A DNA stretch of 51,427 bases from Parafrankia irregularis (lineage in GTDB: Bacteria > Actinomycetota > Actinomycetes > Frankiales > Frankiaceae), in contig NZ_FAOZ01000046.1 in NCBI RefSeq assembly GCF_001536285.1, forward strand, positions 1-51,427, in the 5' to 3' direction. Position numbers and translations under genes: made by a program. Below, in pieces: positions 1-51,427 of the stretch (within the stretch, counting starts at the first letter, position 1; every line of letters starts with the position of its first letter). Below the pieces are notes generated by a model. That model saw nothing but the letters and a program-made list of their open reading frames with translations. It was not told the origin of the DNA and made no database searches.

Positions 1-221
1 CCGTGTTTCGCGACTTTCCGCCCTGCCTTTGCCTCATCCGGTTCGGCCTTTCGGCCCCGGCTGCGGCGACTCGGTTAAAGTACCGGGTGTTTCGGGCTTG
101 TGTCAAATCGCCGTGTTTTGCGATTCTGCCACTTTGCCTTTGCCTCATCCGGTTCGGCCTTTCGGCCCCGGCTGCGGCGACTCGGTGAAGTTACCGATGC
201 TTTCGGGTTTGTGTCAAATCG
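1..221. repeat. Tandem direct repeat, two units of about 110 bp
   Basis: Unit 1 (1-110) and unit 2 (111-221) lie head to tail. A 52-base block at 24-75 recurs without change at 135-186, and the rest differs by a few substitutions and one indel. Each unit carries a small hairpin (38-60 and 149-171) with arms CCGG and GGCC closing on a TTTC loop, with a TTC bulge on one side. The left edge is cut by the window, so more units may lie upstream. The role is unknown. Confidence 0.85.
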
Positions 222-654
222 CTCCGGACTCGCCGGCGACTGCCACTCTTTCCAACCTTACCGCACTGTTTTCGGGCTCTGTCCTCGGGGGGTCTGCGCC
301 CCCTCGGAGGATCCTGGGCCCGCCAACCATCGGTTCTTCCGTTCCGATCAGGCGGTAAGGAGGAACTATACACGAGGGATCGGGGGTGTGGACGCACCCC
401 GCCCGCCACATGCATCGCCGGCCTACCGGGCCTGGCGCAACGGCCGCCCACGGCGCTCGCGGCCCCCGGTCGACCCGCCGGGCGCAGCCGGTCGATCCGC
501 ACGACGTGCCGCCCCGGTCCGCGCTGAATGTGTGAACAGTCCGTTCCGATGAACGTGCGGACGCCGAATCCGCTACAAACCCACCGGTGTGCGGACGTCG
601 GCCAGGACGGACCGCGGTGCGATCCCCACGGGATGGTTCAGCGGCTCGAACGGC
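222..654. other. Intergenic region, no gene supported
   Basis: This stretch lies between the tandem repeat and the end of the PadR gene. An AAGGAGG at 358-364 resembles a ribosome binding site but is not placed before a convincing start. The only downstream frame is a 49-codon GTG frame about 20 bases away with low-complexity R/P/A composition. No terminator or RNA gene is apparent. Confidence 0.5.
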
Positions 655-1203
655 CTACCGGCGCGAGCGGTCGCCCGCCAGCTCTGGTCGCTGCGCCGCC
701 CAGCGCGCCCAGGCGGCCAACGCCTCGTACAGGCGCGCGCCGCCCTCTATCGCGATACGCAGTGACCTCTGTTGTGGCGTGTCCGGCACATTTCCCTGGT
801 CGGCGGCATCGGCGTACGTCCGATACCTGCTGGCTGCGGCGGCGAAGAAGTCGGCCTCCCGCACCAGATGTGCGTTGAGGTCACCCGGGTCCATCAGCCA
901 GAAGAAGAAGGACCGCAGCAGCGGCTGCAGCCGGGTGGTGTGGTCGACCTCGGACGGCTCGCTCAGCCAACGCCGGATCTCGGCCAGGCCGGCGTCCGTG
1001 ATGCGGTAGGCCTTGCGGCCACGCGGCCCCTCACTGTCGATCTCGATGAGTCCGTCGCTGGCGAGGCGGCTCAGCTCGCCGTAGATCTGGGGATGCCCGG
1101 CCGGCCAGACTGCCCCCAGCACCTGCTCGAACCGTCGGGTGAGGTCGTAGCCACTGGCCGGCCCTTCGGCCAGCAGGCCCAGCAGCCCGTGACGTAGTGA
1201 CAC
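655..1203 (-). CDS. PadR family transcriptional regulator
   Basis: The predicted 182-residue protein is of usual PadR length. Residues 1-80 form the PadR winged helix: the opening segment with LLGLLAEGPASGYDL, a recognition region around WPAGHPQIYGELSRLASDGL, and the wing GRKAYRITDAGLAEIRRWL. The C-terminal half (about 90-180) is the helical Vir-type dimerisation region. PadR proteins are usually ligand-responsive repressors of nearby genes. The start is GTG at 1203. The nearest gene is etfA, read in the same direction upstream of it, but 213 bases separate them, so joint transcription is uncertain. The effector cannot be told from sequence. Confidence 0.9.
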   Translation of the reverse strand: MSLRHGLLGLLAEGPASGYDLTRRFEQVLGAVWPAGHPQIYGELSRLASDGLIEIDSEGPRGRKAYRITDAGLAEIRRWLSEPSEVDHTTRLQPLLRSFFFWLMDPGDLNAHLVREADFFAAAASRYRTYADAADQGNVPDTPQQRSLRIAIEGGARLYEALAAWARWAAQRPELAGDRSRR

Positions 1204-1416
1204 TCAGATACCTCCCGCCGCCCCATCGCTACGTAGCGTAACCGAGAAGCTGTCGGCGAGGGGCCGAGATGAGGCAGCGAGGAGGCCGCGAAGAGCTGCG
1301 CGGAGTCAGTAATGCCGACGGCCGGGTGCGGCCCCCTGTCGGAGGAACCACACCCGGCCGTCCTGCCCGCCCGGGCCGTCGATGCGGCCGGCCGGACACA
1401 GCACCGGATCGGGCGA

Positions 1417-2379
1417 TCAGCCCGCCTTGTGCTTCTCGATCTCCGTGGTGAGCTGCGGGACGACGTTGAACAGGTCGCCGACCAGCCCGTAGTCCGCGAA
1501 CTCGAAGATCGGGGCCTCGGGGTCCTTGTTGATGGCCACGATCGTCTTCGAGGTCTGCATACCGGCCCGGTGCTGGATCGCACCGGAGATGCCGACCGCG
1601 ATGTAGAGCTGCGGCGACACGGTCTTGCCGGTCTGGCCGACCTGGTTCTGGTGCGGGTACCACCCGGCGTCGGTCGCGGCGCGCGAGGCACCGACGGCGG
1701 CACCGAGTGTGTCCGCCAGCTTCTCGACCAGGCCGAAGTGCTCGGCGGCACCGAGACCACGCCCACCGGAGACCACGACCTGCGCCTCGGTGAGGTCGGG
1801 CCGGCCCGACTTGGCCTCGACGACACGGTCCACGATCTTCGCGCCCTTGGCGGCGTCGGAGATCGCGATGTCGACCGTGGTCTCCGCCGGAGTCGACGGC
1901 GCGGCCTCTGGCGCGGTGGAGTTCGGACGAACGACGACGATCGGGGTGCCCTTGGTGACCTTCGAGCTGACGATCGTCGAACCGCCGAAGATGCCCTGGG
2001 TGGCCGTGAGGTCCGGGGCCAGCGCGGTCGCGTCCCAGATCAGGCCCGAGTCCGTCCGGGCGGCGGTGCGGGCCGCGACCTCGCGGGAGTCCGGCGTCGC
2101 GGCGGCCAGCACGGCGACCGGCGACGTGTCGGCGACCAGCTTCGACAGGACCTCGGCCGCGGGCGCGCCGATGAAGTTCGCGACGTCGTCGGACTCGACC
2201 ACGTAGATCTTCGCGGCGCCGTACTGGGCCAGGTAGTCCTTCGCCTTCGCGAGGGTGCCCGGGGCGCCCAGGAACACCGCCGACGGCTCGCCCAGGGTGC
2301 GGGCCAGGGTCAGCAGCTCGGCCGTGACCTTCTTCGGCTCACCGTCGGTGTGCTCGACGAGAACAAGTACTTCAGCCAT
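1417..2379 (-). CDS. etfA: Electron transfer flavoprotein subunit alpha
   Basis: The 320-residue protein matches the usual EtfA length. It starts [10 protein letters not shown] at ATG 2379, 5-8 bases after a GAGGAAGG ribosome binding site; an upstream in-frame extension is arginine/serine-rich and discarded. The C-terminal FAD domain is complete: SGGRGLG near residue 204, [21 protein letters not shown] at about 246-266, then AIQH, and [20 protein letters not shown] near 282-301. Together with EtfB it forms a heterodimer that passes electrons from acyl-CoA dehydrogenases to the quinone pool through EtfQO. It lies 13 bases after etfB in one operon. Confidence 0.97.
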
Positions 2380-2392
2380 CGAACAGCCTTCC

Positions 2393-3178
2393 TCAGATGA
2401 GCTTCTGCGCCGCGAGGAACGAAGCGACCTTCGCGCCGCCGTCGCCCTCGTCCTTGACGATGGTGCCACTCTGCCGCGGCGGTGCCGGCTGCGACTCAAC
2501 GACCGTGGAGGCTGCGCCGGCGAGGCCGACCGAGGCCGCGTCCAGGCCGGCGTCCGCCGCCGAGAGCTTGGTCAGCGGCTTCTTCTTGGCCGCCATGATG
2601 CCCTTGAACGACGGGTAGCGCGGCTGGTTGATCTTCTCAACCACGCCGACGACCGCGGGGAGAGCCGCCTCGACCAGGGCGTAGCCGTTGTCGGCGAGGC
2701 GCTCCACCGTGACCTTGCCCGCGCCCGGGTCGACCGTGACCTTGCGGGCCTGGGTGAGCTGCGGAAGCCCGAGCCGCTCCGCAAGCAGGGCACCCATCAC
2801 ACCGCCACGGGCGTCGGAGGCCTCCGACGACGTGATGACGAGGTCGGGCGAAAGGGTGGAGATCACCTTGGCGAGCGCGGCGGAGGTGGCGAGCGCGTCC
2901 GAGCCGTGCAGCGAGTCGTCGCTGAGGTGAACCGCCTTGTCCGCACCCATCGACAGCGCCTTGCGGATCGTCTCGACGGCCTTCTCGGGCCCCATCGTGA
3001 CGACCGTCACCTCGCCGCCGTGGGCTTCCTTGATCTTCAGAGCCTCTTCGACCCCGTACTCGTCCATCTCGTTCATGACGTTGTCGACGCTCTTGCGGTC
3101 GACGGTCTTGTCCGAGGCGTCGAGCTTCTTCTCCGCCCAGGTATCGGGAACCTGCTTGACGGTAACGACGATGTTCAC
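2393..3178 (-). CDS. etfB: Electron transfer flavoprotein subunit beta
   Basis: The 261-residue protein has normal EtfB length and begins (V/M)NIVVTVKQVPDTWAEKKLD at GTG 3178. It carries the AMP-binding alpha/beta domain, including the segment EEALKIKEAHGGEVTVVTMGP and the DLVITSSEASDARGGVMGALLAERLGLP region near the middle. It is the first gene of the etfBA pair and pairs with EtfA. The leader (3179-3310) contains a strong CCCCGGGG hairpin. A much longer in-frame upstream extension exists but is low-complexity and not homologous to EtfB, so the GTG is preferred. Confidence 0.97.
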   Translation of the reverse strand: MNIVVTVKQVPDTWAEKKLDASDKTVDRKSVDNVMNEMDEYGVEEALKIKEAHGGEVTVVTMGPEKAVETIRKALSMGADKAVHLSDDSLHGSDALATSAALAKVISTLSPDLVITSSEASDARGGVMGALLAERLGLPQLTQARKVTVDPGAGKVTVERLADNGYALVEAALPAVVGVVEKINQPRYPSFKGIMAAKKKPLTKLSAADAGLDAASVGLAGAASTVVESQPAPPRQSGTIVKDEGDGGAKVASFLAAQKLI

Positions 3179-3280
3179 GCCTTGGGGCCTCCGTAGCCAG
3201 CAAAATCGATGTCGCTCCTCCCCGCATCGTCGCATCTGACGCGCGCACGTGCCCGATGATCCCGGCCCCGGCACAGCGGC

Positions 3281-3301
3281 CCCCGGGGCCGTTCCCCGGG
3301 G
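3281..3301. repeat. Perfect CCCCGGGG hairpin in the etfB leader
   Basis: Two identical self-complementary octamers CCCCGGGG (3281-3288 and 3294-3301) flank a 5-base loop. In the minus-strand transcript it would fold about 100 bases before the etfB start. No T-run follows on either side, so it looks like a leader structure rather than an intrinsic terminator. Confidence 0.5.
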
Positions 3302-3560
3302 CGCCCGCGCCCCCTGGACGACATCCGCGGACATGGACCGGACGACCGGAACACGCCACACCAACGGGATGTCCCTACACAGTCAGGAGATTCCCACCGG
3401 ATACCGCTGGCGCGGCCGGGATGACGGCGGTCGGCTCCACCTTCGACCAGGGCGTGGAACTGTGAGGTGCCACATACCGCGGGCCACCATGTCGCCCACC
3501 CTTCCCGCCGTCGTCGGTGCGGGCGCAGAAAGTACAAGGGTCCCCAGTCCCGGCATGACC

Positions 3561-3584
3561 GTGCATTGTGTCCCTCTAATGCAC
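3561..3584. promoter_or_regulatory. Inverted repeat GTGCATT-N10-AATGCAC, operator candidate
   Basis: Two perfect 7-base arms (3561-3567, 3578-3584) are separated by 10 bases. This gives a half-site spacing of about 17 bases, typical of a dimeric DNA-binding protein. It lies 110 bases before the regulator gene at 3696 and inside the locally AT-richer patch, so it could control that gene. The binding protein is unknown. Confidence 0.4.
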
Positions 3585-3695
3585 ACCCCCTTCCTAAATG
3601 CGTGACCGATCGGCTACTTTCTGCCCTGTGAGGTCGTCGCGGGCCGACAACGGAGGCCCTCCGGCCACGCCCACGTAGACGGGGGAGACGTAGAC

Positions 3696-5354
3696 ATGGT
3701 CACGGACGAGCTCACTGCCAAGGCGTCCCCGGAGCAGCGGCGGCCGGGGAATCCGGGCCGGTCGGGCCGCACCTCCACGGGGCCGGAGAAACAGGCCGGC
3801 GCGCCGCGGCAGTCGGCGACACGCCCAGCGGCGGGAGCGCCGCGGCAGCCCGCCGTCAGAAGCACCACCGCTACCACCAAAGCCGCCACCACGACCGGGA
3901 CCTCCGCGGCTGGGACCGCCGCAGCTGGCGCCTCCGCAGCTGGGACCACGGCGACCGGAGCCACCGCGACCGACCGCGATCCGGCCGCACCGGGTCTGTT
4001 CGCCCGCCTGCTGGCCGAGGCCGGGATCTCCGACACCCGTTTCGCCCGCCAGGTCAACAACCGCGCCAGAACACAGCGCCGCGTCGAGCTCGGGCTCGCC
4101 CGGACCACCGTCGGCCACTGGCGGCGCGGCATGAAGCCGCGGGACCCGATGGTCGCGGAGCTGGCCGCCGCGGAACTCTCCGCCGTGGTCGGCTATCCGG
4201 TTCCGCCGGCCGACCTCGGCTGGCGAGGCGAGGGCTACGAACGCGACGACCTGGGCCTCGCCGTCGCAGACCTGCCTGACGACACCCTGAGGACACTCGC
4301 GGGACTTTCAGGACGAGACATGCGGCGACGTGACGTGCTCCACGACGGGGCGGCGTTCGCCGCCACCGCCTTCGCCGACCCGGTTCTTTCCAGCCTGACC
4401 GGTGTCATCAGCCGCATCACGGGTGGCACACCCGCGTCCCCGTCCGGGGGCGCGATGATCCGCGACATGACGGCGACCTTCCGCCGGCTCGACGCCCGGT
4501 TCGGCAGCAGCGAGATCCGCCCCCAGGTCGTCGCCTTCCTGCACGACCGGACCCGGGCCGCGGTGGACGGCCCCGCCGACACCGACACCTTCAGCGCACT
4601 CGCCGAGCTGGCGCAGCTCAGCGGCTGGCTCGCCCAGGACTGCAACCGCCACGCCCTCGCTCAGCGCTACTACATCCAGGCGCTGAGCCTCGCCGAGCAC
4701 GCCGAGGACGTCATGATGGCCGGCAGGGTTCTCTCGGCCATGAGCGACCAGGCCGCCGCGCTGGGGCACCATCGGCACAGCCTGGCGCTCGCCCGCGCGG
4801 CCATCGACCGGGCCGCGCGGCAGTCGGCACCCCCCGTTCAGGCGATGCTGCAGGACCGGCTGGCCTGGGCCCTGGCCCGCAACGGCGACGAGTCCGGCTG
4901 CATGCGCGCGCTCGCGGAGATGGAACGGGTGATCTCGCGGGAGCCGGGCGAGGCGCCGTCCTGGGCCGGGCACTACAACTCCGGCGACGTCGCCGAGTGC
5001 CAGGGCCACTGCTTCATGCTGCTGGGAAAGTCCGCCGTCGCGGAGCAACGGCTGCTGGAGGCGCGCTACCTGCAGGGCGAGGCCCGCGCCCGCAGCCGTG
5101 CCTACGCCGAGGCGGACCTCGCGCTGTCCTACCTGCGGCGGCCGCGGCCCGATCTGGAGGCGGCGATCGAGGCCGGCTACCAGGCAGTCGAACTGGCCGG
5201 GTCGGTCTCGTCGACCCGAATCACCAACAAGCTCACCGAGCTGGACGAGGCGATCGCCGGATTCTCCAAGGTGGTCGCCGCGCGCGAATGGCGCAACCGG
5301 GTCAGCGACGTGGTGGATCGCGGCCGGGAGCAGCCGCGGGTCACCACGGGCTGA
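3696..5354 (+). CDS. NsdA-like regulatory protein with N-terminal HTH-like and C-terminal TPR-like region
   Basis: The predicted 552-residue protein starts at ATG 3696 with GGGGGAG eight bases upstream. Residues 1-95 are a low-complexity T/A/G/P-rich tail with repeated AAGT-type units. Residues about 100-175 (LFARLLAEAGISDTRFARQVN to VVGYPVPPADLGW) match the N-terminal segment of the Streptomyces NsdA/NsdB family, including the W-G-PR-P pattern (HWRRGMKPRDPMV). The C-terminal half is all-helical and TPR-like (LAQRYYIQALSLAEHAEDVMM, LALARAAIDRAARQ, LQGEARARSRAYAEADLA). In Streptomyces such proteins negatively influence sporulation and antibiotic production. The family match rests on pattern recognition; the target here is unknown. 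Confidence 0.7.
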   Translation: MVTDELTAKASPEQRRPGNPGRSGRTSTGPEKQAGAPRQSATRPAAGAPRQPAVRSTTATTKAATTTGTSAAGTAAAGASAAGTTATGATATDRDPAAPGLFARLLAEAGISDTRFARQVNNRARTQRRVELGLARTTVGHWRRGMKPRDPMVAELAAAELSAVVGYPVPPADLGWRGEGYERDDLGLAVADLPDDTLRTLAGLSGRDMRRRDVLHDGAAFAATAFADPVLSSLTGVISRITGGTPASPSGGAMIRDMTATFRRLDARFGSSEIRPQVVAFLHDRTRAAVDGPADTDTFSALAELAQLSGWLAQDCNRHALAQRYYIQALSLAEHAEDVMMAGRVLSAMSDQAAALGHHRHSLALARAAIDRAARQSAPPVQAMLQDRLAWALARNGDESGCMRALAEMERVISREPGEAPSWAGHYNSGDVAECQGHCFMLLGKSAVAEQRLLEARYLQGEARARSRAYAEADLALSYLRRPRPDLEAAIEAGYQAVELAGSVSSTRITNKLTELDEAIAGFSKVVAAREWRNRVSDVVDRGREQPRVTTG

Positions 5355-5518
5355 CAGGCCGCCAGGGGCTGACCGGCCGCCAGACCCGCCCACGCCCTCC
5401 CCCAGGCCGGCGCAGCCGCGAAACGACCACCACGAAACGACCACGGCGAACTCGCGCCGGACGCTCCGGTCCGACCCGCGGCGGATGCTCCGTCCGACCC
5501 ACTGCCGGGCGCTACGCG

Positions 5519-6763
5519 GTGACCAGTCACGCTTGTCGGGTGAGTCTCGCGAAGGACGTCGGCCGGCGCCTGGGCCTGCGCGCCCCCTCAGCAGGCGGCC
5601 GCCTGGCCGCCGGTGGCGACGGCGACCAGCCAGGCGGCACCGGTGGCACGGGCGGCACCGGTGGCACACCGGCGGTCCCCGCCGTCGGACCGACCGGTGC
5701 CGGCGGCGGCCGTGGCGGTACCGGCGGTGGCGGTTCCGGCGGCCCGGCGGGACGGCGCGGGGGCGCCGGGGGAAGCGGTGGCACCGCACCGTCCACTGTG
5801 ACGGGGCGGGAGCTGCTGGTCGCCGCCGCGTGGCTCGTCACGGCCGTTCTCGCCATCATCGCGGTCGGGCGGCTCGTCCACCTCGACGACGCGATCACCT
5901 GGCCCTACACGGTGGCCAACGCGCTGACGCCGTTGCTCTATCTGCCCGTGTACGCCGCCCTGGCCGTCGGCTTCGCGCTGCGGCGCGGCCGCCTCATGAT
6001 GCTCTGCGGCCTGGTCGCGGTGGCACACCTGTTCTGGGCGGTGCCGGAGCTCTTCCCGGGCGGTCCGGAGAACGCCCCACAGGGCTCGGCCCGGCTGCGG
6101 GTGATGACGGCGAACCTGCTGTACCACAACGCCGAGGCGGGCCGCCTCGGTGACCAGATCCGCCGCGCCAGCCCGGACGTCCTCGTCCTCGTCGAGCTCT
6201 CGCCGCTGACGCTGACGAAGCTGCGCGATTCGGGTGCGCTCGCGGACTACCGCTATTCGGAGGTCCACCCCCAGGAGGGCGCTTTCGGCGCGGCGGTGTT
6301 CTCCCGGTTCCCGCTCTCGGACGCGGCGACGCCCGAGGTCGCCGGGTACGCCTCGCTGCGGGCGACGGTGCGGGTCGACGAGCGCCGGTCGTTCGTCGTC
6401 CACGCCGTGCACACCATCGCGCCGACGAGCGGGGAGTACGCGCGGGCATGGCGCGACCAGCTTGACCACCTGCGGACGGAGGTGGAGGCGTCCAGCCTCC
6501 CGGTTGTTCTCGCCGGGGACTTCAACGCGACCCGTGACAACCGGCCGCTGCGTGAGCTGGTCTCCGCCGGCGTACGCGACGCGCATGACGTCGTGGGCGC
6601 GGGGTGGACCCCGACCTGGAACGCGAGCATGTTCGCGGTTCCGCCGATCGCCCGGATCGACCACATCCTGGCCTCACCGGCCTTCGCGATCACCGGCTAC
6701 CAGGTCGGCTCCGAGTTCGGCAGTGATCACAAGCCGGTACTCGCCGACCTGGCCATGCGCTGA
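5519..6763 (+). CDS. Membrane-anchored endonuclease/exonuclease/phosphatase family protein
   Basis: From GTG 5519 the protein has 414 residues; GTG 5540 is an equally possible start because neither has a clear ribosome binding site. Residues 33-92 are a Gly/Thr/Pro linker with GGT repeats. Three hydrophobic segments follow (about 98-118, 132-153, 158-177). The rest is a complete EEP domain: MTANLLYHN (Asn 199), VLVLVELS (Glu 226), LAGDFNATRD near 350, ARIDHILAS and GSDHKPV at the end, which carry the metal-binding and catalytic residues. The topology suggests the hydrolase domain acts outside the membrane. Substrate is unknown; relatives cleave phosphodiesters in nucleic acids or lipids. It is followed by a palindromic terminator element. 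Confidence 0.85.
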   Translation: MTSHACRVSLAKDVGRRLGLRAPSAGGRLAAGGDGDQPGGTGGTGGTGGTPAVPAVGPTGAGGGRGGTGGGGSGGPAGRRGGAGGSGGTAPSTVTGRELLVAAAWLVTAVLAIIAVGRLVHLDDAITWPYTVANALTPLLYLPVYAALAVGFALRRGRLMMLCGLVAVAHLFWAVPELFPGGPENAPQGSARLRVMTANLLYHNAEAGRLGDQIRRASPDVLVLVELSPLTLTKLRDSGALADYRYSEVHPQEGAFGAAVFSRFPLSDAATPEVAGYASLRATVRVDERRSFVVHAVHTIAPTSGEYARAWRDQLDHLRTEVEASSLPVVLAGDFNATRDNRPLRELVSAGVRDAHDVVGAGWTPTWNASMFAVPPIARIDHILASPAFAITGYQVGSEFGSDHKPVLADLAMR

Positions 6764-6841
6764 GCCCAGGCTGCGCACCGCGGTCCCACCGGCCCGCGCC
6801 TTCGGGCTGCGGCACCGACTGGCGCGGCTACCGGTCAAGAT

Positions 6842-6879
6842 CTGAGGATCATGGTCGTCACAACGACCGAAATCCTCAG
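6842..6879. terminator. Palindromic element, copy A, between convergent genes
   Basis: CTGAGGAT (6842-6849) pairs with ATCCTCAG (6872-6879), and inside it GGTCGT pairs with ACGACC. It lies 79 bases after the EEP gene and 33 bases after the oppositely read enoyl-CoA hydratase gene, so it can terminate both. It shares its core with elements at 43262-43319 and 46605-46658. Confidence 0.75.
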
Positions 6880-6911
6880 TTCTCCGACGGACCAGGCCCC
6901 CGAGGGCGGGT

Positions 6912-7688
6912 CTACCGCCCGACGAAGTCGGCCTTGCCGGGGCCGTTCGCGATGAACGAGTCCATCCCCAGCCTGCGGTCCTCGGTGCCGAACAGGCCGA
7001 CGAACAGGGCCGACTCCAGCCGCAACGCCTCGGAGAGGGCGAGCTCGGAGCCGTCGTCGATCGCCTGCTTCGCCGCCGCGAGGGCCAGCGCCGGGCCGGC
7101 CACATACCGCCCCGCCAGCCGCAGAGCCTCCGCGTACACCTCGCCGGCGGGCACGACCCGGTCGGCGAGGCCGATCGCCTCCGCCTCGGCGGCGCGCACC
7201 TGCCGGCCGCTGAACACCAGGTCCTTCGCTCGGGCCGGACCGACGAGCCGGGGCAGCCGCTGCGTGCCGCCGGCGCCGGGGATGACACCGAGCGTGATCT
7301 CCGGCAGGCCGACCTTGGCGTTGTCCGCGAAGACCCGGAAGTCGGCGCACAGCGCGAGCTCCAGCCCGCCGCCGAGGGCCCAGCCGGTGACGGCGGCGAT
7401 GACCGGCTTCGGGATCCGCGCGATCAGCTCGAAGACACCGGTCAGATCACGGACCCAGCTGGCGATGCCGGCGACGTCCAGCCCGGCCATCTCCTTGATG
7501 TCCGCCCCCGCGGCGAACACCTTCTCGCCGCCGTAAAGGACGACCGCACGGATGTCGCGACGTTCGGTGGCCTCCTGGACCGCGACCCGCAGGTCGGCGG
7601 TGAGCGCGGCGCTCAGCGCGTTCATCGGCGGACGATCCAGCCTGACCGTCCCGACTCCGTCGGCGACCTCCAGCCGCACGAGCGCCAT
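6912..7688 (-). CDS. Enoyl-CoA hydratase/isomerase family protein
   Basis: The 258-residue crotonase-fold protein begins MALVRLEVADGVGTVRLDRP at ATG 7688, with GGTGGAGG before the start. Both catalytic glutamates of enoyl-CoA hydratase are present with the expected 20-residue spacing: Glu 110 in ALGGGLELALCADF and Glu 130 in VGLPEITLGVIPGAGGTQRL. The oxyanion-hole segment is FAAGADIKEMA. It probably hydrates trans-2-enoyl-CoA in fatty acid oxidation, using the EtfBA encoded nearby for the preceding oxidation step. Chain-length preference cannot be read. It is a single gene flanked by a shared terminator and an intergenic region. Confidence 0.92.
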   Translation of the reverse strand: MALVRLEVADGVGTVRLDRPPMNALSAALTADLRVAVQEATERRDIRAVVLYGGEKVFAAGADIKEMAGLDVAGIASWVRDLTGVFELIARIPKPVIAAVTGWALGGGLELALCADFRVFADNAKVGLPEITLGVIPGAGGTQRLPRLVGPARAKDLVFSGRQVRAAEAEAIGLADRVVPAGEVYAEALRLAGRYVAGPALALAAAKQAIDDGSELALSEALRLESALFVGLFGTEDRRLGMDSFIANGPGKADFVGR

Positions 7689-8098
7689 CCCGAACCTCCA
7701 CCTCGCCGTGAAACCGTGGGCCGCGCATCCGCACCGTGGCCGCGACCACAGCCGGGACCGTGACTGTGCCGTGACCCCTCGGGGACCTGGCAAACCCTAG
7801 CCGAGCCGGCCCCGTCGGCGGGGCGGACAGCGTCGAGGGTCACCGCTCGCCGCCGGTTTCATGGCAGCCGACGATGGGCAACCCGCAGCCACCCGCCTCC
7901 ACCCGCCTCCACCCGTAGCGCCCACCTCGACCCGAGGCAGGCCGGCGGCGGCCGGTGTGATCACGGCGGGTAAGTAGCGAACCCCGGACCGCGTCGATCC
8001 GAACAAGGATCCAAGCAAGGAAGTGACGCATCTCACTTGTCTGACCGACAGGACACGTTTCCAGGACCAGCCGGCTCGCCCGCGTTAGCGTCGAAGCC
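7689..8098. other. Divergent intergenic region of the enoyl-CoA hydratase and glgX
   Basis: This 410-base gap should contain both promoters. A short direct repeat of four imperfect 10-base units (ACCCGCCTCC type) lies at 7881-7920. The final 100 bases before glgX are less GC-rich (around CATCTCACTTGTCTGACC at 8031), but no convincing -35/-10 pair is seen. Confidence 0.45.
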
Positions 8099-10492
8099 AT
8101 GATCCGTCCCGGCAGCGCGCAGTCGCTCGGCGTCCGCTGGGACGGGGCCGGCGTCAACATCGCCGTCGCCGCACCGCACGCCGAAGCCGTCGACTTCTGC
8201 CTCTTCGACGACGTGGACGGCACCGGCGAGCGCAGGCACCGACTGCCCGAGCGGGATGGCGGCGTCTGGCACGGCTACCTCGACGGGGTCCGCCCGGGCC
8301 AGCTCTACGGCCTGCGCGCGCACGGCCCGTACGCGCCGGAGCTCGGCTACCGCTACAACCCGGCGAAACTGCTGCTCGACCCGTACGCGCGCCAGGTGAC
8401 CGGCGACTTCGTGCCGCATCCGGCGGTGCACGGGTACTCCGACGGTGATCCGTACGGGCGCGAACCGGACGACCGCGACTCGGCGCCGTATGTGCCGAAA
8501 GGCGTCGTCACCGGGACGGCCACCGGCCCCGACCCCACCGCGAACCGGCCGGGCATCGGGTGGTCCGACACGATCGTGTACGAGATGCACGTCCGCGGCT
8601 TCACCCGGCGCCACCCCGCCGTGCCCGAGCCGCTGCGCGGAACCTACGCGGGCCTGGCGCACCCGGCGGTCATCGACCACCTGCGCCAACTCGGGGTCAC
8701 CGCCGTCGAGCTGCTGCCCGTCCACGCCCACATCTCCGAGATGTCGCTGCTCGAGCAGGGACTCACCAACTACTGGGGCTACAACACGCTGGGCTTCTTC
8801 GCCCCCCATCCGGGCTATGCGGCCACCGCGGACCCGGTGGGCGAGTTCCGCGCCATGGTCGCGGCGCTGCACGAGGCCGGCCTCGAGGTACTGCTGGACG
8901 TCGTCTACAACCACACCGCCGAGGGCAACGAGCGCGGGCCGACGCTCAGCCTGCGCGGCCTCGACAACGCCGAGTACTACCGGCTGGAGCCCAACGACCC
9001 GCGGCGCTACCGCGATGTGACCGGCTGCGGCAACACCGTCGACCCGACGTCCCCCTATGCCGTGCAGCTGATCTGCGACTCGCTGCGGTACTGGGTCGCC
9101 GAGATGGGGGTCGACGGGTTCCGGTTCGATCTCGCCACCGCGCTCGCCCGCGCCCCGGAGGGCTACGACCCGGCCGCTCCCCTGCTCACCGCGATCCACG
9201 CCGATCCGCTCCTGGGCTCGGTGAAGCTGATCGCGGAGCCCTGGGACCTGGGCTGGGCCGGCTACCAGGTCGGTGCGTTCCCCGCACCGTGGTCGGAGTG
9301 GAACGGCCGGTACCGCGACACGGTGCGGGACGTCTTCAGCGGGCGCACCGGAAGCGTCGCCGATCTCGGGTACCGCGTCACCGGCTCGTCCGACCTGTTC
9401 GAGCACGACGGCCGCCGGCCCTGGGCCTCGGTGAACTTCGTGACCGCACACGACGGCTTCCCGCTCGCGGATCTCGTCTCGTACCGGGAGAAGCACAACG
9501 AGGCCAACCTCGAGGGCAACCGGGACGGCGAGTCGGAGAACCGGTCGGCGAACTTCGGCGCCGAAGGCCCGACCGACGACCCGCAGATCCTGGCGACCCG
9601 CCGGCGGGTGCGGCGCGCGCTGATCAGCACGCTGCTGCTGTCCGCCGGCGTGCCGATGCTGGTGGCGGGCGACGAGCTGGGACGTTCGCAGCAAGGCAAC
9701 AACAACGCCTACTGCCAGGACAACCCGGTCTCCTGGCTGGCCTGGCCGGCCTGGTCCACGGACGTGCGGGCGCCGGCGGACAGGGAGACACCGGCGGACG
9801 GAGAGACACCGGCGGCTGGCCCGGCCCAGGCGGGCTCAGACCCGGACGGCTCAGACCCAGTCGATGTGGACCCGGCCGGCTCGGACCCGGCGCTGCTCGC
9901 CCTGGTCAGCGGGCTCACCAGGCTGCGGCGGACGTCCCCGGTGCTGCGCCGGGAGCGGTTCTTCCGCGGTGGGGCGGTCGACGGCGACATCCTGCCGGAC
10001 ATCACCTGGTTGCGGGCGGACGGCGCGGTGATGTCACCGGCGGACTGGAACGCCCCACAGGTGGCGATCCTGGTGGCCCACCTGGCCGGCACGTCGATCG
10101 AGTGGTCCGATCCGGCCGGGCAGCCGATCGCCGGGGACAGCCTGCTGCTCGTGATCCATCCCGACGGCGTGGACGGACCGCTCGTGCTTCCCGGCGAACC
10201 GTGGGCCGCCGGCTACGAGCTGCTGCTGGACACCGCCGAGGACGACCTCGCCGGCTTCCCCGGCACGATCGACGCACCGCGGCGGTCGCTCGGCCCCGGG
10301 GAGACCCTGCTCGTCCGCGGCCACGCCGTCGTCGTCCTGCGGGCACTGCCCGCGCGCCGCGCCACGGTGATCCCCGCATCCGGTGCGGACACGGGGATCA
10401 CCGAGCCAGGCGAGCCAGCGGCACAGCCCGAACAGCCCGAACAGCCCGAACAGCCCGGGCCAGCCGAACAGCCCGGGCCGGCGGCGCAGTAG
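8099..10492 (+). CDS. glgX: Glycogen debranching enzyme GlgX
   Basis: The 797-residue GH13 isoamylase-type protein has the N-terminal CBM48-like region (residues 5-100: SLGVRWDGAGVNIAVAAPHAEAV) and the catalytic barrel. Key motifs are DVVYNHT near 267, the nucleophile Asp 344 in DGFRFD, the acid/base Glu 380 in IAEPWD, and Asp 452 in TAHDGF. It hydrolyses alpha-1,6 branches of phosphorylase-limit glycogen. Two additions are unusual: a D/P/A/G-rich insertion (about 555-602) that interrupts the usual region after the DNPVSWLAW motif, and a C-terminal PEQ repeat tail. It converges with glgP, only 10 bases apart. The ATG has a weak ribosome binding site. Confidence 0.96.
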   Translation: MIRPGSAQSLGVRWDGAGVNIAVAAPHAEAVDFCLFDDVDGTGERRHRLPERDGGVWHGYLDGVRPGQLYGLRAHGPYAPELGYRYNPAKLLLDPYARQVTGDFVPHPAVHGYSDGDPYGREPDDRDSAPYVPKGVVTGTATGPDPTANRPGIGWSDTIVYEMHVRGFTRRHPAVPEPLRGTYAGLAHPAVIDHLRQLGVTAVELLPVHAHISEMSLLEQGLTNYWGYNTLGFFAPHPGYAATADPVGEFRAMVAALHEAGLEVLLDVVYNHTAEGNERGPTLSLRGLDNAEYYRLEPNDPRRYRDVTGCGNTVDPTSPYAVQLICDSLRYWVAEMGVDGFRFDLATALARAPEGYDPAAPLLTAIHADPLLGSVKLIAEPWDLGWAGYQVGAFPAPWSEWNGRYRDTVRDVFSGRTGSVADLGYRVTGSSDLFEHDGRRPWASVNFVTAHDGFPLADLVSYREKHNEANLEGNRDGESENRSANFGAEGPTDDPQILATRRRVRRALISTLLLSAGVPMLVAGDELGRSQQGNNNAYCQDNPVSWLAWPAWSTDVRAPADRETPADGETPAAGPAQAGSDPDGSDPVDVDPAGSDPALLALVSGLTRLRRTSPVLRRERFFRGGAVDGDILPDITWLRADGAVMSPADWNAPQVAILVAHLAGTSIEWSDPAGQPIAGDSLLLVIHPDGVDGPLVLPGEPWAAGYELLLDTAEDDLAGFPGTIDAPRRSLGPGETLLVRGHAVVVLRALPARRATVIPASGADTGITEPGEPAAQPEQPEQPEQPGPAEQPGPAAQ

Positions 10493-10502
10493 CGAACCTC
10501 GG

Positions 10503-13073
10503 TCAGGGGTTGGTGACCAGGCCCAGCTCGGCCGGGCTCGCGAGGAGCGGGTGGCGTGGCAGCACCCGCACCGTGTAGCCGAACGGACCGGTCCGCCCCA
10601 ACGGGATGGTGCCCTCGAAGCGGTGGCCGTGGCCGCCCTCACCCTCGCCCTCGCCCACCTCGCGCAGCGAGAGGGTGCTGGCGGTGAGGATGCGGTCGGT
10701 CTCGTCCACCCGGCCGTACGAGGCGATCACGTCGACGTCGGCGAGGTCCAGGCCGCCGAGGTCGACGGTCGCCCGGACGACCAGCGACTGGCCCACCTGG
10801 GGGGTGTCGCCGAGTCCCGCGGAGTCGACGTTGAGCACCCGCACGCCCGACCAGCCCGCGCGCACGCGCTGCTTCCACGCGGCGAGATCACGGGCACCCG
10901 CCAGGTCATGCTCGGTCGCCTGGCTGGCGGAGCGGCCGGCCGGCACGTAGTAGCGCTCGACGTACTCGCGCACCATGCGGGTGGCCAGCACCTGCGGCCC
11001 GAGGGTCGACAGCGTGTGCTTGACCATCGCCGTCCACCGCGGCGGGTGGGCCGACGGCACCGGCCGGTCGTAGAAGCGCGCGGTGACGGTGTTCTCCAGC
11101 AGGTCGTACAGGGCCGCCGACTCGATGTCGTCGCGCCGGTCGGGGTCCTCCACACCGTCCGCGGTCGGGATCGCCCAGCCGTTCTGGCCGTCGAACATCT
11201 CGTCCCACCAGCCGTCCCGGATGGACAGGTTCAGGCAGCCGTTGAGGGCGGCCTTCATCCCGGACGTGCCGCACGCCTCCAGCGGGCGCAGCGGGTTGTT
11301 CAGCCAGACGTCGCTGCCGGCGTAGAGGTAGCGGGCCATGCCGATGTCGTAGTCCGGCAGGAAGACGATCCGGTGCCGCACGCCGGGGCTGTCGGCGAAC
11401 TGCACGATCTGCTGGACGAGCAGCTTGCCGCCGTCGTCCGCGGGATGCGCCTTGCCGGCGATGACCATCTGGACGGGGCGCTCGGCGTGCAGCAGCAGGC
11501 GCTTGAGCCGCTCGGAGTCGCGCAGCATCAGGGTCAGCCGCTTGTAGGACGGCACCCGGCGGGCGAAGCCGATCGTGAGCACGTCGGGGTCGAACACCGA
11601 CTCGACCCAGTCGAGCTCGCCCGGCGCGGCACCGCGCTGCAGCCACGACGCGCGCACCCGGCGCCGGATCTCGGCGACGAGCTGTTCACGCAGCTCGCGG
11701 CGGGTTGCCCAGATCGCTTCGTCGGACACCCGGTCGAACTGGGCGAAGCCGGCGGCGTCACCGCTGAGCAGGCCGGGACCGGTCTGACGGTCCGCGAGCT
11801 CGACGACGGCGCGGGACACCCAGGTCGGTGCGTGCACGCCGTTGGTGACGGAGCCGATCGGCACCTCGCTGTGGTCGAAGCCGGCCCACAGCGCGGCGAA
11901 CATCTCACGGCTGACGATGCCGTGCAGGCTGCTGACGCCGTTGGAGCGCTGGGCGAGCCGCAGGCCCATGTGGGCCATGTTGAACACGTTGGGGTCAGGC
12001 TCGGCGCCGAGTTCGAGGACCCGCTCGACCGGCACGCCGGGCCAGGTGTTGTCGCCACCGAAATGCCGCGCGACCAGGTCCTTGGGGAAGCGGTCGATAC
12101 CGGCCGGCACCGGCGTGTGGGTGGTGAACAGCGTGCCCGCGCGCGCGGCCTCCAGGGCCTCGTCGAAGCTCAGGCCGGTCTCGGTCAGCTCGCGGATGCG
12201 CTCCAGCCCGAGGAAGCCGGCGTGCCCCTCGTTGGTGTGGTAGACGGTCGGGGCGGGTTCCCCGGTGACCGCGGAGTAGGCCCGCAGCGCCCGGACGCCG
12301 CCGATGCCCAGCAGCATCTCCTGCAGCAGCCGGTGGTCGGTCCCACCGCCGTAGAGCCGGTCGGTGACGCTGCGTTCGGCGGAGGAGTTGTCCTCGACGT
12401 CCGAGTCCAGCAGCAGCAGCGGAACCCGTCCGACCTGCGCCTTCCAGATCTGCGCGTGCAGGGTGCGGCCCTCGGGCAGGCCGACGGCGACCTTCACCGG
12501 CACGCCGCCCGAGTCGGTGAGCTGGGTCAGCGGCAGGCCGTGCGGGTCGATCCCGGGGTAGCGCTCCTGCTGCCAGCCGTCCCGCGACAGCGACTGGACG
12601 AAGTAGCCGGCCCGGTAGAGCAGGCCGACCCCGATGATCGGCACCCCGAGGTCGCTCGCGGTCTTCAGGTGGTCGCCGGCCAGGATCCCCAGACCACCGG
12701 AGTACTGCGGCAGCACCTCGGTGATGCCGAATTCCGGCGAGAAATAGGCGATGGCGCGCGGAGCGTCCGCAATCGCCTGCTTCTGGTACCAGCGATCGGT
12801 GGTCAGGTAGTCCTGCAGGTCGTCCGCGGCGTCGGACAGCCGGCGAAGGAACTTCCGGTCCGTCGAGAGCGCCACGAGACGGTCGTGGTCGACCTCTCCG
12901 AGCAGCCGGACAGGATCGCCCTTGCAGGCCCGCCACAGCTCCGGATCGACGGACTCGAACAGGTCCAGCGTATCCGGATGCCACGACCAGCGAAGGTTCA
13001 GAACCAGCTCTCCCAGAGCAGCGAGCTGCTCTGGGAGCTGGGCACGGACAGTGAATCGGCGCAGCGCTCTCAC
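10503..13073 (-). CDS. glgP: Alpha-glucan phosphorylase (actinobacterial GT35 type)
   Basis: The 856-residue protein releases glucose 1-phosphate from alpha-1,4-glucan. It starts at GTG 13073 with RALRRFTVRAQLPEQL, then the DUF3417-type N-terminal region (LVLNLRWSWHPDTLDLFESVDPELW) typical of the actinobacterial enzymes. The pyridoxal-phosphate site is intact: Lys 607 in CGTSGMKAALNGCLNLS. Also seen are the glycogen-contact segment SYKRLTLML and YHTNEGHAGFL. It acts with the facing GlgX in glycogen breakdown. The gene follows acs with a 100-base gap in which no strong terminator is evident. Confidence 0.95.
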   Translation of the reverse strand: MRALRRFTVRAQLPEQLAALGELVLNLRWSWHPDTLDLFESVDPELWRACKGDPVRLLGEVDHDRLVALSTDRKFLRRLSDAADDLQDYLTTDRWYQKQAIADAPRAIAYFSPEFGITEVLPQYSGGLGILAGDHLKTASDLGVPIIGVGLLYRAGYFVQSLSRDGWQQERYPGIDPHGLPLTQLTDSGGVPVKVAVGLPEGRTLHAQIWKAQVGRVPLLLLDSDVEDNSSAERSVTDRLYGGGTDHRLLQEMLLGIGGVRALRAYSAVTGEPAPTVYHTNEGHAGFLGLERIRELTETGLSFDEALEAARAGTLFTTHTPVPAGIDRFPKDLVARHFGGDNTWPGVPVERVLELGAEPDPNVFNMAHMGLRLAQRSNGVSSLHGIVSREMFAALWAGFDHSEVPIGSVTNGVHAPTWVSRAVVELADRQTGPGLLSGDAAGFAQFDRVSDEAIWATRRELREQLVAEIRRRVRASWLQRGAAPGELDWVESVFDPDVLTIGFARRVPSYKRLTLMLRDSERLKRLLLHAERPVQMVIAGKAHPADDGGKLLVQQIVQFADSPGVRHRIVFLPDYDIGMARYLYAGSDVWLNNPLRPLEACGTSGMKAALNGCLNLSIRDGWWDEMFDGQNGWAIPTADGVEDPDRRDDIESAALYDLLENTVTARFYDRPVPSAHPPRWTAMVKHTLSTLGPQVLATRMVREYVERYYVPAGRSASQATEHDLAGARDLAAWKQRVRAGWSGVRVLNVDSAGLGDTPQVGQSLVVRATVDLGGLDLADVDVIASYGRVDETDRILTASTLSLREVGEGEGEGGHGHRFEGTIPLGRTGPFGYTVRVLPRHPLLASPAELGLVTNP

Positions 13074-13173
13074 GAAACGGGAAGCCTAAACAGGGAGCAT
13101 GAACTTCCCGCACCCGGGTTCGGCGCGGCGGTAAAGAAGCGGGAACAACTTCGCCGCTATCCGCCCAGGACGG

Positions 13174-15192
13174 CTACTCGTCCGGGGCGGTGGCGACCTT
13201 CGCCGCGAGTGCGGCCATGACCGACGGGTCGCGCAGGGTCGTGACATCGCCGAGCTCACGGCCTTCGGCGACGTCCCGGAGCAGCCGCCTCATGATCTTC
13301 CCGGAGCGGGTCTTGGGCAGGTCCTCCGCCCAGATCACCCGCCGCGGACGGGCGAGCTTGCCGATCCGGTGGGCCACGTGGTCACGAAGCTCCGCGATCA
13401 TGTCGTCGTCGCCGACCTGGTCACCGCGCAACGTCACGAAGGCCACGATGGCCTGGCCGGTGTCGGCGTCGGCCTGGGCCACGACCGCGGCCTCGGCGAC
13501 CGCCTCGTGCGAGACGAGCGCCGACTCGACCTCGGCGGTGGACAGCCGATGACCCGACACGTTGATCACGTCGTCGATCCGGCCGATGATCCAGAAGTAC
13601 CCGTCGGCGTCGAGGCGCGCCGCGTCCCCGACCAGGTAGGTCCGCGGGCCGAAGCGGGAGAAGTACGTCTGGACGAACCGCTCGTCGTCGCGGTAGAGGG
13701 TGCGCAGCATCGACGGCCACGGACTGGTGATCACCAGGACGCCGGTGCCCTCGGCCAGCGGCTCACCGTCCTCGGTCAGCAGCGCCGGGGTGATGCCGGG
13801 CAGCGGCCTGGTCGCCGACCCTGGCTTGGTCGAGGTGATCCCCGGAATCGGCGAGATCATGATCGAGCCGGTCTCGGTCTGCCACCAGGTGTCCACGATC
13901 GGGCAGCGCCCGCCGCCGATCACCTCGTGGTACCACAGCCACGCCTTCGGGTTGATCGGCTCACCGACCGAGCCGAGCACCCGCAGCGAGGACAGGTCGT
14001 GGCGGGCCGGGTACTCGGCGCCCCACTTGATGCACGCCCGGATCGCCGTCGGCGCGGTGTAGAAGATGGTGACCTTGTATTCGGCGATCAGTTGCCACCA
14101 GATGTCGAAGTCCGGATAGTCCGGCGCCCCCTCGTACATCACGCTCGTCACGCCGTTCGACAGCGGTCCGTACACGATGTAGGAATGCCCGGTGATCCAG
14201 CCGACGTCGGCCGAGCACCAGTAGACGTCCGTCTCCGGGTCGAGGTCGAACACCGCGCGGTGGGTGTAGGTCGCGCCGAGCAGATAGCCGCCGGTCGTGT
14301 GCAGAATGCCCTTCGGCTTCGCCGTGGAGCCGGAGCTGTAGAGGATGAACAGCGGGTGCTCGGCGCCGAGCGGCGCCGGCGGGCACACCGGGTCCGCCGC
14401 GGCGAGCAGCTCGTCGTACCAGACGTCCCGCCCGGCGCGCATCGCCGTCTCGACCCCGCCGACCGGGCCGGTGGAGCGCACGACCACGACGTGCTCCAGC
14501 TTCGGCAGGTCCGCCATCTCCTCGTCCACGCCGGCCTTCACCGCCGCCGTGCGGCCCTTGCGGCGCGCCCCGTCGACGGTGATCAGCACCTTCGCGTCGG
14601 AGACCTCCATGCGCTCCCGCACCGCCGACGGCGCGAACCCGCCGAAGACCACGTTGTGGACCGCGCCGATCCGGGCGCAGGCCAGCATCGCGACCGCGAC
14701 CTCGGGGATCATCGGCAGGTAGATGCCGACCACGTCACCGGCGGCGACGCCCAGCGAAAGCAGGCCGTTGGCCAGCTTCTGCGTGTCGGCGAGCAGCTCG
14801 GCGTACGTGACGTCCCGGCGCTCGCCCTCCTCCCCGCGCCAGTGGTAGGCGACCCGCTCCCCCAGCCCGGCCGCGACATGGCGGTCCAGGCAGTTCGCCG
14901 ACACGTTGAGCTCGCCGTCGTCGAACCAGCGGTAGAACGGCGGGTTCGTGTCGTCGAGCACCCGGGTGAACGGCTTGTCCCAGCTCAGCAGCTCCCGGGC
15001 CTTCGCCGCCCAGAACCCGACCGGATCCGCGGCCGCGTCCCGCGCATCGGCCTGCTCGGGCTGGCGCGGCGTGAAACCGGCCGGCGGGTCGAAGCTCTCG
15101 ACCGCCAGCAGCCGCGCAAGCTCGGCCTCCAGCTCACCGCCGGCGGAGCCGGCACCGGCCCGGTTGGCATCGCCCGTGTCTGTCGCGGCCAT
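13174..15192 (-). CDS. acs: Acetyl-CoA synthetase (AMP-forming)
   Basis: The 672-residue protein starts at ATG 15192, seven bases after GGGAGGA; a longer upstream frame is rejected. The adenylate-forming motifs are complete: YSSGSTAKPKG from residue 285, WWQTETGSIM, YLVGDAARLDADGYFWIIGRIDD and INVSGHRLSTAEVE. Lys 632 in KTRSGKIMRRLLR sits about 40 residues from the end, as does the acetylation-controlled catalytic lysine of characterised Acs, so regulation by reversible acetylation is plausible. It activates acetate to acetyl-CoA and would feed the thiolase/MeaB/Ccr route at the right end of the window. A small CCGTG-TTTC-CACGG hairpin lies at 15228-15241 in the leader. Confidence 0.97.
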   Translation of the reverse strand: MAATDTGDANRAGAGSAGGELEAELARLLAVESFDPPAGFTPRQPEQADARDAAADPVGFWAAKARELLSWDKPFTRVLDDTNPPFYRWFDDGELNVSANCLDRHVAAGLGERVAYHWRGEEGERRDVTYAELLADTQKLANGLLSLGVAAGDVVGIYLPMIPEVAVAMLACARIGAVHNVVFGGFAPSAVRERMEVSDAKVLITVDGARRKGRTAAVKAGVDEEMADLPKLEHVVVVRSTGPVGGVETAMRAGRDVWYDELLAAADPVCPPAPLGAEHPLFILYSSGSTAKPKGILHTTGGYLLGATYTHRAVFDLDPETDVYWCSADVGWITGHSYIVYGPLSNGVTSVMYEGAPDYPDFDIWWQLIAEYKVTIFYTAPTAIRACIKWGAEYPARHDLSSLRVLGSVGEPINPKAWLWYHEVIGGGRCPIVDTWWQTETGSIMISPIPGITSTKPGSATRPLPGITPALLTEDGEPLAEGTGVLVITSPWPSMLRTLYRDDERFVQTYFSRFGPRTYLVGDAARLDADGYFWIIGRIDDVINVSGHRLSTAEVESALVSHEAVAEAAVVAQADADTGQAIVAFVTLRGDQVGDDDMIAELRDHVAHRIGKLARPRRVIWAEDLPKTRSGKIMRRLLRDVAEGRELGDVTTLRDPSVMAALAAKVATAPDE

Positions 15193-15395
15193 GGATTTCC
15201 TCCCACAGGCGTCTGCGTGGTCAACCCCCGTGTTTCCACGGTGTATCACGACGTCCCCGGTACGTCCCAGGCCCGCACGGCCTTCGAGCGGCGAGCGGTG
15301 CACCGCGGGCGGCGGACGGTCCGGCGACCGAAGAACCGTCCGGTGCCGGACGGACGCCACCGGACAGACGCCACCGGACAGACGACGGGCGACGG

Positions 15396-15423
15396 GCGGT
15401 CAGGCGGTCAGGCGGTCAGGCGG
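15396..15423. repeat. Short tandem repeat, 8-bp unit GCGGTCAG
   Basis: Three perfect copies (15396-15403, 15404-15411, 15412-15419) and a partial fourth lie across the stop codon of the HAD gene (TCA at 15416-15418 on the plus strand). A 14-base repeat CCACCGGACAGACG occurs twice just before, at 15357-15384. Such repeats could shift the stop position through slippage. Confidence 0.7.
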
Positions 15424-16279
15424 TGGACGGCTGTCCGGCACGCACCCAGGAGTGCAGCAGGCCGAGGAGTTCCTCGGAGGCGAGCAGCCCGGTCCCGCTC
15501 GTCACCGTCAGGTTCGGCGCCGCCCAGCCCAGCTCGTGCAGCTCACCGTGCGCCGGGCGCACCGCCCGGTCGGCGGCGGACAGCATCGGCATGTCGAGCA
15601 CGGAGTCACCGGCGGCGAACACCCGGGACGCACCGGCGCGGCGAGCGACCTCCGCCACCGCCGCCTGTTTGGTGAGCGGTCCCGGAACCAGGTAGACCTT
15701 GCGCCCCTGGGACGACAGCGACCACCCGGCGGCGGCCACCTCGGCGGCGACCTCGGACAGGTCCGGAATCATCTCCCGGCTGTGCGCGACCAGGTAGACG
15801 AACAGGTCGTCGGCCACCCGGACCAGCCGGGCCCAGTCCTGCGTCCCGAGCCGTTCGGCCAGTTCGAGCACCTGGGCCAGCGGGGCGCACCCGTCGGCGA
15901 GGCGCCCGGCGATCTCGTCGGCCCACACCGGATCGGGAACACCGTCGACGAGCAGGTGCCCGCCGTTGGCCGCGACCGCGTACCGGGGCCGCAGCCCCAG
16001 GTCGACCCGCTGGTACTGGGCGAGGGTGCGGGTGGTGACCGGGGTGAAGACCGCCGTCCGGTGCAGGTCGGCCAGCAGCCGCAGGCTCACGTCGCTGGAG
16101 AACGAGTAAGCGGCGCCGTCGATCTGCTCGACTCCGGTGACCTCGGGTTCCGCGGCGCCGGGCGCCAGCCCGAAGTGCCTGCGGGAGAAGATCAGCGTCA
16201 GGTCGAGGTCGCAGGCGAGCAGGGCGGTGCCGGCGCCGGCGCCCGTGCCGGCCCCGGCAGCGGTGCTGACGGTCGTCAT
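15416..16279 (-). CDS. HAD superfamily hydrolase of the Ter-associated module
   Basis: The 287-residue protein has the HAD phosphatase motif I DLDLT (Asp 24, Asp 26) and motif IV-like AAGDSVLDMPML near residue 235, with the cap region between. ATG 16279 overlaps the stop of the upstream StiP/PELOTA gene by ATGA, which is why it is preferred over an ATG 15 bases earlier. In comparative genomics of Ter systems a HAD phosphatase accompanies a PRTase, a PELOTA protein and a TIM-barrel lyase in a proposed nucleoside-like metabolite pathway; here it is the last gene of that run. The C-terminus ends in a short repeat region. Confidence 0.85.
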   Translation of the reverse strand: MTTVSTAAGAGTGAGAGTALLACDLDLTLIFSRRHFGLAPGAAEPEVTGVEQIDGAAYSFSSDVSLRLLADLHRTAVFTPVTTRTLAQYQRVDLGLRPRYAVAANGGHLLVDGVPDPVWADEIAGRLADGCAPLAQVLELAERLGTQDWARLVRVADDLFVYLVAHSREMIPDLSEVAAEVAAAGWSLSSQGRKVYLVPGPLTKQAAVAEVARRAGASRVFAAGDSVLDMPMLSAADRAVRPAHGELHELGWAAPNLTVTSGTGLLASEELLGLLHSWVRAGQPSTA

Positions 16280-17454
16280 GCCACCGGCCGCCAACGCGCC
16301 GCCGGCGTGTGGAACACCGGCCCGTCACCGGACTCGGTGCGGACCGGCCGGACCAGGCCGACGCAGGAGAACGGCAGATCCGCCATCTCCTCCACCGGAA
16401 CTCCGCGCGCCTGCGCGAGCGCGAGCACGTGGGCGAGCTCGTCGAGCCGGTCGGGCGCGACCAGGATGCGCCACGGCACCCGGCGCAGCAGCACCCGGGT
16501 GGCCTCCCCGACACCGGGCTTCACCATGATCACATCCGGGATGTCGAACTGGTCCGCGATGCGCTCGACCGCGGCCCAGCCGTCCCAGGTCGGTGTGCGG
16601 TCGGCGGACCACAGCCGCGGCCACTCACGGTCGACCTCGTCCGCGACGTCGTCGAACCAGCCGACGATCGTGTCGACGAAGTGCTGCGACAGGTCGTGCT
16701 CGGCCAGCTCCCGGTAGAACTTCGCGCCGTGGAAGTCGTCCGGGCCGATGTGCTCGGCGTTCAGGACAGTGCGGCTGACCAGGCCGCTGACGGTCGAGTT
16801 CAGGCAGGCGCTGGGGATCAGGAAGTCGTCGCGGGTGCCGAACAGCGGCACGCACCGGGCCGGGTCCGCGAGCACGGCGAGGGTTTCGTCGAGGCGCAGG
16901 TCGGGCCCGAGCCCGCGCACCGCGTCGGTCAGCACCCTCGTCATCACGCCCTTGCCGGTCCAGCCGTCGACGAACTGGACCGCCTCGGGGTCGTGCCGGT
17001 CGGTGATGTGGCGCACCGCGTTCAGGTCGAGGCCCCGGTCCTTGATGACCGAGATCGCGTAGTGCGGGACGTCGAGGCCGTGCCGGAACAGGTACCAGCG
17101 CCGCATCAGGATGCCGATCGGCGTGCCCGCCCGGGCGATCGACGCGAGCACCGGAGCCGGCTTGGTGTGCCGGACGAGCTCGGCCACGATCCCGGTGGCC
17201 AGCGCCACCCGCCGCGCCGAACGTTCCAGCGCCTGCCGGTAGATGTCCAGGTACGCGGCATCGGGCTGGTATTCGATCGGCAGGTCCTCGGAGTAGTGCC
17301 GGCCGGACTGGAAGCCCTCCTCCCGGTCCTCCGTCGGCCGTTCGAGGTTCGCGTCGCTCAGGTCGGTGAGCAGGAAGGTGACGTCCTCGGGCAGGTAGGA
17401 GCCGGAACCGATCAGCGGCCGGCCGCCGGGCCCGAGGGGCTGGGAGAAGCTCAT
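16276..17454 (-). CDS. StiP/PRTase_1 family protein with C-terminal PELOTA RNA-binding-like domain
   Basis: The 392-residue protein begins MSFSQPLGPGG at ATG 17454, overlapping the upstream stop by ATGA and preceded by GGAAGG. The N-terminal ~270 residues carry family motifs: SGSYLPEDVTFLL, FQSGRHYSEDLP, YLDIYRQAL, and VQFVDGWTGKG, a loop resembling a PRPP-binding site. The family has been named both cysteine protease StiP and phosphoribosyltransferase-like; I favour the PRTase-like reading because of that loop. Residues about 305-380 (VMVKPGVGEATRVLLRRV, ILVAPDRLDELAHVLALAQARGVPVEEM) fit a PELOTA-type domain. It belongs to the four-gene coupled module with PRTase-TRSP upstream and HAD downstream. 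Confidence 0.85.
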   Translation of the reverse strand: MSFSQPLGPGGRPLIGSGSYLPEDVTFLLTDLSDANLERPTEDREEGFQSGRHYSEDLPIEYQPDAAYLDIYRQALERSARRVALATGIVAELVRHTKPAPVLASIARAGTPIGILMRRWYLFRHGLDVPHYAISVIKDRGLDLNAVRHITDRHDPEAVQFVDGWTGKGVMTRVLTDAVRGLGPDLRLDETLAVLADPARCVPLFGTRDDFLIPSACLNSTVSGLVSRTVLNAEHIGPDDFHGAKFYRELAEHDLSQHFVDTIVGWFDDVADEVDREWPRLWSADRTPTWDGWAAVERIADQFDIPDVIMVKPGVGEATRVLLRRVPWRILVAPDRLDELAHVLALAQARGVPVEEMADLPFSCVGLVRPVRTESGDGPVFHTPAARWRPVA

Positions 17455-19016
17455 ACGGCACCTTCCGCGGGGTGCCCGCCAGCCGCCGGCGCGGGGCGGG
17501 GAGGCACGTGGCTGGGAATGGTCACGACGGTCACCGGTGCGCAGGCACCGAGCGCCACGACGAGGCCGTCCACGGCGGGGGCGCCGGGCACGGGCCCGCG
17601 GCCGTCCAGTGCCGCGTCGACGACGACCACGATGTCCTCGTAGCGTCCGGGCGCCACGTTGTAGACGTGGCTGACCCGGGATGGGTCGTCCGGCGCGGGG
17701 AAGGTCAGCGCCGATCGGATGGCGTACCCGTCCACGTCGAGGGGGTGCACCGGCGAGCGGGTGGTCGACTGGTAGAAGATCCGGCGTTCGGTGCGCTCCG
17801 CCAGGCACTGCGCGAGGCGCATCGGCACGTACATCAGCTCCTCGGTGCCCAGGACCAGGATGTCCCCGCCCGCGTTGGGGTCACCGCCGCGGGCGGCGCC
17901 GATGCCGGCCAGCACCTCGTCGGCCACGGCGGGGAGCTCCGCGGTGAGCCGCTCCCGGGTGTGCTGGGACCAGCCGTGCCGCGCGCCGTCCGGCAGACCG
18001 GCGGGCCAGGGCACCGTGACCCGGGTGACCGCGCCAGCCGGGCCGGCGGAACCCGCGTCGCCGGCGGCGCCACTGGCGGCATCAGCGCCAGCGGCGATGT
18101 CAGCGCCAGCGGCGGCGCGTGCCGAGCCGTCGGCCGCGGGTCCGGGTGCCGGTTCGGGCGCGGCGGCGGTGCCGACGCTGCCGCGGATGCGGGTGGCCCG
18201 TTCGGTGACGTCCACCGGCACCGCGACCGTCGCAGCGACCAGCGAGACGACGTCGATGCGCACCCCCAGCTCGGCGGCGAGCGCCGCGAAGGCGGCCCGT
18301 GCGGCCGGTGGCCGGGCGTCGACGAGCGCGGCCACCGCGTAGTCCGTCCGGGGGGCGAACGCGTGCAGGATGCGGATGGTGCCGAGCGCGGTACGCCCGG
18401 TGGACAGTTCGTCGTCGACGAGGAGCAGCCGCCCGGGCTGGGCCAGCACCTCCGGGTCCTGCGGCATGAGCCAGTGGTGGGTCGCGTGCGAATGGGACTC
18501 GACGAACTCCAGCAGCGGCGTACTGCCCGGGACCTGCCGGCGCGTCGTGTGCAGGTAGTGGCTGTTCGGCAGTCCGTCGGCGACGGCGTGGCCCAGCGCG
18601 GTGGCGGTCTCGCAGTAACCGATGACGATCGGCACCGGCGCCGCCGCGGGCCCCGGCCCGGCCCACCGGCCCGGCTCGGGCAGCGCCCGGACCAGCGCGG
18701 CCAGGCGGGCGCCGGCGTCGAGCGCGACCTCGGGTGGCACTGGGAGATGCTTGCCGAGCACCCGGCTGACCAGCAGATGGGCGCGCCGGGGGTTACGCCG
18801 CAGCGCGAGTCCCACCAATCGGCGCAGGGCCAGCTCGTCGAGCTCGTCGGCCGGCTCGCCGCCGCGGATCTCCACGCCCAGGCCCAGGGCCTCCCACAGC
18901 CAGTCCTCGTCCGCCAGGTTCGCGGCCAGGTTCGCGGCCGGGGTTTGCGCCGGCGGGTCGGCCAGGTGATCGGCCGGCTGCCCTGCCGCGCCGTTGCGGG
19001 TGCCCTCGCCGGGCAT
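17451..19016 (-). CDS. Phosphoribosyltransferase-TRSP fusion protein of the Ter module
   Basis: The 521-residue protein carries the PRPP-binding signature LLVDDELSTGRTA at residues 198-210 of an N-terminal PRTase domain. A low-complexity Ala/Gly linker occupies about 283-329. The C-terminal domain contains ILVLGTEELMYVPMRLAQ (386-403) and the name-giving TTRSP (418-422), as in the PRTase_2/TRSP pair known from Ter operons. The likely reaction joins or releases a base at phosphoribose; the substrate is unknown. ATG 19016 lies eight bases after the lyase gene; GTG 19019 or TTG 19028, which overlaps that stop, are alternatives. The StiP gene overlaps its stop by four bases. Confidence 0.87.
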   Translation of the reverse strand: MPGEGTRNGAAGQPADHLADPPAQTPAANLAANLADEDWLWEALGLGVEIRGGEPADELDELALRRLVGLALRRNPRRAHLLVSRVLGKHLPVPPEVALDAGARLAALVRALPEPGRWAGPGPAAAPVPIVIGYCETATALGHAVADGLPNSHYLHTTRRQVPGSTPLLEFVESHSHATHHWLMPQDPEVLAQPGRLLLVDDELSTGRTALGTIRILHAFAPRTDYAVAALVDARPPAARAAFAALAAELGVRIDVVSLVAATVAVPVDVTERATRIRGSVGTAAAPEPAPGPAADGSARAAAGADIAAGADAASGAAGDAGSAGPAGAVTRVTVPWPAGLPDGARHGWSQHTRERLTAELPAVADEVLAGIGAARGGDPNAGGDILVLGTEELMYVPMRLAQCLAERTERRIFYQSTTRSPVHPLDVDGYAIRSALTFPAPDDPSRVSHVYNVAPGRYEDIVVVVDAALDGRGPVPGAPAVDGLVVALGACAPVTVVTIPSHVPPRPAPAAGGHPAEGAV

Positions 19017-19024
19017 CACCGCCG

Positions 19025-20218
19025 TCAACGGAGTGCGTCCTGAGTGGCCGCCAAGACGTCGACGAAGGTCAGGTGCTCGCGCAGCACACCGAAGGCCCGC
19101 GCGCGGCGCCGGACGGCCTCGGCCCACAACCGGTGCGGGCGAAGCTCGTTCATCTTGTTCTCATAGCTGCTGGCCCGAACCCCGCCCGCGTCGCCGGCAA
19201 GAATCACCTCCGCGTCCTCGTACTCCTCCTGGGTGACCACGTGGAGCGCCTGTACCGCCGGCACATGGCTCGGATGGATCACCGTCTTGCCGATCAGGCC
19301 GTTTGCCTTGTCGAGAACGACCTCGCGAATGAGGCGGTCCAGGTCGGCCGAGACGAGCTCGGACCGGATACGCGCTCCGCGCTCGCTGCCCTCGATCAGG
19401 TCCGCTTCCTCGAACGGCGTGACTCTCAGTGCACTGACGAACAAACGCTCCGGCTGCGCGAAGTACTCCCAGACCGGCCCGGTGACCACATGGTCGCCGC
19501 CCCGGGCGCAGATATTCACGATGTCCGCGATGCAGTCCCGCACGACGGCGATGTCGTAGATCGTGAGGTCCCGGTCACGACGAAGCCCGAACAGCCCGGA
19601 GAGATCTGTGGCCCCCAACCGCACCGCCAGCACGTTGTCCGCGTGCTTGTCGATCAGGCGCCGCACCCCGCCCAACGCGTCGACCCTGGTTTCGCGGAAA
19701 ATGACCGACGGGCTCTCCAGCACCGGCATCGCCCACAGCGGGCGGCCGAGAACCTCCGAACCGCGCAGCACCTCCTCCAGCGCCGCCTCGCCGTTCTCGA
19801 TGCCGAACTTCGGCAGCACGAAACCCGCGAGAAGTCCGCGGGCCGCCTCGCCCATACGGGCCAGCAGGGTCGACATCTGGGTGACGGTTCGTACCCGGAT
19901 GAACAGCAGCGGCACGCCATCGCCACAGGTCGGCGGATCCTTGCCGAGCTCCGTCAGGGCCGCGATCACGTTGTCCTCGGCGTCGACCACCTCGTGGTCG
20001 GCGATCGCGTCCTCCAGGCAGAGGACCATCGAGGTCACCCCGGCCGCCACCTGCCGCCGGACGTCCCTGGCCAGGCGCGGCCTGGTACCCGGGGCGTAGA
20101 GGGTCGCGCCGAGGGCGGTGGCCACCAGCCGACGGTCGTCGCCCGTGACGATCTCCTGGGGAGCGCGGTGGAACAGCGCCCCGGCCGTATCGCCGTCGAG
20201 GAAGCTGAAATGACGCAA
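19025..20218 (-). CDS. HpcH/CitE-type TIM-barrel C-C bond lyase of the Ter module
   Basis: The 397-residue protein is related to citrate lyase beta/HpcH aldolases: LCLEDAIADHEVVDAEDNV (67-85) carries the metal-binding acidic motif, followed by LLFIRVRTVTQM, LAGFVLPKFG, MPVLESPSVIF, VRLGATDLSGLFGLRR and GKTVIHPSHVPAVQ. No ATG exists near the homologous start; TTG 20218 (encoding MRHFSFLDGD) sits eight bases after AGGAG and is chosen. It heads the coupled run lyase, PRTase-TRSP, StiP/PELOTA, HAD. Family enzymes act on acyl-CoA thioesters or related acids; the Ter-associated subfamily has an unproven substrate. Confidence 0.86.
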   Translation of the reverse strand: MRHFSFLDGDTAGALFHRAPQEIVTGDDRRLVATALGATLYAPGTRPRLARDVRRQVAAGVTSMVLCLEDAIADHEVVDAEDNVIAALTELGKDPPTCGDGVPLLFIRVRTVTQMSTLLARMGEAARGLLAGFVLPKFGIENGEAALEEVLRGSEVLGRPLWAMPVLESPSVIFRETRVDALGGVRRLIDKHADNVLAVRLGATDLSGLFGLRRDRDLTIYDIAVVRDCIADIVNICARGGDHVVTGPVWEYFAQPERLFVSALRVTPFEEADLIEGSERGARIRSELVSADLDRLIREVVLDKANGLIGKTVIHPSHVPAVQALHVVTQEEYEDAEVILAGDAGGVRASSYENKMNELRPHRLWAEAVRRRARAFGVLREHLTFVDVLAATQDALR

Positions 20219-20571
20219 ACTGCGCGCTCCTGTCAGATCGATCCGACGGTGAGGCCGAGGGCGCGACCGTGCAGGTCGCAGGGCCTCCGGCGGGGCCTGG
20301 GGCCCGTGGCGCTGACGGTACCCCGACCTTTCACCGATCCGGGACGAAACACCACACGACGACTGGGTGGACAACTCCTTGTCCGACGGCAAACGGGCCG
20401 CCGCCCCTGACAGGAGGCGACGGCCCGTTTCACCGACATGTCGTTGTCACCCACCGGGCGGAGCCGGAGGTTCACACCCCGGACCGCTCCGAACCGCTCC
20501 GGTCAGAGATCCGGTCGGATCCGGCCACCCGCCGTGGATCCGCTCGCACCCGCCGGTGTGATCGGACCAGA
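20219..20571. other. Intergenic region before the Ter biosynthetic module
   Basis: This 353-base gap between the GH26-like gene and the lyase gene holds a strong terminator hairpin (20391-20430), an inverted repeat at the preceding stop codon, and the putative promoter for the four-gene module in the remaining ~170 bases. No gene is supported in it. Confidence 0.55.
20391..20430 (-). terminator. Intrinsic terminator-like hairpin after the GH26-like gene
   Basis: AAACGGGCCG (20391-20400) pairs perfectly with CGGCCCGTTT (20421-20430); after one mismatch four more pairs extend the stem (20402-20405 with 20416-20419). On the minus strand the stem is closed by a short T-run, 140 bases after the stop of the GH26-like gene. 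It isolates that gene from the biosynthetic module. Confidence 0.75.
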
Positions 20572-20576
20572 TCACA
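20557..20576. repeat. Inverted repeat TGTGATC-N6-GATCACA at the GH26-like stop codon
   Basis: Two perfect 7-base arms (20557-20563, 20570-20576) overlap the last codons and stop of the GH26-like gene. It may form a small hairpin at the 3' end of that transcript. It looks superficially like a CRP site but the half-site spacing is wrong. Confidence 0.5.
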
Positions 20577-22167
20577 CGGAGCCGAACAACTTCCGATAGA
20601 GGGTGCCGGCCTTCGGGTTCTGACCACCGTTCTGAATGGTCGAGCAGACGTTCCCGGGAGCGGCGTCATGGAAGTACGCCTCGTACGCCATCACATCGGC
20701 GTTCGCCTTGAACGTGTCGTACATCTTCTGAATGTAGAAGGGGTTGTCGCCGCCACCGCCGCGGCTGCACGAGGCGACACCCCACTCTCCGACGCCGACC
20801 TTCTTGCCGTGCTCACGGGCGAAGTTGATGAGATAGCACAGACCGTTCGGCGTGTTGCACTGCTTGTTCCACTCCGCCTCGGTCCTCGAGGCCGGGAACC
20901 AGTCGTAGGAGTCGATGCCCACATAGTCGACGTACTCGTCCCCGGGGTAGGCGGCCCACGGAGTCCCGGTCTTGGGCACCGGCGAGGCATGCGCGTTGAA
21001 CGTCCAGTCGATCTTCACTTCCGGATCCGTGGAGCGGATGGCCGTGGAGATCTTGCGGAAGCAGTCACGGAACTCGGTGCCCGCGTTGTCCGCATGCCAG
21101 TACATGAAGGTCCCGTTGAACTCCCACCCGATCCGGACGATGGATGCGGCCCGGCCATTGTTCTTCAGGAAGGTGCCGAACGTCTTCCAGTACTTGTCGT
21201 ATTCACCCCGGGCACACGCCGCGTTGTTGCCCTGCCCCTTCGGGAAGGTCGGCTGGCTGATGATCAGCGTGCCCTGGAAGCCCTTGTACAGGTCCAGCGG
21301 CCAGCGCGGCTCGACCATCGCGGACCAACCCTTGCTCCGGACGGTGAAGACATGCGCCACGTCGTTCGCCCGACCGCGCCAGTTACCGAAGGACAGCACC
21401 TGCGCCAGGATGTGCGACGGGTAGACACCCGACATCCAGGGCAGCCCGGAGAGCTTCCCGGGCGTGGCGGGCGTCGACCCGGTGCGCGCCGACGGCTTCG
21501 GCGCCTCGCCGGTGGACGGCGCCGGCGTCGCGGTCGGCTCGGCGGCCACCGGCTCCGACGTCACGGTGCCCTGCGTCTCGGCCGCCGGTGCGGTCAGCTC
21601 CGCGTCGACGACGTCGAGAGTGCCGCTCACCTCCAGCGCGTCCTGCCTGGCGGTCACCGTCACCCGGCCGGAGAAACCGGCAGGCACCTGGAACCCGAGA
21701 ATGAAGCGGCCGTCCGTACCAGGCTGAGCCGTCGCGGAACCGCCGAGCTCGGCGGTGGCGGCGGTGACGGCGACGTCGCGGCCGGGGCTGAACCCGCGCC
21801 CCCCGACCAGCACGATGTCACCGTCGAAGAGCACGACCGTGAGACTCGGCTGGCCGTCGGTGTCCGTGTTCGCCGTCATGCCGGTCACCGGTACCGGACG
21901 GGCATCCACCGCGCCGGCCGAGCTGGCCGGGCTCGGGGAGGCGCTCGCCGCGGTACCAGCCGCGCCGGCCGGCACCGGGGCGACCAGCCCCAGCGGCAAC
22001 AGCAGGGCGGTCACGACCAGCAGCCCCAGCCGCGCCCCGCGGCCGGACCCGTGCCACCGAGGGCCTGGTCGACGAAACCGTGGGGTGTTCTCGGAATTCC
22101 GGCGGAAGCCGGTTCGGGATGAGCGGTCGACCTGAGGGGTCGGTCGGCCGCCGGATGTCAGGGCCAT
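20572..22167 (-). CDS. Secreted glycoside hydrolase, GH26 (beta-mannanase-like)
   Basis: The 531-residue protein has an Arg-rich N-terminus and a hydrophobic segment at 47-69 ending in AGAAG, so it is probably secreted; the long pre-segment leaves the start uncertain (ATG 22203 is an alternative). Residues 95-190 form a beta-rich accessory domain, followed by a Thr/Pro linker (195-240). The catalytic domain has the GH26 hallmark Glu 349 in RIGWEFNGTF as acid/base and Glu 461 in GVGEWGVAS as nucleophile, plus DYVGIDSYDW. It likely cleaves a beta-mannan or similar polymer outside the cell. Its place between Ter genes is unexpected and a functional link is not established. Confidence 0.85.
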   Translation of the reverse strand: MALTSGGRPTPQVDRSSRTGFRRNSENTPRFRRPGPRWHGSGRGARLGLLVVTALLLPLGLVAPVPAGAAGTAASASPSPASSAGAVDARPVPVTGMTANTDTDGQPSLTVVLFDGDIVLVGGRGFSPGRDVAVTAATAELGGSATAQPGTDGRFILGFQVPAGFSGRVTVTARQDALEVSGTLDVVDAELTAPAAETQGTVTSEPVAAEPTATPAPSTGEAPKPSARTGSTPATPGKLSGLPWMSGVYPSHILAQVLSFGNWRGRANDVAHVFTVRSKGWSAMVEPRWPLDLYKGFQGTLIISQPTFPKGQGNNAACARGEYDKYWKTFGTFLKNNGRAASIVRIGWEFNGTFMYWHADNAGTEFRDCFRKISTAIRSTDPEVKIDWTFNAHASPVPKTGTPWAAYPGDEYVDYVGIDSYDWFPASRTEAEWNKQCNTPNGLCYLINFAREHGKKVGVGEWGVASCSRGGGGDNPFYIQKMYDTFKANADVMAYEAYFHDAAPGNVCSTIQNGGQNPKAGTLYRKLFGSV

Positions 22168-22656
22168 GCTCGCGCGCCGCCTTTCGGTCGTGGCGTGGAT
22201 CATCGGCGGACAAACGGCACCCGGCACACGCGGCAGACCCGATCACGGGTCAGCCCACGGCTCGTCCCCTCCGGGCCACCACCGCCGTGGCGAGATCCCA
22301 GCGCGCCGCATCGGTGCCAGAGCCGACCGAGTCCGACGGATTCTCCGGCTACACCGGCCGGATCACGGATGAATCCGGCCATACTCCGTATGAGTGATTG
22401 GGCTCATCGTAAGGGACTAACCAGAACGGGGGTGGTCCTACCGGAAAATATCTGGCGCGACGAAAGAAAAACTTGAGATCATCCGCAGCCCAATCACCGT
22501 CGGTTTAAGTAACGGATACACAACGGTGTGGATGATGTCCGGGTCGCGGTCCACCCGGTCGACAACGGGAGAAATTCGTCGCGGTTCGACCGAGACGCCG
22601 CCGCCGAACCGCGAATGTGCTTTGATGCGCGACCTACCCGGAGCCGGTAGGCGATG
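22168..22656. other. AT-richer intergenic region upstream of the GH26-like gene
   Basis: This 489-base region is clearly less GC-rich than its surroundings at 22405-22530. It contains a perfect palindrome CATAC-TCC-GTATG (22380-22392) and an 11-base inverted repeat with arms at 22394-22404 and 22487-22497. It probably carries the promoter and operators of the GH26-like gene. I see no gene in it. Confidence 0.5.
22394..22497. promoter_or_regulatory. Long-range inverted repeat GTGATTGGGCT flanking an AT-rich core
   Basis: GTGATTGGGCT (22394-22404) is the exact reverse complement of AGCCCAATCAC (22487-22497), with 82 bases between. It lies about 230-330 bases before the GH26-like start. Paired operators allowing a loop would fit, as would the ends of a small non-autonomous insertion; no target-site duplication is obvious. 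Confidence 0.45.
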
Positions 22657-25600
22657 TCAGCGGATGACGAGCTGGACGTCCTCGGGATGGTCGACCCACA
22701 GCGCCGGCCCGTCCGGCGTCACCACCGGGAGAAGGCGGATACCCCACGGAAGCTGCGCGCCTTCGAGCGTGACCTCCATCGTCCACGAACCCGCGTCCGA
22801 CGCCGCCTGCAGCTCCGCGAGAACCTGCCCCTCGGCCGGCGTCGTGGGCGGTTCCTCCCCGGGGCGGGCGACGAGCACGAGTCGAGGGACCGGCCCGGTG
22901 GACCGCACCTGCACCCGCAGCGTCCGGCGCCGCCAGCCCGCCTTCGCCACGGAGTACGACACCGAGGTCAGCCCATTCAGATCCGGTATGACCACCTGCC
23001 CGGTGGGCTGGCTGGGCGGGGGGGCCGCCGCGGCGGCGGCTGCCACGTCAGGCCGCCATTCCGGCGGCGTCGCACCCGGCCTGGCCTGTTGCGGCCCGGC
23101 GTCACCGCCCGCGCCCGAGATCTCGGTGACCGGCATGTCGACGGTCGCCGGCCCAGGCATACCGACCGTTTCCGGCCCAGGCATGCCAACCGTCGCCGGA
23201 CCAGGCATGCCCGCCGTCGCCGGACCGGGCATACCAACCGTCGCGGGTCCAGGCATGCCCGCCGTCGCCGGACCGGGCATACCGACCGTCGGCGGCCCGG
23301 CCGGCACCCGGTACGCACCCGTGGCCGGCGCGACACCGGCGAGATCCGCGTCCACCCGCGCCGACGCCATCAGGGGCTCGGCGGGGTGCGGTATGCCCGG
23401 AACCCCGCTTGGAGCGGATCTGCGCGGCTCGATCAGCGCTGTCGCCGGTGATGGCACCGGCATCGGTGGTACAGGCGCCACCGGCACTGGCACCGGCGCC
23501 TGCACCGGCATCGGCGATGCAGGCGCCGTCGGGGTCGGGGTCGGCGCCGGCGTGACGTCGATGACCACCGGCTGGGTGCCCGGCGAGACGGCTGGCAGCG
23601 GGGCGCGGCCGATCGGTGGGGAGGCGACCCGGCCGGAGGAATGATCAATCGGCGACAACGGCGACATCGGTGACATCGGTGACATCGGCGGAGCGGGCGC
23701 GGCCGGCGGCCCGACCGGGGGCGCGGCCAGTCGGTGCCGGACCGACCGCCCGATGATGCCGATCTCACCGACGACCGTGACCGGCACGTAGATCAGTTCA
23801 CTCGCCCCGTGGTCACGTTGGACAGCGGCGTCCCGCAGCTGGCCGTGCCGGCTCGCGCCGACCAGCCGCAGCGGCGGAAGCAGTTCGGCCAGCGGTACTT
23901 CCGTGCCCTCCGGTCCCAGCAGCGCCAACGGCCCGGAACCCACACCGGCGATCGTCGGGCCAACGCCCGGCACACCCGACACGCCGATCCCGCCCGACAC
24001 GCCGATCACACCCGCGGCGCCAGCCGCGGCATCGACCGGTACGGCGACCGCGTACACCCGCACCTGCGCACCGGTCCGGGCGGTCCAGCGCAACGCGATC
24101 TGGTCGTGCTCGGCGCCGGCCAGCAGATCGGTCACCGGCCGCGGGCGGGTGACCACCCCGAACTCCGCCTGCGCGCCCGCCGTGCGGGCGGCGTTGCCGT
24201 CGACGTCCACGTACTCGACGAACGCGCGGTAGTGGTAGCCCACGCCCGGCAGCACGTCAGGGTCCAGGAAGCTGCTGCCGGTGACCCGGGCCCGGCGGGG
24301 CGGCGTGGTGACGGTGGACTCCGGGTCGACCATCCGCTCGATCGTCACGGTGTCCGCCGGCCCGCTCGGCCGCCAGGTCAGACGGACGCCGGTCGGGGTC
24401 GCCTCGGCCCGCAGGTCGGCGATGTCACGCACGGCGATGAGCGGCGCGGTGCTCACCGGTCTGGACTGCCGTTCCCCGGACAGCGCCGTCACCTCGTGGC
24501 GCACCGTTCGCCACGCCGGCGCGCCGGAGTCGGCGAGCTCGGTGGCGCCGGTCGTGCCCAACGCCCGCCGGTCGACCTGGCCCGAGCCCGGGTCGACGAC
24601 GATCCGCTCCACCCGGTAGCTGACCGGCCCGGCGGACGCGGACGGCCGCCATCGCAGCAGGACGGCGTCGTCCGCCAGCACGGAGGTCAGGTCGGTCGGC
24701 GGCTGCAGCGGCAGCGCCGCCAGCGCGGCCAGCGCGTCATGGCTGTCCGCCGCGGTGGCCAGGACCGCGACGAGCGCCGCCTCCTGCTGGTCCGACGACA
24801 GGGCCCGCGCGGCCTCGACCCGGCGCCGGATCACCGCCTGCTCCGCGGTCAGCTCCCCGAGCACCTCGGCCGGCAGGCGGCCGTCCGGCCCGGGGACGTC
24901 GGCGGCGCGGGCCACCAGCCAGCGGGCGCGTTCGACCGCCGCGTCCGGGCGCAGGGTGGCACGTTCCTCGGCGAGGGCGCGCCAGCCCGCCTCGGTCGCC
25001 GCGAGCGCGGCCCGCACCAGGGAGTCCAGTTCGTCCGCCGCCTGGGCCGCGCTGTTGCCCGCGGCCGGTCCGGCTGCCGCCAGCGCCGCGCGGACCCGGC
25101 TCAGACCGTCCCGGGCGGCCCGGGGCCGGCCGTCCTCAAGCGCCTGCCGAACGACGGTCAGCGCGTCACCGGCGGCTCTGACCTGGCGCAGGCTGTACCC
25201 GCATCGCCGGCAGGTCACGGCCGCCGCCTCGGTGAGCGAGCCGCAGGCCGGGCAGTCGGTGTACAGCTGTGTGTCGCAGTACCGGCAGGTCGTGGACCCG
25301 CCGACCGGCTCGGGACGCCCGCAGCCGGGGCACAGCACGTAGTCGACGGCGCCGCCGGTGCTCACGGCGGCGCCGAGATCGCGGGCGATGCCGATGATGA
25401 CGCTCTTCACCTGCTCGGTGCCGAGGCCACGGCCCGCGGCCAGCGCCGCCCGGACCAGCCCTTCGTAGGCGACCGCGGTCAGCTCCCCGTCGAGTACGAC
25501 GTGCTCCTCGACGGCCGGCCGCAGCTCGTCCGCGACGTCGGCTGACAGGCCGGCGGTGTAGGGGGCGGGGTCGCTTTCGATCAGCCGGGACCGCACCATC

Positions 25601-26322
25601 GCGAGCAGGTCGGCCGTGAGGGTCTTCTCCCGGTCGTGCGGGCGGCGGGCGTTGCCGGCGGCGACCGACTCCCAGGCGGCCCGGATCCGCTGGGGCCCGG
25701 CGTCCGGCGCCACCCCCAGGAAGTCCCACAGCGAGGCGGTGCCGACCAGGTCACCGCCACGCAGCACCCGAAGGTCCTCGAGGCGTTGCCGGATCTGGCT
25801 GCGGACCTCGGGGGCGAGCGGCGCGGCCCCGCCCTGGTCACCGTCGGGTAGGACCTTCTCCCGGGCCAGCCGGGCGTCGAACTCCGGATCGCTGACGCCG
25901 GCGGCGGTGGCGAGGCGGCGCAGGCCCGCGATCCGGGATGCGGGGATACCACCAAAACGATCACGAAGCGTGACGAGGTAGCCGTCGAGCTTGGCGAGCC
26001 GCTCGGCGTCGCCGCTGCGCCGCGCGTCAAGCACCCGGGCCTGCAGGCGGATCCGGAGGTCACCGTCCAGCAGCGGCGTCTCCCATTCACCACGCCGCCG
26101 GACGAGCTCGGTCGCAAGCGCCGCGTACTTCGCCGAGTTGCGTTCGCGCTGAAGGAAGGCGACCACCCGGGCGAGCTGCGCGGCCACCTCCGAGTCGGTG
26201 TGCTCGCGCCGGGGATCGAGGTCCGCGATCAGGAAGGGGTCGGCGGTGTCGACCGGCGTCCGGGCGCGCAGCGCAGCCAGCACCCGTCGCCGGTAGCCGC
26301 TGCCGTCGAATGCCGCGCTCAC
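22657..26322 (-). CDS. Giant zinc-ribbon protein with FN3-like domains and a J-like segment
   Basis: The 1221-residue protein (GTG 26322) is not a named family I can place. Residues 1-180 are helical. Residues 196-245 resemble a J domain (LWDFLGVAPDAGPQRIRAAW) but the HPD motif reads PHD (228-230). Four CxxC pairs at about 331-376 form a double zinc ribbon (CPGC, CRYC, CPAC, CRRC). Helical repeats follow to about 530, then three FN3-like beta domains (540-830). The C-terminal third is Pro/Met-rich with MSP repeats and seven GMPGPATV-type octapeptides, ending in another beta domain. It lies 140 bases after the Hsp70 gene and may serve as its adaptor or co-chaperone; this is inference. Confidence 0.7.
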   Translation of the reverse strand: MSAAFDGSGYRRRVLAALRARTPVDTADPFLIADLDPRREHTDSEVAAQLARVVAFLQRERNSAKYAALATELVRRRGEWETPLLDGDLRIRLQARVLDARRSGDAERLAKLDGYLVTLRDRFGGIPASRIAGLRRLATAAGVSDPEFDARLAREKVLPDGDQGGAAPLAPEVRSQIRQRLEDLRVLRGGDLVGTASLWDFLGVAPDAGPQRIRAAWESVAAGNARRPHDREKTLTADLLAMVRSRLIESDPAPYTAGLSADVADELRPAVEEHVVLDGELTAVAYEGLVRAALAAGRGLGTEQVKSVIIGIARDLGAAVSTGGAVDYVLCPGCGRPEPVGGSTTCRYCDTQLYTDCPACGSLTEAAAVTCRRCGYSLRQVRAAGDALTVVRQALEDGRPRAARDGLSRVRAALAAAGPAAGNSAAQAADELDSLVRAALAATEAGWRALAEERATLRPDAAVERARWLVARAADVPGPDGRLPAEVLGELTAEQAVIRRRVEAARALSSDQQEAALVAVLATAADSHDALAALAALPLQPPTDLTSVLADDAVLLRWRPSASAGPVSYRVERIVVDPGSGQVDRRALGTTGATELADSGAPAWRTVRHEVTALSGERQSRPVSTAPLIAVRDIADLRAEATPTGVRLTWRPSGPADTVTIERMVDPESTVTTPPRRARVTGSSFLDPDVLPGVGYHYRAFVEYVDVDGNAARTAGAQAEFGVVTRPRPVTDLLAGAEHDQIALRWTARTGAQVRVYAVAVPVDAAAGAAGVIGVSGGIGVSGVPGVGPTIAGVGSGPLALLGPEGTEVPLAELLPPLRLVGASRHGQLRDAAVQRDHGASELIYVPVTVVGEIGIIGRSVRHRLAAPPVGPPAAPAPPMSPMSPMSPLSPIDHSSGRVASPPIGRAPLPAVSPGTQPVVIDVTPAPTPTPTAPASPMPVQAPVPVPVAPVPPMPVPSPATALIEPRRSAPSGVPGIPHPAEPLMASARVDADLAGVAPATGAYRVPAGPPTVGMPGPATAGMPGPATVGMPGPATAGMPGPATVGMPGPETVGMPGPATVDMPVTEISGAGGDAGPQQARPGATPPEWRPDVAAAAAAAPPPSQPTGQVVIPDLNGLTSVSYSVAKAGWRRRTLRVQVRSTGPVPRLVLVARPGEEPPTTPAEGQVLAELQAASDAGSWTMEVTLEGAQLPWGIRLLPVVTPDGPALWVDHPEDVQLVIR
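23132..23299 (-). repeat. In-frame minisatellite, seven 24-bp units
   Basis: Seven consecutive 24-base units encode the octapeptide GMPGPAT(V/A) within the giant zinc-ribbon gene. Units differ by only a few bases, mostly third positions, so copy number probably varies among strains. The tract forms a flexible collagen-like Gly/Pro segment. Confidence 0.85.
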
Positions 26323-26462
26323 CGCTCCACCCTCGTTCCGCCGCCGCCCGCAGGCTCTGGCCTTGCCCCTTCACCGACGAGCGTACGGATCCCGGCCCGG
26401 TCGGCGGTCACGGTGGTGCTCGTCTCCACTGTTCCACCGTCACCTGGCCGCCGCGGGTGCGG

Positions 26463-28148
26463 TCAGTCCCGCTGTTTGAGGAGACTGACCTTCGCCGACT
26501 CCTCCGTCTTCATGCTCTCGCTGCCGACCCCGGCCGTGACCCGGAGCACCAGCGGCTCGGACGCCCCGACATGGGTCGCGGTGACCTTGATGGTCTGGTC
26601 GCGCCCCATCTCGAAGCTGACCTCGACCGGGGTGCCCCGCGGGTGGCCGGCCGGGATGCCGCTGATGGCGCCGGCCACGATCACCTTGTTGTCCTCGATC
26701 CGGGTCGACTCGACCCCGGTGCCCTGCTCGAAGACCCGGATGTCGACCTCGGCCTGGTCGTCGGAGATCGTGTAGAAGGTGCGCTTCACCTCGATCGGCA
26801 GGGCGTCGTTCTGGTGGGCCAGGAACGCGGCGACCGCCGAGCCGCGGTCCTCCGCGAAGATCCCGAAGCCACGGGACGTGACGTCCGTCACCCGGGTGCG
26901 AACCAGATCGACCACCGAGGACGTCGTCAGCCCGGCGGCGGACGCGCTCGCCGCCGCGGCGGCCTCGAGGTCACCGGTCGCGGCGGCGTCGAGGGACTGG
27001 TCGGGGCGCAGCTTCCCGCTGGCCACGAGCTCCTCGCGGACCTCACGCTCCAGCGCCTTCTTCTGCCCGTAGACCGCGGCGCCCTTGGCCACGGCGAGGT
27101 CCGGGTCGGCGAGCCGGCAGGTGAGGCCGAACGCCTCGCCGAGACGGCGGGACACCGCCGGCAGCTTGCTCATCCCTCCGACGAGAAGGCACAGGTCGAT
27201 GGTGTCGACGCCCTTCTCCTTCGCCCGCTGCAGGACGGAGCCGGTGAGGTCGACCGTGCGCTGCAGCAGCGGCGCGGTGATCTCCTCGAGCGTCGCGCGG
27301 GTGAACGTCACGCTGCACCGCTTGCCACCGTGCACCACCAGGACGTCCACGCTCTCCCGGCCGGACAGCGCGAGCTTGGCGTCCTCGGCCGCGGTGAGCA
27401 GCTCCTGCTCGTCGTAGACGTCGTCGAGGGGGTCACCGGCGTCCGGCTGCTCCTGGACGAACTTCTGCGCGAGGTAGCGGACGATCTCGTTGTCCCAGTC
27501 GGCGCCACCCAGCTCGTGGTCACCGTCGGTGGCGACCACCGTGATGTCGTTGCCGTCGAGGCGGATCACCGTCGTGTCGAAGGTGCCACCGCCCAGGTCG
27601 TAGACGAGCACGGTCGAGGCGGACTGGCCGTCCTGGGCGAACCCGTAGGCGAACGCGGCGGCGGTCGGCTCGTTGATGATGTCGACCACGTTGAGGCCGG
27701 CGAGCTCCCCGGCGAGCTTGGTCGCCTTGCGCTCCTCGTCACCGAAGTAGGCCGGGACGGTGATCACCACATCGGTGACCGGCGTTCCGGTCGCCCGCTG
27801 CGCGTCCGCGGCGAGGGCCTTGAGCACCAGGCTCGACACCGAGGCGGCGCTGTACTCGACGTCGTGTGCCACGAACCGCCAGTCCGAGGCGCCCATGTGC
27901 CGCTTGACCAGCCGGGCGACGTCGTCGGGACGGATCCGGGACTGGCGCTTGGCCTGCGTGCCGACGACGAAGGAGCCCGCGGGCCCACCGTCTCCCGCGG
28001 CACCGCTCTCGTCGAAGAGGACCACCGACGGCGTGGTGGGCTGCGACTCGATGTTGCGGATCACATCCGGGCGGCCGTATTCGTCGACCTGGGCGATACA
28101 TGAGTAGGTGGTGCCCAGGTCAATTCCGAACACCTTGGTGCCTGCCAC
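26463..28148 (-). CDS. Hsp70-family chaperone without the C-terminal lid
   Basis: The 561-residue protein starts (GTG 28148) eight bases after GGAAGGGAAG; upstream in-frame methionines lack homology. The ATPase domain is complete: [17 protein letters not shown] (phosphate 1), [25 protein letters not shown] (phosphate 2), [14 protein letters not shown] and [11 protein letters not shown]. The beta substrate-binding domain follows, but the protein ends soon after VTAGVGSES and lacks most of the helical lid of DnaK (about 620-640 residues). It is therefore a specialised Hsp70 rather than the housekeeping DnaK. It follows the GrpE-like gene and precedes the J-like/zinc-ribbon gene in the same direction. 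Confidence 0.9.
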
Positions 28149-28495
28149 CGTCTGATCTTCCCTTCCACTGACGACTGCTGCCACCGACACCCCCGCGACC
28201 GGCGACGCGACACCCCACCGACGGGCCATCCGGGACATCCGGGCCATGCCGCCGGCCTCGCCGCCGACAGTGCTCGAAGTCGGCCTCTGCCTCATGATGA
28301 TGACGGGGTGGCCAACCGCCGCTGAAGGCGGCCGTCCCACCGAGCGCGGCAGGCGGCCTCCGATGCCTCGGCACGATGTGCGCAGTCACCCGGCGCCGGG
28401 CGCGCTCAGGCGCCCGGGGGCGGTGCGCTCAGGCTCCCCGGCCCGCTGCTCAGGCCCCTCGGCGGGGTGCTCCCAGCGTGCTCCGCGCCGTGCGG
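28149..28495. other. Intergenic region between the GrpE-like and Hsp70 genes
   Basis: This 347-base gap contains a perfect hairpin at 28396-28417 and several scattered GCTCAGG motifs (28404-28458). The remainder probably carries the Hsp70 promoter. No gene is supported. Confidence 0.5.
28396..28417 (-). terminator. GC-rich hairpin after the GrpE-like gene
   Basis: CCGGGCGC (28396-28403) pairs perfectly with GCGCCCGG (28410-28417) around a GCTCAG loop, about 80 bases after the GrpE-like stop. No T-run follows, so it may be a weak terminator or a processing site. Confidence 0.5.
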
Positions 28496-31093
28496 TCAGC
28501 GTGCTCGGCGCCCTCGATACACCTCGGTCTCCGCCGGGCGGACGACCGTCGACTCGCCGCGGACGAAGCCGGGACGGACCGTCCGCGCGACGCTCCCCTC
28601 CAGCGCCGGGTCGTCCGTCTCGACCCGACGGACGCCCAGGAACCGCCCCGGATCGAACGCGTCACCGACCTCGGGCGAGAACGGGCGGACGTCGGCGGCC
28701 AGGTCCAGCACCTGAAGCAGCTGCTTGCGCAGTATCCCGGCGACGCTCTGGCTGTCATCCCCGCCGAGGCTGCTCATCTGGTCGTAGAGGCGAACGAGGC
28801 CACGCAGCAGCGGTGCGATCGCCTCGTTCAGCTCACCGCCGCGCAGCCGCCCGTTCTCCGCGTGGAGGCGATCGACGAGCTCCGCGTCGTGCCTGCGCAG
28901 CCGGACGAGTTCGTCCACCCGCTCGGTCAGACGTTCCAGCGCCTCGATGGTCCGCTCCCTGTCCGCCGGACCGCCGTGGTTCGACCCGCCCACGGCGACC
29001 GCGGTGTCCGTCCTGTCGGCGTGGCCAGCCGGGCCACCGCCGGGGCCGCTGGCGTCCTCGGAGGCCCCGCTGCCGCCCGCCTCGCCCCAGGGCTGGCCGG
29101 CGCCGTCCGCGGGCCCGTGCCCGAGCCCGGGCAGCGCCGGGGCCGGCAGATCCGGCGGGTTCGCCGCGGACGGATCGAAGGTGCCCGGCGCGGTGCCGGC
29201 ATCCGGGCCAGGAGCTGGCGCCCCGAGTGGACCGCCGCCCACGCTGGTACCACTGCTCCCTGCGTCTGAACCGCTGCCTGTGCCGGGACCATTGACCACA
29301 CCGGGACCATTGACCACGCTGACCTCGGCGGGTGGGACCGCCGCGGCGGAATCGCCGACGAGCGGAGGCTGCACGGTCGGCTCCGCCACGGCACCGGCGG
29401 CCTCGGCAGCCTCGGCAGCCTCGGCGGCGGACGACACCACCACCCCGTGCATCGGAGCGGCGCCGGTTGTCGGGGCCGTCGGCGGGAAATAGCCGGACGG
29501 CAGGGCCGGGTCGTGCGCCAGGTCCGAGCCGGTGCCCGGAGCGACGTCGACGTCATCGGCGGCGCTGGCTGCCCTGTCCCGGGTTCGGGCGCTGCCGCCG
29601 AGGATCTCGTAGTCCAGCAGGTCGAACTCGTCGCCGCCGGCGGGGCGAGGGGTCAGGCGCCGGTCCTGCGTGAGGTCGGTCGGCTGGGTGGGCGGTGACG
29701 CGGGCTCGAAAATGCCCGGTTCACCGCGGCGAAAAAAGTCGATCTTCTGCGCGGGCATCGGCGGGAGATCGCCGGTGCTGCCACCCCCCGCCCCGCGTTC
29801 GGCCGCCCGGCCCTGCGCGGGACCGCCACCGGGCTCGTGAAGCCCAGCGTGCTCGTGAAGCCCAGCGTGCTCGCCGAGCCCGCCCTGCTCGCCGGACTGT
29901 CCATGCCCGCCGAGCTCACCGGGCACCGCGGCGGCCCTCGGAAGCCTCGCGGTGAAGGATGCGCCGAACGCGCCGGGCGGGATCACCGACCGGGGCGCTC
30001 GCCCCGGGCCTGAGTCGACCGGCGCCTCGCGGTCGCCTGCCGGGTCCTGCTCGCGGGCGCCACGGTGGGGAACGTCGTCGGAGTAGGGCAGCCCACCCGC
30101 GTACTCCGCCGGCCTGCCACCGTACGGCTCGCCGTCGACGTAGTCCTCATAGCTGCCCGTGCCACCGTAACCGCCGGTGCCGTCGTAACCGCCGGTGCCG
30201 TCGTAACCGTCGGCGTCGCCGCGCCAGTCGGCCCGCTCGTAGCCGCCACTGCTTCCGCGTCCATCGGTTCCAGGGGTGCCGTAGCCGCCGGCAGCCGCGT
30301 GACCACCGGAACGCTCGTAATCACCGGAACGCTCGTAAGAGCCGGAACGGTCGTAGGAGCCGGAACGGTCGTAGGCGCCCGCGTCCTCGTAGCCACCGGT
30401 GCCCTCGTAGCTGCCGGAGTCCTCGTAGCTGCCGGCGTCCTCGTAGCCACCGGGACCGTCGAACCTGGCCGCGTCCCGGTAACCGGCGTATCGCTCGGCC
30501 GAGCCGTACCTGTCGGTGGCGGAATGCCTTGCGCTGGCAGGGTTCCTGTCGCTGGCGGGGTTCCTGTCGGTAACGAGGTGCCCGTCGGCCGACGGTTCCG
30601 CCCGCTCGTAGCCGGCGGCCGGGTAGCCGCCGTCGTCGTCGTGACCGGACGGGTAGTCCGCCTCCGGATCGCCGGCCCCACGGTCCGGCGGGCCGTACCC
30701 GGCACGCTCGTAGCTTTCCGACGCGAACACCGACCCCCGGCCGCCGCGTGCGCTCGCGGCCGGTCCGTTGCGTGCCGGGTAGCTCGGCGCCCGACGCCCG
30801 ACGGGCGCCGGTGCCACCTGGCCGTGGCGGCCGTAACCACCACGGCCCGGGTCCGTGCTGTCCTCAGCCTCGTACCAGGACGGCCCGCGACCCGAGTCGT
30901 CCACCGCGGACCGGTCGGAGTCCACCTCCGCCGACGGCTCCGGCGGGTCCGCCGGCCCAGCGGCCTCCGGGGTCGGGTCGGGCGCGAACCAGCGGTACCC
31001 GCTGGCCTGCTGCCCGCCGGAGCCACTGGCGGCGGTGCCCGGTTCACCCGGGCCGGACGACCCCGTGCGCGAGGAACGGCGTGGCTGGAACAT
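28496..31093 (-). CDS. GrpE-like nucleotide exchange factor with a very long disordered N-terminus
   Basis: The 865-residue protein starts at ATG 31093, preceded by GGGGAAGGG; an ATG 45 bases upstream is possible. Only about the last 150 residues resemble GrpE: a long coiled coil (ERTIEALERLTERVDELVRLRRHDAELVDRLHAENGRL), the helical PLLRGLVRLYDQM segment, and the beta domain FSPEVGDAFDPGRFLGVRRVE to VRPAETEVYRG. The first ~700 residues are Gly/Ser/Tyr/Pro-rich with six-residue Tyr repeats and look disordered; GrpE proteins are normally about 200 residues. It should act as exchange factor for the Hsp70 encoded next to it. Confidence 0.8.
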   Translation of the reverse strand: MFQPRRSSRTGSSGPGEPGTAASGSGGQQASGYRWFAPDPTPEAAGPADPPEPSAEVDSDRSAVDDSGRGPSWYEAEDSTDPGRGGYGRHGQVAPAPVGRRAPSYPARNGPAASARGGRGSVFASESYERAGYGPPDRGAGDPEADYPSGHDDDGGYPAAGYERAEPSADGHLVTDRNPASDRNPASARHSATDRYGSAERYAGYRDAARFDGPGGYEDAGSYEDSGSYEGTGGYEDAGAYDRSGSYDRSGSYERSGDYERSGGHAAAGGYGTPGTDGRGSSGGYERADWRGDADGYDGTGGYDGTGGYGGTGSYEDYVDGEPYGGRPAEYAGGLPYSDDVPHRGAREQDPAGDREAPVDSGPGRAPRSVIPPGAFGASFTARLPRAAAVPGELGGHGQSGEQGGLGEHAGLHEHAGLHEPGGGPAQGRAAERGAGGGSTGDLPPMPAQKIDFFRRGEPGIFEPASPPTQPTDLTQDRRLTPRPAGGDEFDLLDYEILGGSARTRDRAASAADDVDVAPGTGSDLAHDPALPSGYFPPTAPTTGAAPMHGVVVSSAAEAAEAAEAAGAVAEPTVQPPLVGDSAAAVPPAEVSVVNGPGVVNGPGTGSGSDAGSSGTSVGGGPLGAPAPGPDAGTAPGTFDPSAANPPDLPAPALPGLGHGPADGAGQPWGEAGGSGASEDASGPGGGPAGHADRTDTAVAVGGSNHGGPADRERTIEALERLTERVDELVRLRRHDAELVDRLHAENGRLRGGELNEAIAPLLRGLVRLYDQMSSLGGDDSQSVAGILRKQLLQVLDLAADVRPFSPEVGDAFDPGRFLGVRRVETDDPALEGSVARTVRPGFVRGESTVVRPAETEVYRGRRAR
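30130..30460 (-). repeat. Coding repeats, 18-bp units giving Tyr every six residues
   Basis: Within the GrpE-like gene, imperfect 18-base units encode Y-(E/D)-x-(S/T/A)-G-(S/G) hexapeptides, for example YEDSGS, YDRSGS, YERSGD and YDGTGG, in two clusters at about 30140-30215 and 30310-30460. The Tyr/Ser/Gly composition resembles low-complexity sequences that form condensates or are Tyr-phosphorylated. Confidence 0.75.
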
Positions 31094-31316
31094 CGAGTAA
31101 CGCCCTTCCCCGGCGGGTGGTGGCACTGGACGGATCATCCTGCTACAAGGCTCCCGGTCAGGGCTGACGCCGGGCCGGTGTCCCCACCCGGCCGTCGTCC
31201 GTGCTCCTCGGTCACCGCGCCTCGGTCACCGCGTCGCGCCGCTGCGCCTGGTCGATGCGCACAGCCTGCCCGGTTACGACGATCCTCTCAACTCCCCCCG
31301 TGTCCCGACATTCCGG

Positions 31317-31994
31317 TCACTTCCGGCCGGCGGTCCAGTTCAGGCCCCACCCGAAGGCACTGTCCAGCTCCCGGTGGCCGCCGACGTAGCGGACCTCGCG
31401 GCTGACGGTGAAGTCGTTGCCGGTGTTCGTGAGCAGGGCGATCGCGCACATGCGGGAACCACCCGCCTTCTCGTCCAGATGCACCTCGATCGGCGCGCCC
31501 TGCGCCGGGGTCAGCGTCACGACCGCGTTCGCCTGGTCGAAGGAGGCCACGCCCTCGTAGATGAAGGCGAACACCAGCAGCCGGCGGATCTCCCCGATCC
31601 GAGCCAGGTTGACGTGGAGGTTCTCGCCGCCCGCCGTCGCGCCGGTGCGGTCGTCGGCGTCGAGCTGGACGTAGGGCGGGTTGTCGAAGGAGCCGAAGGC
31701 GTTGCCCAGCGCCTGCACGACACCGCGCCGTCCGTCCGCCAGCTCGAACAGGCAGGCCAGGTCGAGGTCGATCCCGCCGCCCGCCGCGCTGAGCACCCGC
31801 TTGAGGAAGCCGCCCTTGGCCGCGCCGGAACCCGCCCCGTTCTGGGACCAGTTGAGATTGACGTGAAGCCGGCCGCCGCCGCCCTGCTTGCTCAGCGAGA
31901 CGGTCGGCGCCGACTTGGTGAGGGTGACCTTGCTCAGCGACACCGGCGCTCCGGCCGGCGGCGCCGCTGGTCGCTTGCTGTAGTCGATGCCCAT
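31317..31994 (-). CDS. TerD-family stress protein (TerA-like)
   Basis: The 225-residue protein starts at ATG 31994, six bases after AAGGAG. Residues 15-40 repeat the VSLSK pattern (PVSLSKVTLTK, PTVSLSKQGG) typical of TerD proteins. Conserved blocks are DLDLACLFELADGRRGVVQALG, FDNPPYVQLDADDRTG, GENLHVNL and RRLLVFAFIYEGVASFDQANAVVTL. It is more divergent than the TerD at 33751 and nearer the TerA/CABP side of the family. TerD proteins bind calcium and take part in a membrane-linked complex with TerC. It lies between the DUF475 gene and the GrpE-like gene. Confidence 0.88.
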   Translation of the reverse strand: MGIDYSKRPAAPPAGAPVSLSKVTLTKSAPTVSLSKQGGGGRLHVNLNWSQNGAGSGAAKGGFLKRVLSAAGGGIDLDLACLFELADGRRGVVQALGNAFGSFDNPPYVQLDADDRTGATAGGENLHVNLARIGEIRRLLVFAFIYEGVASFDQANAVVTLTPAQGAPIEVHLDEKAGGSRMCAIALLTNTGNDFTVSREVRYVGGHRELDSAFGWGLNWTAGRK

Positions 31995-32148
31995 GGTCCG
32001 CTCCTTCGCGGTTGGTGGGTTTCCATCAATGGCGGCGGTCGATGACCGCCCTTTTCCATCTCACTTGCCACGGTCAGGATTGCCGCGAGTCCGAGTCGAC
32101 GACGGAAAAGGCTCGCCGAATGACCGCCGCCAGCCGGGTGTCCGTCCG

Positions 32149-33381
32149 TCAGCTGGAGGTTCCGACGGGCGAGGCCTTGTCGCCGCCACCGCCCAGGCCA
32201 CCGGAATCGACCGCGCCGTCCGGGTCCTGGCCGTCCGGGCCCGTGCCGCCGGCACCGGACTCGATCTCGGCCGCCTTCCGCTCCTTCGCACGGAAACGGA
32301 TGGACGACAGCAGGGCCAGTCCGATGAACGCGACACCGATCAGGCCGGTGACGACCTCGTGAACCTCGGTCTCGATGGAGACCGCGAGGATCACGGCCAG
32401 CGCGCCGATCGCATAGTGCGCACCGTGCTCGAGGAAGACGTACTCGCTCAGCGTCCCGCGCCGGACCAGATACACCGTGGTGGACCGGATGTACATGGCG
32501 CCGATACCGAGACCGGTCGCGATGATGAAGATGTTCTGCGAAATCGCGAACGCACCGACCACACCGTCGAACGAGAACGAGGCGTCGATCACTTCCAGAT
32601 AGAGGAACAGGAAGAAGGCGGCCCGGCCGGTCGCGAGAACCAGATCCGGTGTGCCGGTCCGGCGCTCCGCCGAGGCGGAGCCCGTCGCCTGCGCCGACGT
32701 GCCCTGGCCCGCGTCCTCCTCCTCGTCCTCGTCGTCGTCCGCGCCGATCCCCCGAGCTTCGAAGAACTCGCCGAGCCCGCGCACGCCGAGGTACGTGGCG
32801 AGGCCGGCGACACCGGCCGTCAGCACCTGCTGAGTGTGATCACCCGAGAAGGCCTCGGCGACGACCAGCAGGGCGACGAGCCCCGTCACGACGGACAGGA
32901 CGTCGAGCTGGCCGGCGCGGCGCAGCGGCTCCTCCAGCCACCGGAGCCACTGGATGTCGCGTTCGGGGTCGAACATGAAGTCCAGGAAGATCATGAACAG
33001 GAAGATCCCGCCGAAGGCCGCGATCGAGGGATGCGCCTCGTGCAGCCGCGCCGCGTATTCGGCCTCGTCGTTGAGCGCGAGATCGAATACGTCCACCGGG
33101 CTCAGGTGTGCGGTCAGGGCCACGATCACGATCGGGAACAGCAGCCGCATCCCGAAGACCGCGATGATGACGCCGAGGCTCAGGAAGAGCCGCTGCCAGA
33201 CCTCGCTCATCCGCCGCAGGATCGTCGCGTTGATCACCGCGTTGTCGAAGGACAGGCTGATCTCCAGGACGGCGAGGATCGCCACGATCGCCGCGGCGTC
33301 CCCGCCGCCGATCACCCCGGCGGCCGCGATCCCGATCGCAGTGATCGCGAACGACCAGCCGAATATCCGAAGTACGTGCAC
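32149..33381 (-). CDS. TerC-superfamily integral membrane protein, DUF475
   Basis: From GTG 33381 the protein has 410 residues and about nine hydrophobic segments; GTG 33411 is an upstream alternative, but homology starts at VLRIFGWSFAIT. The TerC-type metal-binding motif is duplicated: LEISLSFDNAVINA in the first half and LEVIDASFSFDGVVGAF in the second, with the acidic residues that coordinate a divalent cation. A cytoplasmic-type acidic loop (DDDEDEEED) separates the halves and the C-terminal tail is Gly/Asp-rich. It probably exports or senses manganese or a related metal together with the TerD proteins flanking it. Confidence 0.9.
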   Translation of the reverse strand: MHVLRIFGWSFAITAIGIAAAGVIGGGDAAAIVAILAVLEISLSFDNAVINATILRRMSEVWQRLFLSLGVIIAVFGMRLLFPIVIVALTAHLSPVDVFDLALNDEAEYAARLHEAHPSIAAFGGIFLFMIFLDFMFDPERDIQWLRWLEEPLRRAGQLDVLSVVTGLVALLVVAEAFSGDHTQQVLTAGVAGLATYLGVRGLGEFFEARGIGADDDEDEEEDAGQGTSAQATGSASAERRTGTPDLVLATGRAAFFLFLYLEVIDASFSFDGVVGAFAISQNIFIIATGLGIGAMYIRSTTVYLVRRGTLSEYVFLEHGAHYAIGALAVILAVSIETEVHEVVTGLIGVAFIGLALLSSIRFRAKERKAAEIESGAGGTGPDGQDPDGAVDSGGLGGGGDKASPVGTSS

Positions 33382-33750
33382 TTTTTGCGAACACCTCCCG
33401 GACCGACTCACTATGCTCCGACAGGCATTCGCGGGCGGGAACCGCGGTCCGTACCGGTCCCGCCACTCATAACATCACCGCGTTGTCACCGGACGTTGCG
33501 TCCGGTTCACCGGGCCGGGCCGATGCGGTTGAGCGCATCGTATTCAGCCAGAGCCCGGCTGGCACTACCAAAATCTGACGAAACGCCGACCTTGACGCCG
33601 GCCACGGCTGGGGGAAACCTCACAGAAGGCCTGGAAAGGATCCCACCGGGCGCCAGCCCTGATCCCGCCGGTCGACGGGATCAGGACCACCGGCTCGGGC
33701 CACCCCGGGTGTGGACCCCCACCGGAGGAGTGGCCGTTCGGGCCGACCGC
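33382..33750. other. Intergenic region between terD and the DUF475 gene with three hairpins
   Basis: This 369-base gap contains ACCGGACG-TTG-CGTCCGGT (33488-33506), CGATGCG-GTTGAG-CGCATCG (33521-33540), and CAGCC/GGCTG (33545-33561) in a row. The region nearest DUF475 contains the GGGAGG ribosome binding site. No gene is supported. Confidence 0.55.
33488..33561 (-). terminator. Array of three hairpins after terD
   Basis: Three adjacent stem-loops with 8-, 7- and 5-base-pair stems follow the terD stop by about 190 bases. The first two are perfect. There is no T-run, so attenuation, transcript protection or factor-dependent termination is as likely as intrinsic termination. Confidence 0.45.
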
Positions 33751-34326
33751 TCAGACGTTGACGCCGTAGTCGCGGGCGATGCCGGCGAGACCAGAGGCGT
33801 AACCCTGCCCAACCGCGCGGAACTTCCATTCCGCTCCGTGCCGGTAGACCTCACCGAAAACCATCGCGGTCTCGGTCGAGGCGTCCTCGGTCAGGTCGTA
33901 GCGCGCGATCTCGGCCTGGTTCGCCGCGTTGACGACCCGGATGAACGCGTTGCGCACCTGGCCGAAGCTCTGCGACCGGTTGTCCGCGTCGTAGATCGAG
34001 ACCGGGAAGACAATTTTGTCGATCTCGGCCGGCAGGCCGGCGAGGTTGAGGTTGATCTTCTCGTCGTCGCCCTCGCCCTCACCCGTGAGGTTGTCGCCCT
34101 GGTGCTCGATCGCACCGTCCGGGCTCTTGAGGTTGTTGAAGAAGACGAAGTGCCCGTCCGACACGACCTTTCCGTCGGGCCGGCAGGCGATCGCGCTGGC
34201 GTCCAGGTCGAAGTCGTCACCTGTGGTCGTCCGGACGTCCCAGCCCAGACCGATGACGACGTTGGTGAGACCGGGCGCCTCCTTGGTCAGCGACACGTTG
34301 CCGCCCTTGCTGAGGCTGACTCCCAC
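33751..34326 (-). CDS. terD: Tellurium resistance protein TerD
   Basis: The 191-residue protein has exactly the usual TerD length. It begins (V/M)[19 protein letters not shown] at GTG 34326, with GGAGGA three bases before. The conserved calcium-binding residues lie in [31 protein letters not shown] and [23 protein letters not shown]; the C-terminus ends in [13 protein letters not shown]. It is probably a calcium-dependent stress protein working with the TerC-like membrane protein. It is the first gene of the minus-strand Ter island and its leader contains short direct repeats. A tellurite phenotype is not implied by sequence alone. Confidence 0.95.
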
Positions 34327-34336
34327 TGCTCCTCCA

Positions 34337-34386
34337 GATTCGATGTTCAGGTTCGATGGTTCAGGTCCGATGTTCTGGTTCGACGT
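34337..34386. repeat. Imperfect 14-bp direct repeats in the terD leader
   Basis: GTTCAGGTTCGATG (34345-34358) is followed by GTTCAGGTCCGATG (34359-34372), a third diverged unit to 34386, and a partial unit before. They begin about 11 bases upstream of the GTG start on the minus strand and abut the ribosome binding site, so they could affect translation or bind a regulator. Confidence 0.55.
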
Positions 34387-35131
34387 ACCGCACGTTCGTC
34401 AGGCCGAGGTCCACCGACCCGCCGATGCCGCGCCCGCCCCACACGCTCGTCCCACGCGCGCCCCCGCGCCCCGGCCGGGAACAGCCACGCCAGCAGCCAC
34501 GCCGGGCCGGCCGAGGACCGGCCGCACCACCCAGGGGTACGGGCGGCGGCAGCCTACTGCGTCACACATCACGCCCAAGGCCGCCCACGGGACCGGAGTG
34601 TCCGCCCACCAGCCTCGTGAGCCCCGGGTGCCCACCGCTGTCACAGAGCCACCCACGGGCGCCACCCGGGCGCCGGTACGCCGGCTCCGGGGCAGCCGCC
34701 CCACGGCCGCGCGCAGCCCCACCGGCGTGCGACCGCCACGGCGGCCGGCCCGGGTACCCGCGAGGGAGACGGGCGACACGGACGTATCCCCCGCTCGGCG
34801 CGGGCCGGCGACGCCTCGCCTGTCCGGTGTCACGCATCCCCTGTCCGGTGCGGTGGTCGATGAGAGTTCGTGTTCAGCGGTTCCGCGGCGAACACTTCTG
34901 TGCCCAGCGAGACGAACGACGGTTCGGTGTAGTTCCCGGATCGCCGAGCCTGCCACCACTTATGGCGCACCGATGCCGGAAGGTCTGTCACCCATCCGAC
35001 ACACCGTCACAACCGCTACGTGACACCCGCCGCCCCGGGCACACGCCGTCAGAAATACCCGCGACACAGCTCGAGGCCCACCCGGGACGAACCCGCCACC
35101 AGCCCCCACGGATCACACCGCCGGATCAACG

Positions 35132-35160
35132 TGGACAATATTCCCGACGGAAGGTTAACG
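35132..35160 (+). promoter_or_regulatory. Weak promoter candidate for the glgE operon
   Basis: TGGACA (35132-35137) and TTAACG (35155-35160) are 17 bases apart, in the AT-richest part of the region, about 180 bases before the glgE start. The -10 match is poor, so this is only a suggestion. Confidence 0.2.
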
Positions 35161-35336
35161 ATCTGAGCAAGCCGGGAACATCGGTCAGGACCGTGGCCAT
35201 CGGGGCAGCACAACCAGGCACACCACGACCGCAACACAGACCCATCCGGTGGTTGCACGCAGTTCACGTGGCGGTGCCATCGAACGCCATGTACAGGGTC
35301 GACCATTGAGTCGTGGTTCGTCTGGATAAGGTCCCC

Positions 35337-37309
35337 ATGATGATCGGACGTTCAGTAGGCCGGGTTGTCATCTCCGACGTGCGCCCGGTCGTCTCCTGTG
35401 GCCAGTGGCCGTCGCGGGCGGTGGAGGGGGAAACCCTCACCGTCAGCGCGACGATCTTCCGTGAGGGTCATGACCTCATCGGAGCAAATGTCGTTCTTTC
35501 CGGTCCCGACGGTCAGGGTGCCCCGTTCACCCGCTTGAAACTGACCGGCGCGGGCACGGACCGTTATGAGGCCGACCTCGTCATGGGGCGCGCGGGCCTG
35601 TGGGGCTTTCGCGTCGAGGCCTGGGCCGATCCGGTCGCCACCTGGCGGCACGGCATCGAGCTCAAGGTCGGCGCCGGCCAGACCACCGACGAGCTCGCCG
35701 TCGACTTCGAGGACGGCGCACGGCTGTTCCTTCGGGCGTTGCCGGGCCTGCCGGAGCCCCGGCGAGCCGAGCTCGCGCACGCGGTGGCGGTGCTGCGCGA
35801 TGACCAGGTCACCGATCCGCACGCCCGCATCGCCCCGGCCTGCGCGCCGGAGCTGGCCGCGCTGCTCGACGCTCACCCGCTGCGCGAGCTGGTCACCCGC
35901 TCCCCCCTGCACCGCGTGTGGGTCGACCGGCCGCGCGCCCTGTACGGCAGCTGGTACGAGATGTTTCCGCGCTCGGAGGGTGCGAGCCTCGACCCGCCGC
36001 GCTCGGGAACCTTCCTCTCCGCCACGGAACGGCTGCCGGGCATCGCCGCGATGGGTTTCGATGTGGTCTACCTGCCGCCTATCCATCCCATTGGCGAGGT
36101 CAACCGCAAGGGCCCGAACAACACGCTGGTGACGGGGCCGGATGACCCGGGTTCGCCGTGGGCCATCGGCAGCGTGCACGGCGGACATGACGCCGTGCAC
36201 CCCGATCTGGGGACATTGGACGATTTCGACCTCTTCGTCGCGCGTGCGCGTTCCCTCGGCATGGAGATCGCACTCGACCTCGCACTGCAGTGCGCGCCGG
36301 ACCATCCCTGGGCCAAGCACCATCCGGAATGGTTCGTGGTCCGCAGCGACGGATCGATCGCCTACGCGGAGAATCCGCCGAAGAAGTATCAGGATATTTA
36401 TCCGCTGAACTTTGATGCCGATCCGATCGGCATCTACCACGAGATCCTCCGCGTGGTCCGGTTCTGGACGGCGCGAGGCGTGCGGATCTTCCGTGTCGAC
36501 AACCCGCACACCAAGCCGGTCGAGTTCTGGGAATGGCTCATCGGCCAGGTCAAGGCCACCGAGCCGGACGTGCTGTTCCTCGCCGAGGCGTTCACCCGGC
36601 CGGCGATGATGCACACCCTGGCCAAGGTCGGCTTCACCCAGTCCTACACGTACTTCACCTGGCGCAACGAGCGCTGGGACCTGGAGGAGTACGCCCAGGA
36701 GCTGGTCGAGTCGGCGCATTACATGCGGCCCAACTTCTTCGTCAACACGCCGGACATCCTGCCTGAGTACCTCCAGCGCGGCGGGCCCGCCGCGTTCCGG
36801 ATCCGGGCCGTCCTCGCGGCGATGCTCTCCCCGACCTGGGGCGTTTACGCGGGGTACGAGCTGTTCGAGAACACCCCCGTGCGGCCGGGCAGCGAGGAGT
36901 ACCTCGACTCGGAGAAGTACCAGTACCGGCCGCGCGACTGGGCCGGTGCCGAGCGGGCCGGGACGAGCCTGGCGCCCTACCTCACCCGTCTCAACCAGAT
37001 CCGCCGTGACCATCCGGCCCTGCACTGGCTGCGCAACCTGAGCCTGCACCAGTCGGACGCACCCGAGATCATGGCCTTCTCCAAGCGGCTCGCCGACGAG
37101 GACCTGGTGATCGTCGTCGTCAACCTCGATCCGCACATGGCGCGGGAGACCACGGTGCGCCTGGACATGCCCGCCCTCGGGTTCGACTGGGGCGACACCT
37201 TCACGGTCCACGACGAGTTCACCGGTGCGTCCTACCAGTGGGGTCGGGACAACTACGTGCGTCTGGACCCGAGCGAGCCCGCCCACGTCCTGACCGTACG
37301 GCGCCACGC

Positions 37310-37313
<4 letters not shown>
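35337..37313 (+). CDS. glgE: Alpha-1,4-glucan:maltose-1-phosphate maltosyltransferase GlgE
   Basis: The 658-residue GH13_3 enzyme transfers maltosyl units from maltose 1-phosphate to a growing alpha-1,4-glucan. It begins at one of two adjacent ATGs (35337 or 35340) after AAGG; GTG 35313 is less likely. The N-terminal domain contains [23 protein letters not shown] and [12 protein letters not shown]. In the barrel I see [17 protein letters not shown], the nucleophile Asp 388 in [12 protein letters not shown], Glu 417 in FLAEAF, and Asp 473 in NTPDIL, matching the characterised GlgE active site. It is the first gene of the operon glgE-treS-mak-glgB; the treS start overlaps its stop. Confidence 0.97.
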
Positions 37314-39028
<1,715 letters not shown>

Positions 39029-39044
39029 GCGGTACGACGATGTT

Positions 39045-39069
39045 CCGCCCGGCACCTGCCCCCGGGCGG
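39045..39069 (+). terminator. GC-rich hairpin after treS
   Basis: CCGCCCGG (39045-39052) pairs with CCGGGCGG (39062-39069) around a 9-base loop, in the 298-base gap between treS and the maltokinase gene. No T-run follows. It could reduce read-through and separate glgE-treS from mak-glgB. Confidence 0.45.
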
Positions 39070-39326
39070 GACGGACCGGACCAGCCCGGAGCGATCCGGG
39101 CGGGCCCGGCCGGCCGGTCAGCCGCCTGTCTCCAATGTCGGCCTTGATGTTCCCAGGGGCGGACGTCACGATTTGTTCTCCTGGAACTCACGCTCCGGGC
39201 AGATCACGGGAGCTCGGCGGCTGCGCCTCGATTCGACCGGGGCGCTCCGCGGCTCCGAGGGCTCGCCGCCGGCGGATCGCGGACCGGGCGGACGACAACG
39301 CGACACGACGCGCAGGGAGGTCGAGC

Positions 39327-40844
39327 ATGACGGACCAGCACTCCGAGCTCGCGGACCTGCTCGCGGACTGGCTGCCACGGCAGCGCTGGTTCGCGGGCAA
39401 GGGCCGGGCAGGTGGGCGGCCGCGCGTCGTTCAGGACGTCCAGCTGAGCTCAGGTGGGAACACAGGCACGAGCACGGCGACGAGCACGAGCACCGGCACG
39501 GCCGCGTCGTCGACAGCCACGTCGTCCACGGCCACGGGCACCGACACCGGCACCGGCCCGGCCGCGGTGCTGCGCCTGCTGGTGGTCGAGGTCGAGTTCG
39601 ACGACGGAGGGCCCGCCGACTACTACCAGGTTCCGGTGGTCATCCGGGCGGACTCCCCCTTCGGCCACGACACCTTCCTGATCGGCGAGTCGTCGATCGG
39701 CCTGGTCTACGACGGCCTGCGCGACACCGACGGCAACGCCGCCCTGCTCGCCTACCTGCGGCGCGGGGCGAGCCGGGAGGGCCTCACCGCGACGACCGTG
39801 GAGACGCTGGACGAAGGCGAGCTCCCGGCACGCTCGATCGGCGCGGAGCAGTCGAACACCTCGATCGTCTACGGCGAGGCCTACATCCTGAAGGTGTTCC
39901 GCCGGCTGTGGCCCGGCATGAACCCCGACCTGGAGATCACCCGGGTCCTGGCCCGGGCGGGCAGCGAGCACGTGGCACGCCCGGTCGCCTGGCTCTCCGG
40001 CCAGCTGTCCGGCGTCCCGACGACCTTCGCCTTCATGCAGGACTTCCTGCGCACCGGCGCCGAGGGCTGGCTGCTGGCACTGGCCAGTGTCCGCGACCTG
40101 TACGCCGAAGGTGACCTGCACGCCGACGAGGTCGGTGGCGACTTCGCCGCCGAGGCCGAGCGCCTCGGCGCCGCCACCGCCCAGGTGCACCGGCACCTCG
40201 CGGCCGCCCTCCCGACCCGGCCGGCCGACCCGGCGGCGCTGTCGACGCTGGCCGACTACCTGCACCGGCGCCTCGACGACGCACTGGCGGCCCTCACCGA
40301 ACTCGCGCCCTTCGAGGCGGCGCTGCGGGCCGCCTACGACGAGGTCCGCACGGCGCGGCATCTGGGCCCGTTCCAGCGCATCCACGGCGATCTGCACCTC
40401 GGCCAGGTGCTCCGGGTGGAGTCCGGCTGGGTGCTGTTCGACTTCGAGGGTGAGCCGGCCCGGCCGGTGCCCGACCGCACCCAGCTCGAATCCCCGCTGC
40501 GCGACGTCGCCGGCATGCTCCGCTCCTTCGACTACGCCGCCCAGTCGATGCTGCTGGAACGGCCCGACGAGCCGGCGCTGGCCTACCGGGCGCTGGAGTG
40601 GGCCGACCACAACCGTGACGCGTTCTGCCGCGGCTACGGCGCCGAGTCCGGCCGCGACCCCCGGGACGACCACGCCCTGCTGCGCGCGCTCGAGCTGGAC
40701 AAGGCCGTGTACGAGGTGCTGTACGAGACCCGCCACCGGCCAGGATGGATCAGCATCCCGCTGCGGTCGGTCGAGCGTCTCACCAGCGAGCCGGCGGGGC
40801 GGGGCGCGGCGGCGCCCGCCCTGGAGGGCTCGGACCACGCGTAG
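39327..40844 (+). CDS. mak: Maltokinase (Mak/Pep2)
   Basis: The 505-residue protein starts [26 protein letters not shown] at ATG 39327, after AGGGAGG. It phosphorylates maltose to maltose 1-phosphate with ATP. The kinase core is intact: [17 protein letters not shown], the catalytic segment [10 protein letters not shown] (Asp 355) and the metal-binding FDFEGEP (Asp 372). An unusual Ser/Thr/Gly/Ala-rich insertion (residues about 41-78) interrupts the N-terminal cap between VVQDVQL and [12 protein letters not shown]. It lies between treS and glgB, as expected for the GlgE pathway; some actinobacteria fuse it to TreS, but here it is separate. Confidence 0.95.
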
Positions 40845-40850
40845 TAGCCG

Positions 40851-40870
40851 GGACCTCGAAGGCGAGGTCC
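40851..40870 (+). repeat. Hairpin GGACCTC-N6-GAGGTCC between mak and glgB
   Basis: A perfect 7-base-pair stem (40851-40857 with 40864-40870) lies directly after the mak stop and 41 bases before the glgB start. No T-run follows. It may tune read-through into glgB or the stability of the mRNA segments. Confidence 0.5.
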
Positions 40871-40911
40871 CGATCGGGGACGACGAGGTCCCGACCAGGA
40901 GAGAAGGACAG

Positions 40912-43254
40912 GTGGCCGTAGTGGACGATCCCGACGACGTGGCGCGGAACGGTTCCGTGAACGGGCGCCCTGACCTGGCGCGGCTGTCGAGGTTCACCGA
41001 CACCGCGGTCGTGGACCGGCCCGACTCGCCGGACGCGCCGGACCCGGCCAGCGCCCCCCGGGTGGACGTGCCCCGCGAGGAGCTCGACCGCCTCGTCGGT
41101 GGCGCCCACCACGACCCGCACACGGTCCTCGGCGCGCATCCCGCCGGCGCCTGGACGATCCTGCGCACGCTGCGCCCCGACGCCACGGCCGTGACCGCGC
41201 TCGTGGACGGCGTCCGCCACCCGCTGACCCGGCAGCACAGCGGCGGGGTGTTCGCCGGCACGGTCCCCGGCCGTCTGCCCGACTACCAGCTCGAGGTGAG
41301 CTACCCGGACTCGACCTACGTCGTCGACGACCCCTACCGCCACGGCCCGACCCTCGGCGAGATCGACCTGCATCTGATCGGCGAGGGCCGGCACGAGCGG
41401 CTCTGGACGGTGCTGGGCGCCCATGTCCGCCAGCTGCCCGTCGCCGGTCGCGACACCCCCGTCGCGGGCGTCAGCTTCGCGGTGTGGGCGCCGAACGCCC
41501 GCGGCGTGCGGGTGGTGGGCGACTTCGACTTCTGGGACGGCCGCGCCCTGCCGATGCGCTCCCTGGGCTCGACCGGTGTCTGGGAGCTGTTCGTGCCCGG
41601 CGTCGAGGCGGGAACCCGCTACAAGTACGAGATCCTCGGGGTCGACAGCGTCTGGCGCCAGAAGGCCGACCCGGTCGCCTTCGCCACCGAGCTGCCGCCC
41701 GCCACCGCCAGCGTCGTGCACGAGTCGCACTACACCTGGCAGGACGCCGACTGGCTCGACCAGCGGGCCGCGACGGCCTGGCACGCGGCGCCGATCAGCG
41801 TCTACGAGATGCACCTGGGATCCTGGCGGCGTGGCCTGACCTACCGGGAGCTCGCCGCGGAGCTGCCGGAGTACCTGCTGGAGAACGGCTTCACCCACGT
41901 CGAGTTCCTGCCGGTCGCCGAGCACCCGTTCGGCGGGTCCTGGGGCTACCAGGTCACCTCGTACTACGCGCCGACGTCCCGTTTCGGCAGCCCGGACGAC
42001 TTCCGCCATCTCGTCGACACGCTGCACGCCGCGGGCATCGGCGTGATCGTGGACTGGGTTCCCGCCCACTTCCCTCGGGACGCCTTCGCCCTCGGCCGCT
42101 TCGACGGCACCGCCCTCTACGAGCACCCCGACCCGCGCCGCGGCGAGCAGCCCGACTGGGGCACCTACGTGTTCGACTTCGGGCGGCCCGAGGTGCGCAA
42201 CTTCCTGGTCGCGAACGCGCTGTTCTGGCTGGAGGAGTTCCACGTCGACGCGCTGCGGGTCGACGCCGTCGCCTCGATGCTCTACCTGGACTACTCCCGT
42301 CCGTCCGGCGAGTGGGTCCCGAACGTGCACGGCGGCCGGGAGAACCTGGAGGCGGTCGAGTTCCTGCAGGAGGTCAACGCCACCGTCTACCGGACGGTGC
42401 CGGGCGCCATGATGATCGCCGAGGAGTCGACGGCCTGGCCCGGAGTGACCCGCCCGACGCATCTCGGCGGCCTGGGCTTCGGCTTCAAATGGAACATGGG
42501 CTGGATGCACGACACCCTCGACTACGAGTCGAGGGCACCGGTGTTCCGGACGTACCACCACCACCAGGTGACGTTCTCGATGATGTACGCCTACTCGGAG
42601 AACTACATCCTGCCCTTCAGCCACGACGAGGTGGTGCACGGCAAGGGATCGCTGCTGCGGAAGATGCCGGGGGACCGCCGGGCGCAGCTGGCGGGCCTGC
42701 GCGGCCTCTACGGCTACATGTGGGCCCACCCGGGCAAGCAGCTGCTGTTCATGGGCTGTGAGTTCGCCCAGGACAACGAGTGGAGCGAGGCGACCACGCT
42801 GGACTGGCACCTGCTGGGTGACCACGGGCACAGCGGGGTGGCACGCCTCGTGCGGGACCTCAACCACACCTACCGGCGGACCCCCGCGCTGTGGGAACGC
42901 GACACCGAACCCGACGGCTTCTCCTGGATCGACGCGAGCGACGCGGCGAACAACGTCCTCGCGTTCGCCCGCTGGTCCGCGAACGGCGAGCAGGTCCTCG
43001 CCTGCGTGACGAACTTCTCCGGCGCCGGCCATGTCCGCCACCGCCTCGGCCTTCCGTACGCCGGCCGGTGGCGGGAGATCCTCAACACCGACGCGATCGA
43101 CTACGACGGCGGCGGCATGGGCAACCTCGGCGCTGTCACCGCGACACCGGTCTCCGCGCACGGCCTGCCGGCCTCGGCGGAGCTCACGCTGCCCCCGCTG
43201 GGCACGATCTGGTTCCTGTACGACCCGGAGAACCCGCCCGCGGCCGAAGTCTGA
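40912..43254 (+). CDS. glgB: 1,4-alpha-glucan branching enzyme GlgB
   Basis: The predicted 780-residue GH13_9 enzyme adds alpha-1,6 branches. GTG 40912 follows AGGAGAGAAGGA; the long frame continuing upstream overlaps mak and is an artefact. The N-terminal ~95 residues include a poorly conserved tail, then two CBM48-like regions ([36 protein letters not shown]). Active-site residues are Asp 451 in [13 protein letters not shown], Glu 504 in [10 protein letters not shown], and Asp 572 in [13 protein letters not shown]. It completes the four-gene GlgE operon and is followed by a palindromic terminator element. Confidence 0.97.
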
Positions 43255-43261
43255 CGCAGCG

Positions 43262-43319
43262 GCCGAGCAGGACCTGAGGATTCTGGTCGCTGGTACGACG
43301 AAATCCTCAGGTCCTCGGC
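43262..43319. terminator. Palindromic element, copy B, between convergent genes
   Basis: GGACCTGAGGATT (43270-43282) pairs with AATCCTCAGGTCC (43302-43314), and flanking GCCGA/TCGGC add five pairs. It lies 8 bases after the glgB stop and 41 bases from the oppositely read thioredoxin gene. The inner sequence is related to copies A and C. Confidence 0.75.
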
Positions 43320-43359
43320 GCTCGCCCGCGGTCGTGCGGTCAGACCGGTGGTCGTGCGG

Positions 43360-44340
43360 TCAGAAGAGCGCGGCGGCCAGCGCCCGCCGGGCCGGGGCGA
43401 CGGCCGGCTCGCTGTCACCGAGGGCCTGGAACAGGCCGACGAGGTGCGCCCGCACCTTCTCCCGGTCCTCTCCGGACGTCCGGCGAACGAGCTCCACCAG
43501 CCGGCTGAAGGCCGTGGCCGGGTCGCCCTGGGCCACCGTCAGGTCGGCCACGGCAAGCCCCGCCTCGACGTCGTAGGGGTCGGCGGCGAGCCGCTGGCGC
43601 AGCCAGCCGGCGTCGTAGCCGCTCACCCGGCGCAGCAGCTCCACCTGGGCCAGGCCGATGGCCGCGTCCGGGTCGGCGGGCGTCTCGGCGAGCTGGGCCT
43701 GGAATGCGGTCGCCGCGGCGTCCAGGTCGCCACGGGCCATCGCGTCGTGGGCCTCGGCGAGGTGGGGCGGCGGGGCCGCGCCCGCGGGCCCGCCCGGCAG
43801 CTCACCCACCGCGCTGAGCAGCTGGTCCAGCCAGCCGCGGACCTCACGCTCGGGGACGGCGCCGGTGAACTCACCGACGATCCGGCCGCCGACGACCGCC
43901 TTGACCGCCGGAATCCCCTGCACACCTGCCGCCTGGGCCAGGCCGGGGTTGGCGTCCACATCGACCTTGGCGAGCACCCAGCGCCCGCCGTCGGCCGCCG
44001 CGAGCCGCTCCAGCACCGGGCTGAGCTGCTTGCACGGGCCGCACCAGGACGCCCAGAAGTCGAGGACGACCGGCACCTCCATGGACCGGCCCACGACCTC
44101 GTCGTTGAATGTCTCCTCCGTCACATCCACGACGACCGGCCCGGTGGCACCGGTGGTGGGTGCGCCGGCCGGGGCACCGGCCGGACCTGCACCGGGCCGC
44201 CCGACCGGGGGCGGCGGCGGTGCGGGCTTGGGGTCGAGGGGCACGGCGCCGGCGAGGCGCAGACCGCCGAGTGTGTCGGGCATTCGGCCCGGCCCGCCCC
44301 TGCGCGGCGAGCCGGGTGGGACAGGTGACCTCCGCTGCAT
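43360..44340 (-). CDS. Thioredoxin-TPR protein, CnoX/YbbN-like
   Basis: The 326-residue protein has a Pro/Gly-rich N-terminus (1-60), a thioredoxin domain with the active-site WCGPC (Trp 99 to Cys 103) in VVLDFWASWCGPCKQLSPVLERL and the cis-Pro in VQGIPAVKAVVGG, and a C-terminal TPR-like half (about 195-326) with AHDAMARGDLDAAATAFQAQLAETPADPDAA. This is the actinobacterial tetratricopeptide thioredoxin architecture; YbbN/CnoX proteins act as co-chaperones holding oxidised clients. The start at ATG 44340 has GGAG only two bases away, so the ATG at 44283 is an alternative. Confidence 0.9.
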   Translation of the reverse strand: MQRRSPVPPGSPRRGGPGRMPDTLGGLRLAGAVPLDPKPAPPPPPVGRPGAGPAGAPAGAPTTGATGPVVVDVTEETFNDEVVGRSMEVPVVLDFWASWCGPCKQLSPVLERLAAADGGRWVLAKVDVDANPGLAQAAGVQGIPAVKAVVGGRIVGEFTGAVPEREVRGWLDQLLSAVGELPGGPAGAAPPPHLAEAHDAMARGDLDAAATAFQAQLAETPADPDAAIGLAQVELLRRVSGYDAGWLRQRLAADPYDVEAGLAVADLTVAQGDPATAFSRLVELVRRTSGEDREKVRAHLVGLFQALGDSEPAVAPARRALAAALF

Positions 44341-44434
44341 GGCTCCATCGTTGCACTCGGTGGACGCGGGTCGGGTGCCACCGGTCGACTTTTTCCCGCG
44401 TGGCCATCCACAGCGGCCACACAGCGACCACACA

Positions 44435-44469
44435 GTGGCCCCGCGGTTGCCTTCCGGTGGCCCCGCGGT
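44435..44469. repeat. Direct repeat GTGGCCCCGCGGT, two copies
   Basis: Two perfect 13-base copies (44435-44447 and 44457-44469) lie in the 163-base gap between the thiamine-binding-family gene and the thioredoxin gene. It may be a binding site pair for the thioredoxin promoter or simple sequence duplication. Confidence 0.45.
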
Positions 44470-44503
44470 GACCCAGAAACCTCGGCGGACCCGCCGGCCG
44501 GCG

Positions 44504-44800
44504 TCAGCCGGCGGCGAGATGCCGTTCGACGCTTGCCACCTTGTTGTGCAGGGCGTCGGTGACACCCTCACGAAGATCGGCCTTGAGCACCAGGCTCACC
44601 CGCCCACACCGGGCCGCGACGGCCTCGGTGGCCTGCCGGACGACCTCCATGACCTCGGCCCATTCACCTTCGATCATGGTGAACATCGCGTTGGTCTCGT
44701 TGGGCAGCCCGGACTCACGCACGACCCGGACCGCCTCGGCGACCGGTGCCGCGACCTCCTCGCCGAGACCGATGGGGGTGACGCTGAAGGCAACAAGCAT
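44504..44800 (-). CDS. MTH1187/YqgV (DUF77) thiamine-binding family protein
   Basis: The 98-residue protein starts [20 protein letters not shown] at ATG 44800. It matches the small ferredoxin-like MTH1187 family throughout: [41 protein letters not shown] and [13 protein letters not shown]. Structures of relatives form tetramers, and some bind thiamine; function in the cell is unclear. It could share the divergent promoter region with the histidine kinase gene, which contains an inverted repeat. Confidence 0.88.
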
Positions 44801-44885
44801 GTGGACAGACCTACCACGCCCACCCTGTCCCGGCCGGACACTCGCCACACCGACAGATCTCCTGGGCGACGACACTGTCACCATC

Positions 44886-44910
44886 GGTTGATAACATCGG
44901 CGAATCAACC
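44886..44910. promoter_or_regulatory. Inverted repeat GGTTGAT-N11-ATCAACC between divergent genes
   Basis: Perfect 7-base arms (44886-44892 and 44904-44910) lie in the AT-richest part of the 209-base divergent intergenic region, 86 bases from the thiamine-binding-family gene and 100 bases from the kinase gene. Half-site spacing of 18 bases fits a dimeric regulator controlling both promoters. Confidence 0.45.
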
Positions 44911-45009
44911 CGCCAACACCAAACCCGGGACAACGTCCGCTGACGGTACGCCCTACCATGACCCGCCGTGGGGTGGATGCAGATTTATGACGAGACGGAC
45001 GAGGCCTAG

Positions 45010-46479
45010 GTGGGGCTGAGTACCCTGCTCGAGACGCTGACGGATCTTGTGGTGATCGTCGGCGGGGACGGCCGCGTCCGCGAGATGAGCAGCAGTGCCG
45101 CCGCGTTCCTGGGCGATCGGGTCGGCACCACGCCGCACCTGCACGAACTGTCGGGTGTGGTGGAGCCCGGCTGTCTCTCCGACCTCGCGAGCCCCGTGTC
45201 GCAGGCGCTGACCCGCACCGCGGCATGGCGGGGCACCGTGTGGCTGATCGACGTCGCGGGGGCGGTGGCGCCGTACACGGTGACGGCCAGGCTGGATCCG
45301 GCGGGCGGGGTCGTCATCGTCGCCCGGGACACCGTCGACGCCCGTGCCCGCGGCGCCGCGGAGCGGGAGTCCCGGTCGAAGGACGAGTTCGTCGCCCGGC
45401 TCGGGCACGAGCTGCGCACGCCGCTCAACGCGATGCTCGGGTTCGCGCAGCTGCTCGAGCTGGAGCCGCTCACGCCCGACCTGCACGAGGACGTCGAGCG
45501 CATCATCACCGGCGGCCGGCACATGCAGGCACTCATCGACGACGTGCTGGACCTGGCCCGGCTGCGAGCCGGGCGAGGAGACATCAACAAGGGGCCGGTC
45601 AACGTCCTGGACATCGTCCAGGGCGTGGTCGAGCTGGTCGAGCCGCTGGCGGAGCGGCGCGGTATCCGGCGGGTCATCCAGCCGGCCCGGCCGCTCATCG
45701 CCGATGCGGACCGCCGCCGCCTCTGGCAGGTCCTGCTCAACCTGATCGGCAACGCGCTGAAGTACGGGCGGGAGGGCGGCAGCGTCCGGGTCGGCATCGT
45801 GCCGGTGACCGGCTCGCGGATCCGCATCGAGGTGGAGGACGACGGCTTCGGGCTCTCCCCGTCCGCGTTGTCCCGGCTGTTCCGGCCGTTCGAGCGGCTC
45901 GGCGCGGAGGACACCGGCGTCGAGGGCAGCGGGCTGGGGCTCGCCCTCTCCCAGGCCCTTGTGACGGCGATGGGCGGCGTACTGACCGTCGCCAGCAGGC
46001 CGGGGGTGGGCAGCGTCTTCGCGGTCGTCCTCGACGCCGTCGACGTCCGCTACGACCACGCGGACGAGGATCCCCAGGAGGCACCCGGCGAGCGTCAGCT
46101 CGAGCCTGGTGGCCTGCGCGTGGTCCACATCAGCGGCGATCCCGGGCTGCGCGAGCTCGTCACCGACACACTCGCCAGCGCGCTCGGGGCTGACACGATC
46201 AGCGTCCCGCGTGGGGCGCTGGCGGTGGAGGCCATCCGGCGGGCCCGGCCCTCGCTGGTCCTGCTGGACGGCGACCTGCCCGACGTGACCGCCGCCGACC
46301 TGTTGCCGCGGCTGGCGGCCGACCCTGTGGCCGGGACGGTGCCGGCGCTCGTCCTGGCGGCCGAGGCGGACCCGGACGAATGGACCCGCCTGCGCCGGGC
46401 CGGTGCCAGGCAGATTCTGGGCATGCCGCTGGATGTCACAACTCTGATCGCCGCGACATCCCAGCTCACGGCACCCTAG
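45010..46479 (+). CDS. Soluble hybrid sensor histidine kinase with degenerate receiver domain
   Basis: The 489-residue protein (GTG 45010, after GAGG) has no membrane segment. Residues 1-105 are PAS-like ([26 protein letters not shown]). The HisKA domain carries His 133 in [21 protein letters not shown]. The HATPase domain follows with N box [19 protein letters not shown], and [13 protein letters not shown]. The C-terminal receiver (about 370-489) retains Asp 420 (LLDGDLPDV) but lacks an acidic pair at the first strand (only Asp 377), has Ala at the switch Thr, and Met 472 replaces the conserved Lys before Pro 473. It is therefore probably an intracellular sensor with a pseudo-receiver. No partner response regulator lies next to it. 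Confidence 0.92.
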
Positions 46480-46521
46480 TACCGCGCCCGCGCGCGGCCG
46501 GCGACTGCTGCGCTGGACAAG

Positions 46522-46543
46522 ATCAGGGGATTTCGGTCGTTGG
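46522..46543. repeat. Half copy of the palindromic element
   Basis: The core GGATTTCGGTCGTTGG occurs here (46528-46543) 43 bases after the kinase stop, without the closing arm. It is about 85 bases before the complete copy C, which it matches exactly across the core. Confidence 0.65.
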
Positions 46544-46604
46544 AGAGCCCGTAGCAGAATGACGAACCTTGGGCGGCCGTTGCCGCCGGGCACGCCTGGC
46601 GACC

Positions 46605-46658
46605 CGCAAGGGTGAAGGATTTCGGTCGTTGGAACGACAAAAATCCTTCACCCTTGCG
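46605..46658. terminator. Palindromic element, copy C, between convergent genes
   Basis: CGCAAGGGTGAAGGAT (46605-46620) pairs perfectly over 16 bases with ATCCTTCACCCTTGCG (46643-46658), with an inner TCGTT/ACGA pairing in the loop. It lies between the kinase gene and the oppositely read meaB gene, 19 bases from the meaB stop. It is the strongest member of the element family. Confidence 0.85.
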
Positions 46659-46677
46659 ACTTGCCAAACCGGGGCGC

Positions 46678-47742
46678 TCAGCCGGCCACGCCGGCCAGCA
46701 GGGTGTCCGCGGCCGTGTAGGGGTCGAGCTGGCCGTCGGTCACCTGGCGGGCCAGCTCGGCCAGCCGCTGCCCGTCGTCGAGGCGGCCCAGCCGGGCGCG
46801 CAGGCCGGCCAGCGCGATCTGGGAGATCTCCTCTCCGGCGCGCCGCAGCCGGCGCCGGCGCAGCACGCCACTGGCCCGCAGCCACGTCTGGTGGCGCTCG
46901 ATGGCGGCCACCAGCTCGGGCAGGCCCTCCCCGCTCACGGCCGCCACCCGGATGACGTCGGGGTGCCAGTCCTCCAGCCCCCCGCCAGCCCCGGTAGCCC
47001 CGCCATCGGCACCGGCACCGGCACCGGCGAACGTGGTGTCGGCGATCGACTCGCGGGGCCGGCCAGCCATCCGGACGGCCGTCACGACATCGCGGTAGGT
47101 GTGGTCGGCACCGGGCCGGTCGGCCTTGTTGACGACCAGGATGTCGGCGATCTCCATGATCCCCGCCTTGGCCGCCTGGATGCCGTCACCCATCCCCGGG
47201 GCCAGCAGCACCAGGGTGGTGTCGGCGAGCGCGGCGACGTCGACCTCCGCCTGGCCGACGCCGACGGTCTCCACCAGCACGACGTCGAACCCGGCGGCGT
47301 CAAGGACACGCAGCGCCTGTGGGGTGGCCCAGGAGAGCCCGCCGAGGTTGCCGCGGGTCGCCAGCGAGCGGACGAACACGTCCGGATCGCTGGCGTGCTC
47401 GACCATCCGCACCCGGTCGCCCAGCAGCGCACCGCCGGTGAACGGCGAGCTCGGGTCGATGGCGAGCACGCCCACCCGCAGACCCGCGGCGCGGTACGCA
47501 CCGACCAGGCCGGACGTCGACGTCGACTTGCCCACCCCGGGTGCCCCGGTGAGCCCGATCACCCGGGCTCGGCCCGTGTGCGGGGCGAGCAGGGCGCTCA
47601 CCTCGCGCAGGGCCGCCGAGGAGTCCTCGACGAGCGAGATGAGGCGGGCCACCGCGCGGCGGTCCCCCGCCAGCGCGGCAGCCGTCAGCTCCGCCGGATC
47701 GGCCCAGGCGGCCCGGGCGGCCCGTACGGAGCCGGCGCTCAC
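46678..47742 (-). CDS. meaB: MeaB, methylmalonyl-CoA mutase-associated GTPase
   Basis: The 354-residue G3E-type GTPase protects and reloads B12-dependent acyl-CoA mutases. GTG 47742 overlaps the thiolase stop by GTGA, so a long upstream frame is rejected. Motifs are the P-loop [12 protein letters not shown], the switch-region [31 protein letters not shown], and the guanine-specific [10 protein letters not shown] Gly/Ala insertion ([19 protein letters not shown]) interrupts the region before the C-terminal dimerisation helices. Its natural partners in the ethylmalonyl-CoA route are ethylmalonyl-CoA and methylmalonyl-CoA mutases, not seen in this window; ccr starts at 51048. Confidence 0.95.
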
Positions 47743-48929
47743 GCCTGGGCCGGTACGCGCAGCACCAGCGCGTCGCCCTGACCGCCGCCGCCGCACAGCG
47801 CGGCCGCGCCGACACCGCCGCCGCGACGCTGGAGCTCCAGGGCCAGGGTCAGGGCGATCCGGGCGCCGGACATGCCGACCGGGTGCCCGACGGCGATCGC
47901 GCCACCGTTGACGTTGGTGATGTCCGGGCTGATCCCCAGCTCGCGAATCGACTGGATGCCGACGGCGGCGAAGGCCTCGTTGATCTCGACGAGGTCGAGG
48001 TCGGCCGGGGTGAGCTTCTCCTTCGCGAGCGCGGCCTTGATCGCTTCCGCCGGCTGCGACTGCAGGGAGTTGTCCGGACCGGCGACATACCCGGCGTGAC
48101 CGATCTCGGCCAGGATCGGCAGGCCCAGCTCCTCGGCCTTCGCCCGGCTGGTCACGATCACGGCGGCGGCGCCGTCGGAGATCTGGGAGGCGTTGCCGGC
48201 GGTGATCGTCCCGCCGTCCAGGAACGCGGCACGCAGCTTCGCCAGCGCCTGCGCGGTGGTGTCGCCCCGGACGCCCTCGTCGGCGCTGACGATGATCGGC
48301 TCGCCGCGGCGCTGCGGAACCTCGACCGGCACGATCTCGTTCTCGAACAGGCCGTTCTTCGCGGCGGCGGCGGCCCGCTGGTGCGACAGCGCGCTGAACT
48401 CGTCCTGCTCGGCGCGGGTGAGGTTGTAACGGGCGTTGACGCGGTCGGTCACGGTGCCCATCGAGACCTGGTCGAAGCCACAGGTGAGCGCGTCGGCCGC
48501 GATGGCGTCCGTGACGGTGGTGTCGCCGTACTTCACGCCCGGGCGCAGCGCCGGGATCAGGTGCGGCGCGCGGGTCATCGACTCCATGCCACCGGCGACG
48601 ACGACGTCGAACACGCCCTGGTTGATGTAGGTGTCGGCGAGCGCGATGGCGTTGAGGCCGGAAAGGCAGACCTTGTTGAGGGTCATCGCCGGAACGCTCA
48701 GCGGTACGCCGGCCTTGGCCGCGGCGTGGCGGGCGGCGGCCTGACCCGAGCCGGCCTGGATGACCTGACCCATGATCACATACTGGACGGCCTCGGGTGA
48801 CAGCCCCGCCCGCTTCAACGCACCGGCGATCGCGATCCCACCGAGCTCGACGGCGGTGAAGTCCTTGAGGGCGCCGGAGAGCTTGCCGACCGGGGTGCGG
48901 GCACCGGCCACAATCACAGAACCAGGCAT
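47739..48929 (-). CDS. Acetyl-CoA C-acetyltransferase (thiolase)
   Basis: The 396-residue thiolase starts at ATG 48929 after GAGGAGG. It has the nucleophile Cys 88 in NKVCLSG, His 349 in [11 protein letters not shown], and Cys 379 in CGGGGQG, at the expected spacing for a biosynthetic or degradative acetoacetyl-CoA thiolase. It condenses two acetyl-CoA to acetoacetyl-CoA, the first step of the ethylmalonyl-CoA pathway and PHB synthesis, or works in reverse. It forms an overlapping pair with meaB, a conserved actinobacterial arrangement. Confidence 0.96.
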
Positions 48930-49310
48930 GACGCCTCCTCGGGTTCACGGGTACCGGTTGGCGCGGTACCGGCCCGCCACGGCCACCGGGTGGTGCTCGC
49001 GACCGCGGGCCGCGCCGCTCACACCACGGCTGGCCGGGTGGGGGGATGAGAAACCAAAAAACTCTCCCAGCCACAATAACGTGATCTTGGTGCACGTGCC
49101 GGGGACGACAGCCGCCGGCGACCGGGCACCGCTGCCCCGGTGACAGCCTCGGGCCGGCGGCGGTTCACCCACCACCACGGCGGATTCCGACTCGCCATCC
49201 GGCCCGGCCGCACGACTCGTGAGCCGGGCCACAGCCGGTGAGTCACATCACGCGGAGGTCAGGACCAGGACGGAGGTCAGGACAAGACCGAGGTCAGGAC
49301 AAGACGGAGG
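48930..49310. other. Intergenic region upstream of the thiolase with 17-bp repeats
   Basis: The left part contains an AT-richer patch at 49048-49085 (ACCAAAAAACTCTCCC and ACAATAACGTGATC), a likely promoter area for thiolase-meaB on the minus strand. The right part ends in 17-base tandem repeats (49253-49321). No gene is supported. Confidence 0.55.
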
Positions 49311-49321
49311 TCAGGACAGGG
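49253..49321. repeat. Tandem repeat, four units of about 17 bp
   Basis: Units read CGGAGGTCAGGACAAGA with small changes: 49253-49270 (one base longer), 49271-49287, 49288-49304 and 49305-49321. The array overlaps the stop codon of the FG-GAP gene (TCA at 49311-49313), so it forms the 3' end of that transcript. Confidence 0.8.
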
Positions 49322-50312
49322 CGGAGAAGGTGCCACAGCTCGGCGCGAACAGGGTGCCCACGCTCGACCCGGTCACCACATCCTGGGTCACCTGGCCCGC
49401 GACCAGCCCGTCCGGTGTGATCTGCACAGCCGTGGTGACGGTCTGGTACGAGATGCCATCCGACGAGGTGCCCGAGATGAGCCGCAGCCCACTGCCGTCG
49501 CACTGGAAGCCGAAGGCGCTGTCCTCCCGCACCCCGGAGGCGATGCGAAGGGCGGACCCGCCCACGGCTTGGGCCTGCGAGAGGACTCCGCCGGCGGCGT
49601 AGCGCAGCAGCGCGTACTCGTCGATGTTGTCCCGGCTCGAGGTGCGGACCAGGACCTCCGCGAAGCCGTCGCCGTTGGCGTCCACGACTGCGTGAATGGT
49701 CGGCAGCTGCAGGTTCGGCAGGTCGACCGAGCCGGGCTTTCCACCGCGGGAGAAGACGACCTCGACCTTCGTGCCATTGAGCCGGACCGTGTCCGCGGTT
49801 CCGTCGCCGTCCACGTCGTTCGCGAGGGCGGGCCGGTGCGACGGCGACGGCAGGGTCAGGGAGCCGGAGCCGCCCTGCCCGGTGGTCGCGCTCGCCGCCG
49901 GGCTGGACGCAGTGGTGCCGGGTCGTGGGGTCGAGCTGGTCGCCGGTGGTGGCGTGGTGGTGTGCTGCGACCTGGTCCCGCCGGAGGGACGAGTGCCGCC
50001 GCCCGCACCACCGCCACCGACGGAGGGACCGGCCGACGGGCCCGCCGTCGGCTCGACCATCGACGAGACCAGTGGCGGCCCGGCCGGCTCCACGACCTGC
50101 TCGGACGACGACTGCGGGCGGACGGCCACGAACGCCAGCGCGATCAGGGCCGCCATCACCACGCCGCCGGTTGCCATCAGCGGCATCCGCCACCATCGCC
50201 GGCGTTCCACTCCGGCGCGGATCTGGTGCAACGCGTCCGGCGAGGGCCGGATCGGCTCCACCGCCGCCCGCAGGAGCCGGGTGAGCTCCTCCGGTTCGAG
50301 CCCGCCGTTCAC
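49311..50312 (-). CDS. Membrane-anchored FG-GAP/VCBS-like protein coupled to an ECF sigma factor
   Basis: The 333-residue protein starts at GTG 50312, overlapping the sigma factor stop by GTGA. Residues 1-42 are cytoplasmic and helical (EPEELTRLLRAAVEPIRPSPDALHQIRAG), 43-65 a transmembrane segment (MPLMATGGVVMAALIALAFVAV), 70-160 a Pro/Thr/Ser/Gly linker, and the rest a beta-rich extracellular part with two calcium-loop motifs, DVDGDGTAD (166-174) and DANGDGFAE (211-219). Position and topology suggest an anti-sigma factor, although the zinc-type HxxxCxxC motif is absent. What it senses is unknown. Confidence 0.75.
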   Translation of the reverse strand: MNGGLEPEELTRLLRAAVEPIRPSPDALHQIRAGVERRRWWRMPLMATGGVVMAALIALAFVAVRPQSSSEQVVEPAGPPLVSSMVEPTAGPSAGPSVGGGGAGGGTRPSGGTRSQHTTTPPPATSSTPRPGTTASSPAASATTGQGGSGSLTLPSPSHRPALANDVDGDGTADTVRLNGTKVEVVFSRGGKPGSVDLPNLQLPTIHAVVDANGDGFAEVLVRTSSRDNIDEYALLRYAAGGVLSQAQAVGGSALRIASGVREDSAFGFQCDGSGLRLISGTSSDGISYQTVTTAVQITPDGLVAGQVTQDVVTGSSVGTLFAPSCGTFSALS

Positions 50313-50866
50313 CGCAGGCCCTCCAACTTGCCACTCAGGGCCGCCAGCCCGCGTGAGGTGTAGGCCTTCACCGATCCGACGCTGCAACCCATGACCGCGG
50401 CGGCGTCAGCCTCCGACATGTCCGCGTAGTAGCGGAGCACGACCGCCTCTCGTTGCCGTCTGGGCAGCTCCCGCAGCGCCTGCACGACCGCGGCGCGCTC
50501 GACCAGAGAGTAGGCCCCCTCCTCGGCGCTCGCGGCGTCGGGCATCGGCTTGGGTGCGTGCTTGAGAGCAACCAGTCGACGACGGAGCGTGGATCGTGCG
50601 AGATTGACCACTGTCTGACGGAGGTAGGCAAGCGCCTTGTCCCTGTCCTGCAGCCGCCCCCAGGCGCCGTGAACCCGGATGTAGGCGTCCTGGACGACCT
50701 CCTCGCACAGCCCGATGTCATCCAGCAGCAGCGCGGCGAGACGGACAAGGGATCGGTAGTGCTCGGAGTACAACGCGGTCAGAGCGGCGTCGGCGTCCCG
50801 CGCGACAGCGCTACGGGCGGCGTCGCTCCGCGCAGGCACGGGTCGCCACCCTTCCACGACTGTCAT
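50309..50866 (-). CDS. ECF-family RNA polymerase sigma factor, SigE-like
   Basis: From ATG 50866 the protein has 185 residues; GTG 50878 is an alternative, and neither has a clear ribosome binding site. Region 2 reads LTALYSEHYRSLVRLAALLLDD and EEVVQDAYIRVHGAWGRLQD with KALAYLRQTVVNLARSTLRRR. Region 4 contains LRELPRRQREAVVLRYYADMSEADAAAVMGCSVGSVKAYTSRGLAAL, the -35 recognition helix-turn-helix. It belongs to the SigE/SigM-like group with a downstream coupled membrane protein. It lies divergent to ccr, so the intergenic region probably contains an autoregulated promoter. Confidence 0.92.
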   Translation of the reverse strand: MTVVEGWRPVPARSDAARSAVARDADAALTALYSEHYRSLVRLAALLLDDIGLCEEVVQDAYIRVHGAWGRLQDRDKALAYLRQTVVNLARSTLRRRLVALKHAPKPMPDAASAEEGAYSLVERAAVVQALRELPRRQREAVVLRYYADMSEADAAAVMGCSVGSVKAYTSRGLAALSGKLEGLR

Positions 50867-51047
50867 GGGCGCGGTCACGGAAAGTCTGACGCGCGCCGAG
50901 CCTCCAAGGTTGTCCCAGAAGTTCTATCGCGTCGCGCGGCGCACTGACACCCCTCAGTTCATCTGGCCCGCCAACCCGCGGGTCGACCAGGCCGGGCGGG
51001 CTCCATCCGCCCTCGGTCCCCCGACCAGCACAGCCGGAGGTAGATCG

Positions 51048-51427
51048 ATGATGAAGCACATCCTGGACGCGATCATGACGGGCGGGCAGCGGTCGCCGGA
51101 GCGACAGGCGGAGTTCGCGTCGCTGGCGGTGCCGGAGTCGTATCGGGGTGTGGTGGTGCGGAAGGACGAGGTGGGGTTGTTCGAGGGGCGGGTGTCGCGG
51201 GACAAGGATCCGCGGGAGTCGTTGCATGTGGATGAGGTGGCGACGCCGGAGTTGGGGCCGGGTGAGGCGTTGGTGGCGGTGATGGCGTCGTCGGTGAACT
51301 ACAACACGGTGTGGACGTCGATTTTCGAGCCGTTGTCGACGTTCGGTTTCCTGGAGCGGTATGGGCGGACGTCGCCGTTGGCGCGGCGGCATGATCTGCC
51401 GTATCACGTGGTGGGGTCGGATCTGGC
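51048..51427 (+). CDS. ccr: Crotonyl-CoA carboxylase/reductase, 5' part
   Basis: Only the first 126 codons are in the window. ATG 51048 (ATG 51051 is adjacent) follows CCGGAGG by seven bases. The translation MMKHILDAIMTGGQRSPERQ, then VPESYRGVVVRKDEVGLFEG, LGPGEALVAVMASSVNYNTVW and RRHDLPYHVVGSDLA, is the typical N-terminus of actinobacterial Ccr, an MDR-type enzyme that reductively carboxylates crotonyl-CoA to ethylmalonyl-CoA with NADPH. About three quarters of the codons end in G and all Ala and Val codons seen are gcg and gtg, unlike the neighbouring genes. The downstream gene is not visible. Confidence 0.93.
   Translation, partial: MMKHILDAIMTGGQRSPERQAEFASLAVPESYRGVVVRKDEVGLFEGRVSRDKDPRESLHVDEVATPELGPGEALVAVMASSVNYNTVWTSIFEPLSTFGFLERYGRTSPLARRHDLPYHVVGSDL

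Follow-up and report, generated by a model that had tools for sequence, protein, structure and literature searches.

Four adjoining genes on the minus strand (15416–20218) of a contig from Parafrankia irregularis, a Frankia-type soil bacterium, encode a C-C bond lyase, a PRTase_2-TRSP protein, a StiP-PELOTA protein and a HAD phosphatase, all with intact motifs. The stretch analysed, here called the window, covers contig C46 from end to end (51,427 nucleotides). We consider it probable, at roughly two in three, that these genes are an intact Ter module in its core, ATP-grasp-free form, the core being a PRPP-dependent ribosyl-metabolite pathway and the ligase an accessory.

The lyase gene (19025–20218, minus strand) begins with TTG and has AGGAG upstream of the start. 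Its product, an HpcH/CitE-like TIM barrel, matched PF15617 (C-C_Bond_Lyase) with 398.7 bits, and residues 311–316 form the CitE-like KTxIHP motif, each fixed residue of which occurs in 145 of 146 homologues. The PRTase_2-TRSP protein (17451–19016, minus strand; PF15609, 225.1 bits; PF12500 (TRSP), 127.4 bits) contains the PRPP-binding loop LVDDELSTGRT (18390–18422, minus strand), identified by homologue conservation: of 152 homologues, between 148 and 150 share the acids, T206, G207 and T209. The AF2 model of this protein had a pLDDT of 78.5, and its PRTase part was nearest to APRT/XPRT (Z 11.5). Neither the lyase nor the PRTase yielded anything useful when its sequence was searched against the PDB. 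The StiP-PELOTA protein (16276–17454, minus strand; PF11202, 329.2 bits; PF15608 (PELOTA_1), 111.8 bits) consists of an N-terminal PRTase-like domain (Pfam StiP, 16666–17403) and a C-terminal L7Ae/Pelota-like domain (16348–16587). The HAD phosphatase (15416–16279, minus strand) was assigned from its motifs and a PDB match. The motifs D24xD26xT, TTRT, K204 and GD225xxxD229 were found in 135 to 138 of 138 homologues; the protein stayed below every Pfam cut-off (16 bits with the HAD model) and matched the solved "trehalose phosphatase" 6cj0/6d3v with E 2.6e-8.

The tightly packed layout claimed in the preliminary description was borne out by the sequence. The lyase and PRTase genes are separated by an 8-base gap (19017–19024), and ATGA stop/start overlaps on the minus strand join PRTase to StiP (17451–17454) and StiP to HAD (16276–16279). 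Note that an in-frame TTG at 19028 would turn the first junction into a 4-base overlap as well. The argument that the genes are coupled is strengthened by gene fusions elsewhere: PRTase and StiP form a single ORF in 30 of 61 Actinomycetes loci and in 65 of 80 loci of a second collection, and Pfam confirmed the fusion for locus L057. Upstream of the module, at 12–14 kb and on its strand, lie stress genes of the tellurite type, for a TerD domain protein (33751–34326; PF02342, 284.9 bits) and a DUF475/TerC-type membrane protein (32149–33411; PF04332, 391.8 bits; PF03741, 69.8 bits). The window contains the PRTase_2-TRSP, StiP-PELOTA, C-C bond lyase and HAD genes of a Ter-associated module, with TerD/TerC nearby; the ATP-grasp_Ter ligase is absent, and the survey below indicates that it is optional rather than defining. 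PADLOC matched none of 8 proteins, and Rfam gave no matches within the window.

The Pfam/NCBI name of StiP, "cysteine protease", is doubtful: no cysteine is family-wide. Cys201 and Cys217 were found in 147 and 148 of 153 homologues, respectively, and are missing at the aligned positions in StiP members from Klebsiella, Pseudomonas, Rhizobium and the phage ME3. The AF2 model of StiP-PELOTA (pLDDT 80.9, pTM 0.86) consists of a PRTase fold and an L7Ae/Pelota domain, with matches to PyrR/HGPRT/CriT and to Pelota. Foldseek gave PyrR with E 5e-4 and only two matches in all with E up to 0.001; CriT was not among the 50 rows listed. In the VIA comparison, CriT was the top row (Z 11.4, rmsd 3.9, 197 aligned residues, 10% identity), and PyrR rows came next (Z 9–10). 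The fold matches listed were mainly PRTases, together with Pelota and PLP enzymes; no protease was among them, which does not prove that a protease fold is lacking. The L7Ae match was obtained with profile A2 (E 0.003) and was not recovered with profile A3. The N-terminal domain has both the fold and the PRPP loop of a type I PRTase; the loop, DGWTGKG (16948–16968, minus strand), is nearly invariant, each residue being present in 151 to 153 of 153 homologues. Usual PRTases carry paired acids in the PRPP loop (PMC10299916). While the fold resembles PyrR/HGPRT, the StiP loop has a single acid instead of their pair, so catalysis by StiP is not assured. The C-terminal domain is similar in fold to L7Ae/Pelota, but the L7Ae asparagine is replaced and E-x-T-[KR] is kept.

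The preliminary description found no ATP-grasp gene among the neighbours, and a Pfam scan of the predicted genes between 10.5 and 46.5 kb agreed, with whole-genome searches covering the rest. A ligase just outside the window was rejected, as the window is the whole contig. In the 9.54 Mb assembly (99.68% complete), no PF15632 match exceeded the cut-off, and the single weak one was carbamoyl-phosphate synthase. PF15632 alone is a poor test, since 13 of the 14 control genomes gave a match (12 of them above the cut-off), and profile A1 was therefore built from four Ter-type ATP-grasp members. It leans toward unlinked relatives because one row comes from a Streptomyces plasmid without Ter context. 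With all 61 candidates of this genome scored, A1 gave three matches below 60 bits, the best of them (51 bits) a biotin carboxylase. Within the limits of the assembly, the suggestion that the gene lies elsewhere in the genome is refuted.

The survey covered Actinomycetes, Bacilli, plasmids and phages; in the ATP-grasp searches of the two classes, at most about 6 candidates per genome were scored. Strong PRTase_2 was found in 68 of 296 Actinomycetes genomes, this genome included, and ATP-grasp of at least 154 bits in 18 of 296, every one core-positive. Besides the window, 60 neighbourhoods were read, several of them cut by contig ends; the ligase was linked to the module in one and absent from 59. 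For the 7 core-positive genomes left out, all of family f18, only match positions were compared. No linked ATP-grasp was found in 80 further loci of the second collection. Among core-positive genomes of the Streptomyces family, 13 of 27 contained an unlinked Ter-type ATP-grasp, and action in trans is therefore possible there. The absence of an ATP-grasp gene beside the four genes looks ordinary, in that the lineage is usually without the ligase at this place.

StiP was present in 45 of 299 Bacilli genomes. ATP-grasp above 200 bits was found in 25 Bacilli, all StiP-positive, and 20 of the 45 StiP genomes had no strong one; 24 of the 25 strong ATP-grasps lie 1.2–5.6 kb from StiP. The four-gene core was found in all 35 neighbourhoods read, 15 with linked ATP-grasp and 20 without; among the StiP genomes, it was these 35 in which the rest of the core was checked. 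These neighbourhoods comprise 15 of the 24 with linked ATP-grasp, G405 (unlinked) and 19 of the 20 genomes without a strong one, the twentieth being the Metabacillus G305 (L163). The gene order in the Bacilli operons is lyase-PRTase-StiP-HAD, as here. Their TerD genes are mostly directly adjacent to the module, whereas Hsp70, zinc-ribbon and GH26-like genes intervene in Frankiaceae; none were seen between in Bacilli. On gammaproteobacterial plasmids, too, homologues of PRTase_2, StiP-PELOTA, HAD and the lyase (there of HpcH/HpaI type) adjoin the terD/terC genes. StiP and ATP-grasp occur in nearly equal record numbers on these plasmids, as counted by genus in two separate searches whose records were not matched one by one. 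Both plasmid operons read contain ATP-grasp, which leads the operon, with HAD between PRTase and StiP and the lyase after StiP, while the lyase comes first here. The earlier statement that Ter operons often include an ATP-grasp thus holds for gammaproteobacterial plasmids and about half of StiP-bearing Bacilli, and fails for Actinomycetes. StiP without a linked lyase was found on a Rhizobium plasmid and in the phage ME3, and so the four-gene core is not universal.

Whether ATP-grasp appears confined to core-positive genomes depends on the threshold, 154 bits for Actinomycetes and 200 bits for Bacilli. Below it, 7 matches of 73–157 bits were found in Bacilli, 6 in StiP-negative genomes and 1 in a StiP-positive one; in Actinomycetes, 3 core-negative genomes (66–72 bits) were among the matches listed. 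In all 8 sub-threshold proteins examined, out of 10, an ATPgrasp_Ter domain clears the Pfam cut-off (88–125 bits). A PylC-like N-terminal domain was over the cut-off in 7 of these 8 and was not found in the five Ter-type ATP-grasp proteins scanned. With sub-threshold matches included, ATP-grasp was found in 26 of 45 versus 6 of 254 genomes (core-positive versus core-negative) in Bacilli and in 18 of 68 versus 3 of 228 in Actinomycetes (Fisher 8e-20 and 3e-10, respectively, not corrected for relatedness). The tie of ATP-grasp to the core is clustered, not absolute. The finding that the core occurs without a ligase is independent of whether the ligase is confined to core-positive genomes. In the StiP tree, well-supported branches force at least 4 changes of ATP-grasp state (gain or loss), and near relatives among Bacilli have the core in common but not the ATP-grasp. 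The ligase mostly accompanies the core, and the core often occurs without the ligase; since the same core is found with or without ATP-grasp in both Actinomycetes and Bacilli, the ligase behaves as an accessory. The proposal that the family never depends on ATP-grasp, named beforehand as able to overturn the view of a missing ligase, is largely supported, in that the core is kept intact without it.

It is conceivable, although we doubt it, that the module makes a different final product through a shift in the substrate specificity of the core, beyond the loss of the ligase step. StiP is only 35–38% identical to three aligned proteobacterial plasmid members, and the lyase gene is differently placed from that on the two plasmids read. 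One PRTase column is N in 17 of 18 ATP-grasp-plus versus 6 of 84 ATP-grasp-minus cores, and a strict lyase pattern was found in 18 of 18 versus 52 of 81. However, no residue column fully separates the two groups, and the leaning columns may merely follow clades. The other catalytic motifs hardly differ between the plus and minus groups: the PRTase loop was found in 17 of 18 and 82 of 84, respectively, the StiP loop in 18 of 18 and 81 of 82, motif I of HAD in 18 of 18 and 74 of 77, and motif IV in 18 of 18 and 77 of 77. The Bacilli relatives that share a core and differ in ATP-grasp also argue against such a shift.

It is quite improbable that another enzyme, an unrecognised ATP-grasp or an adenylate-forming protein, performs the ligase step. 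The AMP-binding gene directly downstream of HAD on the same strand (13174–15360) has relatives that form one cluster, represented in 20 of 61 loci, and in the Frankiaceae layouts these come after the module. Its product, however, scores as a plain acetate-CoA ligase (TIGR02188, 898 bits), and on this score it was rejected as a likely substitute; the gene after it encodes alpha-glucan phosphorylase, the two being housekeeping neighbours. Nor do the layouts of the Streptomyces family or of Bacilli show a recurring acetate-CoA ligase gene at this position.

It is very improbable, and close to refuted, that a Ter-type ATP-grasp encoded at another site of this genome acts in trans. Two congeners (G056 and G132) and another Frankiaceae genome (G181) do carry an ATP-grasp relative on a contig other than that of the module, and in the two checked, G132 and G181, it adjoins a trehalose-6-phosphate synthase-type gene. 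Against this, the complete scoring of candidates described above gave none in this nearly complete assembly, and no Ter genes lie within about 10 kb of the relative in G056 and G132; the G181 contig, just 5.3 kb long, shows little of its surroundings. Decay of the operon after ligase loss, for which the absence of ATP-grasp is the sole support, was rejected, as the four frames are open with intact motifs and 27 of the sampled Frankiaceae genomes have a strong PRTase_2, with no Frankiaceae among the unmatched genomes listed, a listing that leaves out 177 unmatched rows.

For the core, ATP-grasp-free module a pathway can be proposed, with each chemical step suggested by fold and motif. PRTase_2, which is APRT-like, would form an N-ribosyl nucleotide-like intermediate. 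StiP, as another protein of PRTase fold, carrying an L7Ae/Pelota domain and being no protease, may bind or transfer phosphoribose, and the carbon skeleton would be made or trimmed by the lyase. The 5-phosphate would then be taken off by HAD, as by CrpP after CriT in Bcs3, and the TerD/TerC proteins may use the ribosyl product. In operons that have it, ATP-grasp probably attaches an acyl or aminoacyl group to this product of the core, a decoration that would be absent here. In Bcs3 of Haemophilus influenzae b, CriT and CrpP carry out PRPP-dependent O-ribosylation followed by HAD dephosphorylation (PMC10299916). A PRTase fold is paired there with a HAD phosphatase, as StiP and HAD are here; CriT has helical bundles whereas StiP has the L7Ae/Pelota domain, and no capsule context was noted in our locus.

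We regard it as unlikely that StiP is a PRPP-dependent PRTase which, guided by its L7Ae/Pelota domain, puts ribose-5-phosphate on RNA, with HAD then stripping the phosphate. Together they would parallel CriT/CrpP in bacteria, with nucleic acid as the target, or yeast Rit1, which ribosylates initiator tRNA. If this were true, the core would serve as a stress pathway that ribosylates RNA or nucleotides, with ATP-grasp as an optional capping step.

Ter operons, presumed to produce a metabolite, occur widely both on plasmids and among soil bacteria. A conserved core of four enzymes with ATP-grasp as an add-on means a smaller minimal set for in vitro reconstitution. It also suggests that StiP should be renamed as a PRPP-dependent transferase instead of a "cysteine protease", which gives a concrete assay.

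The module runs on the minus strand from 20218 to 15416 and contains genes for a C–C bond lyase, PRTase_2-TRSP, StiP-PELOTA and a HAD phosphatase, in that order. The preliminary description of the four genes and their junctions (an 8-base gap, then two ATGA overlaps) was correct. An alternative in-frame TTG at 19028 would convert the first junction into a 4-base overlap. Such an overlap at this junction was counted in 39 of 61 class-sample loci versus only 19 of 80 other loci, the start nearest to the stop being taken, a choice biased toward overlaps. The closest named relative by StiP identity was Frankia sp. EI5c (91%). The lyase retains the KTxIHP motif, which we take to be CitE-like, and weak NCBIfam matches to RipC and citE, both under the cut-off, were counted as support for this likeness. 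The HAD product was under every Pfam cut-off; its motifs are intact and are present in 135 to 138 of 138 homologues, and similarity to a solved trehalose phosphatase structure was found (E 2.6e-8).

Genes of TerD and a TerC-type protein are located 12–14 kb upstream of the module on the same strand, and Hsp70, a 1221-aa protein and a GH26-like protein are encoded in between. The GH26-like gene (20572–22227) lies directly upstream of the lyase gene; 20 of 61 loci have a homologue, and those in the layouts all fall within the Frankiaceae block. In Frankiaceae, the genes of the 1221-aa protein and Hsp70 (22657–28340, same strand) separate the module from the Ter genes, and homologues also occur outside the family (locus L042). 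The 1221-aa protein gave a weak zinc-ribbon match below the cut-off, and an 880-aa protein (28496–31138), encoded between TerD/TerC and Hsp70, had no match in Pfam or NCBIfam. A recurrent cluster of genes for proteins of about 400 aa has one member in each of 27 actinobacterial Ter loci out of 61 (L036:15195–16493 among them), with no Pfam family in the single member scanned.

It had been proposed that the ATP-grasp ligase absent from the module might be located elsewhere in the genome. The assembly (9.54 Mb, 82 contigs, 99.68% complete), of which the window is one entire contig of 51,427 bases, was searched with Pfam ATPgrasp_Ter and with A1, a profile of four Ter-type ATP-grasps. The former yielded a single sub-threshold stretch inside a carbamoyl-phosphate synthase. 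With A1, all 61 candidates were scored and three matched, the best being a biotin carboxylase at 51 bits, the reference level for Ter-type members being at least 154 bits. Within the limits of the assembly, no Ter-type ATP-grasp was found, and the proposal was not borne out.

Strong PRTase_2 (at least 163 bits) was detected in 68 of 296 Actinomycetes genomes and a Ter-type ATP-grasp (at least 154 bits) in 18, all 18 of them core-positive, versus 0 of 228 core-negative genomes (Fisher p 4.5e-13, uncorrected for relatedness; p 0.003 without the two big families). Among core-positive genomes, the ligase was present in 13 of 27 from the Streptomyces family (each time unlinked to the module), 3 of 27 Frankiaceae and 2 of 14 elsewhere. 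These ligase genes are mostly unlinked to the module: both occurred together in only one of 60 fetched neighbourhoods of up to 20 kb (L048), and a linked ligase was found in none of the 80 loci of a second collection, several of which end at contig edges (69 Streptomyces, 8 Frankia or Pseudofrankia, and one each of an unclassified actinobacterium, Geodermatophilus and Metabacillus). In genome G069 the ligase gene has TerD and TerC about 1 kb away, on a different contig than the module. On an annotated Streptomyces plasmid (L073:9995–11128) it adjoins a metallophosphoesterase gene, and the surroundings of two further unlinked genes of this family (L171:9409–10566 and L175:9375–10526) resemble that plasmid by eye. 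The three Frankiaceae genes (L165:9165–10442, L166:9144–10499 and L167:288–1217) are located on contigs other than the module's; in L166 and L167, the two checked with Pfam, a trehalose-6-phosphate synthase-type gene stands alongside.

The cleanest contrast between modules with and without the ligase is provided by Bacilli. StiP was found in 45 of 299 genomes and a Ter-type ATP-grasp above 200 bits in 25, all StiP-positive, at a distance of 1.2–5.6 kb from StiP in 24 of the 25. All 35 fetched neighbourhoods contained the lyase-PRTase-StiP-HAD set; 15 had a linked ligase and 20 did not, proportions that represent no frequency because the neighbourhoods were picked to cover both states, and one of the 20 (G405) carries the gene on another contig. 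The slot of the ligase gene varies: it follows HAD, precedes the TerD genes or comes behind the TerD/TerC genes. When the linked state was placed on a quick StiP tree (69 rows, some long branches), five changes were required, at least four of them demanded by well-supported branches, and an apparent loss within a ligase-bearing clade was among them.

Among plasmid records, 2568 matched StiP and 2476 the ATP-grasp, with near-equal StiP/ATP-grasp counts in Escherichia (439/439), Enterobacter (364/364), Salmonella (350/349), Pseudomonas (130/129) and Klebsiella (1052/1031). Rhizobium accounted for 42 StiP records and was outside the ten commonest genera for ATP-grasp. In one Rhizobium plasmid and in phage ME3, StiP was accompanied by PRTase and HAD, without a linked lyase, and the ATP-grasp profile had no match over the entire record. 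The expectation that such operons often include an ATP-grasp fits the proteobacterial form, as the plasmid counts indicate, and fails for Actinomycetes, as the linkage counts (1/60 and 0/80) indicate. For the lineage of this operon, an ATP-grasp-free module is the usual form.

The tie between ligase and core is not absolute. Weaker hits were obtained in seven more Bacilli genomes (73–157 bits, six StiP-negative) and in three core-negative actinomycete genomes (66–72 bits). Eight of these ten relatives were examined (L227:1303–2391, L228:1303–2388, L229:1292–2377, L230:1311–2429, L231:1283–2326, L232:1306–2295, L233:813–1787 and L234:1346–2572), seven of them from core-negative hosts. All eight contain the ATPgrasp_Ter domain (88–125 bits), and seven have a PylC-like N-terminal domain over the cut-off, which was unseen in five Ter-type proteins scanned; judging by these domains, they may form a group sister to the Ter-type ligase. 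When all hits, the weaker relatives included, were pooled, such an ATP-grasp was found in 26 of 45 StiP-positive versus 6 of 254 StiP-negative Bacilli, and in 18 of 68 core-positive versus 3 of 228 core-negative Actinomycetes; the ligase therefore mostly accompanies the core, and the core often occurs without it.

In 30 of the 61 class-sample loci, and in 65 of the 80 others, PRTase and StiP are fused into a single ORF, which bears out this part of the proposed coupling; one such ORF, of 879 aa, contains all four Pfam domains (L057:9288–11927, Streptomyces family). The predicted PRTase structure is similar to APRT and XPRT (Z 11.5, rmsd 3.4, 178 aligned). StiP is labelled a cysteine protease in Pfam and NCBI annotation. 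Its two best-conserved cysteines occur in 147 and 148 of 153 homologues and are missing at the aligned positions in proteobacterial and phage members, and a PRPP-type loop, DGWTGKG, is near-invariant. The StiP model (pLDDT 80.9, pTM 0.86, from an alignment of 31) matched PyrR and HGPRT weakly by Foldseek (lowest E 5e-4; two matches with E of 0.001 or less). A second structural aligner, VIA, ranked the CriT part of Haemophilus influenzae b Bcs3 first (Z 11.4, 197 aligned, 10% identity), followed by PyrR (Z 9–10). The C-terminal domain resembles L7Ae by profile A2 (E 0.003), with no L7Ae match by profile A3, and Pelota by the fold of the predicted model. We doubt that StiP (16276–17454) is a protease, since no cysteine is family-wide and the protein models as a PRTase fold with an L7Ae/Pelota domain.

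In Bcs3, CriT moves ribose-5-phosphate from PRPP onto a hydroxyl, after which the phosphate is stripped by the HAD domain CrpP (PMC10299916). The pairing of StiP with HAD in the operon is similar, and by analogy the two could transfer ribose-5-phosphate from PRPP and then remove the phosphate. Published summaries assign this Ter part to the synthesis of nucleoside or nucleotide derivatives with PRTases and HADs (PMC7824862, PMC8115787). The operon belongs to an already known kind of system, and what is worth keeping is that its ligase is optional, that PRTase and StiP occur fused, and that the role of StiP as a protease is in doubt.
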